A stretch of DNA of 64,000 nucleotides from an alpha proteobacterium HIMB59 (GTDB taxonomy: Bacteria > Pseudomonadota > Alphaproteobacteria > HIMB59). Position numbers and translations under genes: made by a program. Below, piece by piece: positions 1-64,000 of the stretch. How positions within the stretch are numbered: the stretch's first letter is position 1; each line of letters starts with the position of its first letter. The notes below the pieces were generated by a model. The model was not told the origin of the DNA. It saw only the letters and a list, made by a program, of their open reading frames with translations, and ran no database searches. The stretch lies in contig CP003801.1 of the NCBI GenBank assembly GCA_000299115.1, positions 434,001 to 498,000 of the forward strand, read 5' to 3'.

Positions 1-1736
1 AAGTAACCCTGACTGTTCTTTCTTATGATGGAACTGTTGATCCGGATGTCATTGCAATGTATGCCACTGGTGCTGCATTAGCGATTTCAGGATTACCGGT
101 TGCAGGAACTCTAGGAGCTGCGCGTGTTGGATATATTGATGGCCAACTAGTTGCTAACCCAACCATACAAGAGATGGAAAATTCTGAACTTGATCTTGTT
201 TTAGCTGGAACCGAAGAAGGCGTTTTAATGGTGGAGTCAGAAGCACAAGAGCTTCCTGAAAGCACCATGTTGGATGCCGTTAACTTTGGTCATGAATTTT
301 ACCAAAACTTCATCAAAGAAGTTCATGCATTTGCTGAAAAGACAGAGATTAAAACGTTTGAAGTCCCAAGCCTTCCTGACTTTTATGAAGGTCTTCAAAA
401 AGATATCGCTGGTAAAATTACTGATCCTATTCGCGAAGCTTATGGCCTTGTTGATAAACAGGAAAGAAGCCAAAAGCTAAATGAAATTAGATCTTCAATC
501 ATTGATAATGTAGAAGCTGATCAAGTTTTAGCCGCAACAACCATCATTAAAGACATTGAAAAAGATGTTGTCCGTGGTGACATCATTAAGAACAAAAGTC
601 GTATTGATGGACGAAAGCTAGATGAAGTCAGACAAATTACTTGTGAGTTAGACATTCTACCGCGAGCACACGGCTCTAGTTTATTTACTAGAGGTGAGAC
701 TCAGGCATTAGTGGTGACCACTTTAGGTACTGGTGATGATGAGCAGATGATTGACTCACTAGATCCAATGCACAAACAACATTTTATGTTGCACTATAAC
801 TTCCCTCCTTATTCTGTTGGAGAAGTTGGTAGAGTGGGTGCTACTGGAAGAAGAGAAATTGGTCACGGTAAGCTTGCATGGCGTGCTGTTCACCCAATGT
901 TACCGAAGAAAGAAGACTTCCCTTACACACTGCGTTTAGTATCAGAGATTACTGAATCAAATGGTTCAAGTTCTATGGCTACTGTGTGTGGTTCCTCTCT
1001 TGCATTAATGGCAGCGGGCGTTCCAATCAAAAAACACATTGGTGGTATTGCAATGGGTCTGATTAAAGAAGGAGACGACTTTGTTGTATTAAGTGACATC
1101 TTAGGAGACGAAGATCATCTAGGTGACATGGACTTTAAAGTTGCAGGTACCATGGATGGTATTACTTCTCTTCAAATGGATATTAAAATTACAAGTATCA
1201 CTAAAGAGATTATGGAAATTGCACTTAACCAGGCATCTGGTGGAAGAAAGCACATTATTGGTATTATGTCCGAAGCTCTTCCAGAGGCGAGAACGAAATT
1301 CTCTAAGCATGCTCCTCAAGTCATCTCTATCACAATCGATAAAGCAAAAATTAAAGATGTGATTGGTTCTGGTGGTAAAGTCATTAAGAATATTGTTGAA
1401 GTGTCTGGTGCAAAACTAGAAGTTAACGACGATGGAATTGTGAAAATTGCATCGAGTAACGAAGAGTCCATTAACAAAGCTAAACAAATGGTAGAAGATA
1501 TTGTAGCAGAGCCAGAAGTAGGGAAAGTCTACACTGGTAAAGTTGTCAAAATCGTTGAGTTTGGTGCTTTTGTTAACTTTATGGGCGCTCGTGATGGACT
1601 TTTACACGTCTCTCAAATCTCTCAAAAAAGAGTAGAGAATGTCTCTGATGTATTATCAGAAGGTCAAGAAGTTCAAGTCAAAGTTCTTGATGTCGATCGT
1701 GCGGGCAAAGTAAAGCTCAGCATGAAAGAAGTCTAA
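1..1736 (+). CDS. pnp: Polyribonucleotide nucleotidyltransferase (PNPase), 5'-truncated
   Basis: The window opens inside this gene; the frame runs in from base 3 with no start codon. PNPase degrades RNA 3' to 5' by phosphorolysis and is a core degradosome enzyme in the cytoplasm. Visible parts are the end of the first RNase PH-like domain (GAARVGYIDG), the helical linker, the second RNase PH domain with RGETQALV and the GRREIGHG segment, then a KH domain with the GSGGK loop, and an S1 domain (GKVVKIVEFGAFV) near the C-terminus. The protein stops right after S1, with no long acidic tail. It ends TAA-TAG and faces fabI across a hairpin. Identification is certain; the missing N-terminus lies upstream of the window. 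Confidence 0.97.
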   Translation, partial: VTLTVLSYDGTVDPDVIAMYATGAALAISGLPVAGTLGAARVGYIDGQLVANPTIQEMENSELDLVLAGTEEGVLMVESEAQELPESTMLDAVNFGHEFYQNFIKEVHAFAEKTEIKTFEVPSLPDFYEGLQKDIAGKITDPIREAYGLVDKQERSQKLNEIRSSIIDNVEADQVLAATTIIKDIEKDVVRGDIIKNKSRIDGRKLDEVRQITCELDILPRAHGSSLFTRGETQALVVTTLGTGDDEQMIDSLDPMHKQHFMLHYNFPPYSVGEVGRVGATGRREIGHGKLAWRAVHPMLPKKEDFPYTLRLVSEITESNGSSSMATVCGSSLALMAAGVPIKKHIGGIAMGLIKEGDDFVVLSDILGDEDHLGDMDFKVAGTMDGITSLQMDIKITSITKEIMEIALNQASGGRKHIIGIMSEALPEARTKFSKHAPQVISITIDKAKIKDVIGSGGKVIKNIVEVSGAKLEVNDDGIVKIASSNEESINKAKQMVEDIVAEPEVGKVYTGKVVKIVEFGAFVNFMGARDGLLHVSQISQKRVENVSDVLSEGQEVQVKVLDVDRAGKVKLSMKEV

Positions 1737-1749
1737 TAGATAATTATTA

Positions 1750-1789
1750 ACAGCACAGCGGCTGTAATTAGTCGTTTGTGCTGTGTTTT
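1750..1789. terminator. Hairpin terminator between convergent pnp and fabI
   Basis: An 8-bp perfect outer stem (ACAGCACA at 1750-1757, TGTGCTGT at 1777-1784) encloses a 5-bp inner stem (1759-1763 with 1770-1774, one G-U pair) and a 6-base loop. A TTTT run follows at 1786-1789. It sits between the stop codons of two convergent genes, so it may serve both strands, though a T-run is seen only on the plus side. Confidence 0.75.
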
Positions 1790-2564
1790 ATAAGTCTTGG
1801 ATGCTCATACCGACTTTATTATAGCCGTTATCAACATATAAAATCTCTCCCGTTACACCCTTCGATAAATCGCTCATCAAATAAACGGAAGACTTACCAA
1901 TATCGTCTAAAGATAAGGGTTTTTTGATAGGAGAGTTATCAATTGTGTAGTTATAAATTTGACGGGATTTATTGATAACTGCACCTGCTAAAGTTCTCAT
2001 GGGTCCTGCAGAGATGGCATTTACACGAATTCCTCGATCGCCCATATCCACTGCCAAGTATTTGATAGATGTTTCAAGAGCCGCTTTAGCAACACCCATC
2101 ACATTATAACTTTGCATATAACGAGTTGAGCCATAATAAGTCAGCGCCATAACAGAAGCATTATCATTCATCTTGGGTGAAAAAATACGAAGCATTTCTG
2201 TTAAGGAGTAAGCAGAAATATGAAGTGTTTTTAAAAAATTATCTTTAGTTGTATGAAGATATTTACCGGATAATTCATTTTTATCAGAGTAGGCGACAGC
2301 ATGGACAAAAAAATCGATATTATCTTTCATTCCATTACGAACACTTTCTAATGAAGCAGTATCAGAAACATCACAAGGCATAATGCCAAGACAATTTATT
2401 TTTTGGGAGAGAGGCTCAACTCTTTTTTTAATCGAGTCGTTTTGATAGGTAAGGTACATACTGGCCCCTTCCTCATGTAAACATTTAGCAATTCCCCAAG
2501 CGATAGAGTGATCGTTAGCGATCCCGACTACTAGTCCTTTTTTTCCTTCTAAAACTTTAGTCAT
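1788..2564 (-). CDS. fabI: Enoyl-[acyl-carrier-protein] reductase (NADH)
   Basis: Catalyses the last reduction of each fatty-acid elongation cycle (trans-2-enoyl-ACP to acyl-ACP with NADH). The 258-residue protein has the FabI start [12 protein letters not shown] for dinucleotide binding, the HSIAWGIAK segment, and the catalytic Tyr and Lys spaced as YNVMGVAK, as in E. coli FabI. The end NGYNKVG is family-typical. It overlaps the end of fabB by 8 bases and is the last gene of the fabA-fabB-fabI block, an order typical of Alphaproteobacteria, so it is presumably translated by coupling. Confidence 0.96.
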
Positions 2565-3774
2565 TGTAGCTGGTTATATAAATTGATGCATTTGTTCCAC
2601 CAAAACCAAAACTATTAGAGAGAATAGAATTGATGGTGACATCATTTTTATTTTCTCTGAGGATATTCATCCCCTCTGCCTGCTCATCTAAAGTAGTAAT
2701 GTTTGCAGACTCCACCATAAAATTATTTTCCATCATCAATAATGAATAGACTGCCTCTTGAACACCTGTGGCGCCTAAAGAGTGTCCGGTTAAAGATTTT
2801 GTGGAACTAATCGGAGGAACGTTATCTCCAAAAACTTCTCTAATACCTTTGAGTTCAATCATATCTCCCACAGGAGTCGAGGTTCCGTGAGCATTGATAT
2901 AATCAACAGGACGACCTTGAGTAGCCATTTGCATACATCGAACAGCACCTTCACCTGAGGGTTGAACCATGTCGTGCCCATCAGAAGTTTGCCCAAAACC
3001 TTGAATTTCCGCGATAATATTAGCACCTCGTAACTTCGCGCTATCTAAACTCTCCACGACTAAAACACCAGCACCACCACCAATGACAAATCCATCACGA
3101 TCAGCGTCATAAGCTCGTGAAGCTACTTCGGGCGTTTCATTATACTTACTGGAAAGAGCGCCCATCGCATCAAATAAAATGGACATGGTCCAATGCGTCT
3201 CCTCACCACCACCTGCAAAAACAATTTCTTGTTGGCCGTGGCGAATTAAATCATAAGCATTACCAATACAGTGCAAACTGGTAGAACAAGCAGAACTAAT
3301 GGAATAGTTCACTCCTTTAATTCCAAAAGGAGTTGCAAGAGTAGCCGAGTTGGTGGAAGACATGGTACGAGTGACCATATAGGGTCCAATTTTCTTTACA
3401 CCTTTTTCACGTGCAATATCAAAAGCTTGTTGTAATTGATAAGTAGAAGGACCTCCCGATCCCATTACAATTCCTGTATTAGGATTAGAAACTAATGATT
3501 GATCAAGTCCTGAATGTTCAATGGCTTCTTGCATTGCAATATGATTGTAAGCAGCGCCTTCTCCCATAAAGCGTAAAATTTTTCGATCCACATGTTCTTC
3601 GGTATTAAGATTGGGTTTGCCATGCACATGACTTCTCATTCCTAACTCTTCGTATTCTTGACAATGACTGATTCCTGATTTGACTTCTTTGAGACTAGTT
3701 AAAACTTCTTGTTTGTTATTTCCAATACAAGAAACAATCCCGTAACCGGTAATAACAACTCTTTTATTACTCAT
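2557..3774 (-). CDS. fabB: 3-oxoacyl-[acyl-carrier-protein] synthase I
   Basis: A condensing enzyme needed for elongation of unsaturated fatty acids. The 405-residue protein shows the Cys-His-His catalytic set: [11 protein letters not shown] holds the acylated cysteine, [11 protein letters not shown] the first histidine and [13 protein letters not shown] the second. The C-terminus carries the [11 protein letters not shown] loop of ketosynthases. It lies between fabA and fabI with 8-base overlaps on both sides. Its partnership with FabA marks the anaerobic-type unsaturated fatty acid pathway. Confidence 0.96.
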
Positions 3775-4282
3775 TAAATAAACCTACTTTGAGATCATTG
3801 GCATGGTAGATTATTTTATCTTGATGGATGATCTGACCATCGCCATAACCAATTGAGAAACCTTTTTTGCTCATCGACTTTTTAATATTAACCTTGTACT
3901 GAATGAGTTGCTTATCGGGTTTAATTTCTTCAACAAATTTTATTTCACCCACACCTAGAGCTCTTCCTTTACCAGGGTAGCCGAGCCAGCCTAAATAAAA
4001 ACCTAACATTTGCCAAAGGGCATCAAGACCTAAACAACCTGGCATTACAGGATCTCCTAAAAAATGACATTCAAAAAACCATAGGTCAGGTTTAATGTCT
4101 AATTCTGCAATGATTTCGCCTTTTCCGTGCATTCCCCCATCTTTGTTGACTTGGGTAATACGGTCAAACATAAGCATTGGCGGTGCCGGTAATTGAGCAT
4201 TTCCTGGACCAAAAAGATTACCTTTTCCGCACTCTATGATCTCTTCATAACTATAGCTAGGTTGAGGTGTAAAACTGTTCAT
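3767..4282 (-). CDS. fabA: 3-hydroxydecanoyl-ACP dehydratase/isomerase
   Basis: Dehydrates 3-hydroxydecanoyl-ACP and isomerises the trans-2 to the cis-3 double bond, the branch point for unsaturated fatty acids. At 171 residues it has normal family length. The catalytic His and Asp are in [20 protein letters not shown], which matches FabA closely. It is followed immediately by fabB (8-base overlap) and preceded by a ThiF/MoeB-family gene one base away, so it sits inside a long minus-strand operon. Confidence 0.96.
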
Positions 4283-4283
4283 T

Positions 4284-5036
4284 TTAATGCGTGCAATTTA
4301 TATCGGCTAATTGTAGTTTGTTTATGTCTGATGTCAAAAGGTCTATCAATTTGATCTCACTCTTTAAATCATTCGAAGAATTAGCAAGTGCAAAAATAAT
4401 TTTTGTACATGCAAGACTCGTTACAAATCCCGCTACAGGACCGATCATAGCACTATTTAAACATCGATGATTAACATCTGTTTGTGGAAACAAACAGGCA
4501 AAACAAGCTGTTGTATCTTTTTTATAATTTTGAGAAAAATAAATCCCCTCCGTTGAGTTAATAGAAATAGAAACATAAGCAATTTTATTTTTTTTACAAA
4601 ATTGGGAGGATAAAATTTTATTTTTATGGTTATCGGTACAATCAAAGATAAGATCAAAATTTTTATTTGTATGTTCTTTTAAATAATTCTCATAAGTTGT
4701 TGGATGGCTAATAATCTTCGTAATGTCATTTATTTTTTGGAGCTTATTTTTGGATACTTCACTTTTATATGCTCCCACATCTTCCAGCGTATAATTAATT
4801 TGTCGATGTAAATTTGACTCTTCAATTTGATCGGGATCAATTAAATGGACTTCGCCAATACCTGATCGAACAAGATATTGAGAGGCAACAGTTCCAAGCG
4901 CACCTAAACCAATAATGCAAACTTTTCTTTTTGAAAGATTGAGTTGTCCTTGTTCATCAATTCCAGGAACAAGAATTTGACGACCAAATTGTTCAATTAA
5001 ATTATCACTGAGTTCCGGTTGAGCCAAATCCTCCAC
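4284..5036 (-). CDS. ThiF/MoeB/HesA-family adenylyltransferase
   Basis: An E1-like enzyme that adenylates the C-terminus of a small sulfur-carrier protein (MoaD or ThiS type). The 250-residue protein has [14 protein letters not shown], the ATP-binding [17 protein letters not shown], and the acidic [15 protein letters not shown] segment typical of the family. The conserved cysteine region reads [14 protein letters not shown]. Of the usual two CxxC zinc pairs only one (CFAC) is clear; the second near the C-terminus has one cysteine at most, so the zinc site may be incomplete. The start overlaps the end of dut by 32 bases. A dut-moeB neighbourhood is common in Alphaproteobacteria; whether it serves molybdopterin or thiamin is not decidable here. 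Confidence 0.85.
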
Positions 5037-5457
5037 TTCCTCTCTTAGAACCAGTCAGTTCTTTTACTAATTTAAATTCTATTCGTTGGTATTGTGCTAC
5101 CACCATTTGGGCAATTCGCATTTCATGATCGATGACAAAAGGCTCATCTCCGTGGTTAATTAAGATGACCTTAATTTCTCCACGATAATCAGCATCAATA
5201 GTGCCAGGACTATTCAAAACGGTAATTCCCTGTTTTAGAGCAAGACCACTGCGAGGCCTTATTTGTACTTCAAAACCCTCTGGAATTTCAAAATAAAGAC
5301 CCGTGCCCACTAACACTCTTTGTTTAGGCTCCAGTGTAATGCTCCCATCAGGCAAGTACGCCCTTAAATCCATTCCAGCACTAGAACTGGTTTCATAAGC
5401 AGGCAGTTCGATAGAGTCATCGGCAACTCTAACTTTCATTTCAATAAAATTACTCAT
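5005..5457 (-). CDS. dut: dUTP diphosphatase
   Basis: Hydrolyses dUTP to dUMP and pyrophosphate, keeping uracil out of DNA and feeding dTMP synthesis. All five trimeric dUTPase motifs are visible in 150 residues: [20 protein letters not shown], the substrate-specificity motif [16 protein letters not shown], and the glycine-rich C-terminal arm [10 protein letters not shown]. It overlaps coaB by 8 bases upstream, an association (coaBC-dut) widely conserved in Proteobacteria. Confidence 0.97.
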
Positions 5458-6091
5458 TCTCTGCTTTTAATATATGTCGTAGGACTTGATTAGCAAAGGA
5501 GGTCTTAGTCACATTACCTATTTGATGATAATGACCTTTTTTATTGAAAATCCCTCCGTTGTTATAATTATTATTAAAAATATTATTTTTGGAGATGGGA
5601 TAGTTTAATACAAGATAATCACAGTTTTTCTTTTTTAATTTTTTCAATGCATTGGTTTTAACGTCATTTGTTTCATAAGCAAAACCCACGGTGATTTGAG
5701 GACCAGAGGAGATATTGCTAATTGTTTTGAGAATATCGGGGTTATTTTTTAATTTTAAAGTAAGGTTTTTATTTCTTTTGATTTTTTGTTTTTGATAATT
5801 TTCTACTCGATAGTCTGCTACTGCTGCATTAAAGATGGCGAGATCAACGTTTTTATTTTTTTTGGCAGCTTTTAACATACTTTCTGCATTGGGCGTAAAA
5901 ATATATGAAATCTTTTTAGATACGATGGGCTTTACTTGAAGATAGCCATGAAGACAAATTACTTTGAAGTTATTCTTAATCAGACTTTTGATTAACGCCA
6001 TCCCTTGTTGGCCAGAAGACTCATTTGTAATATAACGAACTGGATCGATATATTCACGAGTAGAACCAACAGTTATAAGAGCAGTTTTCAA
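5450..6091 (-). CDS. coaB: Phosphopantothenate-cysteine ligase (CoaB half of split CoaBC)
   Basis: Joins 4'-phosphopantothenate to cysteine (CTP-dependent) in coenzyme A synthesis. The 213-residue protein starts at a TTG that directly follows the TAA stop of coaC in the same frame, and begins [18 protein letters not shown], which corresponds to the start of the CoaB domain in fused CoaBC proteins. The NAAVADYR motif is present. In most bacteria the two activities form one polypeptide; here a single in-frame stop separates them. TTG initiation immediately after TAA recurs at nrdB/grx and metK/tsaE in this window, so a genuine two-protein arrangement is plausible. Readthrough or a sequencing error are the alternatives. 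Confidence 0.88.
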
Positions 6092-6610
6092 TTAACTGAG
6101 CTGTTTTAAAATTTCACTTGGATCAACTAAACGACCACTTCCGTATTCACCGCATGCAAGCGAGCCATCATCTGGGCCAATAAAATGATGGCCATGATCT
6201 TTTAAAAGCTGAACATTTTTTTGTATCAGTGAGTTGGCCCACATTTCTTTGTTCATAGCGGGAGCGATATATATAGGTTTATTAGCAGCAATCATACAAG
6301 TTAAGGCGAGATCATCGCAGAAGCCTTGCGCAAATTTAGAGACGAGGTTAGCGGTTGCTGGATACACAACAATATGTGTATTGTCTCTTGCTAATTGAAT
6401 GTGTCCAATATTTTTTTCCATATCGAGATCAAAAAGTTCGCTATAAACTTTCTTTCGACTGATCGACTCAAGTAATAATGGGGAAATAAATTCAAAAGTA
6501 TTCTTGGTTGCAATAATTTCATAGTCAATTGATTGCTTTTGAAACTCTCGAATAAGATCTAGTGCTTTATAGCAACCAACACTGCTGGAGATTATTAATA
6601 AAATTTTCAT
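6092..6610 (-). CDS. coaC: Phosphopantothenoylcysteine decarboxylase (CoaC half of split CoaBC)
   Basis: A flavoprotein that decarboxylates 4'-phosphopantothenoylcysteine to 4'-phosphopantetheine. In 172 residues it has the N-terminal SSVGCYKALDLIREF Rossmann segment, the active-site histidine in IGHIQLAR, the substrate-binding APAMNKEMW motif and the catalytic cysteine region GSLACGEYGSGRL. It stops with TAA exactly where the CoaC domain ends in fused proteins. Its ATG overlaps the ubiE stop by four bases (ATGA). Confidence 0.93.
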   Translation of the reverse strand: MKILLIISSSVGCYKALDLIREFQKQSIDYEIIATKNTFEFISPLLLESISRKKVYSELFDLDMEKNIGHIQLARDNTHIVVYPATANLVSKFAQGFCDDLALTCMIAANKPIYIAPAMNKEMWANSLIQKNVQLLKDHGHHFIGPDDGSLACGEYGSGRLVDPSEILKQLS

Positions 6611-7308
6611 TTTTTCTGCACTATATATATGTTGTTCGCGCCTGAAAGGAAATCAATAGTTTCAATATGTGTAAAACCTATGTTTTCCAATTCATTTTGA
6701 ACTTCCTTTGGAGAGGGGAAGGCTTTAATGCTGTCCGCAAGATATTTATAGCTATGACGATCTTTGGCAATAATGCTCCCGCTCAAAGGTAAAAAATAAT
6801 CAAGAAAAGCTTGGTAGGGTTTTTTGATGAGATGGGCTTTAGGTAAGCCGAATTCCATAAATAAAAAATATCCATTTTTTTTTAAACATCGAAAAATCTC
6901 TTTGAAGCCTTGTTGTCTATTTTCATAATTACGCACACCGTAAGTACAAGAAACAATTTGGAAAAAATTGTTTTTGTAGGGAAGTTTTTCTACATACCCA
7001 ACTTGATATTTAATATTTTTATTAGCATTCTTTTCTTGAGAGACTCGATGCATTTGTTCGATCGGGTCTATCGCATATAAATTGTTTTTAAATGGAAGTA
7101 ATTGAAAAATATCACCCGTACCACTAGCAATATCTAAGATTTTTTCTGTTTTTTTATATTTTGAGATTAATAAGTCGGCATAATATTTTTTCCAGAGTCG
7201 ATGGATACCAAAGCTCATGACATCATTCATGAGGTCGTATTTAGCATGAGAAACAGTTTCAAAAATATCTGTTATATTATAATTATTTGAATTAATTTTA
7301 TTATGCAT
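6607..7308 (-). CDS. ubiE: Demethylmenaquinone/ubiquinone methyltransferase
   Basis: A SAM-dependent C-methyltransferase of ubiquinone synthesis. Visible are the N-terminal KYDLMNDVMSFGIHRLWK signature, the SAM-binding DIASGTGD, and the second UbiE signature around VSCTYGVRNYENRQQGFKE. I place the start at the ATG at 7306-7308, giving 233 residues. An upstream in-frame ATG at 7383 would add 25 residues without family resemblance, lying entirely inside mutM. The chosen ATG overlaps the divergent mutM ATG within the palindrome GCATGC. ubiB, which usually follows ubiE in Alphaproteobacteria, is missing; coaC follows with a 4-base overlap. Confidence 0.93.
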   Translation of the reverse strand: MHNKINSNNYNITDIFETVSHAKYDLMNDVMSFGIHRLWKKYYADLLISKYKKTEKILDIASGTGDIFQLLPFKNNLYAIDPIEQMHRVSQEKNANKNIKYQVGYVEKLPYKNNFFQIVSCTYGVRNYENRQQGFKEIFRCLKKNGYFLFMEFGLPKAHLIKKPYQAFLDYFLPLSGSIIAKDRHSYKYLADSIKAFPSPKEVQNELENIGFTHIETIDFLSGANNIYIVQKK

Positions 7309-8125
7309 GCCTGAGCTACCCGAAGTAGAAACTACAATAAGATATTTAGATTCAAAAGTTAATGGAAAAAAAATTTTATCCATTACAACATCTAAAAAAA
7401 AACTACGTAAAAACTTACATACAACAAACCTTTCAGTTATTGAAGGAAGTGCTATTAAATCTGTTGATCGAAGAGCAAAATATATTGTTCTTACTTTAAA
7501 ACCTCTTAAGTATTTAGTGATTCATTTGGGAATGAGTGGTCGATTAAAATTTTTTCATAAAAAAAATTATACTAATGAAAAACATGATCATGTTGTCATG
7601 GAATTTTCTCAATTCAATGTTGTCTTTAATGACCCTAGACGTTTTGGAATGTTTTTTATGTTAGAAGATGATCAAGAGCTTCATAATTTTTTTCAACATT
7701 ACGGAGTAGATCTATTGCTCGACTCCATTAACTATGAAAATATTTATCTTATATTTCAAAAAAAGAATGTTTCTTTGAAACAAATACTTTTAGATCAACG
7801 AGTCTTTGTAGGCATTGGCAATATTTATGCTAATGAGGCTTTATTTCATAGCCGACTTCACCCAGAGCGTAAGTCCAATACGTTGAGTAAAGCTGAAATC
7901 AAACAATTAATTCGCTCTTGTCGTCATGTTTTAGAACTTTCTTTAAAAAATGGAGGCTCATCCATTAATGATTATAAATCCCCTGATGGAACTTTGGGTA
8001 GTTTTCAAAATATGTTCCAGGTCTATCAGCGAACAGAAGTTATCTTGAAGAAAAAGCGCTACCCAGTAAAAAAAATAGTACAAAATGGACGTTCAACTTT
8101 TTTTTCTCCGACTTTACAAAAATAA
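7307..8125 (+). CDS. mutM: Formamidopyrimidine-DNA glycosylase without zinc-finger cysteines
   Basis: Excises 8-oxoguanine and formamidopyrimidines. The start is fixed by the catalytic MPELPEVET N-terminus (Pro2, Glu3); Lys58 lies in RRAKYIVL and the helix-two-turn-helix has GIGNIYANEALFHSRLHP. The protein is 272 residues, normal length. The C-terminal zinc finger is unusual: in the usual CxxC...CxxC frame, residues 240-272 (YQRTEVILKKKRYPVKK then IVQNGRSTFFSPTLQK) contain no cysteine at all, while the DNA-contacting arginine (Arg262 in NGRSTFF) is kept. This is a zincless finger, as known in NEIL1 and plant Fpg. No Shine-Dalgarno is evident upstream. Confidence 0.95.
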   Translation: MPELPEVETTIRYLDSKVNGKKILSITTSKKKLRKNLHTTNLSVIEGSAIKSVDRRAKYIVLTLKPLKYLVIHLGMSGRLKFFHKKNYTNEKHDHVVMEFSQFNVVFNDPRRFGMFFMLEDDQELHNFFQHYGVDLLLDSINYENIYLIFQKKNVSLKQILLDQRVFVGIGNIYANEALFHSRLHPERKSNTLSKAEIKQLIRSCRHVLELSLKNGGSSINDYKSPDGTLGSFQNMFQVYQRTEVILKKKRYPVKKIVQNGRSTFFSPTLQK

Positions 8126-8184
8126 AAAAATCTATATAAGTTACTAACGCAATTAGAAGAACAACCTGTTAATAAAAAAAATAG

Positions 8185-8451
8185 ATGCCACAACATAAAT
8201 CTGCAAAAAAAAGATTACGTCAGTCTGAAAAACGCAAAGCCGTCAATAAGAGTGTAAAATCCAACGTTGCAACACAACTCAAAGCTATCGATAAGCTGAT
8301 CAAAGATAAAAAAGTAGAAGAATCAATGGCAAAACTTAAGCAAGTGATGTCTGTATTACATAAATCTACTAAAAAGAAAATCATGCATTTGAATAAGGCA
8401 TCAAGAACCATCTCTAAATTACAAAAAGACATCTCCGCAATTTCTAAATAA
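8185..8451 (+). CDS. rpsT: 30S ribosomal protein S20
   Basis: A small, very basic protein (88 residues) with the S20 start PQHKSAKKRLRQSEKRK and long helical segments rich in Lys; it binds 16S rRNA in the small subunit body. rpsT directly upstream of dnaA is a hallmark alphaproteobacterial arrangement. No cysteine or aromatic core is present, as expected for S20. Confidence 0.95.
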   Translation: MPQHKSAKKRLRQSEKRKAVNKSVKSNVATQLKAIDKLIKDKKVEESMAKLKQVMSVLHKSTKKKIMHLNKASRTISKLQKDISAISK

Positions 8452-8556
8452 TTTTTTTTTTCAAGAATTTTTTTTTATAAAAAAATTTTTTTTTTATTCT
8501 TCATTTCGCCTTTTCATGTTTAAATACGCAACGTTCAGAGGAGAGGTGACATAACC
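8452..8556. other. Poly-T/poly-A tract upstream of dnaA
   Basis: The 105 bases between rpsT and dnaA are dominated by T-runs (8452-8460, 8468-8476, 8486-8495) with an intervening A-run, framed by AAGAAT and ATTCTT. The T-rich start can act as an rpsT terminator. No TTATCCACA-like DnaA box was found, so I do not call an origin, although the tract would melt easily. A purine-rich GAGGAGAGG precedes the dnaA start. Confidence 0.5.
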
Positions 8557-9924
8557 GTGACAGATGATATTGATCAAGAGGTAAACGTTTCTTGGAGTTC
8601 TATTACATCCGAGTTAAAAAAATCTCTCGATAAAGATACTTTTCAAAACTGGATTAAACCTATTCAATTCGAGTCTCTTCTCGATACTTCTTTAACACTC
8701 TCCGTTCCCACTCGTTTCTTAAGAGATTGGATCATTAAGAATTACGCATCTGTGATCAAGCGTGCTTATCTTGATCAAGATATCACAATTCATAAGTTAT
8801 CAATTCTGGTAAAAGAAAATAATAATCGTGTAATTCCTGGCACGGAGGTTGTCCATCAAGAAAAAGAAGAAGATGGAGATGATCACTATTATGATGATAT
8901 TTCCGCACCGCTCGATCCACAGTTTACTTTTGATAATTTTATAGTCGGTAAACCTAATGAGCTTGCTTATGCTGCAGCACAGCGTGTAGCGCAATCTGAA
9001 GTCGTAAGTTTTAATCCACTATTTTTATATGGTGGTGTGGGCTTAGGTAAAACGCACTTAATGCATGCCGTTGCTTGGAATATTAAAAAAAGAAATCCTA
9101 AAAAGAATGTTGTGTATCTCACCGCAGAAAAATTTATGTATCAATTCATTAAAGCACTTCGCTTTAAGAATATAATGAGCTTTAAAGAACAATTTCGTTC
9201 TGTTGATGTGCTGATGATCGATGATGTTCAATTCATTATTGGCAAAGACAATACCCAAGAAGAATTTTTTCATACTTTCAACACATTAGTGGATAAGAAA
9301 CGCCAAATTATTATTTCTGCAGATAAATCTCCTGCGGATTTAGAAGGTTTAGAAGATCGACTGAAATCAAGACTGGGTTGGGGCTTAGTAGCGGATATTC
9401 ATCCTCTGACATATGAATTGAGATATGGAATTATTGAAGCGAAAGCCGAGCAAAAAAATATCAAACTGACTAGCGATGTTTTAGAATTTTTAGCAAACAA
9501 AATAACCAATAATGTTCGTGAGATGGAAGGGGCACTTAATCGCTTAGCTGTTCACGCTTCATTACAAGAGTCAGAAATTACCGTTGATTTAGTCAAAGAT
9601 GTTCTAAAAGATTTACTGCGCACCAACTCTCGCAAAATCACTATTGATGAAATTCAAAAGAAAGTGGTCGAGCATTACAATATCAAATTATCAGATATGC
9701 ATTCTCCTCGTAGATCTCGATCAGTCGCGAGACCTCGTCAAGTCGCGATGTATTTAGCAAAGTCGATTACGACTCGTTCACTTCCTGAAATTGGGAGAAA
9801 ATTTGGCGGTAGAGACCATACTACCGTGATCCATGCGATCAAAACGATTGAAGAAATTATGGTAAATGATCCTAGTCTTGCAGAAGATATTGAACTTTTG
9901 ACTAGAATATTGCAAACTTCCTAA
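8557..9924 (+). CDS. dnaA: Chromosomal replication initiator protein DnaA
   Basis: An ATP-dependent initiator that opens the origin and loads the helicase. The 455-residue protein has an N-terminal domain I (SSITSELKKSLDKDTFQNW), a short acidic linker, the AAA+ domain with Walker A GGVGLGKTH and Walker B VLMIDDVQF, and the domain IV DNA-binding signature GGRDHTTVIHAIKTI. The start is GTG, 7-8 bases after a GAGGAGAGG ribosome site. dnaN follows with no gap. Confidence 0.97.
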   Translation: MTDDIDQEVNVSWSSITSELKKSLDKDTFQNWIKPIQFESLLDTSLTLSVPTRFLRDWIIKNYASVIKRAYLDQDITIHKLSILVKENNNRVIPGTEVVHQEKEEDGDDHYYDDISAPLDPQFTFDNFIVGKPNELAYAAAQRVAQSEVVSFNPLFLYGGVGLGKTHLMHAVAWNIKKRNPKKNVVYLTAEKFMYQFIKALRFKNIMSFKEQFRSVDVLMIDDVQFIIGKDNTQEEFFHTFNTLVDKKRQIIISADKSPADLEGLEDRLKSRLGWGLVADIHPLTYELRYGIIEAKAEQKNIKLTSDVLEFLANKITNNVREMEGALNRLAVHASLQESEITVDLVKDVLKDLLRTNSRKITIDEIQKKVVEHYNIKLSDMHSPRRSRSVARPRQVAMYLAKSITTRSLPEIGRKFGGRDHTTVIHAIKTIEEIMVNDPSLAEDIELLTRILQTS

Positions 9925-11034
9925 ATGGATTTCCGAGTTAGCCGTGAGGCCTTTTTAAGGGTTCTCACTCATGTCAGTTCTATTGTCGATAGTCGTTCGA
10001 CTATTCCCATTCTCTCAAACATTTACTTAAAATGTGAAAATAATCAGATCGAAATCCGATCCACTGATATGGATATCTCCATTCGTGAATTTGTGTCTTG
10101 TGACTCTACTAAAAATGGAGAAGCAACTGTGAACTCACGTATTTTGACGGACATTATTCGAAAAACAAAAAAGAATTCGATCGTTAAATGTAAGTTAGAG
10201 GGCAATCGTTTAATTATTAACTCAGATAATTCTGTTTTTGAATTAAATGCCCTATCTGCTGATGAATTTCCTAAGTTTGTCCCTTTAGATCCAACGAATT
10301 CATTTGAGTTAACTATTCCTCAAATGAAAAGACTGTTCAATAAAACAAAGTTTGCTATTTCTGCAGAAGAGACAAGATATTATTTAAATGGAATTTACTT
10401 TCATACCGTCGCTAATGGCTCCAAAACAGCTCTTCGTTGTGTTGCAACAGATGGACATCGATTAGCTAAAACAGAATTAGACTTATCTAATGCTGTGAAC
10501 ATTTCAGGAATTATTCTGCCTAGAAAATTCATACTTCAATTAGATCGCATTTTGGGAGACTTTGAAGGAAAAGTAAAAATGATTTGTACTGATACTCAAG
10601 TTAGCCTCGAGGCTGATAATTTTATTATTATTAGTAAGTTAATTGATGGAACATTTCCTGATTATGAAAAAGTTATTCCTGTTTCCAATGATAAGCTTCT
10701 TCAAGTCGAAGCAGAACCTTTCTTTAATGCTATTGATCGTGTTTCTACCGTTAACCAAGACAAAACCCCAACAGTAAAATTGCAGTTTGAAAACAACAAC
10801 ATCAAGATCATGGCTACGAGCACCGATAGTAATAAAGGTGATGAAGAAGTAGCTGCGAGTTATGCGGCAGAAGCATTAGAGATACTGTTTAATTCAAAAT
10901 ATATTTTAGACTTACAAGATGTCATAGAGGGAGAGACCATGATTTTAGAATTGTTAAATCAGTCTTCCCCAGTGATCGTAAAAGATCCCAAAGATGCTAC
11001 GAGCCTATACATTTTGATGCCAATGAGAATATAA
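9925..11034 (+). CDS. dnaN: DNA polymerase III sliding clamp (beta subunit)
   Basis: Forms the ring-shaped dimer that tethers polymerase to DNA. The 369-residue protein contains the three tandem clamp folds; recognisable segments are STIPILSNI, ATDGHRLAK, and the C-terminal ending YILMPMRI that forms part of the peptide-binding groove. Its ATG directly abuts the dnaA TAA, and recF begins directly after its own TAA, so translation of the four replication genes is likely coupled. Confidence 0.97.
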   Translation: MDFRVSREAFLRVLTHVSSIVDSRSTIPILSNIYLKCENNQIEIRSTDMDISIREFVSCDSTKNGEATVNSRILTDIIRKTKKNSIVKCKLEGNRLIINSDNSVFELNALSADEFPKFVPLDPTNSFELTIPQMKRLFNKTKFAISAEETRYYLNGIYFHTVANGSKTALRCVATDGHRLAKTELDLSNAVNISGIILPRKFILQLDRILGDFEGKVKMICTDTQVSLEADNFIIISKLIDGTFPDYEKVIPVSNDKLLQVEAEPFFNAIDRVSTVNQDKTPTVKLQFENNNIKIMATSTDSNKGDEEVAASYAAEALEILFNSKYILDLQDVIEGETMILELLNQSSPVIVKDPKDATSLYILMPMRI

Positions 11035-14570
<3,536 letters not shown>

Positions 14571-14571
14571 G

Positions 14572-15822
14572 TTGGATAATAAAAAAAATAAATTTCTCTT
14601 TGTTAATTCATCAGATTTTTTACTAATCCGATTAATTGCTTTTGTTGGTCAAGGGGTCACACTCGCTGTATCCCAATATTTTTTCGATATCACTGATTTC
14701 GTCACGTACTCTTCTTGGGCCATCGCCCTCTTACTTCTATTAAGTGTGGGGCTTGCTTACTATCTGTTAAATCGCGGCGATAAAATATTATCTGAGCGAC
14801 AAATCTTTCTTTTTTTATGTTTTGATATTTTGCAAATATCTTTACTGATTGGTCTAAACGGTGGTTACACTAATCCTTTTATCTTTATCATTTTAGCTCC
14901 TATTGCTATTGCCGCTTCTTATCTAACTATTGAAAGAGTACTAGTGATCTTAAGTTTATCGTTGGTTTGTTTTGCATTAATTTTTAATTTTTATATTGAT
15001 CTTCCTTTAGCAGTGCGCCCCGATATTAATATCAATTACAGTTTAGCTATTATGATTTCATTATTCATTAGTAGTATTTTCTTAGTCTTTTATTTGTATT
15101 ACTTCTCAATGAACTACAAAAGTACACAGACTGCTTACGAACTTGCGAGCAAACAATTACAAAATGAAAGAGAGCTTTTGAAAGTAGGAGGATTGGCCGC
15201 TGCGGCTGTTCATGAATTAGGGACACCATTAAATACGATAAATTTAATTGTGGGAGACTTAGATCATGATAAAGATCTCAAGCAAAAATATGGAGAAGAT
15301 ATTGAAACGCTCAAAATTGAATTAGATCGATGTAAAGCAATTTTAAAAGAACTCTCCACAAATCCTGAGTCTAAAGAAATTTCATCCGAGATCAGCAACA
15401 TGTCTTTAGATGCATACGCCCAATCTCTATGTGATCAATTCTTAGGAAATTACCGATCCATAAATTTAGATTATCGCTCAGATGAAAAATCAAAATCAAT
15501 TAATATTCAGATTACCCCTGAATTGAATATTGCGATGAACAATATTATCAAAAATGCGATTAGCTTTGCTTATAATGAGATTTTGGTAATAGCTGAAGCA
15601 ACAGATAAGGAATATTTCATCAAAATCCGTGATGATGGGCCTGGATTTGATAAAAAGTTTATAGCTAATTTTGGTAAACCGTTCTATTCTAGCCGACCTG
15701 AAAAAGGGGTAAATATGGGCCTTGGCCTGTTTATAACTAAACAAATGATTGAAAATCTAAATGGCGAAATTTCAGTACAAAATAATAATGGAGCAGAAGT
15801 AATATTGACATGGCAGATCTAG
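14572..15822 (+). CDS. regB: Redox sensor histidine kinase RegB/PrrB
   Basis: A membrane-bound kinase that senses redox state through the quinone pool and a reactive cysteine, and phosphorylates RegA. Several hydrophobic segments fill the first ~180 residues, including the quinone-binding signature GGYTNPF. The H-box is AAAVHELGTPLNTI, the redox-box cysteine lies in LDRCKAIL, and ATP-binding motifs are NNIIKNA, DDGPGFD and GLGLF. The start is a TTG one base after the gyrB stop; no better start is seen before the first membrane segment. The end overlaps regA by 13 bases. Family membership is clear; its targets cannot be read here. Confidence 0.92.
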   Translation: MDNKKNKFLFVNSSDFLLIRLIAFVGQGVTLAVSQYFFDITDFVTYSSWAIALLLLLSVGLAYYLLNRGDKILSERQIFLFLCFDILQISLLIGLNGGYTNPFIFIILAPIAIAASYLTIERVLVILSLSLVCFALIFNFYIDLPLAVRPDININYSLAIMISLFISSIFLVFYLYYFSMNYKSTQTAYELASKQLQNERELLKVGGLAAAAVHELGTPLNTINLIVGDLDHDKDLKQKYGEDIETLKIELDRCKAILKELSTNPESKEISSEISNMSLDAYAQSLCDQFLGNYRSINLDYRSDEKSKSINIQITPELNIAMNNIIKNAISFAYNEILVIAEATDKEYFIKIRDDGPGFDKKFIANFGKPFYSSRPEKGVNMGLGLFITKQMIENLNGEISVQNNNGAEVILTWQI

Positions 15823-16367
15823 AACAAACAACCGAAAAAGAAAAAACACTATTTATCATTGAAGACGATAAGCCCTTTCGCGAGCGCTTAACCACCTCTT
15901 TCCAGCGTAAAGATTTTGTTGTGACCGCTGCTGCCAATAAAAAAGAAGCATTAGAAGTTTTAACCCAACATGATTTTAACTATGCAATCGTGGATCTTCG
16001 TCTCGGTGATGGTTCTGGTTTAGATGTGATTAAAGTCATTAAGGAAAAAAATCCTGAGTGTCGTGCCGTGATGTTGACGAGTTATGGTAATATCGCGACT
16101 GCTGTGTCTTCAGTGAAATTAGGTGCTGATGATTATCTTACCAAGCCTGCAAACATCGATGATATCGAAAAATCTTTGATGTCTTCTACAGCTTCTTCAC
16201 TTCCACCCCCACCAGAAAATCCCATGTCTGCAGATCGAATTCGTTGGGAACACATTCAAAGAGTTTTTACTCAGTGTAATCGTAATGTTTCTGAAACTGC
16301 AAGACGTTTAAAAATGCATAGAAGAACTTTACAGCGAATTTTAAATAAACACGCTCCTAAAGAATAG
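15810..16367 (+). CDS. regA: Redox response regulator RegA/PrrA
   Basis: The DNA-binding partner of RegB, a global regulator of energy and carbon metabolism in Alphaproteobacteria. In 185 residues: a receiver domain with acidic EDDKPF, the phosphoacceptor Asp in AIVDLRLGDG, Thr/Ser at MLTSYG and Lys in YLTKPAN; then the proline hinge SLPPPPENPMS; then the Fis-type helix-turn-helix RNVSETARRLKMHRRTLQRI, nearly invariant in RegA proteins. It overlaps regB and is presumably co-translated. Confidence 0.95.
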   Translation: MADLEQTTEKEKTLFIIEDDKPFRERLTTSFQRKDFVVTAAANKKEALEVLTQHDFNYAIVDLRLGDGSGLDVIKVIKEKNPECRAVMLTSYGNIATAVSSVKLGADDYLTKPANIDDIEKSLMSSTASSLPPPPENPMSADRIRWEHIQRVFTQCNRNVSETARRLKMHRRTLQRILNKHAPKE

Positions 16368-16399
16368 TATCTCGTTTTATTCTCTGCTATCTTATCTAG

Positions 16400-19078
16400 A
16401 TGTCTGAGTCCCGATTAATTCTTGTAGACGGTTCAGGTTATATTTTCAGAGCGTACTATGCGCTCCCCCCTATGAATAATTCTAAAGGCATTCCCACTAA
16501 TGCTGTTTATGGTTTTTGTAACATGATGTTACGTCTCATTGACGAACACCCTCACGATAAAATTTTAATTATTCTCGATGCGGGCAAAAATACTTTCCGC
16601 AATACTCTCTATTCTGAATACAAAGCTAATCGTAGCGAAGCACCAGAAGATCTTATTCCTCAATTTGGAATTATTCGCGAAGCGATTGATGCTTTTGGCT
16701 TAGATGTTATTGAAAAAAAAGATTTTGAGGCTGATGATATTATCGCCAGTTATGTTCGCTATGGTGAGGAAAATAAAATCCCCACAACAGTCTTTAGTTC
16801 GGATAAGGACTTGTTTCAATTGCTTTCCGCCAATACCCGTATTATGGACCCGATGAAAAATGTAGAAATTGATGAGGCCAAAGTCATGGATAAGTTTGGT
16901 GTGGGCCCTGATAAAATTACTGACGTTCAAGCACTGATTGGCGATAGTGTTGATAATATTCCAGGAGTTCCAGGTATTGGCCCTAAAACAGCAGCAAAAT
17001 TGATTAATGAATTCGGTACTTTTGAAGAGCTATTAGCAAAAAAAGATCAAATCTCCAATGTTCGCATCAAAAATCTCATTCATGATCATGAAGAGTCAGC
17101 CAAAATAAGCCATCAATTAGTGATTTTAAAAAACGATCTCGAACTGCCCATTCAAATTGAAAATTTAAAAGACTTCGATGACTCCCCAAAGTTAAATGAC
17201 TTTTTTAAAAAATATGAATTTAAATCCCTCATAAGAACCAGTGCTCATGAAACCAAACCTCACGCCGCAAAAAAAGATATAGAATTCAAATCACTGATTA
17301 AAACACCCGAGATCATCGAATACCTACAAAGCCTCCAATCTGAAAGAATACTCGCAATTGATCTTGAAACAGACAGTCTTGATGTTAATCAGGCGAATAT
17401 TATTGGCATTTCCTTATCTAATGCAGATCAGGCTTATTATATTCCTTTTAAATCTCCAGAAAATGAATTGACGTCTAAAGATCAAACAAAAATTTTAAAA
17501 GAACTCAATCTTTTATGTGAGGATCCTTCAATTTTAAAAATTTTTCATAATGCTAAATACGATAGTGTTATTTTAAAACGCTTTCATGTAAATACAGTTT
17601 CATTTCAAGATACGTTGTTAATGTCTTTTTTTATTAACAATGGTCTGACCAAACACAACTTAGAGGATTTGTATTATTACTACTTTGGTGAGGAAAAAGA
17701 AAAATTCAAAGATGTCATTAAAAATGAATCTAAAAGAAACTATAAAGATTTCTCTGAAGTGCCTTTACAAGCTGCTACGAACTACGCTGCTCATGATGCT
17801 TATGCTACGCATAAATTATATGAAGCAATGCAACAACAAATCTCTGAAGTATCTGATAGCTGGATATACTATGATATTGATAAAAAACTGAGTTTAGTTC
17901 TTCAAGAAGTTGAAAGTAATGGATGTAAAATCGATTTAAAATTTTTAACGAAACTCGAAAAAGACTTAAATAAGGAAATCGAAAATATTGAAAAAAAGAT
18001 TTTCAAAATTTCAGGAGAGGAATTTAATATTGGCTCCCCCAAGCAATTAACAGAAATATTTAAAAAACTCGATGTTAAAGTTACCAAAAAAACAAAAGCA
18101 GGAGATTTTCAAACTAACGTCAAAGTACTCGAGCAATTAGAGTCTGAAGGTGTTGAAATTGCCTCTCATATTCTACAGTGGAGACAATATTCCAAGCTAG
18201 TCTCGACCTACACTTCATCCCTTGCTGAGCACGCCGATAGTAACGATCGTGTTCATAGCACCTTTAATATTGCTGCCACGATCACTGGACGATTAAGCTC
18301 CTCCGAACCTAATCTTCAAAATATTCCTATCAGAACAGAGATTGGAAAGAAGATCAGAACAGCTTTTATTGCTGAAAAAGACCATGAATTATACAGTTTT
18401 GATTATTCTCAAATTGAGCTTCGAGTTCTTTGTGAGGCCTGTGAGGACCCTAATTTATTAAAAGCTTTTCAAGAAGACCAAGACATTCATCAAAGTACCG
18501 GACAACTAGTCTTTAATAAAAAGTCAATTAACGATAATGATCGCCGAATGGCTAAAATAATTAATTTTGGAATTATCTATGGGATCAGCCAGTATGGTTT
18601 AGCTAAACAGTTAGGGGTTAGCAATGCCGAGGCGAAGTTGTTTATTGATAATTATTTTCAAAAATTTCCCAACATTAATGACTTTATGAAATCCACCGTC
18701 GATAAAGCAAAAAAATTAGGATATGTCGAAAATCTCTTTGGAAGAAAATCTCATATTAAAGATATCAATGCTAAAAATTTTATGCTGCGCTCCTTTGCAG
18801 AGAGACAGGCTATCAATGCCCCCATCCAAGGTACTGCATCCGAGTTAATCAAAATAGCTATGCTCGATATTCAAGATTATTTACAACAACATAAATGTAA
18901 ATCCAAAATGACCTCTCAAGTACACGATGAACTTTTATTTGAAATTCACAAAGATGAAAAAGATCTTATTTCTCAAATCGCTAATCTGATGGAAACATCA
19001 CATCAAAAATACAAATCTTTTAAGACTCCGATTAAGGTTGATTTTGGTGGTGGATCAAACTGGGGTCAGGCCCATTAA
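16400..19078 (+). CDS. polA: DNA polymerase I
   Basis: Gap-filling and primer-removing polymerase. The 892-residue protein has all three domains: a 5' nuclease (start LILVDGSGYIFRAYYALPP, DKDLFQL, the helix-hairpin GVPGIGPKTAAKL); a 3'-5' exonuclease that looks catalytically complete (AIDLETDSLD, HNAKYD, and Tyr/Asp in YAAHDAYATH); and the polymerase with TGRLSSSEPNLQNIP, DYSQIELRVL, the O-helix RRMAKIINFGIIYG and QVHDELLFE. It is separated from regA by 32 bases and converges on a DUF924 gene. Confidence 0.97.
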   Translation: MSESRLILVDGSGYIFRAYYALPPMNNSKGIPTNAVYGFCNMMLRLIDEHPHDKILIILDAGKNTFRNTLYSEYKANRSEAPEDLIPQFGIIREAIDAFGLDVIEKKDFEADDIIASYVRYGEENKIPTTVFSSDKDLFQLLSANTRIMDPMKNVEIDEAKVMDKFGVGPDKITDVQALIGDSVDNIPGVPGIGPKTAAKLINEFGTFEELLAKKDQISNVRIKNLIHDHEESAKISHQLVILKNDLELPIQIENLKDFDDSPKLNDFFKKYEFKSLIRTSAHETKPHAAKKDIEFKSLIKTPEIIEYLQSLQSERILAIDLETDSLDVNQANIIGISLSNADQAYYIPFKSPENELTSKDQTKILKELNLLCEDPSILKIFHNAKYDSVILKRFHVNTVSFQDTLLMSFFINNGLTKHNLEDLYYYYFGEEKEKFKDVIKNESKRNYKDFSEVPLQAATNYAAHDAYATHKLYEAMQQQISEVSDSWIYYDIDKKLSLVLQEVESNGCKIDLKFLTKLEKDLNKEIENIEKKIFKISGEEFNIGSPKQLTEIFKKLDVKVTKKTKAGDFQTNVKVLEQLESEGVEIASHILQWRQYSKLVSTYTSSLAEHADSNDRVHSTFNIAATITGRLSSSEPNLQNIPIRTEIGKKIRTAFIAEKDHELYSFDYSQIELRVLCEACEDPNLLKAFQEDQDIHQSTGQLVFNKKSINDNDRRMAKIINFGIIYGISQYGLAKQLGVSNAEAKLFIDNYFQKFPNINDFMKSTVDKAKKLGYVENLFGRKSHIKDINAKNFMLRSFAERQAINAPIQGTASELIKIAMLDIQDYLQQHKCKSKMTSQVHDELLFEIHKDEKDLISQIANLMETSHQKYKSFKTPIKVDFGGGSNWGQAH

Positions 19079-19089
19079 TCTAAATAAAA

Positions 19090-19653
19090 TTACCAAGAGG
19101 AATTTGGTTCTTCTAAAAATTTAATTTCTTCAGCAGTTGATTGTCTTTGTAAAATACTATTCCTGTGAGGATATCTTCCAAATCTTTTGATAACGCGAGT
19201 GTGATCATCCCATGATTTTTTTATTCCTTCATAATTTGGATGTTCTTTTAAAAAAACATCTCCTAATTGTTGAACAAAAATATGATCTTGCATTTCCTCA
19301 CTATGAATGAGGGGTAGTAAATAAAAAAGTCTCTCAGGCATATCAAGATCTTCTAGGTACTGTCGATCCACACCTTCAATTACTAAAAGTCTGGCCTTAG
19401 TATCTTGAGAATAAGATTTAGGATCGTTACGAAATAAGTTTCTAGAGAACTGGTCAAGAAGTATGATGAGAGCTAAACTGCTTTTAGCTTCATCTTGCCA
19501 ATCATCATATTCATTCTTGATTGCTTTTTCGACGTCTTCTAAAAATCGATCTCTGATTTTTTGATCGTATTCATCATTTTTAGCCCAGTGATCTTTTGAG
19601 CTTGATTCTTTGAACCAGAAATCGAGAACTTCTTGGTATTTTGGAAGAGACAC
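19090..19653 (-). CDS. DUF924 family protein
   Basis: A 187-residue protein of unknown biochemical function belonging to the DUF924 family, which is helical and TPR-like. Family landmarks are VLDFWF near the start, LALIILLDQFSRNLFRND in the middle, MPERLFYLLPLIHSE and RFGRYPHRNSILQR near the end. The start is a GTG that overlaps the glutaredoxin stop by one base (TAGTG), so it is the last gene of the nrdAB-grx operon. No function is proposed. Confidence 0.85.
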   Translation of the reverse strand: MSLPKYQEVLDFWFKESSSKDHWAKNDEYDQKIRDRFLEDVEKAIKNEYDDWQDEAKSSLALIILLDQFSRNLFRNDPKSYSQDTKARLLVIEGVDRQYLEDLDMPERLFYLLPLIHSEEMQDHIFVQQLGDVFLKEHPNYEGIKKSWDDHTRVIKRFGRYPHRNSILQRQSTAEEIKFLEEPNSSW

Positions 19654-19892
19654 TAAAAGTTTTCGTCAGGTTTATTGAAAGCCATCCACTGCTCTAATTC
19701 AGTAAAACCGCCAATTTTCTCTCCATTAATAATGATTTGAGGGAAGGTTTTTGCTGTCGGAAAGACTTCAAAGAATTGCTCTCGATTAAAGTCTTCATCC
19801 AGTTTTAAAATTTTTGGATTATAAGGCTCTAATACAGCTTTTGCTCGAGTGCAAAAAATACAGTTCTCTTTGGTATAGATCGTGGCGTCCAA
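19653..19892 (-). CDS. Glutaredoxin (GrxC-like)
   Basis: A 79-residue dithiol glutaredoxin with active site CIFC (residues 11-14) in place of the common CPYC, followed by the cis-proline loop TFPQIIING and the GGFTELEQW glutathione-binding end. It starts with TTG directly after the nrdB TAA. Location right behind nrdA-nrdB suggests that it supplies electrons to ribonucleotide reductase, a role known for glutaredoxins; this is inferred from context. Confidence 0.9.
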   Translation of the reverse strand: MDATIYTKENCIFCTRAKAVLEPYNPKILKLDEDFNREQFFEVFPTAKTFPQIIINGEKIGGFTELEQWMAFNKPDENF

Positions 19893-20882
19893 TTAAAAGG
19901 ACTCGTCAAAAGATAAAGAGCGATCTGTTGGTCTTTGATATTCAGATACACGCTTTTCAAAGAAGTTGGTAACGTTTTGAACATCCAGCGCTCTCATGAA
20001 ATCAAAAGGATTTTCTGTGCCATAAACATGCTCAAATCCAAAAAGATCTGCGATACGATCAGAGACAGCTTCGATGTACATACACATCATCTCTTTATTC
20101 ATTCCAATGAGATCAACAGGAAGCGCATCTGTTACAAATTCTTTTTCAAATTCAACAGCTTCTCTTACAATTTCTTCAAACTCTGACTGAGAAACTAAAT
20201 TAGGAATTAAATCCATCGATTTGATATCTTCATCGGAGAGAGTTCCATTATTAAATTTATTGCTTAGTGTTTTAAACATCAAAGCAGAGAAACTAAAGTG
20301 CATTCCTTCATCTCTTGCAATCCAGTCATTGGATAATGCGAGACCTGGGAGCAAACCTCTTTTTCTAAAGTAGTAGATCGCACAGAATGAACCAGCAAAA
20401 AATAATCCTTCTACTAATCCAAATGCAATCAAACGTGTTAAAAGATTTTGTTTTCCATTGAGCCATTTAGAAACCCACTGAGCTTTTTTATTAATACAAG
20501 GCACATTTTGAATAGCAGAAAATAATTTATCTTTTTCAGCAGGGTCTTCGACATACGCTTCGATTTGAAGACCATACATTTCAGCGTGAATGGACTCGTT
20601 GAGCATTTGCATGGTGATAAAGAGTCGAGACTCAGGGATTAAAATTTCATTATAGAAACGGGACGCTAAGTTTTCATTAATCATCGCCTCAGAGTTCGCA
20701 AAGAATGCGAGAACGTGTTTGATGAAGTGCTTTTCGCCTTCATTCAGAGTTTTCAGATCACGAAGATCATCTTGAAGTGAAACCTCTTCTGGTGTCCAGA
20801 ACGCTTGTACGTGCTGTTTATAACGATCCCAAATTTCTTGGTGTTGAATAGGAAAAATAGATTTACATCCTTTAGATATCAT
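19893..20882 (-). CDS. nrdB: Ribonucleoside-diphosphate reductase small subunit (R2)
   Basis: Houses the metal cofactor and tyrosyl radical that start nucleotide reduction. In 329 residues the ligand pattern can be followed: Glu65 (ANSEAMINEN), Glu96 and His99 (NESIHAEMY), radical Tyr103, Glu159 (VEGLFFAGSF), Glu192 and His195 (ARDEGMHF). The first ligand is Glu where most tyrosyl-radical R2 proteins have Asp. The sequence resembles eukaryotic R2 (KHVLAFFA, RDEG, LLPGLALSN). A ribosome site AAGGAG precedes the ATG. The C-terminal peptide that docks into NrdA ends SLSFDESF. Confidence 0.94.
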   Translation of the reverse strand: MISKGCKSIFPIQHQEIWDRYKQHVQAFWTPEEVSLQDDLRDLKTLNEGEKHFIKHVLAFFANSEAMINENLASRFYNEILIPESRLFITMQMLNESIHAEMYGLQIEAYVEDPAEKDKLFSAIQNVPCINKKAQWVSKWLNGKQNLLTRLIAFGLVEGLFFAGSFCAIYYFRKRGLLPGLALSNDWIARDEGMHFSFSALMFKTLSNKFNNGTLSDEDIKSMDLIPNLVSQSEFEEIVREAVEFEKEFVTDALPVDLIGMNKEMMCMYIEAVSDRIADLFGFEHVYGTENPFDFMRALDVQNVTNFFEKRVSEYQRPTDRSLSFDESF

Positions 20883-20915
20883 AATTGGCTCCTTAATATA
20901 ATTTGATTGATTTTC

Positions 20916-23654
20916 TTAGGCACTACAAGTTAAACAATCTTCAGGTTCGTTCGATTGTGCCTCTTTTACATATGTTTCTTTTGCTTTTTTTTCTGATGAT
21001 ACAGTAACTTTGACTGCATCAACCGCAGAGCGGCTTCTTAAGTAATACATTCCAGTTTTGAGACCCTTTTTCCACGCATACATATGCATGGAGTTCACTT
21101 TTCCAAAAGTAGGAGTAGCTAGCCATAAGTTCATGGACTGGGTTTGGTCGATAAAGGGAGCACGTTCAGCTGCCATATCGATGACAGTCTTTTGTGATGT
21201 CTCCCAAACTGTTTTGTAGACTTCTTTTAGGTCTTCTGGGAAACCCTCAATATTTTGAACAGATCCATTCTCTAAGATGATCTGATCTCTTAACTCTTTG
21301 CTCCATAGTCCTCGAGCCATTAACTCTTTTACAAGGTAGCGGTTCACTAATAAAAACTCACCAGACAATGTTTGTCTTTTATAGATGTTGGAAGTCTGCA
21401 CCTGGAAGGTTTCTGTATTACCTAAAATAATTCCTGTCGATGCTGTTGGCATACAGGCTGTGGTGAGAGAGTTGCGCACACCGTGCTTTTGAATTTTTTC
21501 CATTAAGCCTTTCCAGTCCCACATGTTGGAAGGCTTAACTCCCCAAAGATCGAACTGGAACTGACCTTGTGATAAAGGTGAGCCTTGGAAAGTGGAGTAA
21601 GCGCCTTTGTCTGCTGCTAGTTCCATCGAAGCTTCTAACGCACCGAAATAAATAGTTTCAAAAATTTGTTTATTAATAATTTGTGCCTGAACTGAGTCAT
21701 AGGCAAGGTTCATTTTGAAATAAACATCCGCTAAACCTTGGATACCCAAGCCGATAGGACGATGACGGCTATTTGAGTTTTGTGTTTTATCGGTTGGATA
21801 AAAGTTAATGTCAATTACTTGGTCTAGATTTTTGGTAGCTAACTTTGCAATTTGATAAAGGTTTTGATAATCATATTTACCATCCTCGGTCACAAATTTT
21901 GGAAGCGCAATAGACGCCAAGTTACAAACTGCTGTCTCGTCTTTTTCAGAGTACTCAACAATCTCTGCACAAAGATTAGATGATTTAATTACTCCGATAT
22001 TTTTTTGATTAGACTTATTGTTGATAGAGTCTTTGTAGAGCATGTAAGGCTGACCAGTTTCAATTTGTGCTTCAATAATTTTTGACATAAGAGCACGAGC
22101 CTTTACTCTTTTAAGGTCAGGCATTTCTTTTTCATATTTTGTGTAAAGCTCAACAAATTCAGAACCATAAGTATTTGAGAGACCAGGACATTCATGTTCG
22201 CTCATTAGAGTCCATTCACCATCTTCCTCGACTCGTTGCATGAATAAATCAGGGATCCAAAGAGCATAGAAAAGATCACGAGCACGGAATTCTTCCGCAC
22301 CAGTATTTTTTCGAAGCTCTAAAAAGGCTTCAATATCAGCGTGCCAAGGCTCTAAATAGACTGCAAATGAACCCTTTCTCTTTCCACCACCTTGATCGAC
22401 AGATCTTGCTGTTTCATTGAAAATCTTAAGGAATGGAATAAGACCGTTGGATTTACCGTTAGTAGATTTAATTCGACTTCCGCCCGCACGAATATTATGC
22501 GCATGAAGACCAATACCACCAGCGGTTTTTGAAATGAGAGCGCAGTCTTTAACAGTATTAAAGATACCTTCAATAGAGTCATCTTCCATTCCAATTAAGA
22601 AGCAAGATGAGAGCTGCTGCATTTTCAAACCACTGTTAAAGAGTGTAGGGGTTGCGTGCGTATAAAGACCTTGTGAGAGACTATCGTAAGTTTTTTTAAC
22701 TTGATAAAAATCAAACTTATCTCCAGAAACACAAAGTGCAACACGCATCCATAAATCTTGAGGACGCTCGATAGTCTTATTATTAAATTGTAAAAGGTAA
22801 GCTCTAAAAAGAGTAGTTAAAGCAAAGTAATCAAATAGGTAGTCACGATCGTAGTCAATAATTTTTTCAATATCTTCAGCGTGAGCCATCGCCTTTTGGT
22901 AATACTCTTCTCTTAGCAAACCATCTTCGAATAAATTTTTTGTAGCAATGATGAAACCTGGTGTTTCTTTATGCAGAGCGTTTGCTTTAATACGACCCGC
23001 GAGATACGAGTAGTCCGGATGCTCAACGGTTAAAGCTGCAGCAGTCTCAGCAAGATACGTATCAATTTCATTTGTAGTAATGCCATCATATAAACCTTGG
23101 ATAGCTTTTTGAGCAATAGTAATTGGATCGATTTCTAACCCATTAGAGAGAACGGAAATACGATTAGTAATTTTTTCAAGTGAGATATCTTCTTTGTGAC
23201 CATCTCTTTTTGTGACGGCCATGGTTGAAACCTTGGCACCAACTTGTTCATTTAGCTTGGCAGTTTTGTATCGTTGTTTTGCACGCTGCTCACGGTATAG
23301 AACGTACGCTCTGGCTACCTTGTGATGCTCGCCCCTCATTAAGGCTAATTCCACCTGATCTTGGATATCTTCAATGTGAATCATATCGCCGTTAGCAATA
23401 CGACGGGTAAGAGCCGCAGTAACAGTTTCAGTAATATCATTAACTGTCTGGTCTATTTTAGTGTTATCTCGCACATCAGTCTGTGCTAAGAACGCTTTTC
23501 TGATGGCATTAGCAATTTTATCTGATTTAAAAGGGGTAATTGAGCCATCGCGTCTTACGACGCTCAAACTTAATAGATTTACTTCTTCATTTTGTTTATT
23601 TATGACCGTGTTTTTTGTTGAATTTTCTGTATTTTCCGCGCTATTTGTTTCCAT
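20916..23654 (-). CDS. nrdA: Ribonucleoside-diphosphate reductase large subunit (R1)
   Basis: Catalytic subunit making dNDPs. I choose the ATG at 23652-23654 (912 residues); a TTG 12 bases upstream is possible. There are two N-terminal ATP-cones in tandem, one starting at RRDGSITPFKSDKIANAIR and a second at KRDGHKEDISLEKITNRI, so dATP control is likely. Active-site parts are QLSSCFLIGMEDDSIEG, NLCAEIVEYS, AVCNLAS, the radical-transfer Tyr pair in GMYYLRSRSAV and the C-terminal redox pair CLTCSA. The body from ATP-cone 2 onward is strikingly eukaryote-like. nrdB follows 33 bases later. Confidence 0.95.
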   Translation of the reverse strand: METNSAENTENSTKNTVINKQNEEVNLLSLSVVRRDGSITPFKSDKIANAIRKAFLAQTDVRDNTKIDQTVNDITETVTAALTRRIANGDMIHIEDIQDQVELALMRGEHHKVARAYVLYREQRAKQRYKTAKLNEQVGAKVSTMAVTKRDGHKEDISLEKITNRISVLSNGLEIDPITIAQKAIQGLYDGITTNEIDTYLAETAAALTVEHPDYSYLAGRIKANALHKETPGFIIATKNLFEDGLLREEYYQKAMAHAEDIEKIIDYDRDYLFDYFALTTLFRAYLLQFNNKTIERPQDLWMRVALCVSGDKFDFYQVKKTYDSLSQGLYTHATPTLFNSGLKMQQLSSCFLIGMEDDSIEGIFNTVKDCALISKTAGGIGLHAHNIRAGGSRIKSTNGKSNGLIPFLKIFNETARSVDQGGGKRKGSFAVYLEPWHADIEAFLELRKNTGAEEFRARDLFYALWIPDLFMQRVEEDGEWTLMSEHECPGLSNTYGSEFVELYTKYEKEMPDLKRVKARALMSKIIEAQIETGQPYMLYKDSINNKSNQKNIGVIKSSNLCAEIVEYSEKDETAVCNLASIALPKFVTEDGKYDYQNLYQIAKLATKNLDQVIDINFYPTDKTQNSNSRHRPIGLGIQGLADVYFKMNLAYDSVQAQIINKQIFETIYFGALEASMELAADKGAYSTFQGSPLSQGQFQFDLWGVKPSNMWDWKGLMEKIQKHGVRNSLTTACMPTASTGIILGNTETFQVQTSNIYKRQTLSGEFLLVNRYLVKELMARGLWSKELRDQIILENGSVQNIEGFPEDLKEVYKTVWETSQKTVIDMAAERAPFIDQTQSMNLWLATPTFGKVNSMHMYAWKKGLKTGMYYLRSRSAVDAVKVTVSSEKKAKETYVKEAQSNEPEDCLTCSA

Positions 23655-23691
23655 TCTACCTACCAAGTTTGTGTATATATTTGCAAAAAAT

Positions 23692-23749
23692 CACTAGATC
23701 TAGTGCCTCTTGCCTAGTGACTATACAATCTATAGACAAAGCTAGTCAA
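23692..23749 (-). promoter_or_regulatory. nrdA promoter with tandem palindromes (candidate NrdR boxes)
   Basis: Reading the minus strand, TTGACT (23744-23749) and TATAGT (23720-23725) are separated by 18 bases, a good sigma-70 promoter pointing into nrdA. A palindrome CTATA-N5-TATAG (23721-23735) overlaps the -10, and a perfect 14-bp palindrome CACTAGATCTAGTG (23692-23705) lies downstream. Their centres are about 30 bp apart, three helical turns, which is the spacing known for tandem NrdR boxes. The promoter is read directly; NrdR as the binder is inferred. Confidence 0.65.
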
Positions 23750-24004
23750 TTTATTTTGTATTTAATTCTCAAAAGCCAATAAATTCAAATGGAATTTAAA
23801 GATTCAATTCACATCATTTCCTTAAATATTCACAGGTTTTTATCAATTTTTTTTTGCCTAGCGAATATTTGCTCTGATGTCATAAAAGCTTAATAAAATC
23901 AGTCAAAATTATTATCTAGATTCTTCAAGATTTGATTAATTTCTCTCCTTAAATTATGAGTATTTTTCATTGGACCTCTTAGAAGAAACTATTATTTTCA
24001 TCGA
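23750..24004. other. Intergenic region between divergent nrdA and adenosine kinase
   Basis: The full gap (23655-24004) is the only stretch here above 300 bases without a gene. The nrdA side holds the promoter described separately. The remainder is AT-rich and has no open reading frame I can support. A weak candidate promoter for the plus-strand genes is TTGATT (23932-23937), 17 bases, TATGAG (23955-23960). I looked for a SAM or SAH riboswitch because of the downstream ahcY-metK and could not recognise one. Confidence 0.4.
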
Positions 24005-24955
24005 GTGAAAAAAATATTAGGAGTGGGCACAGCCCTTGTTGATGTTATCTGCCAGGTGGAAGATAACACTATTTCCACCCTCAATCTGACCAAAGGGTCC
24101 ATGACATTAATTGAGGAGTCTCAAATACAAGAAATTCGATCTCATTTTGAAAGTCCCCTTATCACCTCTGGCGGATCAGTTTGTAATACAATCCATGAAT
24201 TAAATTACACCTCTCATGAGGCAGCATTTTATGGCAAGGTGAATGAGGATGAGTACGGACAGGCATTTATTCAAGATTTAGAGAAAGCAAATATTGCTTA
24301 TAAGGGAGTGATCAAACAAAACGATCTTCCCACCGGCTGTTGTAATATTCTTGTTTCTCCAGATGGGGAGAGAACAATGGCAACGCATATTGGTATCGGC
24401 TCGCAGCTCCATCCCGATGAGCTAACTGAAGACAGTCTTCAAGGCATTGATCACATTTATATGGAGTCGTATTTATGGGATCATGATTTAACAAAACAAA
24501 CTTTAAAAAAAGTAGGAAAAATCGCAAAGACAATGAACATCGAAACTTCATTATCCCTTTCCGATCCCTTTTGTGTTGATCGTCATCGCGATGAACTAAA
24601 AGAATTTATCGAAGAATATGTTGATCTTGTCTTTTGTAACTTTGATGAAGCTAAAATGTTTGCACAAAGTGAGACCATGGCAGATGTCTCCGCTTTCTTT
24701 CAATCTTTTGGTAAGAAAATTGCAATGACCGCAAGTGCCGAGGGCGCTTACTATTTTCATGGAGAAACTGTAGCGCATCAACCAGCTCAAAAAATTGAAC
24801 AAGTCGTTGATACAACGGGGGCAGGTGATAATTTTGCAGCTGGCTTTCTTGATCAATATTTATCAGACAAAGCAATTGATGAGGCTTTAGCCCAAGGTAA
24901 TGCTCGTGCTGGCGAGGTTATTCAACAGCTAGGCCCCAGAATAAAAAGACATTGA
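24005..24955 (+). CDS. Adenosine kinase-like PfkB-family sugar kinase
   Basis: A 316-residue ribokinase/PfkB-family protein. It begins GVGTALVDVICQV, has the substrate-binding TSGGSVCNTIHEL and the catalytic anion-hole motif DTTGAGDNFAAGF with the conserved Asp. It stands immediately upstream of ahcY and metK. Adenosine kinase is the enzyme that would remove adenosine released by AhcY, which supports that specificity over fructose or ribose. The start is a GTG with no strong ribosome site. Confidence 0.82.
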   Translation: MKKILGVGTALVDVICQVEDNTISTLNLTKGSMTLIEESQIQEIRSHFESPLITSGGSVCNTIHELNYTSHEAAFYGKVNEDEYGQAFIQDLEKANIAYKGVIKQNDLPTGCCNILVSPDGERTMATHIGIGSQLHPDELTEDSLQGIDHIYMESYLWDHDLTKQTLKKVGKIAKTMNIETSLSLSDPFCVDRHRDELKEFIEEYVDLVFCNFDEAKMFAQSETMADVSAFFQSFGKKIAMTASAEGAYYFHGETVAHQPAQKIEQVVDTTGAGDNFAAGFLDQYLSDKAIDEALAQGNARAGEVIQQLGPRIKRH

Positions 24956-25012
24956 AAAATATGACTAAATCGTGTTTTATCATTATTAATCTAGCCACTA
25001 AAGGAGGACGCA

Positions 25013-26293
25013 TTGGATTATAAAGTAAAAGATATCTCTCAGCATGCTTTTGGGAGACAAGAAATAGAAATAGCCGAAACTGAAATGCCAGGATTAATGG
25101 CCATTCGTGAACAGTACGGTGACTCGAAACCTCTGGCTGGAGCAAATATTATGGGCTGTTTACATATGACTATTCAAACAGCTGTTCTGATTGAGACACT
25201 TGTTGCACTGGGCGCAAAGTGTCGATGGAGTTCATGTAATATCTATTCAACCCAAGATCATGCAGCAGCAGCTATTGCGCAAAGCGGCACTCCTGTGTTT
25301 GCATGGAAGGGGATGAGCGAAGAGGAGTTTTGGTGGTGCATTGATCAAACTATTGAAGCGGATGGTTGGGAGCCCAACATGATTTTAGATGATGGTGGTG
25401 ATTTAACTTTGCGTATGCACGAAAAATATCCTGAGTTATTAAAAAACATTAAAGGCTTATCTGAGGAGACCACAACAGGTGTTCTTCGATTGGAGCAGAT
25501 GGTCGAAAAAGGAACGCTGCAAGTTCCTGCCATCAATGTGAATGACTCCGTTACAAAAAGTAAGTTTGATAATCTGTATGGATGTAAAGAAAGTTTAGTA
25601 GATGGTATTCGTCGTGGCACAGATGTGATGATGGCAGGTAAAGTTGCTGTTGTGGCAGGCTTTGGCGATGTGGGTAAAGGAAGCGCTGCAAGTTTACGTG
25701 GAGCTGGTGCGCGCGTTCAAGTAACAGAGGTTGATCCTATTTGTGCATTGCAAGCGGCTATGGAGGGATATGAAGTAGTGACCATGGATGATGCTTGTAA
25801 ATATGCGGATATCTTTGTTACGGCTACAGGAAATAAAGATATTATTACTCAAGATCATATGAGAGAAATGAAAGACCGAGCCATTGTTTGTAATATCGGT
25901 CACTTCGATAATGAAATTCAAATTGACTCTCTTCAAAATTACAAATGGGAAGAAATCAAACCTCAAGTGGACCAAGTAACTTTTCCTGATGGCAAAAAAT
26001 TAATCATTCTCTCCAAAGGCCGTTTGGTGAACTTAGGAAATGCAACGGGTCATCCAAGTTTTGTGATGAGCGCTTCTTTCTCCAATCAGGTCTTAGCTCA
26101 AATGGAGCTATGGAAAAATCACCAAAACTATGAAAACAAAGTCTATGTTTTACCAAAAAAATTGGACGAAATGGTAGCTATGTTCCACCTCAAAAAAGTA
26201 GGAGCAAAATTAACCGAAATGTCTAAAGAGCAAAGCGATTATATTGGCGTTGAACAACAAGGACCATTTAAGAAAGAGACATATAGGTATTAA
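25013..26293 (+). CDS. ahcY: S-adenosylhomocysteine hydrolase
   Basis: Splits S-adenosylhomocysteine into adenosine and homocysteine, relieving product inhibition of methyltransferases. The 426-residue protein has [36 protein letters not shown], the NAD-binding [18 protein letters not shown] and the C-terminal [10 protein letters not shown]. The start is a TTG, strongly supported by AAGGAGG five bases upstream (25001-25007). It lacks the roughly 40-residue insertion after DDGGD found in most proteobacterial AhcY, so it is the short form. metK follows two bases later. Confidence 0.96.
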
Positions 26294-26295
26294 TC

Positions 26296-27468
26296 ATGAG
26301 AAAAGATTACATTTTTACTTCTGAGTCCGTTTCTGAAGGACACCCCGATAAAGTATCTGATCGTATTTCTGATATGGTCGTTGACCATTTCATTGCCAAA
26401 GATCCTTTTGCAAGGGTGGCTTGCGAAACGCTGACAACTACCAATAAGGTTGTGCTAGCTGGTGAAATTCGAGGACCAGTTCAAGAAGATAAAGATGAAA
26501 TCATCTCTAAAGTAAGAGACTGTATTAAAGATATTGGTTATGAGCAAGACGGCTTTCATTGGCAAAATGCTGATGTTCAATATTTATTGCATGGTCAATC
26601 AGCAGATATAGCTATGGGTGTTGACTCTTCAGCTGATAAAGATGAGGGTGCGGGAGATCAGGGAATTATGTTTGGCTATGCTTGCACAGAAACCCCTGAA
26701 TTAATGCCGGCACCAATTTATTATTCTCATAAAATTTTAGAACTAATGGCAAAAGGTCGTAAAGACGGCTCTCTCAAAGGGCTCGAGCCCGACTCCAAAA
26801 GTCAGGTAACTCTAAAATATGTTAATGGTCAACCAAGTGCTGTTACGTCAGTTGTTATTTCTACTCAACATGCAGAGGGCCTCTCTCCTGTAGCAGTGAA
26901 AGAAATAGTCACTCCTGTATTAAAAGAGTCAATTCCATCAAACTTACTCGATGGCCTCTCTGATAGCGAATACTATGTCAATCCGACAGGCAACTTTGTG
27001 ATTGGCGGACCTGATGGTGATACCGGTTTGACCGGAAGAAAAATTATTGTCGATACGTACGGTGGAGCTGCTCCTCATGGTGGCGGTGCATTCTCAGGAA
27101 AAGATCCAACTAAAGTTGATCGTTCTGCTGCTTATGCTGCTCGATACCTTGCTAAAAATATTGTAGCCGCAGGTCTCAGTACCCAGTGTACTATTCAATT
27201 ATCTTACGCTATTGGTGTGGCGAAGCCTTTGTCGATTTATGTCAATACACAAGGAACAAACACCATTGATGAAGCAAAAATTGAAGCAGCAATCCCGGAG
27301 ATTATGAATTTATCTCCAAAAGGAATACGTGAAAAACTTCAATTAAATAAGGCCATTTACGAGCAAACAGCCGCCTACGGACATTTCGGAAGAAAGCACG
27401 ACAGTGGGACAGGGGCATTTTCTTGGGAAGCCTTAGACTTGGTTTCTGACTTTAAGTCACTCGCATAA
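26296..27468 (+). CDS. metK: S-adenosylmethionine synthetase
   Basis: Makes S-adenosylmethionine from methionine and ATP. The 390-residue protein begins [13 protein letters not shown], has the two family signatures [12 protein letters not shown] and [19 protein letters not shown], and the expected ending with YGHFGR. Together with the upstream adenosine kinase and ahcY it forms an activated-methyl-cycle operon. The tsaE start TTG follows its TAA with no gap. Confidence 0.97.
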
Positions 27469-27912
27469 TTGAGCCTCAGTTTTACTATTAACCAAGAGTC
27501 TGAACTTACAGATTTAGTAGGCAAAATATCTCCCCTTTTACAACCCCAACAAATACTTTTCTTTGAGGGTGAAGTTGGATCAGGGAAAACAACATTCATA
27601 AGACATTTACTCAAATCATTGGCCTTAAAAGCTAATCAAGATTTTCATTTTTTGGGTAGCCCGACGTATCAACGAGAACATCATTACAATTTAAATAAAC
27701 TTAACTTCGTTCATTTTGATTTTTATCAAGTTGATGGAAAAACCCATGTTGATTTAGAAGATTATTTTATGAATAACTGTTTATTAATTGAATGGCCTTT
27801 AGAAGATTTAAAAAAAAGATATCTTCCTGATGCAATGTTGATTAAGATTAATGTAAAAGAACAAAAACGTATTATTGAGATAAGTTCATCAAACCCTAAA
27901 TGGCTTCCTTAA
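27469..27912 (+). CDS. tsaE: tRNA threonylcarbamoyladenosine synthesis ATPase TsaE
   Basis: An ATPase that cooperates with TsaB and TsaD in making t6A37 in tRNAs that read ANN codons. The 147-residue protein has Walker A GEVGSGKTTFIRHLL, the switch region GSPTYQREHHY and VHFDFYQ, and LIEWPL. The start is TTG directly after the metK stop. It overlaps the next gene by 13 bases; tsaE-kinase-nucleotidyltransferase is a conserved alphaproteobacterial order. Confidence 0.9.
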   Translation: MSLSFTINQESELTDLVGKISPLLQPQQILFFEGEVGSGKTTFIRHLLKSLALKANQDFHFLGSPTYQREHHYNLNKLNFVHFDFYQVDGKTHVDLEDYFMNNCLLIEWPLEDLKKRYLPDAMLIKINVKEQKRIIEISSSNPKWLP

Positions 27913-28868
27913 AAAAATCAAACTTATCAAAAGTAAAAAAACAATTATTAAATAAAAATATTAAAACAGGTGGCCCGCTTAAGTTTAATCCTGATGCCTC
28001 AAATAAAATTTTTCAACTTTGTAAAACAGGAAAAAAAACATTTCTTTTATTATCCTTTCAAAATAATCCAGTGGAGTATCAAAGATATTTAAGAGCTGAC
28101 CATGCTCTTTCCTCACAAGGAGTTCTCACACCCTCAGTTATTGAAAAAAATCCTACTCACAAGTATTTATTAATGGAATATTTTCCCATCAATAATGCTT
28201 CGAGGTATTTTAAGAAAGAGGAATTAAAAAATATTTTTCCTCAAGCAATTAAAACCTTAAAACTTTTACAACATTCAAGAAAAAGATTTTCGGGTATTCC
28301 CATCAAACCTTTTAATAATCTCACCAGAAACGCATCGAAGGGAATAGAGACTTATATTGAGTACTTCGATTATAAAATTCAAATAGGCTACTATCTCAAC
28401 CGACTTATTCAAAAATCATTGAAAAATAACCTAATTTCTTTGAATAAATATAAACCTGCTCTCACGCATGGTGATTTTTTTTTGGAGAACTTCATTTACT
28501 ATCAAAAAGACCTCTATCTTATTGATCATCAAGACCTTCACTATAATCACCCCTATCTAGATATAGCTTCCTTGATATTCGATGCACGACGATTGTATTC
28601 CGCTCAGACAGAGGACAAGTTAATTCGAAATTATGCAAAAAAATTTAATCTCTCTCTAGTTGATTTTCGATCTGAAATTCATTTGGTCAGTCTCGCCCGA
28701 AATTTACGTATTTTAGGAAACTGGGTAAATTTATATCGTTCAGGTAAAACGCAATATCTTAAAAAATATCGAAAAAATACATGGCTACAAATTTTAAAGC
28801 ATGTCGAATATCTTCGGTTTTGGGATTTAAGAGAACTATTTGAAGAAATTTACAATAAAACCAAATAA
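27900..28868 (+). CDS. amgK: Aminoglycoside phosphotransferase-fold sugar kinase (AmgK-like)
   Basis: A kinase of the APH fold whose relatives AmgK phosphorylate anomeric C1 of N-acetylmuramate and N-acetylglucosamine in peptidoglycan recycling. The catalytic loop is LTHGDFFLENFIYY and the metal-binding part LIDHQDLHYNHPYLD. It is 322 residues, near family length. Assignment as AmgK rests on its position between tsaE and a MurU-like nucleotidyltransferase; a different small-molecule substrate is possible. Confidence 0.78.
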   Translation: MASLKKSNLSKVKKQLLNKNIKTGGPLKFNPDASNKIFQLCKTGKKTFLLLSFQNNPVEYQRYLRADHALSSQGVLTPSVIEKNPTHKYLLMEYFPINNASRYFKKEELKNIFPQAIKTLKLLQHSRKRFSGIPIKPFNNLTRNASKGIETYIEYFDYKIQIGYYLNRLIQKSLKNNLISLNKYKPALTHGDFFLENFIYYQKDLYLIDHQDLHYNHPYLDIASLIFDARRLYSAQTEDKLIRNYAKKFNLSLVDFRSEIHLVSLARNLRILGNWVNLYRSGKTQYLKKYRKNTWLQILKHVEYLRFWDLRELFEEIYNKTK

Positions 28869-29513
28869 ATGGATGTATTAATTTTAGCTGCAGGATTGGG
28901 CACAAGAATGGAAGACTTAACTAAAGATCTTCCAAAACCATTATTATCCGTTAAAGGCAAGCCTTTGATCGATTATGCTTTTGATTTAATTAAGCCATTA
29001 CAGACGGAAAACATTTATGTGAATACACATTACCATGCGGATCTAGTTCAATCCCATATCAGTAAAAATTATGAAAATATAAAAATATCATTTGAGCCAG
29101 AGATTTTAGGAACAGGTGGAGGGATAAAAAAAATTCACCAAAACAATCTGCTAGTATTAAATACGGATAATCTTTGGCAGCAACAATTTGCGCAAGAAAT
29201 AAAAAGTGCATGGGATTTTTTTCAAAATAATCAAAATATCGATAATTTACTCTTAACTACAACTAAGAGTGATTTTCATGATCTTGAAATTTTACATGAT
29301 CAATCTATTCAATTTCCCTCAAGTCAATGCAATGCACAATTCCAAGGTTGTCATTTCATTCGACAGGGAGTTTTACAAGATTATCCAGAAATATTTAATA
29401 TTCCCTCTTATTGGAATAAGTGCTCTGAAGAAAAAAAATTATTTAGTTTTTTAACGACAATAGAAAACACCCACATCGGCACAAAAGATTTATATTTGAA
29501 ATACTCAAACTGA
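28869..29513 (+). CDS. murU: Sugar-1-phosphate nucleotidyltransferase (MurU-like)
   Basis: Transfers a uridylyl group to a sugar 1-phosphate, in MurU giving UDP-N-acetylmuramate for the recycling route that bypasses MurA (the fosfomycin target). The N-terminal nucleotide-binding LAAGLGTRMEDLTKDLPKP is intact, followed by ILGTGGGIK and NTDNLW with the metal-binding Asp. 214 residues. It begins directly after the amgK stop (TAAATG). The paired kinase supports the recycling function. Confidence 0.8.
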   Translation: MDVLILAAGLGTRMEDLTKDLPKPLLSVKGKPLIDYAFDLIKPLQTENIYVNTHYHADLVQSHISKNYENIKISFEPEILGTGGGIKKIHQNNLLVLNTDNLWQQQFAQEIKSAWDFFQNNQNIDNLLLTTTKSDFHDLEILHDQSIQFPSSQCNAQFQGCHFIRQGVLQDYPEIFNIPSYWNKCSEEKKLFSFLTTIENTHIGTKDLYLKYSN

Positions 29514-29529
29514 GTCCTATATATAAGGT

Positions 29530-29856
29530 ATGGCATTAGAACAAATTAAAGACGCTGATTTTCAGCAAAGTGTAATAGAAAGCTCCAATAATCACCCTGT
29601 TTTAGTCGATTTTTGGGCAGAGTGGTGCGGTCCATGTAAGGCCCTGGGTCCAATTTTAGAAAATGTAGCATTAGAGTTTGACGGCAAAGTTGCAGTAAAA
29701 AAGATTAACATCGATGAAAATCCTGAGTCTCCAGCTAACTTTGGAATTCGAAGTATTCCAACAATCATCATGTTTAAAAACGGCGCTGTGGCAGATACGA
29801 AAATAGGATTAAGTTCTGAGGCAGATCTAAAAAACTGGATTAACTCTCACCTATAA
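29530..29856 (+). CDS. trxA: Thioredoxin
   Basis: A 108-residue cytoplasmic thioredoxin with the active site WAEWCGPCKALGP, the buried Asp in LVDFWAEW, and the cis-proline segment SIPTIIMFKNG. It is full length. It is the last gene of the plus-strand block that starts with adenosine kinase, and converges on a methyltransferase gene with 8 bases between the stops. Confidence 0.96.
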   Translation: MALEQIKDADFQQSVIESSNNHPVLVDFWAEWCGPCKALGPILENVALEFDGKVAVKKINIDENPESPANFGIRSIPTIIMFKNGAVADTKIGLSSEADLKNWINSHL

Positions 29857-29864
29857 AATTAAAG

Positions 29865-30491
29865 TTATTTTTTAATCCTGACCGTAACATAATAAGCATC
29901 GATATTCTTTTTTTCGATGTAAACTTTTTTTTCATTGGAGAGGACTTTCCACTTATCTAATTTTTCATAATTAGCAATGGCCTCTCCAAAATTATACGAC
30001 TCATATACACCTTCATTAATTGAAAAAACAAAAATAGCATCATTTTTGAGAATGCGATGAAATTCAGCAAATGCATTAGCTTTGACATGACCATACGTAA
30101 AAGTCCCAACGCAAAGAGCATGGTCGTAATAACTATCTGAGGTTGATAAGGATTGATTTAAATCTGCCTGAAATATTTTTTGATAAATATTAGCTGGCAC
30201 TAAATCTAACATCTCTTGAGAAAAATCGAGTCCCTCAAGATTTTGATAATCTTGGCTCTGTAAAATTTTACCAACGAGTCCAGTACCACAACCGGCATCA
30301 AGAATGAGAGAGTTTTTATTTTGAACTTGATTTATGAATAGCTGACAACATTCGTGTGGTGCAACATAATTCCAATCCTCTAAATCTTTTTCATAATTAT
30401 TATTAGAGGACCAATTCTTGTAGTAGTCCAAAATCTCTTCGGGCGTATCGAGTTTATAAATTGATATTTTATCTTCAGTCTTTTCCGACAC
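29865..30491 (-). CDS. Class I SAM-dependent methyltransferase
   Basis: A 208-residue protein with the SAM-binding motif ILDAGCGTGLVG, the acidic GLDFSQEML and a motif II/III region ALCVGTFTYGHVK. The substrate cannot be named from sequence. It starts with GTG one base after the dddP stop, so it is probably co-transcribed and perhaps co-translated with dddP. That placement suggests a role with sulfur or methyl compounds, which is inference only. Confidence 0.8.
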   Translation of the reverse strand: MSEKTEDKISIYKLDTPEEILDYYKNWSSNNNYEKDLEDWNYVAPHECCQLFINQVQNKNSLILDAGCGTGLVGKILQSQDYQNLEGLDFSQEMLDLVPANIYQKIFQADLNQSLSTSDSYYDHALCVGTFTYGHVKANAFAEFHRILKNDAIFVFSINEGVYESYNFGEAIANYEKLDKWKVLSNEKKVYIEKKNIDAYYVTVRIKK

Positions 30492-30492
30492 G

Positions 30493-31779
30493 CTATGTTA
30501 GCTGTTCTAAAGGAAAAGAGCTGAGTTGTTCAAGCCCATTCGAGGTAACGTGATATTGATCTTCAAGTTTGACGCCTTCTTTTCCTCCTACCTCACCAAT
30601 ATAGGACTCCACGCAAATGGTCATGTTTTCCTCAAAGTGACTTGAGAAATCGGCGTTTGAAAAATCTTCATTAGGATAGGCAACAAAAGGCCATTCATCA
30701 CAAAGACCAATTCCATGAATGATACAGGGGTAATGATTGTCATAACAATTATTAGGCAATTTCCATGCCTTTTCAGCGAATTCTCTAAAGCTGGTACCAG
30801 CTTTGATAAGCTCTTGATTATGTTGAATGTGTTCGGTTGCAAGAGAGTAGAGTCTTCTTTGTTCATCATTGAATTTACCTCCCTCAACAAATGTTCGTGA
30901 TATGTCTGCGCAGTAACCATAAGGTCCTACCATATCCGTATCAAAGGCAACCAGATCTCCTGGTTCAATGACTCTATTACTACATTCTTGTAACCAAGGA
31001 TTGGTACGAGGACCAGACACTAATAATCTTGTCTCAAACCACTCACCTCCATTTTCGATATTGGTTTTGTGCATATAAGACCACAATTCTTCTTCTGTCA
31101 TTCCTGCTTGAAGCTTTTCTTTCATAAGCCACATCCCTTTTTCTGCAGTTTCAATTGATGCCTTCATGCATATTAATTCATCTTCTGATTTAATGGATCG
31201 AGCAGTTTCAACAAATTTTTGAGCATTTAATAATTCGACATTAAATTGTTTGAGTAGCGTTTGAATGCCAACAGGATCCGAGACATCTATAGCCAAACGA
31301 TTATTTTCAGGAGAGTGCTCTCTCATCAAATCTTGAACCATGCCTGCCCATTGTTTTGCGTTTTTATCGACAAAATTGTTTGCAGAAAAGAAATCCCAAC
31401 TAACGACACTTCGAATTTCATCGATAGTGCACAGATGCTCAGATAAGTGTTCGCTTTTAGGATAATCAAATAGGATCACTTTGCCCCCAGCGCTGATAAA
31501 AACGAAACGAACTAATTCATGCATCGTAAATAAACTCATGTTTCTGCTATCTGTTGCATAGCGAATATTGATGGGATCAAATAATATACAGGCACCAACA
31601 TCATTTTTTTGAAGCTGTTCAATTACTCTATTAAGACGATACATTCTAAGTCGATCAAAATTAATTTGATCCTCATATAAATAAGGATTGAACTGTTGTG
31701 TGCCAACATTTTGATTAATGACCTCAGAGAATTTAGGCCCAATTTTTCTACTGGCAAATTTACTTGTAAAATTTGTCAT
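30493..31779 (-). CDS. dddP: Dimethylsulfoniopropionate lyase DddP
   Basis: A member of the M24 peptidase fold that in DddP cleaves DMSP to dimethyl sulfide and acrylate. The 428-residue protein has the predicted metal ligands Asp280 and Asp282 (AFDTDMVG), Asp292 (ADISRTF), His355, Glu391 and Glu406. The motif HGIGLCDEWP (355-364) replaces the HGxGH of true Xaa-Pro peptidases and places the DddP catalytic aspartate at Asp361. Spacings match those reported for Ruegeria DddP with a constant offset of 15-16. FDPINIRYATDS is also DddP-like. It diverges from the BHMT-family pair. Confidence 0.88.
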   Translation of the reverse strand: MTNFTSKFASRKIGPKFSEVINQNVGTQQFNPYLYEDQINFDRLRMYRLNRVIEQLQKNDVGACILFDPINIRYATDSRNMSLFTMHELVRFVFISAGGKVILFDYPKSEHLSEHLCTIDEIRSVVSWDFFSANNFVDKNAKQWAGMVQDLMREHSPENNRLAIDVSDPVGIQTLLKQFNVELLNAQKFVETARSIKSEDELICMKASIETAEKGMWLMKEKLQAGMTEEELWSYMHKTNIENGGEWFETRLLVSGPRTNPWLQECSNRVIEPGDLVAFDTDMVGPYGYCADISRTFVEGGKFNDEQRRLYSLATEHIQHNQELIKAGTSFREFAEKAWKLPNNCYDNHYPCIIHGIGLCDEWPFVAYPNEDFSNADFSSHFEENMTICVESYIGEVGGKEGVKLEDQYHVTSNGLEQLSSFPLEQLT

Positions 31780-31915
31780 TTAACAAAATCTAATCACGAT
31801 TTCTGTAAAACTCAAATGATAATCTTTAAGTTTTGGTGCCAGTTTTTTTTTCTTTTGAACTAGAATTTCGAGGATTTCCATATTAGAGTTTTGAGAAATT
31901 CGGAGGGATTTTAAG
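31780..31915. promoter_or_regulatory. Divergent control region between dddP and the BHMT operon
   Basis: 136 bases separate the two divergent starts, so both promoters must lie here or in the genes. On the plus strand a GAATTTC / GAAATTC pair could fold a 7-bp stem whose second arm touches the ribosome site CGGAGGG in front of the first BHMT gene. This could mask or expose the site, but the stem is short. I searched for the pattern of SAM-V riboswitches, known upstream of bhmT in SAR11, and could not confirm it by eye. Confidence 0.35.
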
Positions 31916-32953
31916 ATGAATTTAGTTGAAAGATTAAACCAAGGACCAGTCTTATGTGCTGAAGGATATCTCTTTGCTATGGAGCGTAGAGGCTACTTGC
32001 AAGCGGGTGCTTATGTACCGGAAGTCGTTTTAGAACATCCTGAAGTGGTTACTCAATTGCACCGAGAGTTTATCCGTGCGGGTAGTGATGTCGTCCAAGC
32101 TTTTACTTATTATGGTCATCGTGAAAAACTCCGTCTCATAGGCAAAGAAGAACTATTAGAACCCTTACAAAAAAATGCTTTGAAAATTGCCAAAGATGCA
32201 GCTGATGAATTCCCTGAATTGGATTTGATGATTGCGGGTAATGTTGCCAATACAAACATTTATAGCCCTACTGATAAACAATCTCATATCGATTGCCAAA
32301 AAATGTTTGCTGAACAAATCGCTTGGGCCAAAGAAGCAGGTGTAGATTTTGTTATTGCTGAAACTATCAACTGGACCGAAGAAGCTAAACTTGCACTAAA
32401 AGAAATTAAAGATGCTGGATTAATTGCTGTTGTCAATTTAGCAATTCCAAAAGGAGATAAAACAAGAGAGGGTCATTCCGCAGCAGAAGCATGCAAGATC
32501 TTAGAAGATCATGGTGCTGATGTCGTTGGACTGAATTGCTATCGTGGTCCGGATATGACAATGAAATTGTTACCGAGCATTAGAGAACAAGTTTCTTGTC
32601 ATGTGGCAGCACTTCCTGTTCCTTATCGAACAAATGAAGAATTCCCCACTCATATGTATATAGAAGATCCTAACTGTGGTTGTCTTGATGGAAATGTTTC
32701 TCATATAGCTTTAGATGGTCTGACTTGTAATCGATTTGAAATGGCTGAATTTACAAAACAATGTATGGATATAAATGTGAACTTCATTGGAATTTGCTGT
32801 GGTGCTGATCCTCATCATGTCAGAGAAATGGCAGTTGCTATGGGTAGAAAGCCTATAGCCTACAAATACTACCCTGATATGACAAAACACTTCGCACATG
32901 GAAACGAAGGCACTTTAAAAGATAATAACAAAGCAGAAGAATGGCTTAAATAA
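31916..32953 (+). CDS. Betaine-homocysteine methyltransferase family protein, copy 1
   Basis: A zinc-dependent homocysteine S-methyltransferase-family enzyme (345 residues) resembling BHMT: AEGYLFAMERRGYLQAGAY near the start, REFIRAGSDVVQAFTYYG, and the zinc ligands in VGLNCYRGP and FIGICCGADPHHVREMA. BHMT moves a methyl group from glycine betaine or DMSP-type donors to homocysteine. AGGGATTTTAAG precedes the ATG. A second copy follows 14 bases on. The donor is not readable; neighbouring dddP and oxidase genes suggest an onium compound. Confidence 0.88.
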   Translation: MNLVERLNQGPVLCAEGYLFAMERRGYLQAGAYVPEVVLEHPEVVTQLHREFIRAGSDVVQAFTYYGHREKLRLIGKEELLEPLQKNALKIAKDAADEFPELDLMIAGNVANTNIYSPTDKQSHIDCQKMFAEQIAWAKEAGVDFVIAETINWTEEAKLALKEIKDAGLIAVVNLAIPKGDKTREGHSAAEACKILEDHGADVVGLNCYRGPDMTMKLLPSIREQVSCHVAALPVPYRTNEEFPTHMYIEDPNCGCLDGNVSHIALDGLTCNRFEMAEFTKQCMDINVNFIGICCGADPHHVREMAVAMGRKPIAYKYYPDMTKHFAHGNEGTLKDNNKAEEWLK

Positions 32954-32967
32954 TAGGGAGAGCTCAT

Positions 32968-34041
32968 ATGAATTTAGTTGAAAGATTAAACCAAGGACCA
33001 GTTTTATGTGCTGAGGGATATCTCTTTGAGATGGAAAAACGTGGCTATTTACAAGCGGGAGCCTTTGTTCCCGAAGTCGTTTTAGAACATCCCGATGTCG
33101 TCACCCAGTTGCACCGAGAATTCATTCGTGCGGGCAGTGATGTGGTGCAAGCTTTCACTTATTATGGCCACCGTGAAAAACTCCGTTTAATTGGTAAAGA
33201 GGATTTATTAGAACCTCTTCAAAAAAATGCTCTGAAAATAGCTAAAGACGCTGCCAATGAATTTCCTGAATTGGATTTGATGATTGCTGGAGATGTAGCA
33301 AATACAAATATTTATGATCCCTCAGATAGTAAGTCTATTGTTGAAGTCGAAAGAATGTATGAGGAACAAATTGCTTGGGCTAAAGAAGCAGGTGTAGACT
33401 TTGTAATTGCAGAAACCATTCAGTGGACAGGGGAGGCGTTAATCGCACTCAAGAAAATTAAAGAAGCGGGATTAATAGCAGTTGTTAATTTAGCAATCCC
33501 TGCCAATGACCTAACCAGAGACAACCATACTCCCGAGGATGCTTGTAAAATTTTTGAAGACAATGGTGCGGAGGTAGTAGGACTAAATTGTTTTAGAGGA
33601 CCTGTACACACCATGAAACATTTAGTTAATATTCGAGAAAAAGTTTCATGTCATGTGGCAGGACTTCCTGTACCCGTGAGAACAACTGATGAATTTCCTG
33701 TTTGGTTTTCACTTCCTGATGAAGGATGTGATTGTCTTCCAGGGGGAAGGGCTTTTCCAACAGGTATTGATAATCTTTATTGTAACCGATATGAAATGGC
33801 TGAGTTTGCTAAAGACTGTTTAAGCAAAAATATAAATTTTATAGGTATTTGTTGTGGTGCAGCACCCCACCATGTTCGAGAAATGGCGGTCGCGCTAGGC
33901 AGAAAGCCCATATCTTATAAATATTACCCAGATATGAGTAAGCACTATCTTTTGGGAACCGATAAAACTTTAAAGAGCATCAACACGGATCATCAGGACA
34001 AATACAAAGCAGAAGAAAAGTGGTTGCCTAAAGGCAGTTAG
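32968..34041 (+). CDS. Betaine-homocysteine methyltransferase family protein, copy 2
   Basis: A 357-residue paralogue of the preceding gene with the same zinc ligands (VGLNCFRGP, FIGICCGAAPHHVREMA). The first 116 residues differ from copy 1 at seven positions only, and the first 35 bases are identical, whereas the region from residue ~117 on is clearly diverged, including the block between LPVPVRTTDEFP and NRYEMAEFA. This points to duplication followed by divergence of the second half, so the two may accept different methyl donors or sit in one complex. Confidence 0.88.
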   Translation: MNLVERLNQGPVLCAEGYLFEMEKRGYLQAGAFVPEVVLEHPDVVTQLHREFIRAGSDVVQAFTYYGHREKLRLIGKEDLLEPLQKNALKIAKDAANEFPELDLMIAGDVANTNIYDPSDSKSIVEVERMYEEQIAWAKEAGVDFVIAETIQWTGEALIALKKIKEAGLIAVVNLAIPANDLTRDNHTPEDACKIFEDNGAEVVGLNCFRGPVHTMKHLVNIREKVSCHVAGLPVPVRTTDEFPVWFSLPDEGCDCLPGGRAFPTGIDNLYCNRYEMAEFAKDCLSKNINFIGICCGAAPHHVREMAVALGRKPISYKYYPDMSKHYLLGTDKTLKSINTDHQDKYKAEEKWLPKGS

Positions 34042-34055
34042 TTTTTTTTTAAGAT

Positions 34056-35390
34056 TTGACGTCTTATAGCTCTCATCATAGTCCCGTTGAAACAGGCCAA
34101 AATGCTTGGTTATCAATTAATTCTTTTCCTTATAAATCAAAGTTTTTAGATAAAAACACCACTTGTGATTGGTTGATTTTGGGTGGGGGGTTTGCTGGAT
34201 TATCGGCTGCCTATCGACTTCAACAACTCCGCCCAAAAGATAAAGTCGTACTTATTGATGCCTTAAAAATAGGAGAGGGTTCTGCAGGCCAGAACAGTGG
34301 TTTTATGATTGACCTACCTCATAACATCAGCGCTTCGGGTAATTACACAGCTAGTCTGGAGAAAGATAAAAAAACAATTGAGCTTCATCGTCATGCAATG
34401 CAGTTCGCCAAAGATATTGCTGAGGAATGTGGAGTTTCAAAGGAGGACTTTTTACGCATAGGTAAAATCAATGGAGCAGCAACCCCATCCAGTATTTCGT
34501 GGAATGATCAATATCAAAAACAACTCCAAGATCTAAGTGAAGATCATCAAGTCTTTGATCGAAAAGAAATGAAAGAGTTAACAGGATCTGAGTTTTATGA
34601 AAGTGGTCTTTTCACACCAGGGACAGTTTTGTTTCACCCCTCTAATTATGTCAGAAACATTGCTACAAAATTAAGAGAGTATTGTGAAATTTTTGATAAC
34701 ACTCCAGCGACTAGTATTAACTCTCAAAATAATTCTTGGCTCGTTCAAACACCCAAAGCTTCAATAAGCTCAGCAAATATTATATTCGCAATTAACGGTC
34801 ATATCCAAAATTTTGGATTTTATAAAAATCGACTTATTCATTTATTTACATTTGCTGCTGTCACTAAAAAATTTTCTAGTGACCAATTAAGTGGTCAAGA
34901 TCAGTGGGGTATTACTCCTGCTAATCCTGTGGGAACTACTGTGAGAAAAATTAAAGATGGAGATGGTTTTCGTTTATTAGTTCGTAATCAATGGCAATGC
35001 CATCAATCAATGCAAATTAACCAATCTATTCTTGAGGCTAAAGAACAACGACTTCGCCAAAGTTTTGAAATACGATTTCCTATATTTAAACAATTACCTT
35101 TTGAATTTACTTGGGGTGGAAAAGTTTGTCTTTCCATGAATAATGTCCCTGCCTTTGGGGAATTAGATCGTGGTTTATACTCTGCATGCTGCTCCAATGG
35201 ATTAGGCTCAATTAATGGCACATTAGCGGGTAAGTTTATTATTGATAAGCTCTGTCAATCTAACGACCAGACCTATTTAAGCTTTGAAAATGCAGATAAA
35301 CCAACACTTTTGCCACCTAATTTTTTAACTCAAATTGGTGCTAATCTCAATATCAAGACCAAAGAGTGGAGGGCCGGCAGGGAGCTGTAA
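34056..35390 (+). CDS. FAD-dependent oxidoreductase (DAO family)
   Basis: A 444-residue flavoprotein of the D-amino acid oxidase/glycine oxidase fold, with the dinucleotide motif LILGGGFAGLSAAYRL, an acidic end of beta-2 (VVLIDALKIG) and SAGQNSGFMIDLP, close to gamma-glutamylputrescine oxidase-type enzymes. It should oxidise a secondary or primary amine to an imine. The start is a TTG 14 bases after the second BHMT gene; there is no later start before the FAD motif. Position between methyltransferases and a DapA-family/ALDH pair suggests it acts on a demethylated amino acid or amine. Confidence 0.82.
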   Translation: MTSYSSHHSPVETGQNAWLSINSFPYKSKFLDKNTTCDWLILGGGFAGLSAAYRLQQLRPKDKVVLIDALKIGEGSAGQNSGFMIDLPHNISASGNYTASLEKDKKTIELHRHAMQFAKDIAEECGVSKEDFLRIGKINGAATPSSISWNDQYQKQLQDLSEDHQVFDRKEMKELTGSEFYESGLFTPGTVLFHPSNYVRNIATKLREYCEIFDNTPATSINSQNNSWLVQTPKASISSANIIFAINGHIQNFGFYKNRLIHLFTFAAVTKKFSSDQLSGQDQWGITPANPVGTTVRKIKDGDGFRLLVRNQWQCHQSMQINQSILEAKEQRLRQSFEIRFPIFKQLPFEFTWGGKVCLSMNNVPAFGELDRGLYSACCSNGLGSINGTLAGKFIIDKLCQSNDQTYLSFENADKPTLLPPNFLTQIGANLNIKTKEWRAGREL

Positions 35391-35446
35391 CTCCATGATT
35401 GCAATTCATTCCAGATGAAATTACGTTTAATGGGAGGAGATTATCA

Positions 35447-36412
35447 GTGACAATTTTAAAAGGTATTTTTGGTGCGATGTGCACTCCATTTCAAGAAAGT
35501 GGAAAAGGTATCGATATTCCAAGATATCAATCTCACATTGATGACTTATTAGAAGCAGGTGTTCATGGTCTTGTTTTGTGTTCTGGAACTGGTGAGTATG
35601 CTTATTTGACCGATGAAGAAAAACAAACTTTAATTCAAGAGGGCGTCAAACATATCAATGGAAGATGCCCAACGATTGCTCAAACAACAGCACTGAGTAC
35701 TAATGAATGTATCGACAAGGCTAGGGCCGCAGAAGATGCTGGAGCTTCAGCTATCATGGTCATGCCTCCTTTTTTAGAACCTCCCTCGGAGCGAGGTGTC
35801 ATCTATCACTATGAAGCTATTGCGAAAGCTGTTCGTATTCCCATTGTCATGTATAATGTTCCTCAACAAGCAGCACCGTTAACTGAAGATACTTATCGTA
35901 AATTAATAGCAATTGAAAATTTAGATTATATTAAAGACAGTTCTGGGGATTTGCTCAACACCCAAAAGTTTATTCAAACAGGAGGTAGAGTTTTTTGTGG
36001 AATAGACTCTCTCGCACCGTTTGCCTTAATGAGCGGATGTACCGGTATGATCTGGGGTGCAGTTAACTTTATGCCCCATGAGTGTGTAAATCTTTTTAAT
36101 TTAATTGATGAAAAAAAATATCAGGAAGCCTTGGAGTTATGGAAATTAATGGAGCCTGTCTGTCTTTGGTTAGGGGGAAATCGGCATGATGTTGATTACC
36201 TCACAGGTATTAAAGCGGCTACAAATTTATCTGGTAGAAATATGGGGCCACCAAGAAAACCACTTCCTAGTGCTCCAGCCCCAGCACGTCACGACCTAAG
36301 GATTGCCATGTCTAAACTTCCAATCAACCATACTACTAATAATCGTCTCGTTTGGAGAGATTGGCAGGAGGAGAGAGATTGGCTAATTCAATCGACGATC
36401 AGAAAGAATTAA
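35447..36412 (+). CDS. DapA/NAL-superfamily lyase or deaminase with C-terminal extension
   Basis: A class I aldolase-fold protein. The Schiff-base lysine is in DYIKDSSGDL, the tyrosine in MYNVPQQ and the phosphate/carboxylate loop in SGTGEYAYLTDEEK. I choose GTG at 35447 because GGGAGGAG ends seven bases before it and the protein then begins TILKGIFGAMCTPF as in the family; a TTG at 35399 adds 16 residues. About 30-40 residues beyond the usual barrel end (from PAPARHDLRIAM on) have no counterpart known to me. Possible reactions include deamination of a pyrroline carboxylate or aldol cleavage. Confidence 0.83.
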   Translation: MTILKGIFGAMCTPFQESGKGIDIPRYQSHIDDLLEAGVHGLVLCSGTGEYAYLTDEEKQTLIQEGVKHINGRCPTIAQTTALSTNECIDKARAAEDAGASAIMVMPPFLEPPSERGVIYHYEAIAKAVRIPIVMYNVPQQAAPLTEDTYRKLIAIENLDYIKDSSGDLLNTQKFIQTGGRVFCGIDSLAPFALMSGCTGMIWGAVNFMPHECVNLFNLIDEKKYQEALELWKLMEPVCLWLGGNRHDVDYLTGIKAATNLSGRNMGPPRKPLPSAPAPARHDLRIAMSKLPINHTTNNRLVWRDWQEERDWLIQSTIRKN

Positions 36413-36424
36413 AGAGGAGTAAAA

Positions 36425-37891
36425 ATGTCTAAAACTATTGATTTTTCAACCCAATTAGTAATCGGAGGAAGACCTGTTCCAGGTGTGGAAGGAAAAACTT
36501 TTGATACCATAAACCCTGCAAATGGAAAAGTTTTAGCAAGTATTGCGGAAGCGAATAGCGAAGATGTGAATAACGCTGTGAGCGCTGCGCGCAAAGCCTT
36601 CGAGCAAGGACCATGGTCGAAGATGGCACCTGCAGAAAGAAAAAAAGTTTTATTGCGATTTGCTACTGTTGTCGAAGCTCATTCAGAAGAACTTGCCATG
36701 ATGGAGGCGATGGAAGCAGGCAAGCCTATAACTGATTGTTTAGAAATAGATCTTCCTGAAACAGTGAACACATTGCGTTGGCATGCTGAAGCCATAGATA
36801 AATTATATGATCAAATTTCACCAAGTGATCCTAGTGTGCTTTCGATGATTGTCCGAGAGCCGATGGGAGTGGTGGCAGCAATTCTTCCTTGGAATTTTCC
36901 AGCCATGATGGCTGCTTGGAAATTGGGTCCTATTCTTGCCACAGGAAACACTGTTGTCTTAAAACCTGCTGAACAAACTTCTTTATCAACTATTCGTATT
37001 GCAGAGTTAGCAGCTGAAGCAGGTATTCCTGATGGTGTGATTAATGTGGTTTGTGGTTTTGGAGAAACAGTGGGTAAAGTATTAGGTGAGCATCCAGATG
37101 TTGACTGTGTTGCCTTTACAGGCTCAACGGAAACTGGAAGAATGTTTCTTCGATATTCTGCCGACTCCAATTTAAAAAGAGTGCTTTTAGAGTGTGGAGG
37201 AAAAAATCCATTTATTGTTATGGAAGATGCAGAAGATTTAGACACTGCAGCTGACCATGCGACGAATTCAATCTTTTGGAATATGGGAGAGAATTGCTCA
37301 TCCAACTCTCGTCTTTTAGTTCATCAGTCAATCAAAGATCAGCTTTTAGAATTAATTGTAGAAAAATCCAAAGAGTGGGTAGTCGGCGATCCCTTAAACC
37401 CAGCCACCAGAATTGGCCCAATGATCGAACAGGCACATCTAGATAAAGTGGTAGGCTTTATTGAACAAGCTCAAAAAGATGAAAACAAATTAGTGATTGG
37501 CGGGAAACGAACCCAAGAAGATAGCGGGGGATACTTTGTCGAACCAACCATTTTTGATGATGTAAAGCCTGATAATACTCTCTTTTCTGAGGAAGTCTTT
37601 GGGCCTGTTTTGGGTATTACGACTTTCAAAGATCCAGAAGAAGCAATCACTTTAGCTAACAATAATAAGTATGGCTTAGCGGCCTCCGTCTTCACAAGCT
37701 CAAATAAAACAGCCCATGTTGCAGCAAGAAAAATCAAAGCGGGGACAGTTGCCGTTAATTGTTACGGGGAAGGTGATGCGACTACTCCATTTGGGGGTTA
37801 TAAGCTCTCTGGTTTTGGTGGAAGAGATAAATCACTAGCAGCCCATGATCAGTATTGTGAATTAAAGACTATTTGGATTGATCTAAAGTAA
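36425..37891 (+). CDS. NAD(P)-dependent aldehyde dehydrogenase
   Basis: A 488-residue class 1/2-type ALDH, closest in look to PuuC/betaine-aldehyde and gamma-aminobutyraldehyde dehydrogenases. It has ILPWNFPAMMAAWKLGPIL, the cofactor loop FTGSTETGR, the general base Glu in LLECGGKNP and the nucleophile Cys in NMGENCSSNSRL, plus the EVFGPVLG motif. AAAGAGGAG precedes the ATG. It closes the BHMT-oxidase-lyase operon, where it would oxidise a semialdehyde or aldehyde product to an acid. Confidence 0.93.
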   Translation: MSKTIDFSTQLVIGGRPVPGVEGKTFDTINPANGKVLASIAEANSEDVNNAVSAARKAFEQGPWSKMAPAERKKVLLRFATVVEAHSEELAMMEAMEAGKPITDCLEIDLPETVNTLRWHAEAIDKLYDQISPSDPSVLSMIVREPMGVVAAILPWNFPAMMAAWKLGPILATGNTVVLKPAEQTSLSTIRIAELAAEAGIPDGVINVVCGFGETVGKVLGEHPDVDCVAFTGSTETGRMFLRYSADSNLKRVLLECGGKNPFIVMEDAEDLDTAADHATNSIFWNMGENCSSNSRLLVHQSIKDQLLELIVEKSKEWVVGDPLNPATRIGPMIEQAHLDKVVGFIEQAQKDENKLVIGGKRTQEDSGGYFVEPTIFDDVKPDNTLFSEEVFGPVLGITTFKDPEEAITLANNNKYGLAASVFTSSNKTAHVAARKIKAGTVAVNCYGEGDATTPFGGYKLSGFGGRDKSLAAHDQYCELKTIWIDLK

Positions 37892-37914
37892 TTATGATAA
37901 AGTTACTTTTTTTT
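37885..37914 (+). terminator. Terminator overlapping the aldehyde dehydrogenase stop codon
   Basis: AAAGTAA (37885-37891, including the TAA stop) pairs with TTACTTT (37903-37909) around an 11-base loop, followed by an uninterrupted T-run to 37914. The stem has low GC, so strength is uncertain, but its location at the end of the five-gene operon fits. Confidence 0.5.
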
Positions 37915-39216
37915 ATTAAACCAAATTCCTGTAGTTAGTCCTTCTTTATTATTTTCTAAAATTAGATGAGCCTTATGAATTTCACAAATTGTTTTCACCA
38001 TCGATAAGCCAAGCCCTAGACCGCCCTCGTCTATCTTATTAATTTGGTAAAGAGGCTTTATTACTTTTGTTTTTTGGTTCTTTGGAATTCCAGGTCCTTG
38101 GTCTTTTACTAATATTTTATCTGGACCAAATAAGAAGGTTATCTCGGTTCCCTCTTTTGCAAATTTCAAAGAGTTTTGGATTAAATTTGTAATAAGAATG
38201 AACATTAAATCTTTATCCATTTTTATTTTTGTACCTTTGATAGTTGAGAGATGTGCCTTAAAACCTTTATCTTCTATCACGGGACCATATGTTTCAAAAA
38301 TCTCATGACCAAGATCCTCTAAGTTTACTTTTATAAATTTTTTTCTTTCAGAGCCGCTTTGAATTTTAGCAATTTTGATAATCGTATCAAAAATATTGAT
38401 AATCTCGTCTATTTGAGTAATTGAGCTTTTAATTTCTTTTTTGCTGATCTTATTGCTATTAATTTTTTTTTCTAAACTTAGACGAAGGTTTGTCAAAGGT
38501 GTTTTGAGATCATGTGCAATATTTGCGGATTGGTTTTTAAATTGACCCATGAGGTCCTCTAATTGTTGAGTTGTTTGATTTATAGAATTTGAAACTTTTA
38601 CTAAATCGTCATCTCCATCTAATTTTATCCTGGTTTTAAGTCTTCCGGACTTAATGTAATTAAGAGAATTTTCTATTTTCGATATGCGCACCTGGGTGTT
38701 TCTTGAAACAATAGAAATCACCAAAGTAATCACAATTAATGAAAAAATTGTTGAAAAGAAAAAGATTTCATTAATGGTGCTTTTAATCTGACTTTGGGTA
38801 TCCAGTGATCTGGCCGCAATATAGATGTTGTTATTTATAGTTTTGATTAGGGCTCTTGCCTCAAAAAGTTCGCCGCTTTCTGTAATTAAATTCACATTAT
38901 GGTAGCCTGACTCATAAAAAATTAAATCACCTGGAAATATTGCTCCCTCCGCAATTCTTCCCACATAATTTTCTGAACTTGGAACAATCATATAATAACT
39001 GTCTTGAGAAGGTCTGAGTGCTAAAGATTTTTGCGATTGCCATAAAAGATTGATGCCTTCTAGGTCATAAGATAAATCCCTGTCAATATTCTCGATTAAT
39101 TTTTTTTCGATAAAAAAATTAGAAATCAGCCAGCAAAAGATGAATACAATTGAATAAATGGTTATCAAGATCAGCGCTTGTCTGATCGCAGACATACCCC
39201 AATATTTTTTAAACAT
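37903..39216 (-). CDS. Sensor histidine kinase (OmpR-family partner)
   Basis: A 437-residue membrane kinase. A transmembrane segment near the start (ALILITIYSIVFIFCWLI) and another around residues 150-170 enclose a periplasmic domain. A HAMP linker (SRNTQVRISKIE) follows, then the H-box SANIAHDLKTPLTNLR, N-box ITNLIQNSLKFA, G1 DQGPGIP and G2 GLGLGLSMV. Its start overlaps the regulator gene by 8 bases. The signal is unknown; adjacent genes are importers for small acids, so carboxylate or nutrient sensing is a reasonable guess. Confidence 0.9.
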   Translation of the reverse strand: MFKKYWGMSAIRQALILITIYSIVFIFCWLISNFFIEKKLIENIDRDLSYDLEGINLLWQSQKSLALRPSQDSYYMIVPSSENYVGRIAEGAIFPGDLIFYESGYHNVNLITESGELFEARALIKTINNNIYIAARSLDTQSQIKSTINEIFFFSTIFSLIVITLVISIVSRNTQVRISKIENSLNYIKSGRLKTRIKLDGDDDLVKVSNSINQTTQQLEDLMGQFKNQSANIAHDLKTPLTNLRLSLEKKINSNKISKKEIKSSITQIDEIINIFDTIIKIAKIQSGSERKKFIKVNLEDLGHEIFETYGPVIEDKGFKAHLSTIKGTKIKMDKDLMFILITNLIQNSLKFAKEGTEITFLFGPDKILVKDQGPGIPKNQKTKVIKPLYQINKIDEGGLGLGLSMVKTICEIHKAHLILENNKEGLTTGIWFNKKK

Positions 39217-39898
39217 TTTGTTTTGGGGTGTAGATATATCCAGAGCCTCTCACTGTTTTAATAAGGCGATCTTTGAAAGGTTTTTCAATTTTAGATCGAA
39301 GTCGACTAATATGGGTTTCTATAATGCTTGTAGTAGGATCAAAACTTATTCCCCAAACTAATTCAAGCAGCATAGTTTTTGTGATTTTTTGGCCTTCAAA
39401 TCGGATAAAGTATTCTAATAAAGTCATTTCTTTATTGTTAAGATCTATTTTTTTCTTTTGTCTCAAACATACTCTTTTTATTAAATCAATTTCAATATCC
39501 CCCGATTGAATTTTATCTGAATTAACTGTCTCTGATCGTGAGCTTCTTTTGGAAATAGCATTTAATCTTGAAACCAATTCTTCTAAAGAAAAAGGTTTAG
39601 CTAAGTAGTCATCTCCACCAACCTCAAATCCTTCAAGTCTATTCTCAAGTTCATTCAAAGCACTAAGAAAAATTACTGGAGTATTATTCCCATCGTTTCT
39701 AATTTTTTTTACCAAGGACAATCCATCAATACCAGGGATCATGCGATCGATGATAAGAATTTCATAATTAATTTTTTTGATTGCTAATTCAGCTTGTATG
39801 CCATCGGAGAAAAGATCTGTTACATTGCCCATTTTGGTAAGATTGCTTTTCAACCAGGGACCCAGTTTGGCGTCATCTTCTAGTAAAAGAATTCTCAT
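39209..39898 (-). CDS. OmpR-family response regulator
   Basis: A 229-residue two-domain regulator. The receiver has acidic LLEDDAKLG, the phosphoacceptor Asp in LIIDRMIPGIDG, Ser in IFLSAL and Lys in YLAKPFSLEEL. The winged-helix C-terminal domain ends with ETHISRLRSKIEKPF and TVRGSGYIY. It is the first gene of the pair and diverges from the ABC importer operon at 40045, a likely target by position. Confidence 0.93.
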   Translation of the reverse strand: MRILLLEDDAKLGPWLKSNLTKMGNVTDLFSDGIQAELAIKKINYEILIIDRMIPGIDGLSLVKKIRNDGNNTPVIFLSALNELENRLEGFEVGGDDYLAKPFSLEELVSRLNAISKRSSRSETVNSDKIQSGDIEIDLIKRVCLRQKKKIDLNNKEMTLLEYFIRFEGQKITKTMLLELVWGISFDPTTSIIETHISRLRSKIEKPFKDRLIKTVRGSGYIYTPKQNV

Positions 39899-39962
39899 TT
39901 GAGATGAAGATATTACTCCATACTTATATATAAAGTGATTTTTTAGGTTGCCAGCTAATATC

Positions 39963-39976
39963 TTACAAAATTGTAA
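39963..39976. promoter_or_regulatory. Inverted repeat in the divergent region upstream of the ABC importer
   Basis: TTACAA and TTGTAA face each other across two bases, and a further TTGTA occurs at 39985-39989, 14 bases downstream in direct orientation. The element lies between the response regulator (start 39898) and the importer SBP gene (start 40045), so it could be a binding site for that regulator. Direct evidence is only the symmetry and position. Confidence 0.35.
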
Positions 39977-40044
39977 TGTTAGGGTTGTATAAAGAATCGA
40001 AATAATGTCCTAGGATTAATCTTCATAAGTACTTAGGAGGAAAT

Positions 40045-41004
40045 ATGATCAAACTAATTAAAACTATGTTAGTAGCAGTATTCATGTTTACTACTGTTAC
40101 TGTCTCTTCTTCTTATGCTAAATCAATTAGAATCGCACTTGCAGAGCCACCATCCGATGAGCTTGCGGCATTCTTTTTAGCATTAGATAGAGCAAAAGCT
40201 AATGGACTAGACTATGAATGGACAGCTTTTTCTGATGAAGAATTAGCTATTCAATCTGTTTTAAGCGGACAGATGGATATCGGTTTTGGTACTCCCTATT
40301 CTGCGATGCAAAAGTCTAAAGCTCCAATTAGAATTATCTTTCAATTATCAAAGTTAAAATTCTTCCCTGTAACAACTAAAGATTACAGTAAGTTAGAAGA
40401 TCTTAATGGCGAGCCAATTCTATTACACTCACGTGGTGGCGGAACTGACTCAATTGCTAATGTGATTGAAGATAAATTAGGAATTAAATTTGGTGAGAGA
40501 TCTTATATTTCAGGATCTGCAAACCGTGTGGCTGCTCTTTTAGCAAACCAGGCGCAAGCAACTATTATTGACTTATCAAATAAAAATAAAATTATGGCAT
40601 CTCATGGCGATCAGTTTAACACTTTGCCTATGTTTGATGTTGATGCTAGTGATGAGGCGTTATTTGCTAATGTTGATTGGATCAAAGCTAACGAAGACTC
40701 AGTAAATATTTTTGTTAGCGCACTATTAAGTGTTTACAGAGATATGGCGAATGACCCAACTATCATTAGAAGAGAAACTAATCCTGATGGCCCAATTGGT
40801 GAACTTCCTGAAGAAGTGCTAGCTGAGCTTGACGGCTTCTATACAGACGCAGTTGCTGGTGGTCTTTATGATGTTAATGGTGGTGGTGAAAAAGCTGCTT
40901 TAGCTGATATGGAATGGTATTCCAAAGCAGGTCAGCTTGAAGGTGACTTATCATCTCTAAAGATCGAGGACTTCTGGTATTTAGAGCCATTAAATAGTAA
41001 CTAA
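40045..41004 (+). CDS. ABC importer substrate-binding protein (NitT/TauT type)
   Basis: A 319-residue periplasmic protein with an N-terminal signal peptide (cleavage probably after SSSYA). The mature part begins KSIRIALAEPPSDELAAF and has the two-lobe pattern of SsuA/TauA/ThiY-type binding proteins, with LSGQMDIGFGTPYSAM. ACTTAGGAGG is a strong ribosome site in front of the ATG. The ligand is not recognisable; the downstream acylpyruvase-like and malonyl-CoA-synthetase-like enzymes suggest an organic acid. Confidence 0.85.
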   Translation: MIKLIKTMLVAVFMFTTVTVSSSYAKSIRIALAEPPSDELAAFFLALDRAKANGLDYEWTAFSDEELAIQSVLSGQMDIGFGTPYSAMQKSKAPIRIIFQLSKLKFFPVTTKDYSKLEDLNGEPILLHSRGGGTDSIANVIEDKLGIKFGERSYISGSANRVAALLANQAQATIIDLSNKNKIMASHGDQFNTLPMFDVDASDEALFANVDWIKANEDSVNIFVSALLSVYRDMANDPTIIRRETNPDGPIGELPEEVLAELDGFYTDAVAGGLYDVNGGGEKAALADMEWYSKAGQLEGDLSSLKIEDFWYLEPLNSN

Positions 41005-41018
41005 TATATATTTAAATT

Positions 41019-41046
41019 TATTGGGGTGATTGTGTTCACCCCAATA
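41019..41046 (+). terminator. Hairpin after the substrate-binding protein gene
   Basis: An 11-bp perfect stem built on ATTGGGGTGA and TCACCCCAAT with a 6-base loop, between the SBP gene and the first permease. There is no T-run after it, so it more likely acts as a partial terminator or an mRNA 3'-end stabiliser that keeps binding-protein transcript in excess over the membrane parts. Confidence 0.7.
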
Positions 41047-41062
41047 TATGTAAAATAACTCA

Positions 41063-41821
41063 ATGATATCAAGGTCACTAACACTCAAACTCTTATCTGC
41101 TCTGGTTATATTTGGGGCATGGGAAATCTCATCTAGGGCTGGAATTAACTATGCTTTTCCAACCTTTTTTGAGTCCATGTTGGCTTTATGGAACTTGACA
41201 ATAAGTGGTCAAATTTTTGTCGCTTATGCTGAAACCCTAAAGCCACTCGTAGTAGGAGTCTTGATTTCCACTTTTATTGGAGTGGGCATTGGTGTTTGGG
41301 TTGGTTTAAGTGAAAAATTTGATTGGTTAGTATCACCTATTTTTATCATTATGCAATCTGCGCCCCTTGCAGCTTTAATCCCACTTGTAATTATGGCATA
41401 TGGAATTGGAATAACTTCCAAAACTTTTGTTGTATGTATCATGGCTATGCCTGTGATCGTATTAAACACCAGTGGAGCTGTAAAAAATACCCCAACTTCT
41501 ATGATTGAAATGGCAAGATCTTTTTTGAGCACAGAACGAGAAGTAATTTTTAAAATCATTATACCATCTGCTTCCCCTGTGATCTTTGCTGGCTTACGAC
41601 TTGGAGTTTCAGCTGGTTTCATTGGAGCTATTTTAGCAGAATTGAAAATTACACCTACCGGTGTGGGAGATATAATTTCTTATAGTCGAATGACGGCAGA
41701 CTATCCAAGTATGTACGCAGCTATTTTTTCAATTATCGTTTTAGCTGTTTTATTTTTGAATGTATTAGAGCGAATAGAAAAAGTTTTATTTGCTGGAAAT
41801 GATCGTGGTTATGTATCTTAA
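41063..41821 (+). CDS. ABC importer permease 1 (NitT/TauT type)
   Basis: A 252-residue inner-membrane protein with about six hydrophobic segments. The cytoplasmic EAA-type loop reads MIEMARSFLSTEREVIFKI before IIPSASPVIFAGLRLG, the contact with the ATPase. It belongs to the SsuC/TauC permease family. A second, different permease gene of the same family follows the ATPase gene, which is unusual for this family. Confidence 0.87.
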   Translation: MISRSLTLKLLSALVIFGAWEISSRAGINYAFPTFFESMLALWNLTISGQIFVAYAETLKPLVVGVLISTFIGVGIGVWVGLSEKFDWLVSPIFIIMQSAPLAALIPLVIMAYGIGITSKTFVVCIMAMPVIVLNTSGAVKNTPTSMIEMARSFLSTEREVIFKIIIPSASPVIFAGLRLGVSAGFIGAILAELKITPTGVGDIISYSRMTADYPSMYAAIFSIIVLAVLFLNVLERIEKVLFAGNDRGYVS

Positions 41822-41838
41822 AATTAGAGGAGTAAGTG

Positions 41839-42603
41839 ATGAGTGATGATGTGAACGCAGTTAGCGTTAAAGGAATTTATAAAAATTATGGAGATGTTGA
41901 AGCATTGAGAGACATGTCCTTAGATTTCCCAAAAGGTCAACTGACATCTTTGTTGGGTCCTTCTGGTTGTGGTAAGACAACTCTACTAAAAATTATTGCA
42001 GGCCTCTTAGCCCCTAATCAAGGTGAGGTTTATGTGAATGGACAAATTGTAACCGAGCCTGGACCTGATCGAGCATTTGTCTTTCAAGATTTTGCCTTAA
42101 TGCCCTGGGCCTCCGTTCTAAGAAACGTTGCTTTTGGTTTGGAACTTAGAAAAGTTCCTAAATCAGAACGAGAAGATATTGCCCGAAAGTATATTAAAGA
42201 TGTTGGTTTGGACGGATTTGAAAATAGTTTCCCTCATGAATTATCAGGAGGTATGCGCCAAAGAGTAGGTTTAGCCAGAGCGCTTTCAGTTGATTCTCCT
42301 GTATTATTAATGGATGAGCCATTTTCTGCTGTAGATGAACAAACCCGAAGAAAGTTCCAAGAAGATTTACTGCAGTTAGTCAAAGAAGAGAGCAAAACCT
42401 TTATTTTTGTGACTCACTCTATCGAAGAGGCAGTGTATGTCTCTGATCAAGTTGCTATTTTATTACCTCGACCAAGTCGAGTCTCTGAAATTATCAAGCC
42501 ATCGAGTTTTAAAAATAAAGACGTTGATAGCATTCGAAAAGACAGCGAGTACCTCGATACTGTTGAGAAAATATGGAAGTCGTTAAGGTCTTACGTAGAG
42601 TAA
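41839..42603 (+). CDS. ABC importer ATPase (NitT/TauT type)
   Basis: A 254-residue nucleotide-binding subunit with Walker A LLGPSGCGKTTLL, Q-loop VFQDFALMPW, signature LSGGMRQRVGLARAL, Walker B VLLMDEPFSAVD and the H-loop His in FVTHSIEEA, all intact. I start at the ATG 41839 rather than the GTG three bases earlier; GAGGAG is upstream. It lies between the two permease genes and presumably drives both as a heterodimer. Confidence 0.92.
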   Translation: MSDDVNAVSVKGIYKNYGDVEALRDMSLDFPKGQLTSLLGPSGCGKTTLLKIIAGLLAPNQGEVYVNGQIVTEPGPDRAFVFQDFALMPWASVLRNVAFGLELRKVPKSEREDIARKYIKDVGLDGFENSFPHELSGGMRQRVGLARALSVDSPVLLMDEPFSAVDEQTRRKFQEDLLQLVKEESKTFIFVTHSIEEAVYVSDQVAILLPRPSRVSEIIKPSSFKNKDVDSIRKDSEYLDTVEKIWKSLRSYVE

Positions 42604-42604
42604 A

Positions 42605-43360
42605 ATGAGAATTTTTGGCATTAAACTCCCTAATATGACATCGCTAATACTATGGGGTTTGTTATGGGAAATTTTAGGAAGAATGGAAGTATCCTTCTTT
42701 CTTCCTCCCTTATCATCTATCTTTACTACCCTTGCGGACATTTATGACTCCAAAGCCTTTATTCGAGCTTTGAGTGAAACTGCCGTTGCTTTCTTTGGGG
42801 GACTTTTCTATGCCCTAGTAATTGGTATCCCCGTTGGTATCTTTATGGGAAAGAATAGATTTATTGATGAACTTCTTTTGCCATGGGTAAATATGTTTAT
42901 GAGCGCACCATTAACAGCGCTTGTTCCTGTTCTGATGGTTTTGTTTGGTTTTGGTCTAAAATCAATCATCATAGTCACAACATTATTTGCAATTTGGATT
43001 ATCATCTTAAACACGAGAGCGGGTGTAAAACAAATTAATCGCTCTTTAGTGGATATGGCAAATTCATTTGGTGCAAAACCAATCGATGCATTTGTAAAGA
43101 TTTATTTTTGGGCAGCCTTACCTGAAATAATTGGTGGGATCAGAATTGGTTTCATCAGAGCTGTAAAAGGTGTCATCATCGGTCAACTTTTGATTTCCAT
43201 TGTTGGCTTCGGATCGTTGTTTGAATTATATTCATCGAGATTTTTGATGTCACACTTCTGGGCAATAATACTTGTTTTGTTTGCACTGGCTTTTACTATC
43301 TCAGAGCTATTAGCTATGTTGGCAAAACGATTTGATTACTACGCCTCTAAAAGAGGTTAA
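42605..43360 (+). CDS. ABC importer permease 2 (NitT/TauT type)
   Basis: A 251-residue membrane protein homologous to, but clearly different from, the first permease. The EAA-type loop is LVDMANSFGAKPIDAFVKI followed by LPEIIGGIRIGFIRA. It begins one base after the ATPase stop. With the first permease it would give a heterodimeric channel, whereas SsuBC and TauBC systems use one permease gene. Confidence 0.87.
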   Translation: MRIFGIKLPNMTSLILWGLLWEILGRMEVSFFLPPLSSIFTTLADIYDSKAFIRALSETAVAFFGGLFYALVIGIPVGIFMGKNRFIDELLLPWVNMFMSAPLTALVPVLMVLFGFGLKSIIIVTTLFAIWIIILNTRAGVKQINRSLVDMANSFGAKPIDAFVKIYFWAALPEIIGGIRIGFIRAVKGVIIGQLLISIVGFGSLFELYSSRFLMSHFWAIILVLFALAFTISELLAMLAKRFDYYASKRG

Positions 43361-43377
43361 TTGAAGGAGAATAAGAA

Positions 43378-44064
43378 ATGACAAATTTAGTAATTCCTGA
43401 ACCAAAAAAAACTCTCATACCTGTCCATGGTAGTGATGAATTTTTTCCAGTCAGAAGAGTTTATTGTATAGGTAGAAATTATGCAGCCCATACGATTGAG
43501 ATGGGATTTGATCCAGATAAAGAACCACCATTCTTTTTCCAAAAAAACACTGATAATATTGATACTTCTGGTCAATTTCCTTACCCACCTGAGTCCAGCG
43601 ATGTGCACTATGAGTTAGAATTAGTAGTCGCATTAAACAAAGGCGGATCGAATATTAAAGAAGAAGATGCTTATGATCATATTTACGGTTTTGGCATTGG
43701 TCTTGATATGACGCGCAGAGACCTTCAAGGCGTTTGTAAAAAAATGGGAAGACCTTGGGAGATTGGAAAAGCTTTTGAACGCTCTGCTCCAATGGGCAGT
43801 CTGACTCCTATGAGTGAAGTCGGTAATATGGAAAGCGGTAGCATCCAATTAAAGGTTAACGATGAAGTTCGCCAAGATGGTAATTTGGATATGATGTTAT
43901 GGAAGATACCTGAACAGATTGCAATTTTATCAAAGTTTTATGATATCACGGCAGGTGACTTGATTATGACTGGCACACCTGCTGGCGTTGGCCCAATCGT
44001 TAAAGGTGATAAATTAGTAGGTACGATTGATGGCCTACAAACATTAAACGTAGAGGTAGTTTAA
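43378..44064 (+). CDS. Fumarylacetoacetate hydrolase family protein
   Basis: A 228-residue FAH-superfamily enzyme of the short acylpyruvase/fumarylpyruvate hydrolase type. The start region VYCIGRNYAAHTIEMG, metal-binding Glu pair in HYELELVVAL, the Asp in GIGLDMTRRDLQ, and TGTPAGVGPI are family features. Such enzymes split C-C bonds of acylpyruvates or decarboxylate oxaloacetate. AAGGAG precedes the ATG. Being in the importer operon, it probably acts on a breakdown product of the imported compound. Confidence 0.88.
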   Translation: MTNLVIPEPKKTLIPVHGSDEFFPVRRVYCIGRNYAAHTIEMGFDPDKEPPFFFQKNTDNIDTSGQFPYPPESSDVHYELELVVALNKGGSNIKEEDAYDHIYGFGIGLDMTRRDLQGVCKKMGRPWEIGKAFERSAPMGSLTPMSEVGNMESGSIQLKVNDEVRQDGNLDMMLWKIPEQIAILSKFYDITAGDLIMTGTPAGVGPIVKGDKLVGTIDGLQTLNVEVV

Positions 44065-44076
44065 AAATTCAAGTGT

Positions 44077-45579
44077 ATGGGGCATTCCCTCCTTTACAAT
44101 AACTTTATAAAGCCCCACATTGATAACGAAGATCCGTTTCTAATATTTAGGGACGGGTCTTCGATTTCTTATCAAGATTTTTTTTCTTTATCTAAAAAGA
44201 TCTCACGATTTTTTGTAGAAAATCATATTTCCAAAGGGGACCGGGTATTATTTCAATTAGAGAAGAGTATCTATGGACTAGCTGTTTACACATCTTGTAT
44301 TATGACAGGTGCAATCTATGTCCCCCTGAATGATCAGTATACCTTGGAAGAGACGAAATATTTTATACATGACTCAGAACCTAAATTTATTTTTTGTAAT
44401 AGCAATCGTGCTAAAGAAATTCAAAAATTAAAATTAAAGGAAGATACTTCAATTTATGAGATAGACCCTATCAATGGTTTTTTAAAATTTAATATTGATG
44501 AATATAAAGAATTAGAAGATATCCAAACTGTTAATTCAGATGAAATAATTTCTTTTTTATATACTTCGGGGACAACTGGAAAATCAAAAGCCGTTGCTCT
44601 TTCCCATAATAATCTTTATTCCAATGCTTCCTCTCTTAAAGAGTACTGGCATATTCAAAAGAGTGATCGTCTTATTCATATGCTACCAATTTTCCATACT
44701 CACGGTCTATTTGTTGCTATAAACACAGCTTTTTTAAGTGGTTTATCTTTGTATTTCTTTGAAAAGTTTAGTCTTAGTGACTTAGTGGAGGTATTACCAA
44801 AGTCAACATTACTGATGGGAGTGCCTACATACTACAAAAGAATGAACGCCTCATCACTCATCAATAAAGATTTAACCAATAAAATGAGATTATTTATTTC
44901 TGGAAGCGCTCCTTTATCTTCTATTGATCAACAAGATTTTTATCAAAAGACAGGCCATACCATATTAGAGCGTTATGGAATGACGGAAACGAATATGAAT
45001 ACATCTAATCCTTATGAGGGGGAAAGAAAACCAGGCAGTGTGGGGTTGCCATTGCCCGATGTACAAATTCGAATTACTGAAGGAAACTCCAAAATACCAC
45101 TACCAGCAAAAGAAGTTGGAATGATTCAGGTCAAAGGCCCTAATGTATTCAGTTCTTATTGGAAAAATGAACATGCAAATCAGGAGTCATTTACAGATGA
45201 TGGTTTTTTTATAACAGGCGATCTGGGATATATTGATCAAGATGGTTATGTACATATATCAGGACGAGAAAAAGATTTAATCATCTCTGGTGGATTTAAT
45301 ATTTATCCCAAAGAAATTGAAGATTTAATTAATAACCATCCAGATGTCAAAGAGTCTGCAGTAGTAGGGGTAAAAGATGATGATTTGGGAGAGGTACCTG
45401 TAGCTGTAATTGTTGTAGATATGGAGTTTAAATATCAAGTTTTAACAGATCTTGAAAATGTATTTCAACAAAACTTAGCTAAATTTAAAGTACCAAGAGA
45501 AATCAAAATTCTTGATGAATTGCCAAGAAATGCAATGGGTAAAATTCAAAAGAATTTGATTTTAAAGTTAATTAATTAG
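44077..45579 (+). CDS. AMP-forming acyl-CoA ligase, malonyl-CoA synthetase-like
   Basis: A 500-residue ANL-superfamily ligase. P-loop YTSGTTGKSKAVALSH, then MLPIFHTHGLFVAINTA and ERYGMTETNMNTSNPY, which match the MatB (malonyl-CoA synthetase) subgroup well, the hinge motif GYVHISGREKDLIISGG and the catalytic lysine in PRNAMGKIQK. It would activate malonate or a related short dicarboxylate to its CoA ester. It is the last gene of the importer operon, 12 bases after the FAH gene. Confidence 0.85.
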   Translation: MGHSLLYNNFIKPHIDNEDPFLIFRDGSSISYQDFFSLSKKISRFFVENHISKGDRVLFQLEKSIYGLAVYTSCIMTGAIYVPLNDQYTLEETKYFIHDSEPKFIFCNSNRAKEIQKLKLKEDTSIYEIDPINGFLKFNIDEYKELEDIQTVNSDEIISFLYTSGTTGKSKAVALSHNNLYSNASSLKEYWHIQKSDRLIHMLPIFHTHGLFVAINTAFLSGLSLYFFEKFSLSDLVEVLPKSTLLMGVPTYYKRMNASSLINKDLTNKMRLFISGSAPLSSIDQQDFYQKTGHTILERYGMTETNMNTSNPYEGERKPGSVGLPLPDVQIRITEGNSKIPLPAKEVGMIQVKGPNVFSSYWKNEHANQESFTDDGFFITGDLGYIDQDGYVHISGREKDLIISGGFNIYPKEIEDLINNHPDVKESAVVGVKDDDLGEVPVAVIVVDMEFKYQVLTDLENVFQQNLAKFKVPREIKILDELPRNAMGKIQKNLILKLIN

Positions 45580-45590
45580 AAAATTTTTTA

Positions 45591-45980
45591 TTATCCAAAA
45601 AATATCAAGTTCATCACTCGACCAGGATAAAAAGTAAAAAACCCTGTTAAAATTAAAGCAAGCCAATATGTCCAGACCATAAAAATTTTATGTCTTTTTA
45701 TGTTTCCTATTCTTGCAAAGTATATTCCTAAAAATACAGCAATAATTGTCCAGATGCTTAATAAATGTATGGGACTATATTTCCCCCAGAGATTTACTTT
45801 GTGAATAAAAAATGATGTGAAGCAAACAATAAGCATCAATGATACCCAAACCCACCCCATAAATTTGTGAAGAGGAGTTCCTTTCTTTAATACTAATTGA
45901 ACTCCCCCAACAACGATTGCAAATATCGCAATAATTGCGTGAAGAGGAATGGGAGATTGCTGTGATAATAAAAAATGCAT
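45591..45980 (-). CDS. DUF2306 family membrane protein
   Basis: A 129-residue protein with four hydrophobic segments and the conserved histidine pattern of DUF2306: IPLHAIIAIFA, TPLHKFMGWVWV, SPIHLLS and IKRHKIFMVWTYW. Function is unknown; the histidines could bind heme or metal. It is transcribed alone on the minus strand and diverges from the AbrB-family gene with 46 bases between starts. Confidence 0.75.
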   Translation of the reverse strand: MHFLLSQQSPIPLHAIIAIFAIVVGGVQLVLKKGTPLHKFMGWVWVSLMLIVCFTSFFIHKVNLWGKYSPIHLLSIWTIIAVFLGIYFARIGNIKRHKIFMVWTYWLALILTGFFTFYPGRVMNLIFFG

Positions 45981-46026
45981 TTATCGAAATTTGCTATATT
46001 TTCTCTCAAAGCTTATTATTTTAAAA

Positions 46027-47085
46027 ATGAAAAATTTTCAATCAATTATTCATTCTAGTTATTTAGCAATAATTATTGGTTTTTTGGGAGGCTATTTAGG
46101 AACCTTAATACATTTGCCCTTACCTTGGTTGTTAGGTTCATTGTTTGCAAACCTTCTGATTGCTTTTACTAAATTAAAAGTTTCTTTTTCTAATAAACTT
46201 TTGAATCCTATCTTCTTATTAATCGGTATTATTTTAGGTGGAACACTGAATGTCACTTTATTGCATAAGGTCCATTTGTGGATTTTCTCATCTGTTATGA
46301 TGATACTCTATGTTCTTTTTAGTACTTATGTTGTTTATTGTTATTTTTATAAGTTTGCTAAATTTTCAAAATCTACTTCTGTTTTTTCCTCTTTGCCTGG
46401 TGCTTTAGCGCCTATTACTGCAGCTATTTTAGAAATGAAAAATTTCTCAGAACACAAAAGTATCATTTTAATTCAAGCAACTCGAGTAATTTTTATCGTT
46501 GGTTTACTTCCAATTATTTTTTTCTATGAGAGGGGTGCTGTAGATATTGGAGGTTTCGGATTTATCAATAATTATGATTTGAGATATTTTGGAGAAATTA
46601 TTTTTATCGTGGTTCTTTGCTCGTTCGGAGCTCTCTTAATTAAGAAATTTAAAATTCCTTCCGCTACTTTGCTCTCAGGAATGTTGATTTCTGGTACTTT
46701 TTATACATTTGAGATAATTGATGCCCGTTTTCCGGATATCTTTATTAATATCGCTTTTGTTTTTTTGGGCACCGCTCTTGGCAGTAGATTAAATGGACTT
46801 AAATTAAATGAGCTTGGTAAATATTTGTTTCATGGAGTCATCATGTCAATTTTATTGATTTTTTTATCAGCTTTATTTTCTTACTTGCTTTCTTTTATCG
46901 ATGGATTTGAATTCCTGCCAACTTTTTTAAGTTTCACTCCAGGCGGAATTCATGAAATGATCATTATCAGTGTCGCCTATGATATTGATCCTATTTTTGT
47001 AAGCTATCATCATTTCTTAAGAATATTTTTAATTGTTTTCTCACTGCCTTTGCTTGTTAAATTATTTGAAATAAAAAAGAATTAA
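46027..47085 (+). CDS. AbrB-family membrane protein (PF05145)
   Basis: A 352-residue polytopic membrane protein of the AbrB/ammonia-monooxygenase-like family, built as two similar halves. Signature parts are LPLPWLLGSLFANLLI, SLPGALAPITAAILEMK and FTPGGIHEMIIISVAYDIDP. I start at ATG 46027; the frame is open 26 codons upstream, but that part lies over the divergent gene and has no family resemblance. Its stop overlaps the convergent tctA stop in TTAA. Family members often neighbour TctABC transporters, as here. Confidence 0.82.
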   Translation: MKNFQSIIHSSYLAIIIGFLGGYLGTLIHLPLPWLLGSLFANLLIAFTKLKVSFSNKLLNPIFLLIGIILGGTLNVTLLHKVHLWIFSSVMMILYVLFSTYVVYCYFYKFAKFSKSTSVFSSLPGALAPITAAILEMKNFSEHKSIILIQATRVIFIVGLLPIIFFYERGAVDIGGFGFINNYDLRYFGEIIFIVVLCSFGALLIKKFKIPSATLLSGMLISGTFYTFEIIDARFPDIFINIAFVFLGTALGSRLNGLKLNELGKYLFHGVIMSILLIFLSALFSYLLSFIDGFEFLPTFLSFTPGGIHEMIIISVAYDIDPIFVSYHHFLRIFLIVFSLPLLVKLFEIKKN

Positions 47086-48581
47086 TTTTTTTTGATTAAG
47101 CCTTGGTAGACTTGAATCAAAATTATTATGATCATTATAATAAATAAAGTCAGACTGATTGGTCGCTCCCATAAGAATGAATAAGAGCCATCATTAATTA
47201 TTAGAGCCCGCCTTAAATTTTTTTCCATCATCCCACCTAAAATGAAACCTAAAATAAGTGGTGGCATAGGATAATCGATTACTCTTAAAACTAATGATAT
47301 TAATGCTACGACTGCCATAAAATAAATATCAAAAGAATTAAATGAAATTAAATAAACTCCGGTGACTGAAAAAAATAAGACTAGTGGCACTAATATTTTT
47401 TGAGGTATCGCTAGAATTCTCGCAATATAGGGGATGAGCGGGAGGTTAAGAATAAGCAGAACTATATTTCCAATATACATAGAGATAATCACGGCCCAAA
47501 AAATTTCAGGTTGCTCCACATAAAGTCTAGGTCCCGGTTGAACTCCAAAAGATAGAAGCGCGCCTAACATTACAGCTGTAGTACCTGAGCCCGGTATCCC
47601 TAAAGTTAGTAATGGCACAAAAGATCCAGTACAAGCTGCGTTATTAGCAGTTTCTGGTGCTGCTAGACCTTTTATAGAACCCTTACCAAAATTTAGTCTT
47701 TCTTTAACTGGGGCGATAGTTCTCTCAAAACCCCAAGCTAAAAAGCTTGCAATGGTTGCTCCAGCACCAGGCAAAACACCTACAAAAAAGCCCAAAATAG
47801 AGCTTCTTCCAACAACTGGGGCGATCTCTTTGACTTCTTGTTTAGTCAATTTAATTGAGCCTAGTTTTTTGGTGCTAGCATCTGATGCCTTAAAGCTAAT
47901 ATTTTTTTTCTTAAAGATAATCATGAACGCTTCGCTCATAGCAAAAGTTGCCATCACCAATAAGACAAAACTAATTCCATCCATTAAATTGATATTTCCA
48001 AAAGTAAATCTCGTTATATCCGAAAGAGAGTCTTGACCAACCGTTGCCAAAGCAAGACCTAAAGCTGTCATGATCATTGCTTTTAAAAACTGACCTTTAC
48101 TTGCAAAAGCTGCAATAGCCAAAAGACCGACACACATTAATGCAAAATAATCAGCCGACTGAAAACTTAGACTTACTTTTGCTAATTGAGGGGCAGCTAT
48201 GAGTAAAAAGATAGCGGCTATCGTTCCTCCAGCAAAAGAAGAGTAAGCAGCAATAGCTAAAGCCTTACCTGCTTGACCGCTTCTTGCTAGAGGGTAGCCA
48301 TCGAAGGAGGATGATACTGTTCCGGCCACTCCTGGTGCATTAATTAAAATAGAGGAGGTTGAGCCACCGAAAATAGCACCATAATAAACTCCTGCCATCA
48401 TGATCATCGCAGAAGCAGGATCAAAACCATAAGTGATTGGAATCATCAAGGCGATAGCAGACATGGGCCCCAGTCCGGGCAATGTTCCTATGATAGTTCC
48501 AGCAAAGCAACCAATCATCACCATTAAAATATTGTAGCCACTAAAAGCAGCACCAATACCTAATGTAATACCTTCAATCAT
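47082..48581 (-). CDS. tctA: Tripartite tricarboxylate transporter large membrane subunit
   Basis: The 499-residue TctA subunit with many membrane spans and family motifs GTLPGLGPMSAIALMIP, GGSTSSILINAPGVAGTV and LTLGIPGSGTTAVMLGALL. It moves a carboxylate with cations, using a periplasmic binding protein (TctC). Four-base overlap with tctB (48578-48581). It is the last gene of the tctCBA operon. Confidence 0.95.
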   Translation of the reverse strand: MIEGITLGIGAAFSGYNILMVMIGCFAGTIIGTLPGLGPMSAIALMIPITYGFDPASAMIMMAGVYYGAIFGGSTSSILINAPGVAGTVSSSFDGYPLARSGQAGKALAIAAYSSFAGGTIAAIFLLIAAPQLAKVSLSFQSADYFALMCVGLLAIAAFASKGQFLKAMIMTALGLALATVGQDSLSDITRFTFGNINLMDGISFVLLVMATFAMSEAFMIIFKKKNISFKASDASTKKLGSIKLTKQEVKEIAPVVGRSSILGFFVGVLPGAGATIASFLAWGFERTIAPVKERLNFGKGSIKGLAAPETANNAACTGSFVPLLTLGIPGSGTTAVMLGALLSFGVQPGPRLYVEQPEIFWAVIISMYIGNIVLLILNLPLIPYIARILAIPQKILVPLVLFFSVTGVYLISFNSFDIYFMAVVALISLVLRVIDYPMPPLILGFILGGMMEKNLRRALIINDGSYSFLWERPISLTLFIIMIIIILIQVYQGLIKKN

Positions 48582-49042
48582 GAAATAATCCCGATCGATT
48601 GTAATAAAGGATCACGAATATAAACATCGAGTAGTTCGTGCAGTAAAAATTGTAACCCAGCGACAACTGGCACTGAGCAAAAGAAAATTAATTTAATGCT
48701 TCTTACACCAAGGTAGTAGTAAGCAATAATTAAAAATAAATTGGTTGATAAGAAAAATCCAACAGTCTTAATAATAAGACCATAACTAAAAACTAGAACA
48801 AATAAGACAAATACTTTAAGCCATTCATATTGGCTAACTGGTTCATCCTCATTTTTTGAGAATATTAGGGCCAAAAATGAAAATAAAATTCCAATGTAGG
48901 ATATTAACCTAGGAAAGGTTTTAGCATTAAAGGGGGCATCAACATCAAAGGTAAAAACCTTTATTTCCCCTGATAAATAAGAGTAAATGGAGAAAAGGAG
49001 GAGGAAAATTAAAGCACTAATTCTTGATAAATTAATACGCAA
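48578..49042 (-). CDS. tctB: Tripartite tricarboxylate transporter small membrane subunit
   Basis: A 154-residue protein with four hydrophobic spans and the TctB pattern, including DVDAPFNAKTFPRLISYIG after the first span. It pairs with TctA in the inner membrane. GGGGGAGGA upstream of the start is a strong ribosome site. It lies 31 bases after tctC. Confidence 0.88.
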   Translation of the reverse strand: MRINLSRISALIFLLLFSIYSYLSGEIKVFTFDVDAPFNAKTFPRLISYIGILFSFLALIFSKNEDEPVSQYEWLKVFVLFVLVFSYGLIIKTVGFFLSTNLFLIIAYYYLGVRSIKLIFFCSVPVVAGLQFLLHELLDVYIRDPLLQSIGIIS

Positions 49043-49073
49043 TTTTAATCCTCCCCCTTATTTTAGATATATC

Positions 49074-50054
49074 TTATATCACACCAAGTTGTTTCATCAG
49101 TGCTGTCATTTCAGCAGTCTGAGTCTCAAGGAAAGATATAAAGTCATCACCAGGGTTATAGATGTTGACGTAAGCGTTTCTCTTTCTTACCTCTTCCCAC
49201 TCAGGAGTTTCTTGCATATCGCCAAGCATTTTAGCAATAGCATCTCTTTTTGCAGGATCCATATTTGGAGGACCAAAGAAACCTCTCCAGTTTACAAAGT
49301 AAGCATCAAAGCCTTGCTCTTTTAATGTTGGAACATTAGGAGCATCAGCAGATCTATCATTTGCTGTGACTCCAAGAATTCTTACTTGATCACCAGCACC
49401 AAGCGCTTCACTGAAACCAGTAGATAGAATTTGAGCTTCACCAGATAATAATCCTGCTAAAGCCTCTCCACCAGCATCATATGGAATATACACAACTGCA
49501 TTAGGATCAGCACCAGCTGATTGGAATGCTAATGCACCAATTAAGTGGTCCATGCTTCCTCTAGTTGATCCACCAGCCATCTTGACTGACTTTGGATCTG
49601 CGTTGTAAGCATCAACTACATCTTGGAATGACTGGTAAGGTGAGTCTGCAGCAACTGCAATAGCACCAAAGTCACCAATGATACCAGCAATTGGAGTTAC
49701 ATCATTATAAGATAATGTCTTTTTAGTAGCATTCTCATTATATTGATAACCCTCATGCTTTGAAATTGATCTCAAAACGATTGGTGTTGACTGAACCATA
49801 ATAGTGTCTTCAGGTTGAGTGTTCATCATCCAAGCTAAGGCTTTACCGCCTCCGCCACCAGACATATTTTCAAATGAAGCTGATTTTAGAAGACCAGATT
49901 TAACTAAAGCCTCTCCAGTACCTCTGGCACAGCCATCCCATCCTCCGCCAGCACCACCTGGAACTACAAAGTGTAGTTCATCTACTGCATGAGCAGAAAC
50001 AGACAGAGCAGAGAACAAGAAAATAGCTGAGATTAATTTAATTAATTTTCTCAT
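49074..50054 (-). CDS. tctC: Tripartite tricarboxylate transporter substrate-binding protein
   Basis: A 326-residue periplasmic protein with a signal peptide (LISAIFLFSALSVSAHA). The mature part starts VDELHFVVPGGAGGGWDGCA, the ligand-entry loop of TctC/BugD proteins, and contains GGSTRGSMDHLIGALAF and YIPYDAGGEALAGLLSGEA. The ligand is probably a small carboxylate; it cannot be named from sequence. First gene of the operon, preceded by a ribosome site AGGAGG. Confidence 0.93.
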   Translation of the reverse strand: MRKLIKLISAIFLFSALSVSAHAVDELHFVVPGGAGGGWDGCARGTGEALVKSGLLKSASFENMSGGGGGKALAWMMNTQPEDTIMVQSTPIVLRSISKHEGYQYNENATKKTLSYNDVTPIAGIIGDFGAIAVAADSPYQSFQDVVDAYNADPKSVKMAGGSTRGSMDHLIGALAFQSAGADPNAVVYIPYDAGGEALAGLLSGEAQILSTGFSEALGAGDQVRILGVTANDRSADAPNVPTLKEQGFDAYFVNWRGFFGPPNMDPAKRDAIAKMLGDMQETPEWEEVRKRNAYVNIYNPGDDFISFLETQTAEMTALMKQLGVI

Positions 50055-50141
50055 TTTTCCTCCTATAATTTTGAAAGAACAATAAATCTGAAATTTATTT
50101 ATCCCTCATTTTTTTCAGAAATATCATATAAAATTTAGGCT

Positions 50142-50191
50142 TTGATTGATATTTTTAATCAATTTTTTTTAATTTAATTTGAATTGATTCA
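50142..50191. promoter_or_regulatory. Inverted repeats between tctC and the Rieske oxygenase gene
   Basis: The 208-base divergent region holds TTGATT-N9-AATCAA (50142-50162) followed by a T-run, and TGAAT-TG-ATTCA (50180-50191). Either may bind a regulator of one or both divergent operons. The first could also form a weak hairpin. Only symmetry and position support this. Confidence 0.3.
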
Positions 50192-50262
50192 GAACAATTT
50201 ATTATTGACTAGAAAAACACATTCATTTAAACGAGACTAATAAGAAGTATTAGGAGTCTGAA

Positions 50263-51456
50263 ATGGAAAAGGTAGACCTACAGCGTTCATCTCATGAAGA
50301 TCTGTTTATTCCAAAGCGCCATCAATTAGAGGCTTGTACCAATCCTATTCATCAAGCTCATGGAGTTCCCAATGAATATTATATTCGACCGGAGTGCTTT
50401 GAGATGGAAGGTGAACATCTATTTAACAAAGGTTGGTTTGCTGTTGGATTTGTCAAAGACCTACCTCAGCCTGGCTCTGCTATACCTGTAAATTATTTTA
50501 ATAATCCCTTATTGATTGTTAAAAGTAAGCAGGACGAAAAAATCAGAGTCTTTCAAAATGTTTGTCGACATCGTGGGATGATTTTAATTGAAGAACCCAC
50601 AGTCTTAAAAGGAGCTATCCGATGTCCTTATCATTCATGGTGCTATAAACAAACAGGTGAAGTTGTTGCCACTCCTCATATTGGCGGCCCAGGTTATAAT
50701 TACCACTCAGGTATTGATAAAAGTGAACTCTCCTTATTAGAAGTTCGATCTCATATTTGGCGTGATGTGATATTTGTCAACCCTGATGGAATGGCACCTC
50801 CTTTTGAAGAAGTTCACCGACCCTTGTTAGACCGTTGGTCTGTTTTTGAGCAACCCATGTATTCTGATATGAGCGACTCTGCTTTTAAATTAGAAGTAAA
50901 TGGAAACTGGAAATTAGCTGTCGAGAATTATTTAGAGTCTTATCATTTACCTTGGGTTCACCCTGGATTGAACAGTTATTCTAAATTAGAAGACCATGAA
51001 AATATTGTTAAGTATGGTCATTACTCTGGTCAAATTAGCTACAAATATATTCCTCAGTACACAACAGGAAAGCAATTTGATGACTTTAAAAACTTAGGTC
51101 CCGAATGGGATACAAAAGGAGAGTATATAGTTTTATTTCCGAACTTGGTTTTAGGAGTTCAAAAAGACCATATTTTCAACCTTATTATTGAGCCTTTAGC
51201 CCCAAATAAAATTCGTGAACACATTGAATTATATTACTCAGATCCAGCCATGTTGGCAGACGAGTACAAAGAAACTCGTCAAGAAAATGCTAAATTGTGG
51301 AAGACCGTATTCGAAGAGGATATTTTTGTTGTCGAGGGAATGCAAAAAGGTAGATATGCCAAGGGTTTTGATGGGGGTCGTTTTTCTCCCGTCATGGATG
51401 AACCCACTCATGTATTCCACGATTGGTACGCTAGAAAAATATTAAATAGCTTTTAA
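50263..51456 (+). CDS. Rieske non-heme iron oxygenase, alpha subunit
   Basis: A 397-residue oxygenase. The [2Fe-2S] ligands are Cys101/His103 (CRHRG) and Cys121/His124 (CPYHSW); mononuclear iron ligands are His228 and His233 in YLESYHLPWVHP with a carboxylate in the EEDIFVVEGMQKG stretch. The bridging residue three positions before His228 is Glu225, where most ring hydroxylases have Asp; Glu is known from the quaternary-ammonium oxygenases such as carnitine oxygenase CntA. That suggests demethylation or cleavage of a betaine-like substrate rather than an aromatic. The reductase may be the FNR gene downstream. Confidence 0.88.
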   Translation: MEKVDLQRSSHEDLFIPKRHQLEACTNPIHQAHGVPNEYYIRPECFEMEGEHLFNKGWFAVGFVKDLPQPGSAIPVNYFNNPLLIVKSKQDEKIRVFQNVCRHRGMILIEEPTVLKGAIRCPYHSWCYKQTGEVVATPHIGGPGYNYHSGIDKSELSLLEVRSHIWRDVIFVNPDGMAPPFEEVHRPLLDRWSVFEQPMYSDMSDSAFKLEVNGNWKLAVENYLESYHLPWVHPGLNSYSKLEDHENIVKYGHYSGQISYKYIPQYTTGKQFDDFKNLGPEWDTKGEYIVLFPNLVLGVQKDHIFNLIIEPLAPNKIREHIELYYSDPAMLADEYKETRQENAKLWKTVFEEDIFVVEGMQKGRYAKGFDGGRFSPVMDEPTHVFHDWYARKILNSF

Positions 51457-51489
51457 ATCTCTCTTATCTCCTAGATAATCTAATTTACT

Positions 51490-52575
51490 ATGGGTGCTAT
51501 TCCTAAAGTAATGTCTGGTGTTTATTTAACAGGACACGGAGGACTAGAAAAATTAATCTACAAAGAGGATATCCCTGTACCCGCGCCTCAGTCGGGTGAA
51601 GTTCTGATTGAAGTAAAGGGAGCAGGCGTTAATAATACCGATATTAATACTCGACTGGGTTGGTATTCAAAAAAAGTAACCAGCGATACTAATGCAGGGG
51701 GTACAGAAGGCTTATCAGAAGTCGATGATAGCGACGCTTCATGGAGTGGGGTTCCTTTGCAGTTTCCACGAATTCAAGGAGGAGATATTTGTGGAATTAT
51801 TGTACAAGTCGGAGAGGGAGTAGAGCAGGATAGAATAGGAACACGAACTATTGTTCGCGCCATGCAAAATATTCCAACTAAAGACAATCCTTTGGCAATG
51901 CAAACAATGGGCTCTGAAGTTGATGGAGGCTTTGCTCAATACTGTGTGGCAAAAGCAAAAGAGTCCTTTCCAATTAATTGTGATTGGAGCGATATTGAAT
52001 TGGCGTCCATTCCCATTTCTTATTCAACGGCAGAGGGGATGCTCTGTCGAGCAGATATTCAAAAAGAGACTATTTTAATCACCGGTGCTTCAGGAGGAGT
52101 AGGCTCTGCTGCAATTCAATTAGCGAAAGTTCGTGGCGCTAAAATTATCGCTCAGTGCGCACCTGATAAGGCAAGCACTTTAAAAGAATTGGGAGCTGAT
52201 CAAACAGTGAATAGAAATGACGATCTGGTGAATGTACTAGGTGCAAATTCTGTCGATGCTGTTGTTGATTTGGTTGGCGGATCTAGTTGGCCACAACTTT
52301 TAGATATTTTAAGACCTGGCGGCAAGTATGTTACTTCTGGCGCTATTGCAGGTCCGATTGTCGATTTAGATTTAAGAAGTCTTTATTTAAAAGATCTGAC
52401 TTTATTTGGCTCGACCGTCAATGAACCCTATGTTTTTGAAAATGTAATCCATTGTATTGAAGAGGGACAAATTAAACCTTTAGTCGCCCAATCATTTCCT
52501 CTAAAAGAGATTCATAAGGCTCAAACAGTGTTTATGGAGAAGAAATTCGTTGGAAAACTGGTGTTAATCCCCTAA
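51490..52575 (+). CDS. Zinc-independent MDR-family oxidoreductase (quinone reductase-like)
   Basis: A 361-residue medium-chain dehydrogenase/reductase. The NADPH site is ILITGASGGVGSAAIQLAKVRGA; GVNNTDINTR replaces the catalytic-zinc cysteine region, so it is of the quinone oxidoreductase/enoyl reductase branch. An unusual insertion of about 25 residues follows NTRLGWYSKK. It starts 33 bases after the oxygenase stop; that gap contains TTATCT-CCT-AGATAA (51464-51478), a small inverted repeat. The substrate is unknown. Confidence 0.82.
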   Translation: MGAIPKVMSGVYLTGHGGLEKLIYKEDIPVPAPQSGEVLIEVKGAGVNNTDINTRLGWYSKKVTSDTNAGGTEGLSEVDDSDASWSGVPLQFPRIQGGDICGIIVQVGEGVEQDRIGTRTIVRAMQNIPTKDNPLAMQTMGSEVDGGFAQYCVAKAKESFPINCDWSDIELASIPISYSTAEGMLCRADIQKETILITGASGGVGSAAIQLAKVRGAKIIAQCAPDKASTLKELGADQTVNRNDDLVNVLGANSVDAVVDLVGGSSWPQLLDILRPGGKYVTSGAIAGPIVDLDLRSLYLKDLTLFGSTVNEPYVFENVIHCIEEGQIKPLVAQSFPLKEIHKAQTVFMEKKFVGKLVLIP

Positions 52576-52610
52576 ATTCTGTGAAGTTAAAAAAGACTGT
52601 ATAATAAGGC

Positions 52611-53645
52611 ATGACAAATATCGTAGAACCAGGAAATCAACACGAAACAGACGTCGTGATCATAGGCGCGGGCCCTTGTGGTTTGTTTCAAGTATTTGAA
52701 TTAGGGCTTTTAGATATGAAGGCTCATCTAATTGACAATTTAGATAAAATAGGAGGCCAGTGTGCGGAGCTTTATCCAGATAAAAATCTCTATGATATTC
52801 CCTCACGCCCTGCCATCACAGGACAAGAGTTGACGGATGATTTGATCACTCAAGCAGAACCCTTCGGCCCTACATATCACCTGAATCAATTGACTTCCAA
52901 AATTGAAGTCCAGGAAGATCACATCGAAGTGACAAGCAATTTAGATACCGTCATCAAGTGTAAGTCTTTAGTGATAGCCGCTGGTTCTGGAAGTTTTGTT
53001 CCTCGAAAACTACCTGTTCCAAATGTGGAAGAATTTGAAAATAAAAACATTTTTTATTCTGTTAAAAAAAGAACAGATTTTGAAGGTAAGAAAATCCTGA
53101 TTGCTGGTGGAGGAGACTCTGCCTTAGACTACGTGATGGGCTTTCACCAAATCGCATCAGATATTACGCTGATCCATCGTCGCAAAGAATTTAAGGCTGT
53201 TCAAGACTCCGTGAATAAAGTGATGAGCTTAGTCGATCAAGGAGAAGTCAAATTCAATATGGGTACTATCAAGCAAATGGTCGATAATGGAAAAGGCCAA
53301 GTGGATATCACCTTAGACGATGACACTGTTATTGACGGCGTTGATGCTATCTTTCCTTTCTTCGGATTAAAGATCGAGCTAGGACCCATCGCAGAGTGGG
53401 GTTTGAACTTAGAAAATAATTTAATTTCAGTGAATACAGAAAACTTTGAAACGTCGACTCCTCGAATTTTTGCTGTAGGAGATATCTGTACGTATCCTGG
53501 AAAGTTAAAATTAATTTTGAGTGGATTTCATGAAGCGGCACTGGCTGCTAAGAAAATGTTCCAGTATTGTCATAATGATAAGAAATACGTATTTCGTTAT
53601 ACGACTTCCTCAAAAGATATTCAGGAAAAGTTAGGCGTAAAATAA
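52611..53645 (+). CDS. Ferredoxin-NADP reductase (thioredoxin reductase-like type)
   Basis: A 344-residue flavoprotein with the FAD motif VVIIGAGPCGLFQVFELG, GGQCAELYPDKNLYDIP, the NADPH motif LIAGGGDSALDYVMGF and the C-terminal VGDICTYPGKLKLILSGFHE. It lacks the CxxC of thioredoxin reductases and matches the FNR type 2 family (YumC-like). It may deliver electrons through a ferredoxin to the Rieske oxygenase upstream; no ferredoxin gene is present in the window. Confidence 0.92.
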   Translation: MTNIVEPGNQHETDVVIIGAGPCGLFQVFELGLLDMKAHLIDNLDKIGGQCAELYPDKNLYDIPSRPAITGQELTDDLITQAEPFGPTYHLNQLTSKIEVQEDHIEVTSNLDTVIKCKSLVIAAGSGSFVPRKLPVPNVEEFENKNIFYSVKKRTDFEGKKILIAGGGDSALDYVMGFHQIASDITLIHRRKEFKAVQDSVNKVMSLVDQGEVKFNMGTIKQMVDNGKGQVDITLDDDTVIDGVDAIFPFFGLKIELGPIAEWGLNLENNLISVNTENFETSTPRIFAVGDICTYPGKLKLILSGFHEAALAAKKMFQYCHNDKKYVFRYTTSSKDIQEKLGVK

Positions 53646-53661
53646 ACTAGTCTTCTAGTTT
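53644..53661. terminator. Hairpin spanning two convergent stop codons
   Basis: AAACTAG (53644-53650) and CTAGTTT (53655-53661) pair perfectly around TCTT. The left arm shares bases with the FNR TAA and the CDGSH gene's TAG. It has no long T-run, so termination strength is uncertain, but the location between converging genes fits a shared terminator. Confidence 0.5.
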
Positions 53662-53892
53662 GTTGTGAGTTCCGTCACAAAGCGGTTTTTTATTGCTGTG
53701 TTTGCATCCACAAAAATAAACTTTTTTGGTCGCTTCGGCGGTGTAGGGAATACAGGAAAAACCTGTTGATTTATGAGAACCATCACAAAAAGGTTGTTTT
53801 TGGCTTAAACCACACGCACACCAAAAGTATTTTTTGCCCTCTTGAACTTCGACAACATAAGAGCCCTTTTGGGCGATAGTAGGTTTTGACAT
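53647..53892 (-). CDS. CDGSH iron-sulfur domain protein with two domains
   Basis: An 81-residue protein with two CDGSH motifs, CACGLSQKQPFCDGSH and CGCKHSNKKPLCDGTH, each giving the three-Cys/one-His set for a labile [2Fe-2S] cluster. The monomeric two-motif form is common in bacteria. Function is unknown; redox or iron-sulfur transfer is likely. It follows the regulator gene by 61 bases on the minus strand and converges on the FNR gene. Confidence 0.92.
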   Translation of the reverse strand: MSKPTIAQKGSYVVEVQEGKKYFWCACGLSQKQPFCDGSHKSTGFSCIPYTAEATKKVYFCGCKHSNKKPLCDGTHNKLED

Positions 53893-53953
53893 TTTAATAA
53901 TAATCTCCTGTTATCAGTCTTTTTCGCTAAGACTGAATTTCAGATCAGTTAAA

Positions 53954-55057
53954 TTATTTTTTTTGAATGTGCTTATAAACAGTTGTTCGAGAAATGTTCA
54001 GTGCTTTTGATACAGCAGTGATTTTGCCTTCTAATTGATCAAATGTTTTTTGAATGAGGAGGCACTTTTGTTCTTTAAGCGTAGAACCTCGACAGTCATC
54101 ACAGGGTCGATAAGTAGGCGGAGATGGTTTGAGATTAGAAGCAGGGGCAGAGGTTAGTTGTTTTTGGAAAAGTTTCATAAAGACACTAGATCCCAACCAG
54201 TCTTTGACTTGAATAATTTTATCTGCATTCATTTCATGAGCCACATTATGAAAAGGAGTAGTAAAGATATTATAAAAATCTTTGGTATCCTCTTTATAAA
54301 GCCCACTTAACATAATTCTTGTATTGGAATTTACTCCTTCAATATGTCCTTCTTCATTTATAGCCAGAAGTCCAATGCTATTAGTGTGTAAGTATTCACT
54401 TCGAGGATGAAATGAGTAAATGTTCGTGTGTTTAAATGCATCGAGAAAAATTTTTTGTTCGACAGATTTGGCAGAGAGTTTTACTAGAGCTAATGTATGA
54501 TCTTGTCTACTCGAAGTATCTGTTGAGGCATCAACAACTCCTACAATATTTTGATTGTGATCAAAAATAGGACTAGCAAAACAAGAAAGACCTCCGTGAC
54601 TGGTAAAAAAATGCTCTCCCCCTGCCACGATGGTTGGGGTATTTGTTTGCAGACTTAAACCCAAGCCATTAGTTCCACGATATTTCTCTAACCAAACGGA
54701 ACCCGGAATAACCACTTTACTTGCTTGGCTATTTAAAAACTGATTATCATAAATTGTATCTAAGACCACCCCATCATTATTAGCAAAGGCCACCATGAAA
54801 TTTGAACCAGCGATTTGTGAGTAGAGCAACTCTAACTCCGGAACTATAAAATCTCTTATATTTTGGTATTGCTCTTTTATTTGTCCTAATTCTTTCTGAT
54901 TCAAAACTGTATCAACAGGATTGGCGTTAGGTCGAAGGCCATGTTCAAAACAGCGAACCCAGCTATCAGCAATATTCTTATCGGTAAAATCTAGTGAAAT
55001 TCCCCTCTCTTTTTCCAGAGATCGGGCTTGTTCTACAAGGCTTCTATAAGAATGCAT
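53954..55057 (-). CDS. AcoR-like transcriptional regulator lacking the AAA+ domain
   Basis: A 367-residue regulator that begins like AcoR/DhaR-type activators (IADSWVRCFEHGLRPN), has a GAF domain (about 60-205, with YRGTNGLGLSLQTNTP and HFFTSHGGLSCFASPI), a PAS-like part (about 220-300) and a Fis-type helix-turn-helix at the end (AVSKALNISRTTVYKHI). The sigma-54-interacting AAA+ module that sits between PAS and HTH in AcoR is absent; a short linker with CDDC replaces it. It therefore cannot act as a sigma-54 activator and presumably works with sigma-70. It diverges from the alcohol dehydrogenase gene, its likely target. Confidence 0.85.
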   Translation of the reverse strand: MHSYRSLVEQARSLEKERGISLDFTDKNIADSWVRCFEHGLRPNANPVDTVLNQKELGQIKEQYQNIRDFIVPELELLYSQIAGSNFMVAFANNDGVVLDTIYDNQFLNSQASKVVIPGSVWLEKYRGTNGLGLSLQTNTPTIVAGGEHFFTSHGGLSCFASPIFDHNQNIVGVVDASTDTSSRQDHTLALVKLSAKSVEQKIFLDAFKHTNIYSFHPRSEYLHTNSIGLLAINEEGHIEGVNSNTRIMLSGLYKEDTKDFYNIFTTPFHNVAHEMNADKIIQVKDWLGSSVFMKLFQKQLTSAPASNLKPSPPTYRPCDDCRGSTLKEQKCLLIQKTFDQLEGKITAVSKALNISRTTVYKHIQKK

Positions 55058-55101
55058 GACAAAAAACTACGGAATTATTGATAAATATACAACTTTTATA
55101 T

Positions 55102-55118
55102 TGTTCAGAAAATGAACA
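55102..55118. promoter_or_regulatory. Candidate operator TGTTCA-N5-TGAACA
   Basis: A perfect inverted repeat with 6-base arms in the 164-base gap between the AcoR-like regulator and the alcohol dehydrogenase gene. Location about 45 bases upstream of the regulator start and about 100 bases upstream of the target start fits an operator controlling both. The binder is inferred. Confidence 0.5.
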
Positions 55119-55221
55119 CTTTTTGAATGTTTTTCACAAAAAAATGTACTTTTCATGATCCTAGGTCATTGGATCGAGTAAAAATTTATAGTTAGATATT
55201 TCTAACTTTCGGGAGGGATTG

Positions 55222-56277
55222 ATGAAAGCACAAGTATTACATAGTTACGATCCTGATATGAAACAGGACGTCTGGGTGAAAGAAGAAGAGGTTCCTAACC
55301 CAAAATTAGAAAAATCCACTGACGTTATTGTGAAAATTGGTGCAGCTGGTGTTTGCCGAACAGATTTACATATTATTGAAGGTGTATGGAGACATATCCA
55401 AGATCCAGAAGATAAACTTTTACCTTGCGTAATGGGCCATGAAAATGCTGGTTGGGTCGAAGAGGTCGGAAGCGACGTGGAAGGCTTTAAAAAAGGCGAT
55501 CCAGTTATTTTACACCCACTAATTTCTGGTGGCACTTGTTTGAACTGTCGTCGTGGTCATGATATGCACGCAGCCGATGGTGCATTTCCAGGTTTAAATA
55601 TTAAAGAAGGTGGTTACTCTGAACTTTTACGTACAGGTGTCAGAAACCTCATTAAGCTACCAACGATTTTAACACCAAAAGATGTTGCACCTTTTTCTGA
55701 TGCGGGTTTAACTGCATATCGTGTTGTGAAAAAAGCAACACGTCACTTATTACCGGGTCAGTCCTGTGTAGTAATCGGTGCAGGTGGACTTGGTCATATT
55801 GCTATTCAGTGTTTACGAGCAATGTGTGCAGCAAATATTATCATTGTTGAGAAATCTCAAACAGCACTTGATCATGCAATGCCTTTGGGCGGCGATCATG
55901 GCGTCTTGATTGATGGTAATGAAATTGAGCGAGTCAAAGAATTAACTAAAGGCAATGGTGCAGAGGCAGTGATTGACTTTGTGGGTGAGCACGGCTCAAC
56001 CAAAATGGGTCTGGATATGACTGCTAATGCGGGTTCTTATTATATTGTAGGTTACGGTGAGAAAATTGAAATTCTTGCGGTGGATGCAATTATCTCTGAG
56101 AAGAGCATCATTGGTAATTTAGTAGGTACATGGGCAGAACTCTATGAATTGATGGAGTTAGCCGATAAAGGCCTCGTAAAACTTTCCATGCAGGAATACA
56201 AGTTAAGCGAAGCCAATAAAGCACTTCATGATTTGAACACTGGTCAAGTCAAAGGAAGAGCTGTTTTAGTACCATAA
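55222..56277 (+). CDS. Zinc-dependent alcohol dehydrogenase
   Basis: A 351-residue medium-chain alcohol dehydrogenase. Catalytic zinc parts are AAGVCRTDLHIIEG and MGHENAGWVEEVG; the cofactor motif is VVIGAGGLGHIAIQCL followed by IIVEKS, suggesting NAD. The structural-zinc loop GGTCLNCRRGHDMHAADG keeps only two of the four usual cysteines, so that zinc is probably absent. I start at the ATG at 55222 after GGGAGGG; a TTG lies one codon earlier. It stands between an AcoR-like regulator and a polyol/sugar importer, so a secondary or sugar alcohol is a fair guess. Confidence 0.9.
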   Translation: MKAQVLHSYDPDMKQDVWVKEEEVPNPKLEKSTDVIVKIGAAGVCRTDLHIIEGVWRHIQDPEDKLLPCVMGHENAGWVEEVGSDVEGFKKGDPVILHPLISGGTCLNCRRGHDMHAADGAFPGLNIKEGGYSELLRTGVRNLIKLPTILTPKDVAPFSDAGLTAYRVVKKATRHLLPGQSCVVIGAGGLGHIAIQCLRAMCAANIIIVEKSQTALDHAMPLGGDHGVLIDGNEIERVKELTKGNGAEAVIDFVGEHGSTKMGLDMTANAGSYYIVGYGEKIEILAVDAIISEKSIIGNLVGTWAELYELMELADKGLVKLSMQEYKLSEANKALHDLNTGQVKGRAVLVP

Positions 56278-56288
56278 GAGTTTGTTTA

Positions 56289-56303
56289 CAGAATTGAATT
56301 CTG
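56289..56303. promoter_or_regulatory. 15-bp inverted repeat upstream of the sugar importer
   Basis: CAGAATT-G-AATTCTG is a perfect palindrome with one central base, 12 bases after the dehydrogenase stop and 37 bases before the binding-protein start. It could be an operator or a short intercistronic hairpin. A strong GGGAGGG ribosome site follows. Confidence 0.45.
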
Positions 56304-56339
56304 GGCAAAAAAAAACGAAGTAATAAGGGAGGGAATTAT

Positions 56340-57866
56340 ATGAAACTTAAAACCTTCGTAAGCACTCTGGCATCAGTCCTCTTGATTGGTAGCCAAGTAG
56401 CTTATGCAGATAAGTGGGGCGATCAGTTTCCACATATCGCAGCAACAGGAGATATTCCTGGGATGTGCTCATATGAAGAGACATCTAAAAAAGACTACAG
56501 TGGTAGAACACTAACAATTAATACTCACGCGATCCCAGTTATGGGTGAGCCAACTGCCCTTCATGCAGAGCAGTTCGAAAAATTAACAGGTGCAAAAGTA
56601 GAAGTAACTCATACTCCTGCTGGTGACCTATACTCAAAGGCAATGGTTCCTTTCCAAGCTGGTCAGGCTCCTTACGATATCGTCTTTGGTTTTTCAAACT
56701 TCATCAACGAATGGAAGAGATACTTAGCTCCAGTTCCACAAAAATATGTTGATCAAATGACTGATGTTACTGCATCACACATTGCGATCGCATCTTGGGG
56801 CGATACCATGTATCAGTATCCAGTTGATGGTGACAGACACTATCTTAAATATAGAAAAGACGTAATTGATAATCCTGAAATGCAAGCAAAGTATAAAGCA
56901 GATACAGGGAAAGAATTACGTGTTCCACAAACTTGGAAAGAGTATGGAGAAATTGCTTCTTACTTTAACGGTTGGGACTGGGATGGTGACGGTGAATTAG
57001 AATATGGTTCAGCGGAAGTCATGAAAAAAGATGACCTGATGTATGCTGCTTTCTATTCTCGTTCTGCTGCTTACTCTAAGAACCCAAGAACTCCAGGTGG
57101 TTTCTTCTTTGATTTAGAAACAATGAAGCCTCTCATTAATGGCCCTGGTTTCGTAGAAGCTCTTACTGATTGGGTAGATGCGGTAAACTACGTACCACCA
57201 GGAGGTATTAACTTCGGTCTTGGTGATGAGATTAACTCATTTGGTGGCGGTCAAACACTATTCAGCTTCTCTTGGGATGATGCTTTTGTTGCAGCGATGC
57301 AAGACGATAGTCCTATTAAAAACCAAGTTGGTGCAGCACAGTTACCTGGTGCTGACAAAGTTTGGAATAGAGAAAATGGAATGTGGGATGCTAAAGCAAA
57401 CCAAGCTCCTTTCTTCGTATGGGGATGGGCTGTTGGTGTAGCAGGTAAATCAAAGAACCAAGATATGGCGTTTGATTACTTATGCTTCTTTGCTAACGGT
57501 GCAAACCACCAAGCTGATATTGGTATCGGTCGATTTGGTGTAAATCCTTTTATGGAAGAGGATTTCAAAGCAGACGTTTGGACTGCAATCGGCTGGGACG
57601 CACAAGTTGCTCAAGAGTATGTTGATACACTTGCTGAAATGGAAGAAAGTACAAACAGAGTATTCCCACTAAGAGTACCTGGTACATTCCAATTCAATAG
57701 TGCGCTTGCTACTGGAGCTGCAAAAGCTCTAGCAGGTCAGCTATCTCCACAAGAAGCTCTCGATGAAGTTGCTGCTGAGTGGGAAGCAATTCTTGAGAGA
57801 GTTGGCGCTGATAACGTAAGAGATGCTTATGCTATCGGTGTTGCAATGGAAGATAACGAACTCTAA
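56340..57866 (+). CDS. Sugar/polyol ABC importer substrate-binding protein
   Basis: A 508-residue periplasmic binding protein of the family 1 (CUT1) type with a signal peptide (cleavage probably after SQVAYA). The mature part includes the GEPTALHAEQFEKLTGAKVE segment and MVPFQAGQAPYDIVFG. Acidic residues in DWDGDGELEYG could form a calcium-like loop. The layout resembles glycerol (GlpVPQST) importers of rhizobia, with two permeases and two ATPases downstream. The ligand is not readable. Confidence 0.88.
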   Translation: MKLKTFVSTLASVLLIGSQVAYADKWGDQFPHIAATGDIPGMCSYEETSKKDYSGRTLTINTHAIPVMGEPTALHAEQFEKLTGAKVEVTHTPAGDLYSKAMVPFQAGQAPYDIVFGFSNFINEWKRYLAPVPQKYVDQMTDVTASHIAIASWGDTMYQYPVDGDRHYLKYRKDVIDNPEMQAKYKADTGKELRVPQTWKEYGEIASYFNGWDWDGDGELEYGSAEVMKKDDLMYAAFYSRSAAYSKNPRTPGGFFFDLETMKPLINGPGFVEALTDWVDAVNYVPPGGINFGLGDEINSFGGGQTLFSFSWDDAFVAAMQDDSPIKNQVGAAQLPGADKVWNRENGMWDAKANQAPFFVWGWAVGVAGKSKNQDMAFDYLCFFANGANHQADIGIGRFGVNPFMEEDFKADVWTAIGWDAQVAQEYVDTLAEMEESTNRVFPLRVPGTFQFNSALATGAAKALAGQLSPQEALDEVAAEWEAILERVGADNVRDAYAIGVAMEDNEL

Positions 57867-57880
57867 TATTAATAAACTTT

Positions 57881-57908
57881 GTGATCGCTCAATATATTGG
57901 GCGATCAC
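57881..57908 (+). terminator. Hairpin after the sugar-binding protein gene
   Basis: GTGATCGC (57881-57888) and GCGATCAC (57901-57908) pair perfectly; the inner sequence is itself nearly self-complementary, and TTTT follows. It is placed like the hairpin behind the other binding-protein gene (41019-41046), where partial termination would give more binding protein than membrane components. Confidence 0.75.
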
Positions 57909-57939
57909 TTTTAATTTAGTGCTTAATTAATTTTACTAG

Positions 57940-58803
57940 ATGAACTTTAAACACAAATTCGTTTTTTTACTTCCCGGATTAATTGTCTTGATTGGAATTT
58001 TAATTTTTCCAATCATTTTTACAGTCCGTTTAAGTTTATCAGGTTGGAATAGTTTTAATCCTGAATTAGATTTTGTTGGAATTAAAAACTACATCAGGCT
58101 TTTTACTGATGATCCAAGATTTTGGGAGTCTTTTTTCCGCTTAAGCTTTTTAGCAATCACTACAGTTTTTTTACAGTATATCATTGGCTTTGCTCTTGCC
58201 CACATGGTCTGGAAGGATATTAAATTTAAAAGATTTTTTCGTGTTTTATTTTTAATCCCGATGATGACCACTCCTGTCATCATGACTGTGATTTGGAGAA
58301 CTTTTTTTCATGAGTCGTTAGGACCACTGAATGATTTTCTTAGTATCTTTGGTGTTCAACCCCAATGGTTATCAAGTCCTGGGTTAGCCAAAATATCGAT
58401 TATTGTTGTAGAAGTTTGGCAGTGGACTTCATTTATGTTCTTATTGATGCTCGCTGGTCTTTTGAGTTTGCCCAAAGAACCCTTTTTGGCGGCGGCTATT
58501 GATGGCGCTAGTCCTTTTAAAAAATTTATGTATGTTACGTTTCCTTTGATGGCGCCTATTTCCATTGGAGCTATTATTATTCGTCTGATTGAAGCCTCTA
58601 AAATTATGGATACCGTCTTTGTTCTAACTAGTGGTGGTCCCGGGACAGCCACTGAAACATCAAGTTTTTATATTTTTATTAAAGGACTTAGAGAGTTTCA
58701 AATGGGATATGCTGCGACCATGTCTTTTACTTATCTTATTATTATGATTATTAGTTTGACCATTATTGCGAAAGTTTTAACGAAAGTGTTGATGAAGGAG
58801 TAA
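57940..58803 (+). CDS. Sugar/polyol ABC importer permease 1
   Basis: A 287-residue inner-membrane permease of the MalF/UgpA type with about six spans. The EAA-loop is FLAAAIDGASPFKKFMYVTF followed by PLMAPI. It starts 31 bases after the hairpin and ends two bases before the second permease. A typical CUT1 partner of the binding protein upstream. Confidence 0.93.
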   Translation: MNFKHKFVFLLPGLIVLIGILIFPIIFTVRLSLSGWNSFNPELDFVGIKNYIRLFTDDPRFWESFFRLSFLAITTVFLQYIIGFALAHMVWKDIKFKRFFRVLFLIPMMTTPVIMTVIWRTFFHESLGPLNDFLSIFGVQPQWLSSPGLAKISIIVVEVWQWTSFMFLLMLAGLLSLPKEPFLAAAIDGASPFKKFMYVTFPLMAPISIGAIIIRLIEASKIMDTVFVLTSGGPGTATETSSFYIFIKGLREFQMGYAATMSFTYLIIMIISLTIIAKVLTKVLMKE

Positions 58804-58805
58804 AA

Positions 58806-59654
58806 ATGCCCAAGTTATATACCTTTTTAAAATATTTTTGTGTTATTCTTTGGTCTTGCTTCGTTATTGCTCCATTCTTATGGGCAATTTCTACTTCCTT
58901 TAAAGACTTTAACTCTGTAACTGGAGGGGCAACTTATATCCCCTGGTTACAGTTTGAACCGACACTCGATGGTTGGAGTGTTTTGTTTAAACCTGGATCA
59001 CAGGGTGGAATCAACATCATCGGTCCTTACTTTAATAGTATCTTTGTGACCTTTACCGCAAGTTTTATTAGCATTGTTTTGGGTACATTATCTGCTTACG
59101 CTTTATCTCGTTATACTTTTAAAGCAGGTTTTGTTCAAAATAATGACATTACTTTCTTTTTCATCTCTCAGAGAATTATGCCTCCCGTGGTTCTTGCTAT
59201 TCCATTTTTTCTTTTTCTTAGTACTTTGGGGTTACTTGATAGCTTGGCCGGTTTAATACTTGTTTACATCGTTCTACTGATGCCCATAGCCGTCTGGATT
59301 ATGGTCGATTTTTTCAACCGCGTCCCAAAAGAAATTGATGAAACAGCTTTGATTGATGGGTGTAATCCTTTTCAAGCATTTTTCAAAGTAGTGCTTCCAA
59401 ACTCAATTCCCGGTATGATCGTAGCTGGACTCTTCTGTATTATCTTTGGTTGGATTGATTTCTTCTTTGCATTTATTTTAACTTTTACAAATGTACAGCT
59501 TTTACCTGTGAAAATTGTTGCTCTGAACTCATCGATTACACCATGGTGGAGTTTATCAGCTGCAGCACTTGTATCCGTTGCACCACTTATTGTTGTCGCT
59601 TTTGTGGTAGAGCGCTTCTTATCAAAAGGAAATTTGTCTGGAGCTCTAAAATAA
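58806..59654 (+). CDS. Sugar/polyol ABC importer permease 2
   Basis: A 282-residue permease of the MalG/UgpE type. A first hydrophobic segment (FLKYFCVILWSCFVIAPFLW) is followed by ISTSFKDFNSV, and the EAA-loop is EIDETALIDGCNPFQAFFKV before VLPNSIPGM. GAAGGAG precedes the ATG. The first ATPase gene starts directly after its stop (TAAATG). Confidence 0.93.
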   Translation: MPKLYTFLKYFCVILWSCFVIAPFLWAISTSFKDFNSVTGGATYIPWLQFEPTLDGWSVLFKPGSQGGINIIGPYFNSIFVTFTASFISIVLGTLSAYALSRYTFKAGFVQNNDITFFFISQRIMPPVVLAIPFFLFLSTLGLLDSLAGLILVYIVLLMPIAVWIMVDFFNRVPKEIDETALIDGCNPFQAFFKVVLPNSIPGMIVAGLFCIIFGWIDFFFAFILTFTNVQLLPVKIVALNSSITPWWSLSAAALVSVAPLIVVAFVVERFLSKGNLSGALK

Positions 59655-60728
59655 ATGTCTTTGAGTTTAGGAAATATAGTTTTTAAACCGACTGAACAAT
59701 ATCATCTTAATGATATCACTCTGAATTTTGAGCCAGGAAAAATGTATACCATTCTTGGAAGAACCCTCTCTGGTAAAACTACTCTATTGAAAACAATCGC
59801 AGGATTACAAACGCCTGACTCTGGCAACATCCAATTTGAAGGCAAAGACTTTTTAGCTATTCCTGTCTGGGAGAGAAATGTTGCGATGGTATATCAGCAA
59901 TTTATCAATTACCCGCACTTGAATGTTAAACAAAATATCGAATTTCCTTTAAAACAAAGAAAAATGGCCCCTGATCTGATTGAAAAAGAGGTCAGTGATG
60001 CCATTCAGAAAGTTGGCCTCAAAGGATTTGAGGCAAGAAAAATTCAAGAACTATCTGGTGGACAGCAACAGCGCGTAGCGTTAGCAAGATCTTTAGCTAA
60101 AAAGGCCAAGATCCTATTGTTGGATGAGCCACTTGTTAATTTAGATTACAAATTACGTGAAGGACTTAGAGAAGAGTTTAAGAAATTATTTACTGGCTCT
60201 GAGGCTTCACAATCCATCTTTATTTATGCGAGTACCGATCCTTTAGAGGCGATGCAACTAAATGGAGATATCATCGTCATTGATGAAGGTAAGATTCTTC
60301 AAACTGGTTCCGCAAAAGAAGTTTTTGAAAACCCAGCCAACGCAAAAGTAGCAGAAATTACTAATGATCCTGCTATGAATCTCAATAGAGGTAAAATTGA
60401 AAATAATAAATTAATCCTCAATAATGATATTCAATTCGATCTACCTCCAAACCTACAGTCTATTCAAACGGGGGATTATTTAGTAGGTATTCGCGCCACA
60501 GATTTACATTTAGACGATCAGGGATTCGATTTTCAAGTTGATATTTCTGAGATATCTGGATCAGAAACTTTTCTACATTTGCACAACCAAGACATTAAAT
60601 GTGTTGCAACGATTGAAGAAGTAAAATCGTATGAGGTTGATGAGAACGTAAAAATCAATTTCGATTTATCAAAAATATATTTATTCAAGGAGTCAGGAGA
60701 GCTGCTTTATTCTCCTTATCAACAATAA
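59655..60728 (+). CDS. Sugar/polyol ABC importer ATPase A (H-loop histidine replaced)
   Basis: A 357-residue MalK-like nucleotide-binding subunit. Walker A GRTLSGKT (35-42), Q-loop VYQQFINYPHLN, signature LSGGQQQRVALAR (133-145) and Walker B ILLLDEP are intact. The H-loop, normally xTHD, reads YASTDPLEAM, so Thr194 stands where the switch histidine should be. A C-terminal TOBE-type regulatory region follows from about residue 240. It should dimerise with the next gene product, whose defect is complementary. It overlaps the next gene by one base. Confidence 0.92.
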   Translation: MSLSLGNIVFKPTEQYHLNDITLNFEPGKMYTILGRTLSGKTTLLKTIAGLQTPDSGNIQFEGKDFLAIPVWERNVAMVYQQFINYPHLNVKQNIEFPLKQRKMAPDLIEKEVSDAIQKVGLKGFEARKIQELSGGQQQRVALARSLAKKAKILLLDEPLVNLDYKLREGLREEFKKLFTGSEASQSIFIYASTDPLEAMQLNGDIIVIDEGKILQTGSAKEVFENPANAKVAEITNDPAMNLNRGKIENNKLILNNDIQFDLPPNLQSIQTGDYLVGIRATDLHLDDQGFDFQVDISEISGSETFLHLHNQDIKCVATIEEVKSYEVDENVKINFDLSKIYLFKESGELLYSPYQQ

Positions 60729-61801
60729 TGGCCAAAATAGAATTAAATAATATTGCTCATAGTTACAATTCTAATGACCCCAAACCGGTCTTTGCTCTCA
60801 AAGAAATGTCCTTATCATGGGCAGACGGTGGTCGTTATGCTTTATTAGGTCCATCTGGATGTGGTAAGACCACAATGTTGAATATCATGAGCGGTTTGGT
60901 GACCCCATCTCATGGAAAGGTGATGTTCGACCAAAGAGATGTGACACGCACCATTACTGAAGAGAGAAATATAGCTCAAGTATTCCAATTTCCTGTTATT
61001 TACGGAACCATGTCTGTTTATGAAAATCTAGCTTTTCCTCTTAAATGTCGTCAATTCCCTGATGATCAAATTGATAAAAAGGTAAAGGAAGTTGCAGAAA
61101 TACTGAATTTACAGGACTTTTTAAAGAATAGAGCCAAAGGCCTTACAGCAGATCAAAAGCAATTAATATCTTTAGGCAGAGGTTTGGTAAGAGAGGATGT
61201 AGCCGCTATTCTTATGGACGAACCATTAACGGTTATTGATCCTGATTTGAAATTCCGCCTCCGTAGAAAATTAAAAGAGATTAACGCGAAATACAAAACA
61301 ACATTAATTTATGTGACTCATGATCAAAATGAAGCAATGACTTTTGCAGATAATATTATCGTGATGGATGAAGGTGAGGTGGTTCAAGCCGGTTCCCCTA
61401 AGGACTTATTTGAGAGACCCCAAACTACTTTTGTGGGATATTTCATAGGATCCCCTGCAATGAATCTTTATGAATGTAAATCGGATAGTTCTAATCAGGT
61501 ATCTATTGGATCGAATAATATTTCAGTTCAAACTAATTTAGACTCAACCAATTCCTCAAATTTGAAATTAGGTATTCGCTCAGAATACATCACTGTTGAA
61601 CAGTCATCAGGTGCAAATACTATCCATGCTGATGTTGTTGAAGTAGAAGATTTTGGAAACTATAAGCTTATTACTGCTCAACAAGACTCCCTTCGTATCA
61701 AGGCCAAAGTAAAGCGAGAACAAGAAGTTCCTTCTGACAAAGTATATTTAAAACTCCCAGCAGAACATTGCTGTGTCTATGCTGATAACAAACTTATTTA
61801 A
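60728..61801 (+). CDS. Sugar/polyol ABC importer ATPase B (degenerate signature motif)
   Basis: A 357-residue MalK-like subunit. Walker A GPSGCGKT (41-48), Q-loop QVFQFPVIYG, Walker B ILMDEP and the H-loop YVTHDQNEAM (His198) are intact, but the ABC signature LSGGQ is degenerate: LTADQKQLISLGRGL (139-153). The D-loop is also altered (TVIDPD). A TOBE-type C-terminal region is present. Combined with ATPase A this predicts one complete and one degenerate ATP site. Confidence 0.92.
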   Translation: MAKIELNNIAHSYNSNDPKPVFALKEMSLSWADGGRYALLGPSGCGKTTMLNIMSGLVTPSHGKVMFDQRDVTRTITEERNIAQVFQFPVIYGTMSVYENLAFPLKCRQFPDDQIDKKVKEVAEILNLQDFLKNRAKGLTADQKQLISLGRGLVREDVAAILMDEPLTVIDPDLKFRLRRKLKEINAKYKTTLIYVTHDQNEAMTFADNIIVMDEGEVVQAGSPKDLFERPQTTFVGYFIGSPAMNLYECKSDSSNQVSIGSNNISVQTNLDSTNSSNLKLGIRSEYITVEQSSGANTIHADVVEVEDFGNYKLITAQQDSLRIKAKVKREQEVPSDKVYLKLPAEHCCVYADNKLI

Positions 61802-62864
61802 AAAATTTCTATTTAGTTTTTTTTCTATTCTTTTTATCAGTACATCTGCACTAGCATTATCTATTCACAAAACTTCTGTAATCCTAGATGTTCCTTGGGG
61901 CATGACTTGGTTTGATGAAAATCATTTATTGATTACCCAAAAATCTGGTGAAATTTTTAAGGTCAACACCCAAGACTTTTCCCAAACTCCTATCAAACAT
62001 AACATACCCTCTGTTCAATATGGGCAGGGAGGTATGCTCGATATCATAAGTGAAGAGAATAATGTATGGGTTACTTGCTCAATTGAAAAAGATGGCAAGC
62101 ATACCACTGCGATTTACCATGCAGAATTATCTGGAGATACTCTTGTAAATGAAAAAAAGATTTTCGAAGCCCTTCCTTATATTAAAAGCCCTTACCACTT
62201 TGGTTCAAGACTAGAGCTAAAAGATGACTATATCTATGCCAGTATTGGGGAAAGAGGTGAGGGGATGATTGCCCAAGATCCAACCAACTCTATAGGAACT
62301 ATTATTAGAATACATAAAAATGGCGATATTCCAGATGATAATCCTTATGTAGAAAATCCTAATTGGCTACCCGAAATCTATCAAATTGGTGTGCGTAACC
62401 CTCAGGGAATGAGCTTAGATCCTTTATCGGAAGATATTTTCATTTCCAATCATGGACCTAAAGGAGGAGATTTTATTGGCCCTGTTTTAGCGGGAACAAA
62501 TTATGGATGGAAACAAATCGGATGGGGCGGAACAAATTATTCTGGCACCAAAGTGGGAGATGGAAACGCTTGGGAGCCAGGCTTTTTAAAGCCTGAATTT
62601 ATTTGGGTTCCCTCTATCGGCGTAGGGGGAATTAAGTTTTATCAAGGCAATGCTTTCCCAGAGTGGCAAAATTCTCTACTAGTAGGATCTTTAAAATATC
62701 AATATTTATCAGTGCTTCATCGTAAAAATAATCAGTTTATTGAAGAGGAAGTAATTTTTAAAAATGAAATTGGCAGAGTTCGCGATATTGAAATTAATAA
62801 TAAAGGTGAAATATTTTTAATTGCTGATGAAATTGGTAATAATCTTTATATTTTAAAACCATAA
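61779..62864 (+). CDS. PQQ-dependent aldose sugar dehydrogenase family protein
   Basis: A 361-residue periplasmic beta-propeller of the glucose/sorbosone dehydrogenase family (YliI-like). The signal peptide is near LFISTSALA; the body has VPWGMTWFDENHLLITQKSG, QIGVRNPQGMSLDP, SNHGPKGGDFIG and AGTNYGWKQIGWGG. Such proteins oxidise aldoses with PQQ. I start at ATG 61779 (a GTG lies two codons earlier); it overlaps the ATPase gene by 23 bases, so it is in the importer operon. Whether the cell makes PQQ cannot be seen. Confidence 0.85.
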   Translation: MLITNLFKKFLFSFFSILFISTSALALSIHKTSVILDVPWGMTWFDENHLLITQKSGEIFKVNTQDFSQTPIKHNIPSVQYGQGGMLDIISEENNVWVTCSIEKDGKHTTAIYHAELSGDTLVNEKKIFEALPYIKSPYHFGSRLELKDDYIYASIGERGEGMIAQDPTNSIGTIIRIHKNGDIPDDNPYVENPNWLPEIYQIGVRNPQGMSLDPLSEDIFISNHGPKGGDFIGPVLAGTNYGWKQIGWGGTNYSGTKVGDGNAWEPGFLKPEFIWVPSIGVGGIKFYQGNAFPEWQNSLLVGSLKYQYLSVLHRKNNQFIEEEVIFKNEIGRVRDIEINNKGEIFLIADEIGNNLYILKP

Positions 62865-62892
62865 TCAACGTAATTTGATATATATTAAAATT

Positions 62893-63870
62893 ATGAAAAT
62901 TTTAGTTGTTGGTGGGGCCGGATATATCGGTTCTCACATGTTAAAACGATTTCAAAATACAAATTATAATATTGAAATATTAGATAATCTATCAACTGGC
63001 TACAAAGACAATACTTTGGGGTATCAACTTTATAATTGTGACCTAGCAGACAAGGATAAACTACATTCAATTATTCAAAAGGGAAAATATGATTTGGTAA
63101 TGCATTTTGCTTCTTTTATCAATGTTGGAGAGTCTTACATCAACCCTCAAAAATATTATGAGAATAATGTCACTAATACTCAAAATCTTTTAAATTCTAT
63201 GGTCCAAAACAAAATTTTAAATTTTATATTTTCCTCTTCAGCAGCAGTTTATGGTGAACCAGAATCAATACCTATATCCGAAGAACATACTATTAATCCT
63301 GTAAATCCTTATGGCCAGACCAAGGCTATTGTCGAGGGTGTTTTAAAAGATTATGACAGCGCCTATGGTTTAAAATCAATTTGCTTGAGATATTTTAATG
63401 CATGCGGTGCTCATCTTGATGGTTCTATTGGAGAACAACACAAACCAGAAACACATTTAATCCCCCTTGTTCTTCAAGCCGCATCGGGAAGAAAAGAAAG
63501 CATTGTTATTTATGGTGAAGATTATCCCACTACAGATGGGACCTGCATAAGAGATTACATCCATGTAATGGATATAGCAGAAGCACATCTTTTAGCTTTA
63601 GAATTTTTAAAAGAAAAACAAATCTCAGAAATATTTAATATCGGTAATAATGAAGGATTTAGCGTCAAAGAAATTATTGAAATTGCTGAAGAGATAACTC
63701 AAAAAAAAATAAAAGTTAATATTCAATCAAAGCGAAAAGGAGATCCGGCTCGATTAATTGCTAATAATAAAAAAATTACAGATCGCTTAAATTGGTCAGC
63801 TCAATATTCAGACTTAAAAACAATTATTTCTTCCGCTTGGCAATGGGAGAAGAAGCTATGCTCTATGTAA
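62893..63870 (+). CDS. galE: UDP-glucose 4-epimerase
   Basis: Interconverts UDP-glucose and UDP-galactose. A 325-residue SDR protein with NAD-binding VVGGAGYIGSHMLKRF, the catalytic Ser in FSSSAAVYGEP and Tyr/Lys in NPYGQTKAIVE, plus YFNACGAHLDGSIGE. I start at ATG 62893; a TTG six codons upstream is in frame but less likely. galK begins directly after the stop, so this is a Leloir-pathway pair. Confidence 0.94.
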   Translation: MKILVVGGAGYIGSHMLKRFQNTNYNIEILDNLSTGYKDNTLGYQLYNCDLADKDKLHSIIQKGKYDLVMHFASFINVGESYINPQKYYENNVTNTQNLLNSMVQNKILNFIFSSSAAVYGEPESIPISEEHTINPVNPYGQTKAIVEGVLKDYDSAYGLKSICLRYFNACGAHLDGSIGEQHKPETHLIPLVLQAASGRKESIVIYGEDYPTTDGTCIRDYIHVMDIAEAHLLALEFLKEKQISEIFNIGNNEGFSVKEIIEIAEEITQKKIKVNIQSKRKGDPARLIANNKKITDRLNWSAQYSDLKTIISSAWQWEKKLCSM

Positions 63871-64000
63871 ATGAGTAGTATCGAACTTTTCGAAAATTAC
63901 TTTCAAACAAAACCTGCAGTAACAAGCTTTGCTCATGGAAGGGTAAATCTAATAGGGGAACATACTGATTATAATAATGGTTATGTTCTTCCTACTCTTA
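63871..64000 (+). CDS. galK: Galactokinase, 3'-truncated by the window
   Basis: Only the first 43 codons are present. They contain the galactokinase signature [19 protein letters not shown], which binds galactose and starts the GHMP fold. The ATG directly follows the galE TAA. The enzyme phosphorylates galactose to galactose 1-phosphate. The rest lies beyond the window. Confidence 0.93.

Follow-up and report, generated by a model that had tools for sequence, protein, structure and literature searches.

A conserved operon of the marine alphaproteobacterium HIMB59 with a putative role in the catabolism of a hydroxyproline-type betaine

Gene content and layout of the locus

We analysed a 64,000-nucleotide stretch (hereafter the window) of the HIMB59 genome, a single contig of 1,410,127 bases that is 99.87% complete. 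Five co-directional ORFs occupy positions 31916-37891 of the + strand of the window: two BHMT-type homocysteine S-methyltransferases (MT1, 31916..32953, 345 aa, and the operon-specific MT2, 32968..34041, 357 aa; both PF02574), a DAO-family FAD oxidase proposed to act on (N-methyl-)hydroxyproline (34056..35390, 444 aa; PF01266), a DHDPS-superfamily lyase of a lineage here called clade B (35447..36412, 321 aa; PF00701) and an aldehyde dehydrogenase (ALDH; 36425..37891, 488 aa; PF00171) proposed to oxidize alpha-ketoglutarate semialdehyde. All five Pfam matches were far above cut-off, confirming, together with the ORFs, the set that a first-pass annotation made from the letters alone had read as one operon (two methyltransferases, an FAD amine oxidase, a DapA-family protein and an ALDH). 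The two METHYLTRANSFERASES of the operon are MT1 and MT2.

The genes are separated by 14, 14, 56 and 12 bp, counting the lyase from GTG 35447, and purine-rich RBS-like stretches precede most of their starts. The longest lyase ORF begins at 35399; GTG 35447, preceded by GGAGGAG, is probably the genuine start, since relatives start there and the structure model of the longer form shows disorder over residues 1-17. The terminator with which the operon had been said to end was not recovered: the scan found no terminator-like site after 37891, and the gene that follows is convergent, ending 12 bp beyond this position. Promoter and terminator scans gave matches no more frequent than expected by chance, and a SAM riboswitch is unsupported, as the Rfam scan of the whole window returned nothing over the gathering threshold. 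On the - strand, upstream of MT1, lies a divergent M24/creatinase-fold, DddP-like protein (30493..31779; 377.6 bits to the DddP model, whose cut-off is 600), found at the same position in 12 of the 14 clade loci, window included.

Conservation in relatives and a distant Rieske module

The lyase was detected in 14 of the 52 genomes of the genus, and a scan of species genomes with it retrieved 80 contigs, the last four being remote. Besides the genome G161, 12 relatives known from single-cell genomes or MAGs have the genes in the order methyltransferase - oxidase - lyase, the named relatives being marine single-cell genomes; these 12 carry one methyltransferase where HIMB59 has two. Such conservation of gene order, together with the presence of the lyase in 14/52 genomes, argues against a chance arrangement. 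In most of the 12, the ALDH comes next, followed by a GbcA-like Rieske oxygenase; the loci L052, L053 and L055 have no ALDH in the operon, and L045 stops before the Rieske gene.

In HIMB59, the Rieske oxygenase, of quaternary-amine type (50263..51456, + strand), sits 12 kb from the operon, and its G161 counterpart (77% identity) directly follows the ALDH. It is followed on the same strand by a protein of the Zn-dependent ADH/quinone oxidoreductase family (51490..52575), also found after the Rieske gene in relatives (fam40, in L049, L055 and L065), and by a thioredoxin-reductase-like flavoprotein (52611..53645), 81% identical to the G161 protein of the same run and a possible Rieske reductase. 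In relatives, this trio (50263-53645) adjoins the operon without a break, and the functional unit probably extends beyond the five genes. The best PDB matches of the Rieske protein were carnitine monooxygenase (105 bits) and the demethylase-type Rieske proteins 3vca/4qup, and its identity to the Rieske protein of the Paracoccus hpb cluster was 24%.

Two methyltransferases of probably distinct origin

MT1 matched human BHMT with 164 bits and is 91% identical to the copy of the relative G259 (tree support 98/98), a counterpart that adjoins a dimethylglycine-dehydrogenase (DMGDH)-like gene in G259 and G161. The corresponding site of HIMB59 has kept etfB, DMGDH and the kinase, and no BHMT was present there within the stretch read, suggesting that MT1 moved; it is thus probably the ortholog of the DMGDH-linked BHMT of the genus, relocated into the operon, and its role is probably still glycine betaine demethylation. 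MT2, in turn, shares 90% identity with the lone methyltransferase that relatives have in this operon and is, judging from this identity, the operon-specific enzyme.

The three zinc cysteines of BHMT were found (C208, C294/C295 and the next Cys), those of MT2 being C208, C295 and C296. With human BHMT and SAR11-type Bhmt, these proteins share the fold family, the zinc cysteines and an equivalent of Glu159, whereas Trp44 and Tyr160 of the human enzyme, which we take to be pocket residues, are replaced, and the operon copy is an operon-bound paralog. Glycine betaine demethylation by Bhmt alone has been proposed for SAR11 bacteria (PMC12478193).

MttB is missing from the HIMB59 genome, where no B12-binding domain scored over cut-off either, making the replacement of MttB by a homocysteine-linked enzyme coherent; MT2 may plausibly be such a substitute. 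Plasmids carry hardly any BHMT-type proteins, and we know of no BHMT-type demethylase acting on a prolyl betaine.

A separate lyase clade and putative hydroxyproline-type partner enzymes

In the lyase tree, where the placement of long rows is unsure, clade B (27 rows) was recovered as a group supported at 100/100 and distinct from 4HypE-linked HypD, clade A, DHDPS, NanA and YagE. The HIMB59 protein keeps the Schiff-base Lys179 and Tyr152 (long-ORF numbering), and has Q157 and G63 where DHDPS proper has Arg138 and Thr44 in its substrate site; across clade B the Arg138 equivalent is Gln, Asn, Ala, Ser or Thr. Its active-site residues also differ from those of 4HypE-linked HypD. Fold search returned DHDPS at Z about 38, a value shared by many DHDPS and not discriminating, the absence of other families being uninformative, and the list of matching solved structures was dominated by DHDPS. 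By phylogeny and residues, the lyase is a member of a separate clade, not a canonical hydroxyproline deaminase. The S. meliloti pSymB region, which we took to be the hyp reference, carried no annotation and gave no DapA match.

The oxidase and its clade were sister (89/87) to oxidases of Agrobacterium vitis, Mesorhizobium WSM3860 and Pseudaminobacter, all encoded near a 4-hydroxyproline epimerase. Against solved structures, it gave weak dimethylglycine dehydrogenase matches only, and its structure model (mean pLDDT 62) was left out of the analysis. The ALDH grouped with those of HpbD- and 4HypE-linked clusters, PuuC (48% identity) falling outside. The proposal that the last three enzymes belong to the classes used in hydroxyproline degradation thus stands for the superfamilies and for the oxidase, sister to 4HypE-linked enzymes, but not for the lyase as a canonical deaminase.

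Quaternary-amine genes around the clade-B lyase

A mandelate-racemase-type protein, HpbD, is encoded between the ALDH and the Rieske oxygenase in L049 (AG-404-P08) and L065 (AG-900-J20), and between the lyase and the Rieske oxygenase in L055 (AG-313-A14). It matched 4e8g/4izg/4j1o with 515 bits and 2pmq/4h2h with 492, the next family reaching 208; we take these structures to be the Paracoccus and Pelagibaca hydroxyproline betaine 2-epimerases (HpbD). It is also 57% identical to a Paracoccus plasmid protein annotated 'hpbD: 4-hydroxyproline betaine 2-epimerase'. Of 13 clade loci, just 3 held HpbD, which also lay near the clade-B lyases of L066, L074, L098 and L163. Neither HpbD, the 2-epimerase of the hpb pathway, nor a proline racemase was detected in the HIMB59 genome, and the window holds no N-methylproline demethylase HpbA. 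Two other candidates for HpbD were rejected: the MR_MLE protein of L114, which belongs to another branch, and the window protein at 53954-55057, of equal length but unrelated.

A quaternary-amine marker (MttB, ProX, HpbA, DMGDH-like, HpbD or BHMT) lay near the clade-B lyase in 58 of 76 loci, or 45 of 63 when the HIMB59-clade loci, counted via their own BHMT and Rieske proteins, are taken out, against 0 of 18 free-hydroxyproline loci defined by proline racemase/4HypE. The clade-B DapA of Boseongicola/Silicimonas-type MAGs occurs with an ALDH, an oxidase, two SDRs and MttB, and in rhizobia, Burkholderia, Pseudomonas and gammaproteobacteria it lies, mostly with an oxidase, beside ProX/ProV, MttB, DMGDH-like, HpbA or OYE-type proteins. 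In A. vitis, whose DapA falls outside the window's clade, the order is GntR - DapA - ALDH - oxidase - ProX - ProV - ProW - ProW - 4-hydroxyproline epimerase.

On Cereibacter sphaeroides 2.4.1 pB and Leisingera plasmids, MttB - HpbD stands opposite oxidase - ALDH - DapA - GntR, with SDR - SDR after MttB - HpbD in Cereibacter and NJS204, and ProV/ProW/ProX in Cereibacter. These plasmid clusters hold the same gene classes as the operon, with related oxidases (40-45% identical to that of the window) and ALDHs (53-54%, or 53-55% with A. vitis included), but differ by an MttB demethylase, often two SDRs, and a DapA of another clade, clade A (28-30%). The genome-context search placed HpbD, MttB, ProX, HpbA or 4-hydroxyproline epimerase next to lyase and oxidase relatives elsewhere, and the occurrence of HpbD in the operons of three close relatives strengthens the earlier suggestion of prolyl-betaine demethylation followed by hydroxyproline-type oxidation.

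Discussion

What we observe directly at this locus is which genes it holds, the families they belong to, their catalytic residues, their phylogeny and the conservation of their context, and this context supports reading the operon as a variant of hydroxyproline-betaine catabolism. An oxidase of the DAO type, a DHDPS-type enzyme and an ALDH acting after an epimerase constitute the published hydroxyproline(-betaine) route (PMC4113996), for which the same article cites the hpb genes of Pelagibaca and Paracoccus to Zhao 2013 and Kumar 2014. The operon shares with this pathway a proposed betaine demethylation followed by DAO-, DHDPS- and ALDH-superfamily steps, the three enzymes being encoded together, at the superfamily level, in one operon, and those of close relatives add HpbD and the Rieske oxygenase. 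It differs in its BHMT-type proposed demethylase, in a lyase from a separate clade and in a window devoid of HpbD, HpbA and 4HypE. The free-hydroxyproline pathway (4HypE, HypD, HypO, KGSADH) draws on the same superfamilies but different clades; 4HypE is absent here, and the canonical loci have no adjacent quaternary-amine genes.

We therefore favour, as somewhat the better bet, the breakdown to alpha-ketoglutarate of a hydroxyproline-type betaine, namely N,N-dimethyl-4-hydroxyproline and perhaps further prolyl betaines, a route whose substrate, order of steps and products we infer from sequence and context. The betaine would enter through ProX/OpuAC-type transporters encoded elsewhere, the genome encoding three OpuAC proteins, and MT2, aided or replaced by the Rieske oxygenase, would remove one N-methyl, passing it to homocysteine to yield methionine. 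The FAD oxidase would convert (N-methyl-)hydroxyproline to a pyrroline or iminium 2-carboxylate, which the clade-B lyase may open and deaminate via a lysine Schiff base, giving alpha-ketoglutarate semialdehyde and ammonia or methylamine, and the ALDH would oxidize the semialdehyde to alpha-ketoglutarate. BHMT substrates are quaternary onium compounds, not tertiary amines, leaving the second demethylation of a prolyl betaine without a clear enzyme, a point against this route. Further points against it are the lack of HpbD and proline racemase in the genome, the small share of clade loci with HpbD, the separate clade and differing active-site residues of the lyase, the missing HpbA in the window, and the clade loci L052, L053 and L055 that have no ALDH.

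A separate route operating on N-methylated hydroxyproline is a tentative idea to which we give a minor chance: MT2, as a B12-free stand-in for MttB, would perform the only demethylation needed, the oxidase would produce an iminium acid still carrying its N-methyl group, and the lyase would free methylamine in place of ammonia. Such a route would account for a module distinct from the free-hydroxyproline enzymes and located near quaternary-amine genes, and methylamine release is possible given the gamma-glutamylmethylamide-synthetase (GMAS)-type enzyme present in the genome, whose matched model we take to denote that function.

The substrate could also be a different onium compound or quaternary amine, for instance the amino-acid betaine homoserine betaine or a sulfonium amino acid hydroxylated at position 4, that would be demethylated, oxidized to a 2-oxo acid and cleaved by retro-aldol reaction to pyruvate and an aldehyde, itself then oxidized. 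Aldolases are common in the DHDPS superfamily, clade B stands apart from the known deaminases and has its own active-site signature, MttB, ProX and DMGDH-like neighbours would suit any betaine, and the Rieske protein matches carnitine monooxygenase best; nevertheless, HpbD and 4-hydroxyproline epimerase recur as neighbours and no context speaks for another betaine, making this reading rather unlikely. A homarine operon was also considered and set aside, no description of such genes having been found in the literature consulted.

Unhydroxylated proline betaine appears improbable as substrate, with HpbD as a proline-betaine racemase and the oxidase yielding pyrroline-carboxylate. HpbD-type enzymes have indeed been called both hydroxyproline betaine 2-epimerase and proline betaine racemase, in work cited in PMC5144071. 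However, the DapA and ALDH would have no role on proline, and the Paracoccus hpb cluster (HpbA, ProX, HpbD, Rieske, P5C-reductase-like) has neither alongside. Glycine betaine catabolism with unrelated passenger genes is more doubtful still: although glycine betaine use has been attributed to one AEGEAN-169 clade (PMC11366302) and MT1 is the probable ortholog of a DMGDH-linked BHMT, the conserved operon copy is MT2, the DapA and ALDH would again be idle, and the GcvT-fusion demethylases of DMGDH/sarcosine type are encoded elsewhere, outside the operon. Polyamine use by PuuB/PuuC-like enzymes, named at the outset as what might overturn the betaine reading, is scarcely credible, since PuuC, the top NCBIfam match of the ALDH (564 bits, below its 850 cut-off), lies outside the ALDH group, PuuB is about 24% identical to the oxidase and far outside its tree, and the methyltransferases would be without a role.

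Plankton of the open ocean contain both hydroxyproline betaine and proline betaine (PMC11965087); the former, an osmolyte, is found in plankton holobionts. If catabolism of a hydroxyproline-type betaine is correct, an abundant, streamlined ocean lineage of the AEGEAN-169/HIMB59 type would use hydroxyproline betaine as a source of carbon, nitrogen and methyl groups. The lyase clade of the DHDPS superfamily, present at no fewer than 76 loci in several phyla, would likewise gain a functional assignment, and MT2 would be a candidate BHMT-type prolyl-betaine demethylase, replacing the MttB system of related clusters by one enzyme that needs no B12.

Divergence of the operon oxidase and lyase clades in relatives

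The FAD-dependent oxidase of the operon (DAO family; window 34056-35390) shared just 51-54% identity with its syntenic counterpart in relatives, whereas its operon neighbours were ~90% identical to theirs, a sequence pattern that looks as if the oxidase had been replaced or had evolved rapidly. In loci L086 and L087 of other genomes, the clade-B lyase (the clade of the operon) and oxidase adjoined a clade-A DapA-ALDH-oxidase cluster with a 4-hydroxyproline epimerase; since both lyases lie side by side there, they are probably not simple replacements for each other. At a locus of a further genome (L066:8788-10981), the match to the hydroxyproline-betaine 2-epimerase HpbD was continuous with that to the clade-B lyase in a single 583-aa ORF, possibly reflecting a fusion or an assembly frameshift.

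Genomic surroundings of the operon

Downstream, genes for an NMT1/THI5-like ABC transporter precede, in a single run (window 40045-45579), those for a member of the fumarylacetoacetate hydrolase family and a ligase of the malonyl-CoA synthase type; the ligase scored 612.8 bits, above the 558 cut-off. Judging by sequence, the gene at window 61773-62864 looks like the counterpart of the relatives' glucose/sorbosone dehydrogenase (PF07995); unlike the latter, which comes after the putative Rieske reductase (L043:15278-16348 and L049:17506-18576, in other genomes), it lies 8 kb off, behind an ABC transporter.

A DddP-like M24 protein (window 30493-31779, reverse strand; 377.6 bits to the DddP model, under the cut-off of 600) is encoded next to the operon in divergent orientation and is kept in this position at most loci of the clade. 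Upstream of the operon, S-adenosylhomocysteinase and methionine adenosyltransferase (window 25013-27468), a pair also found there in several relatives, match a turnover of homocysteine and methionine.
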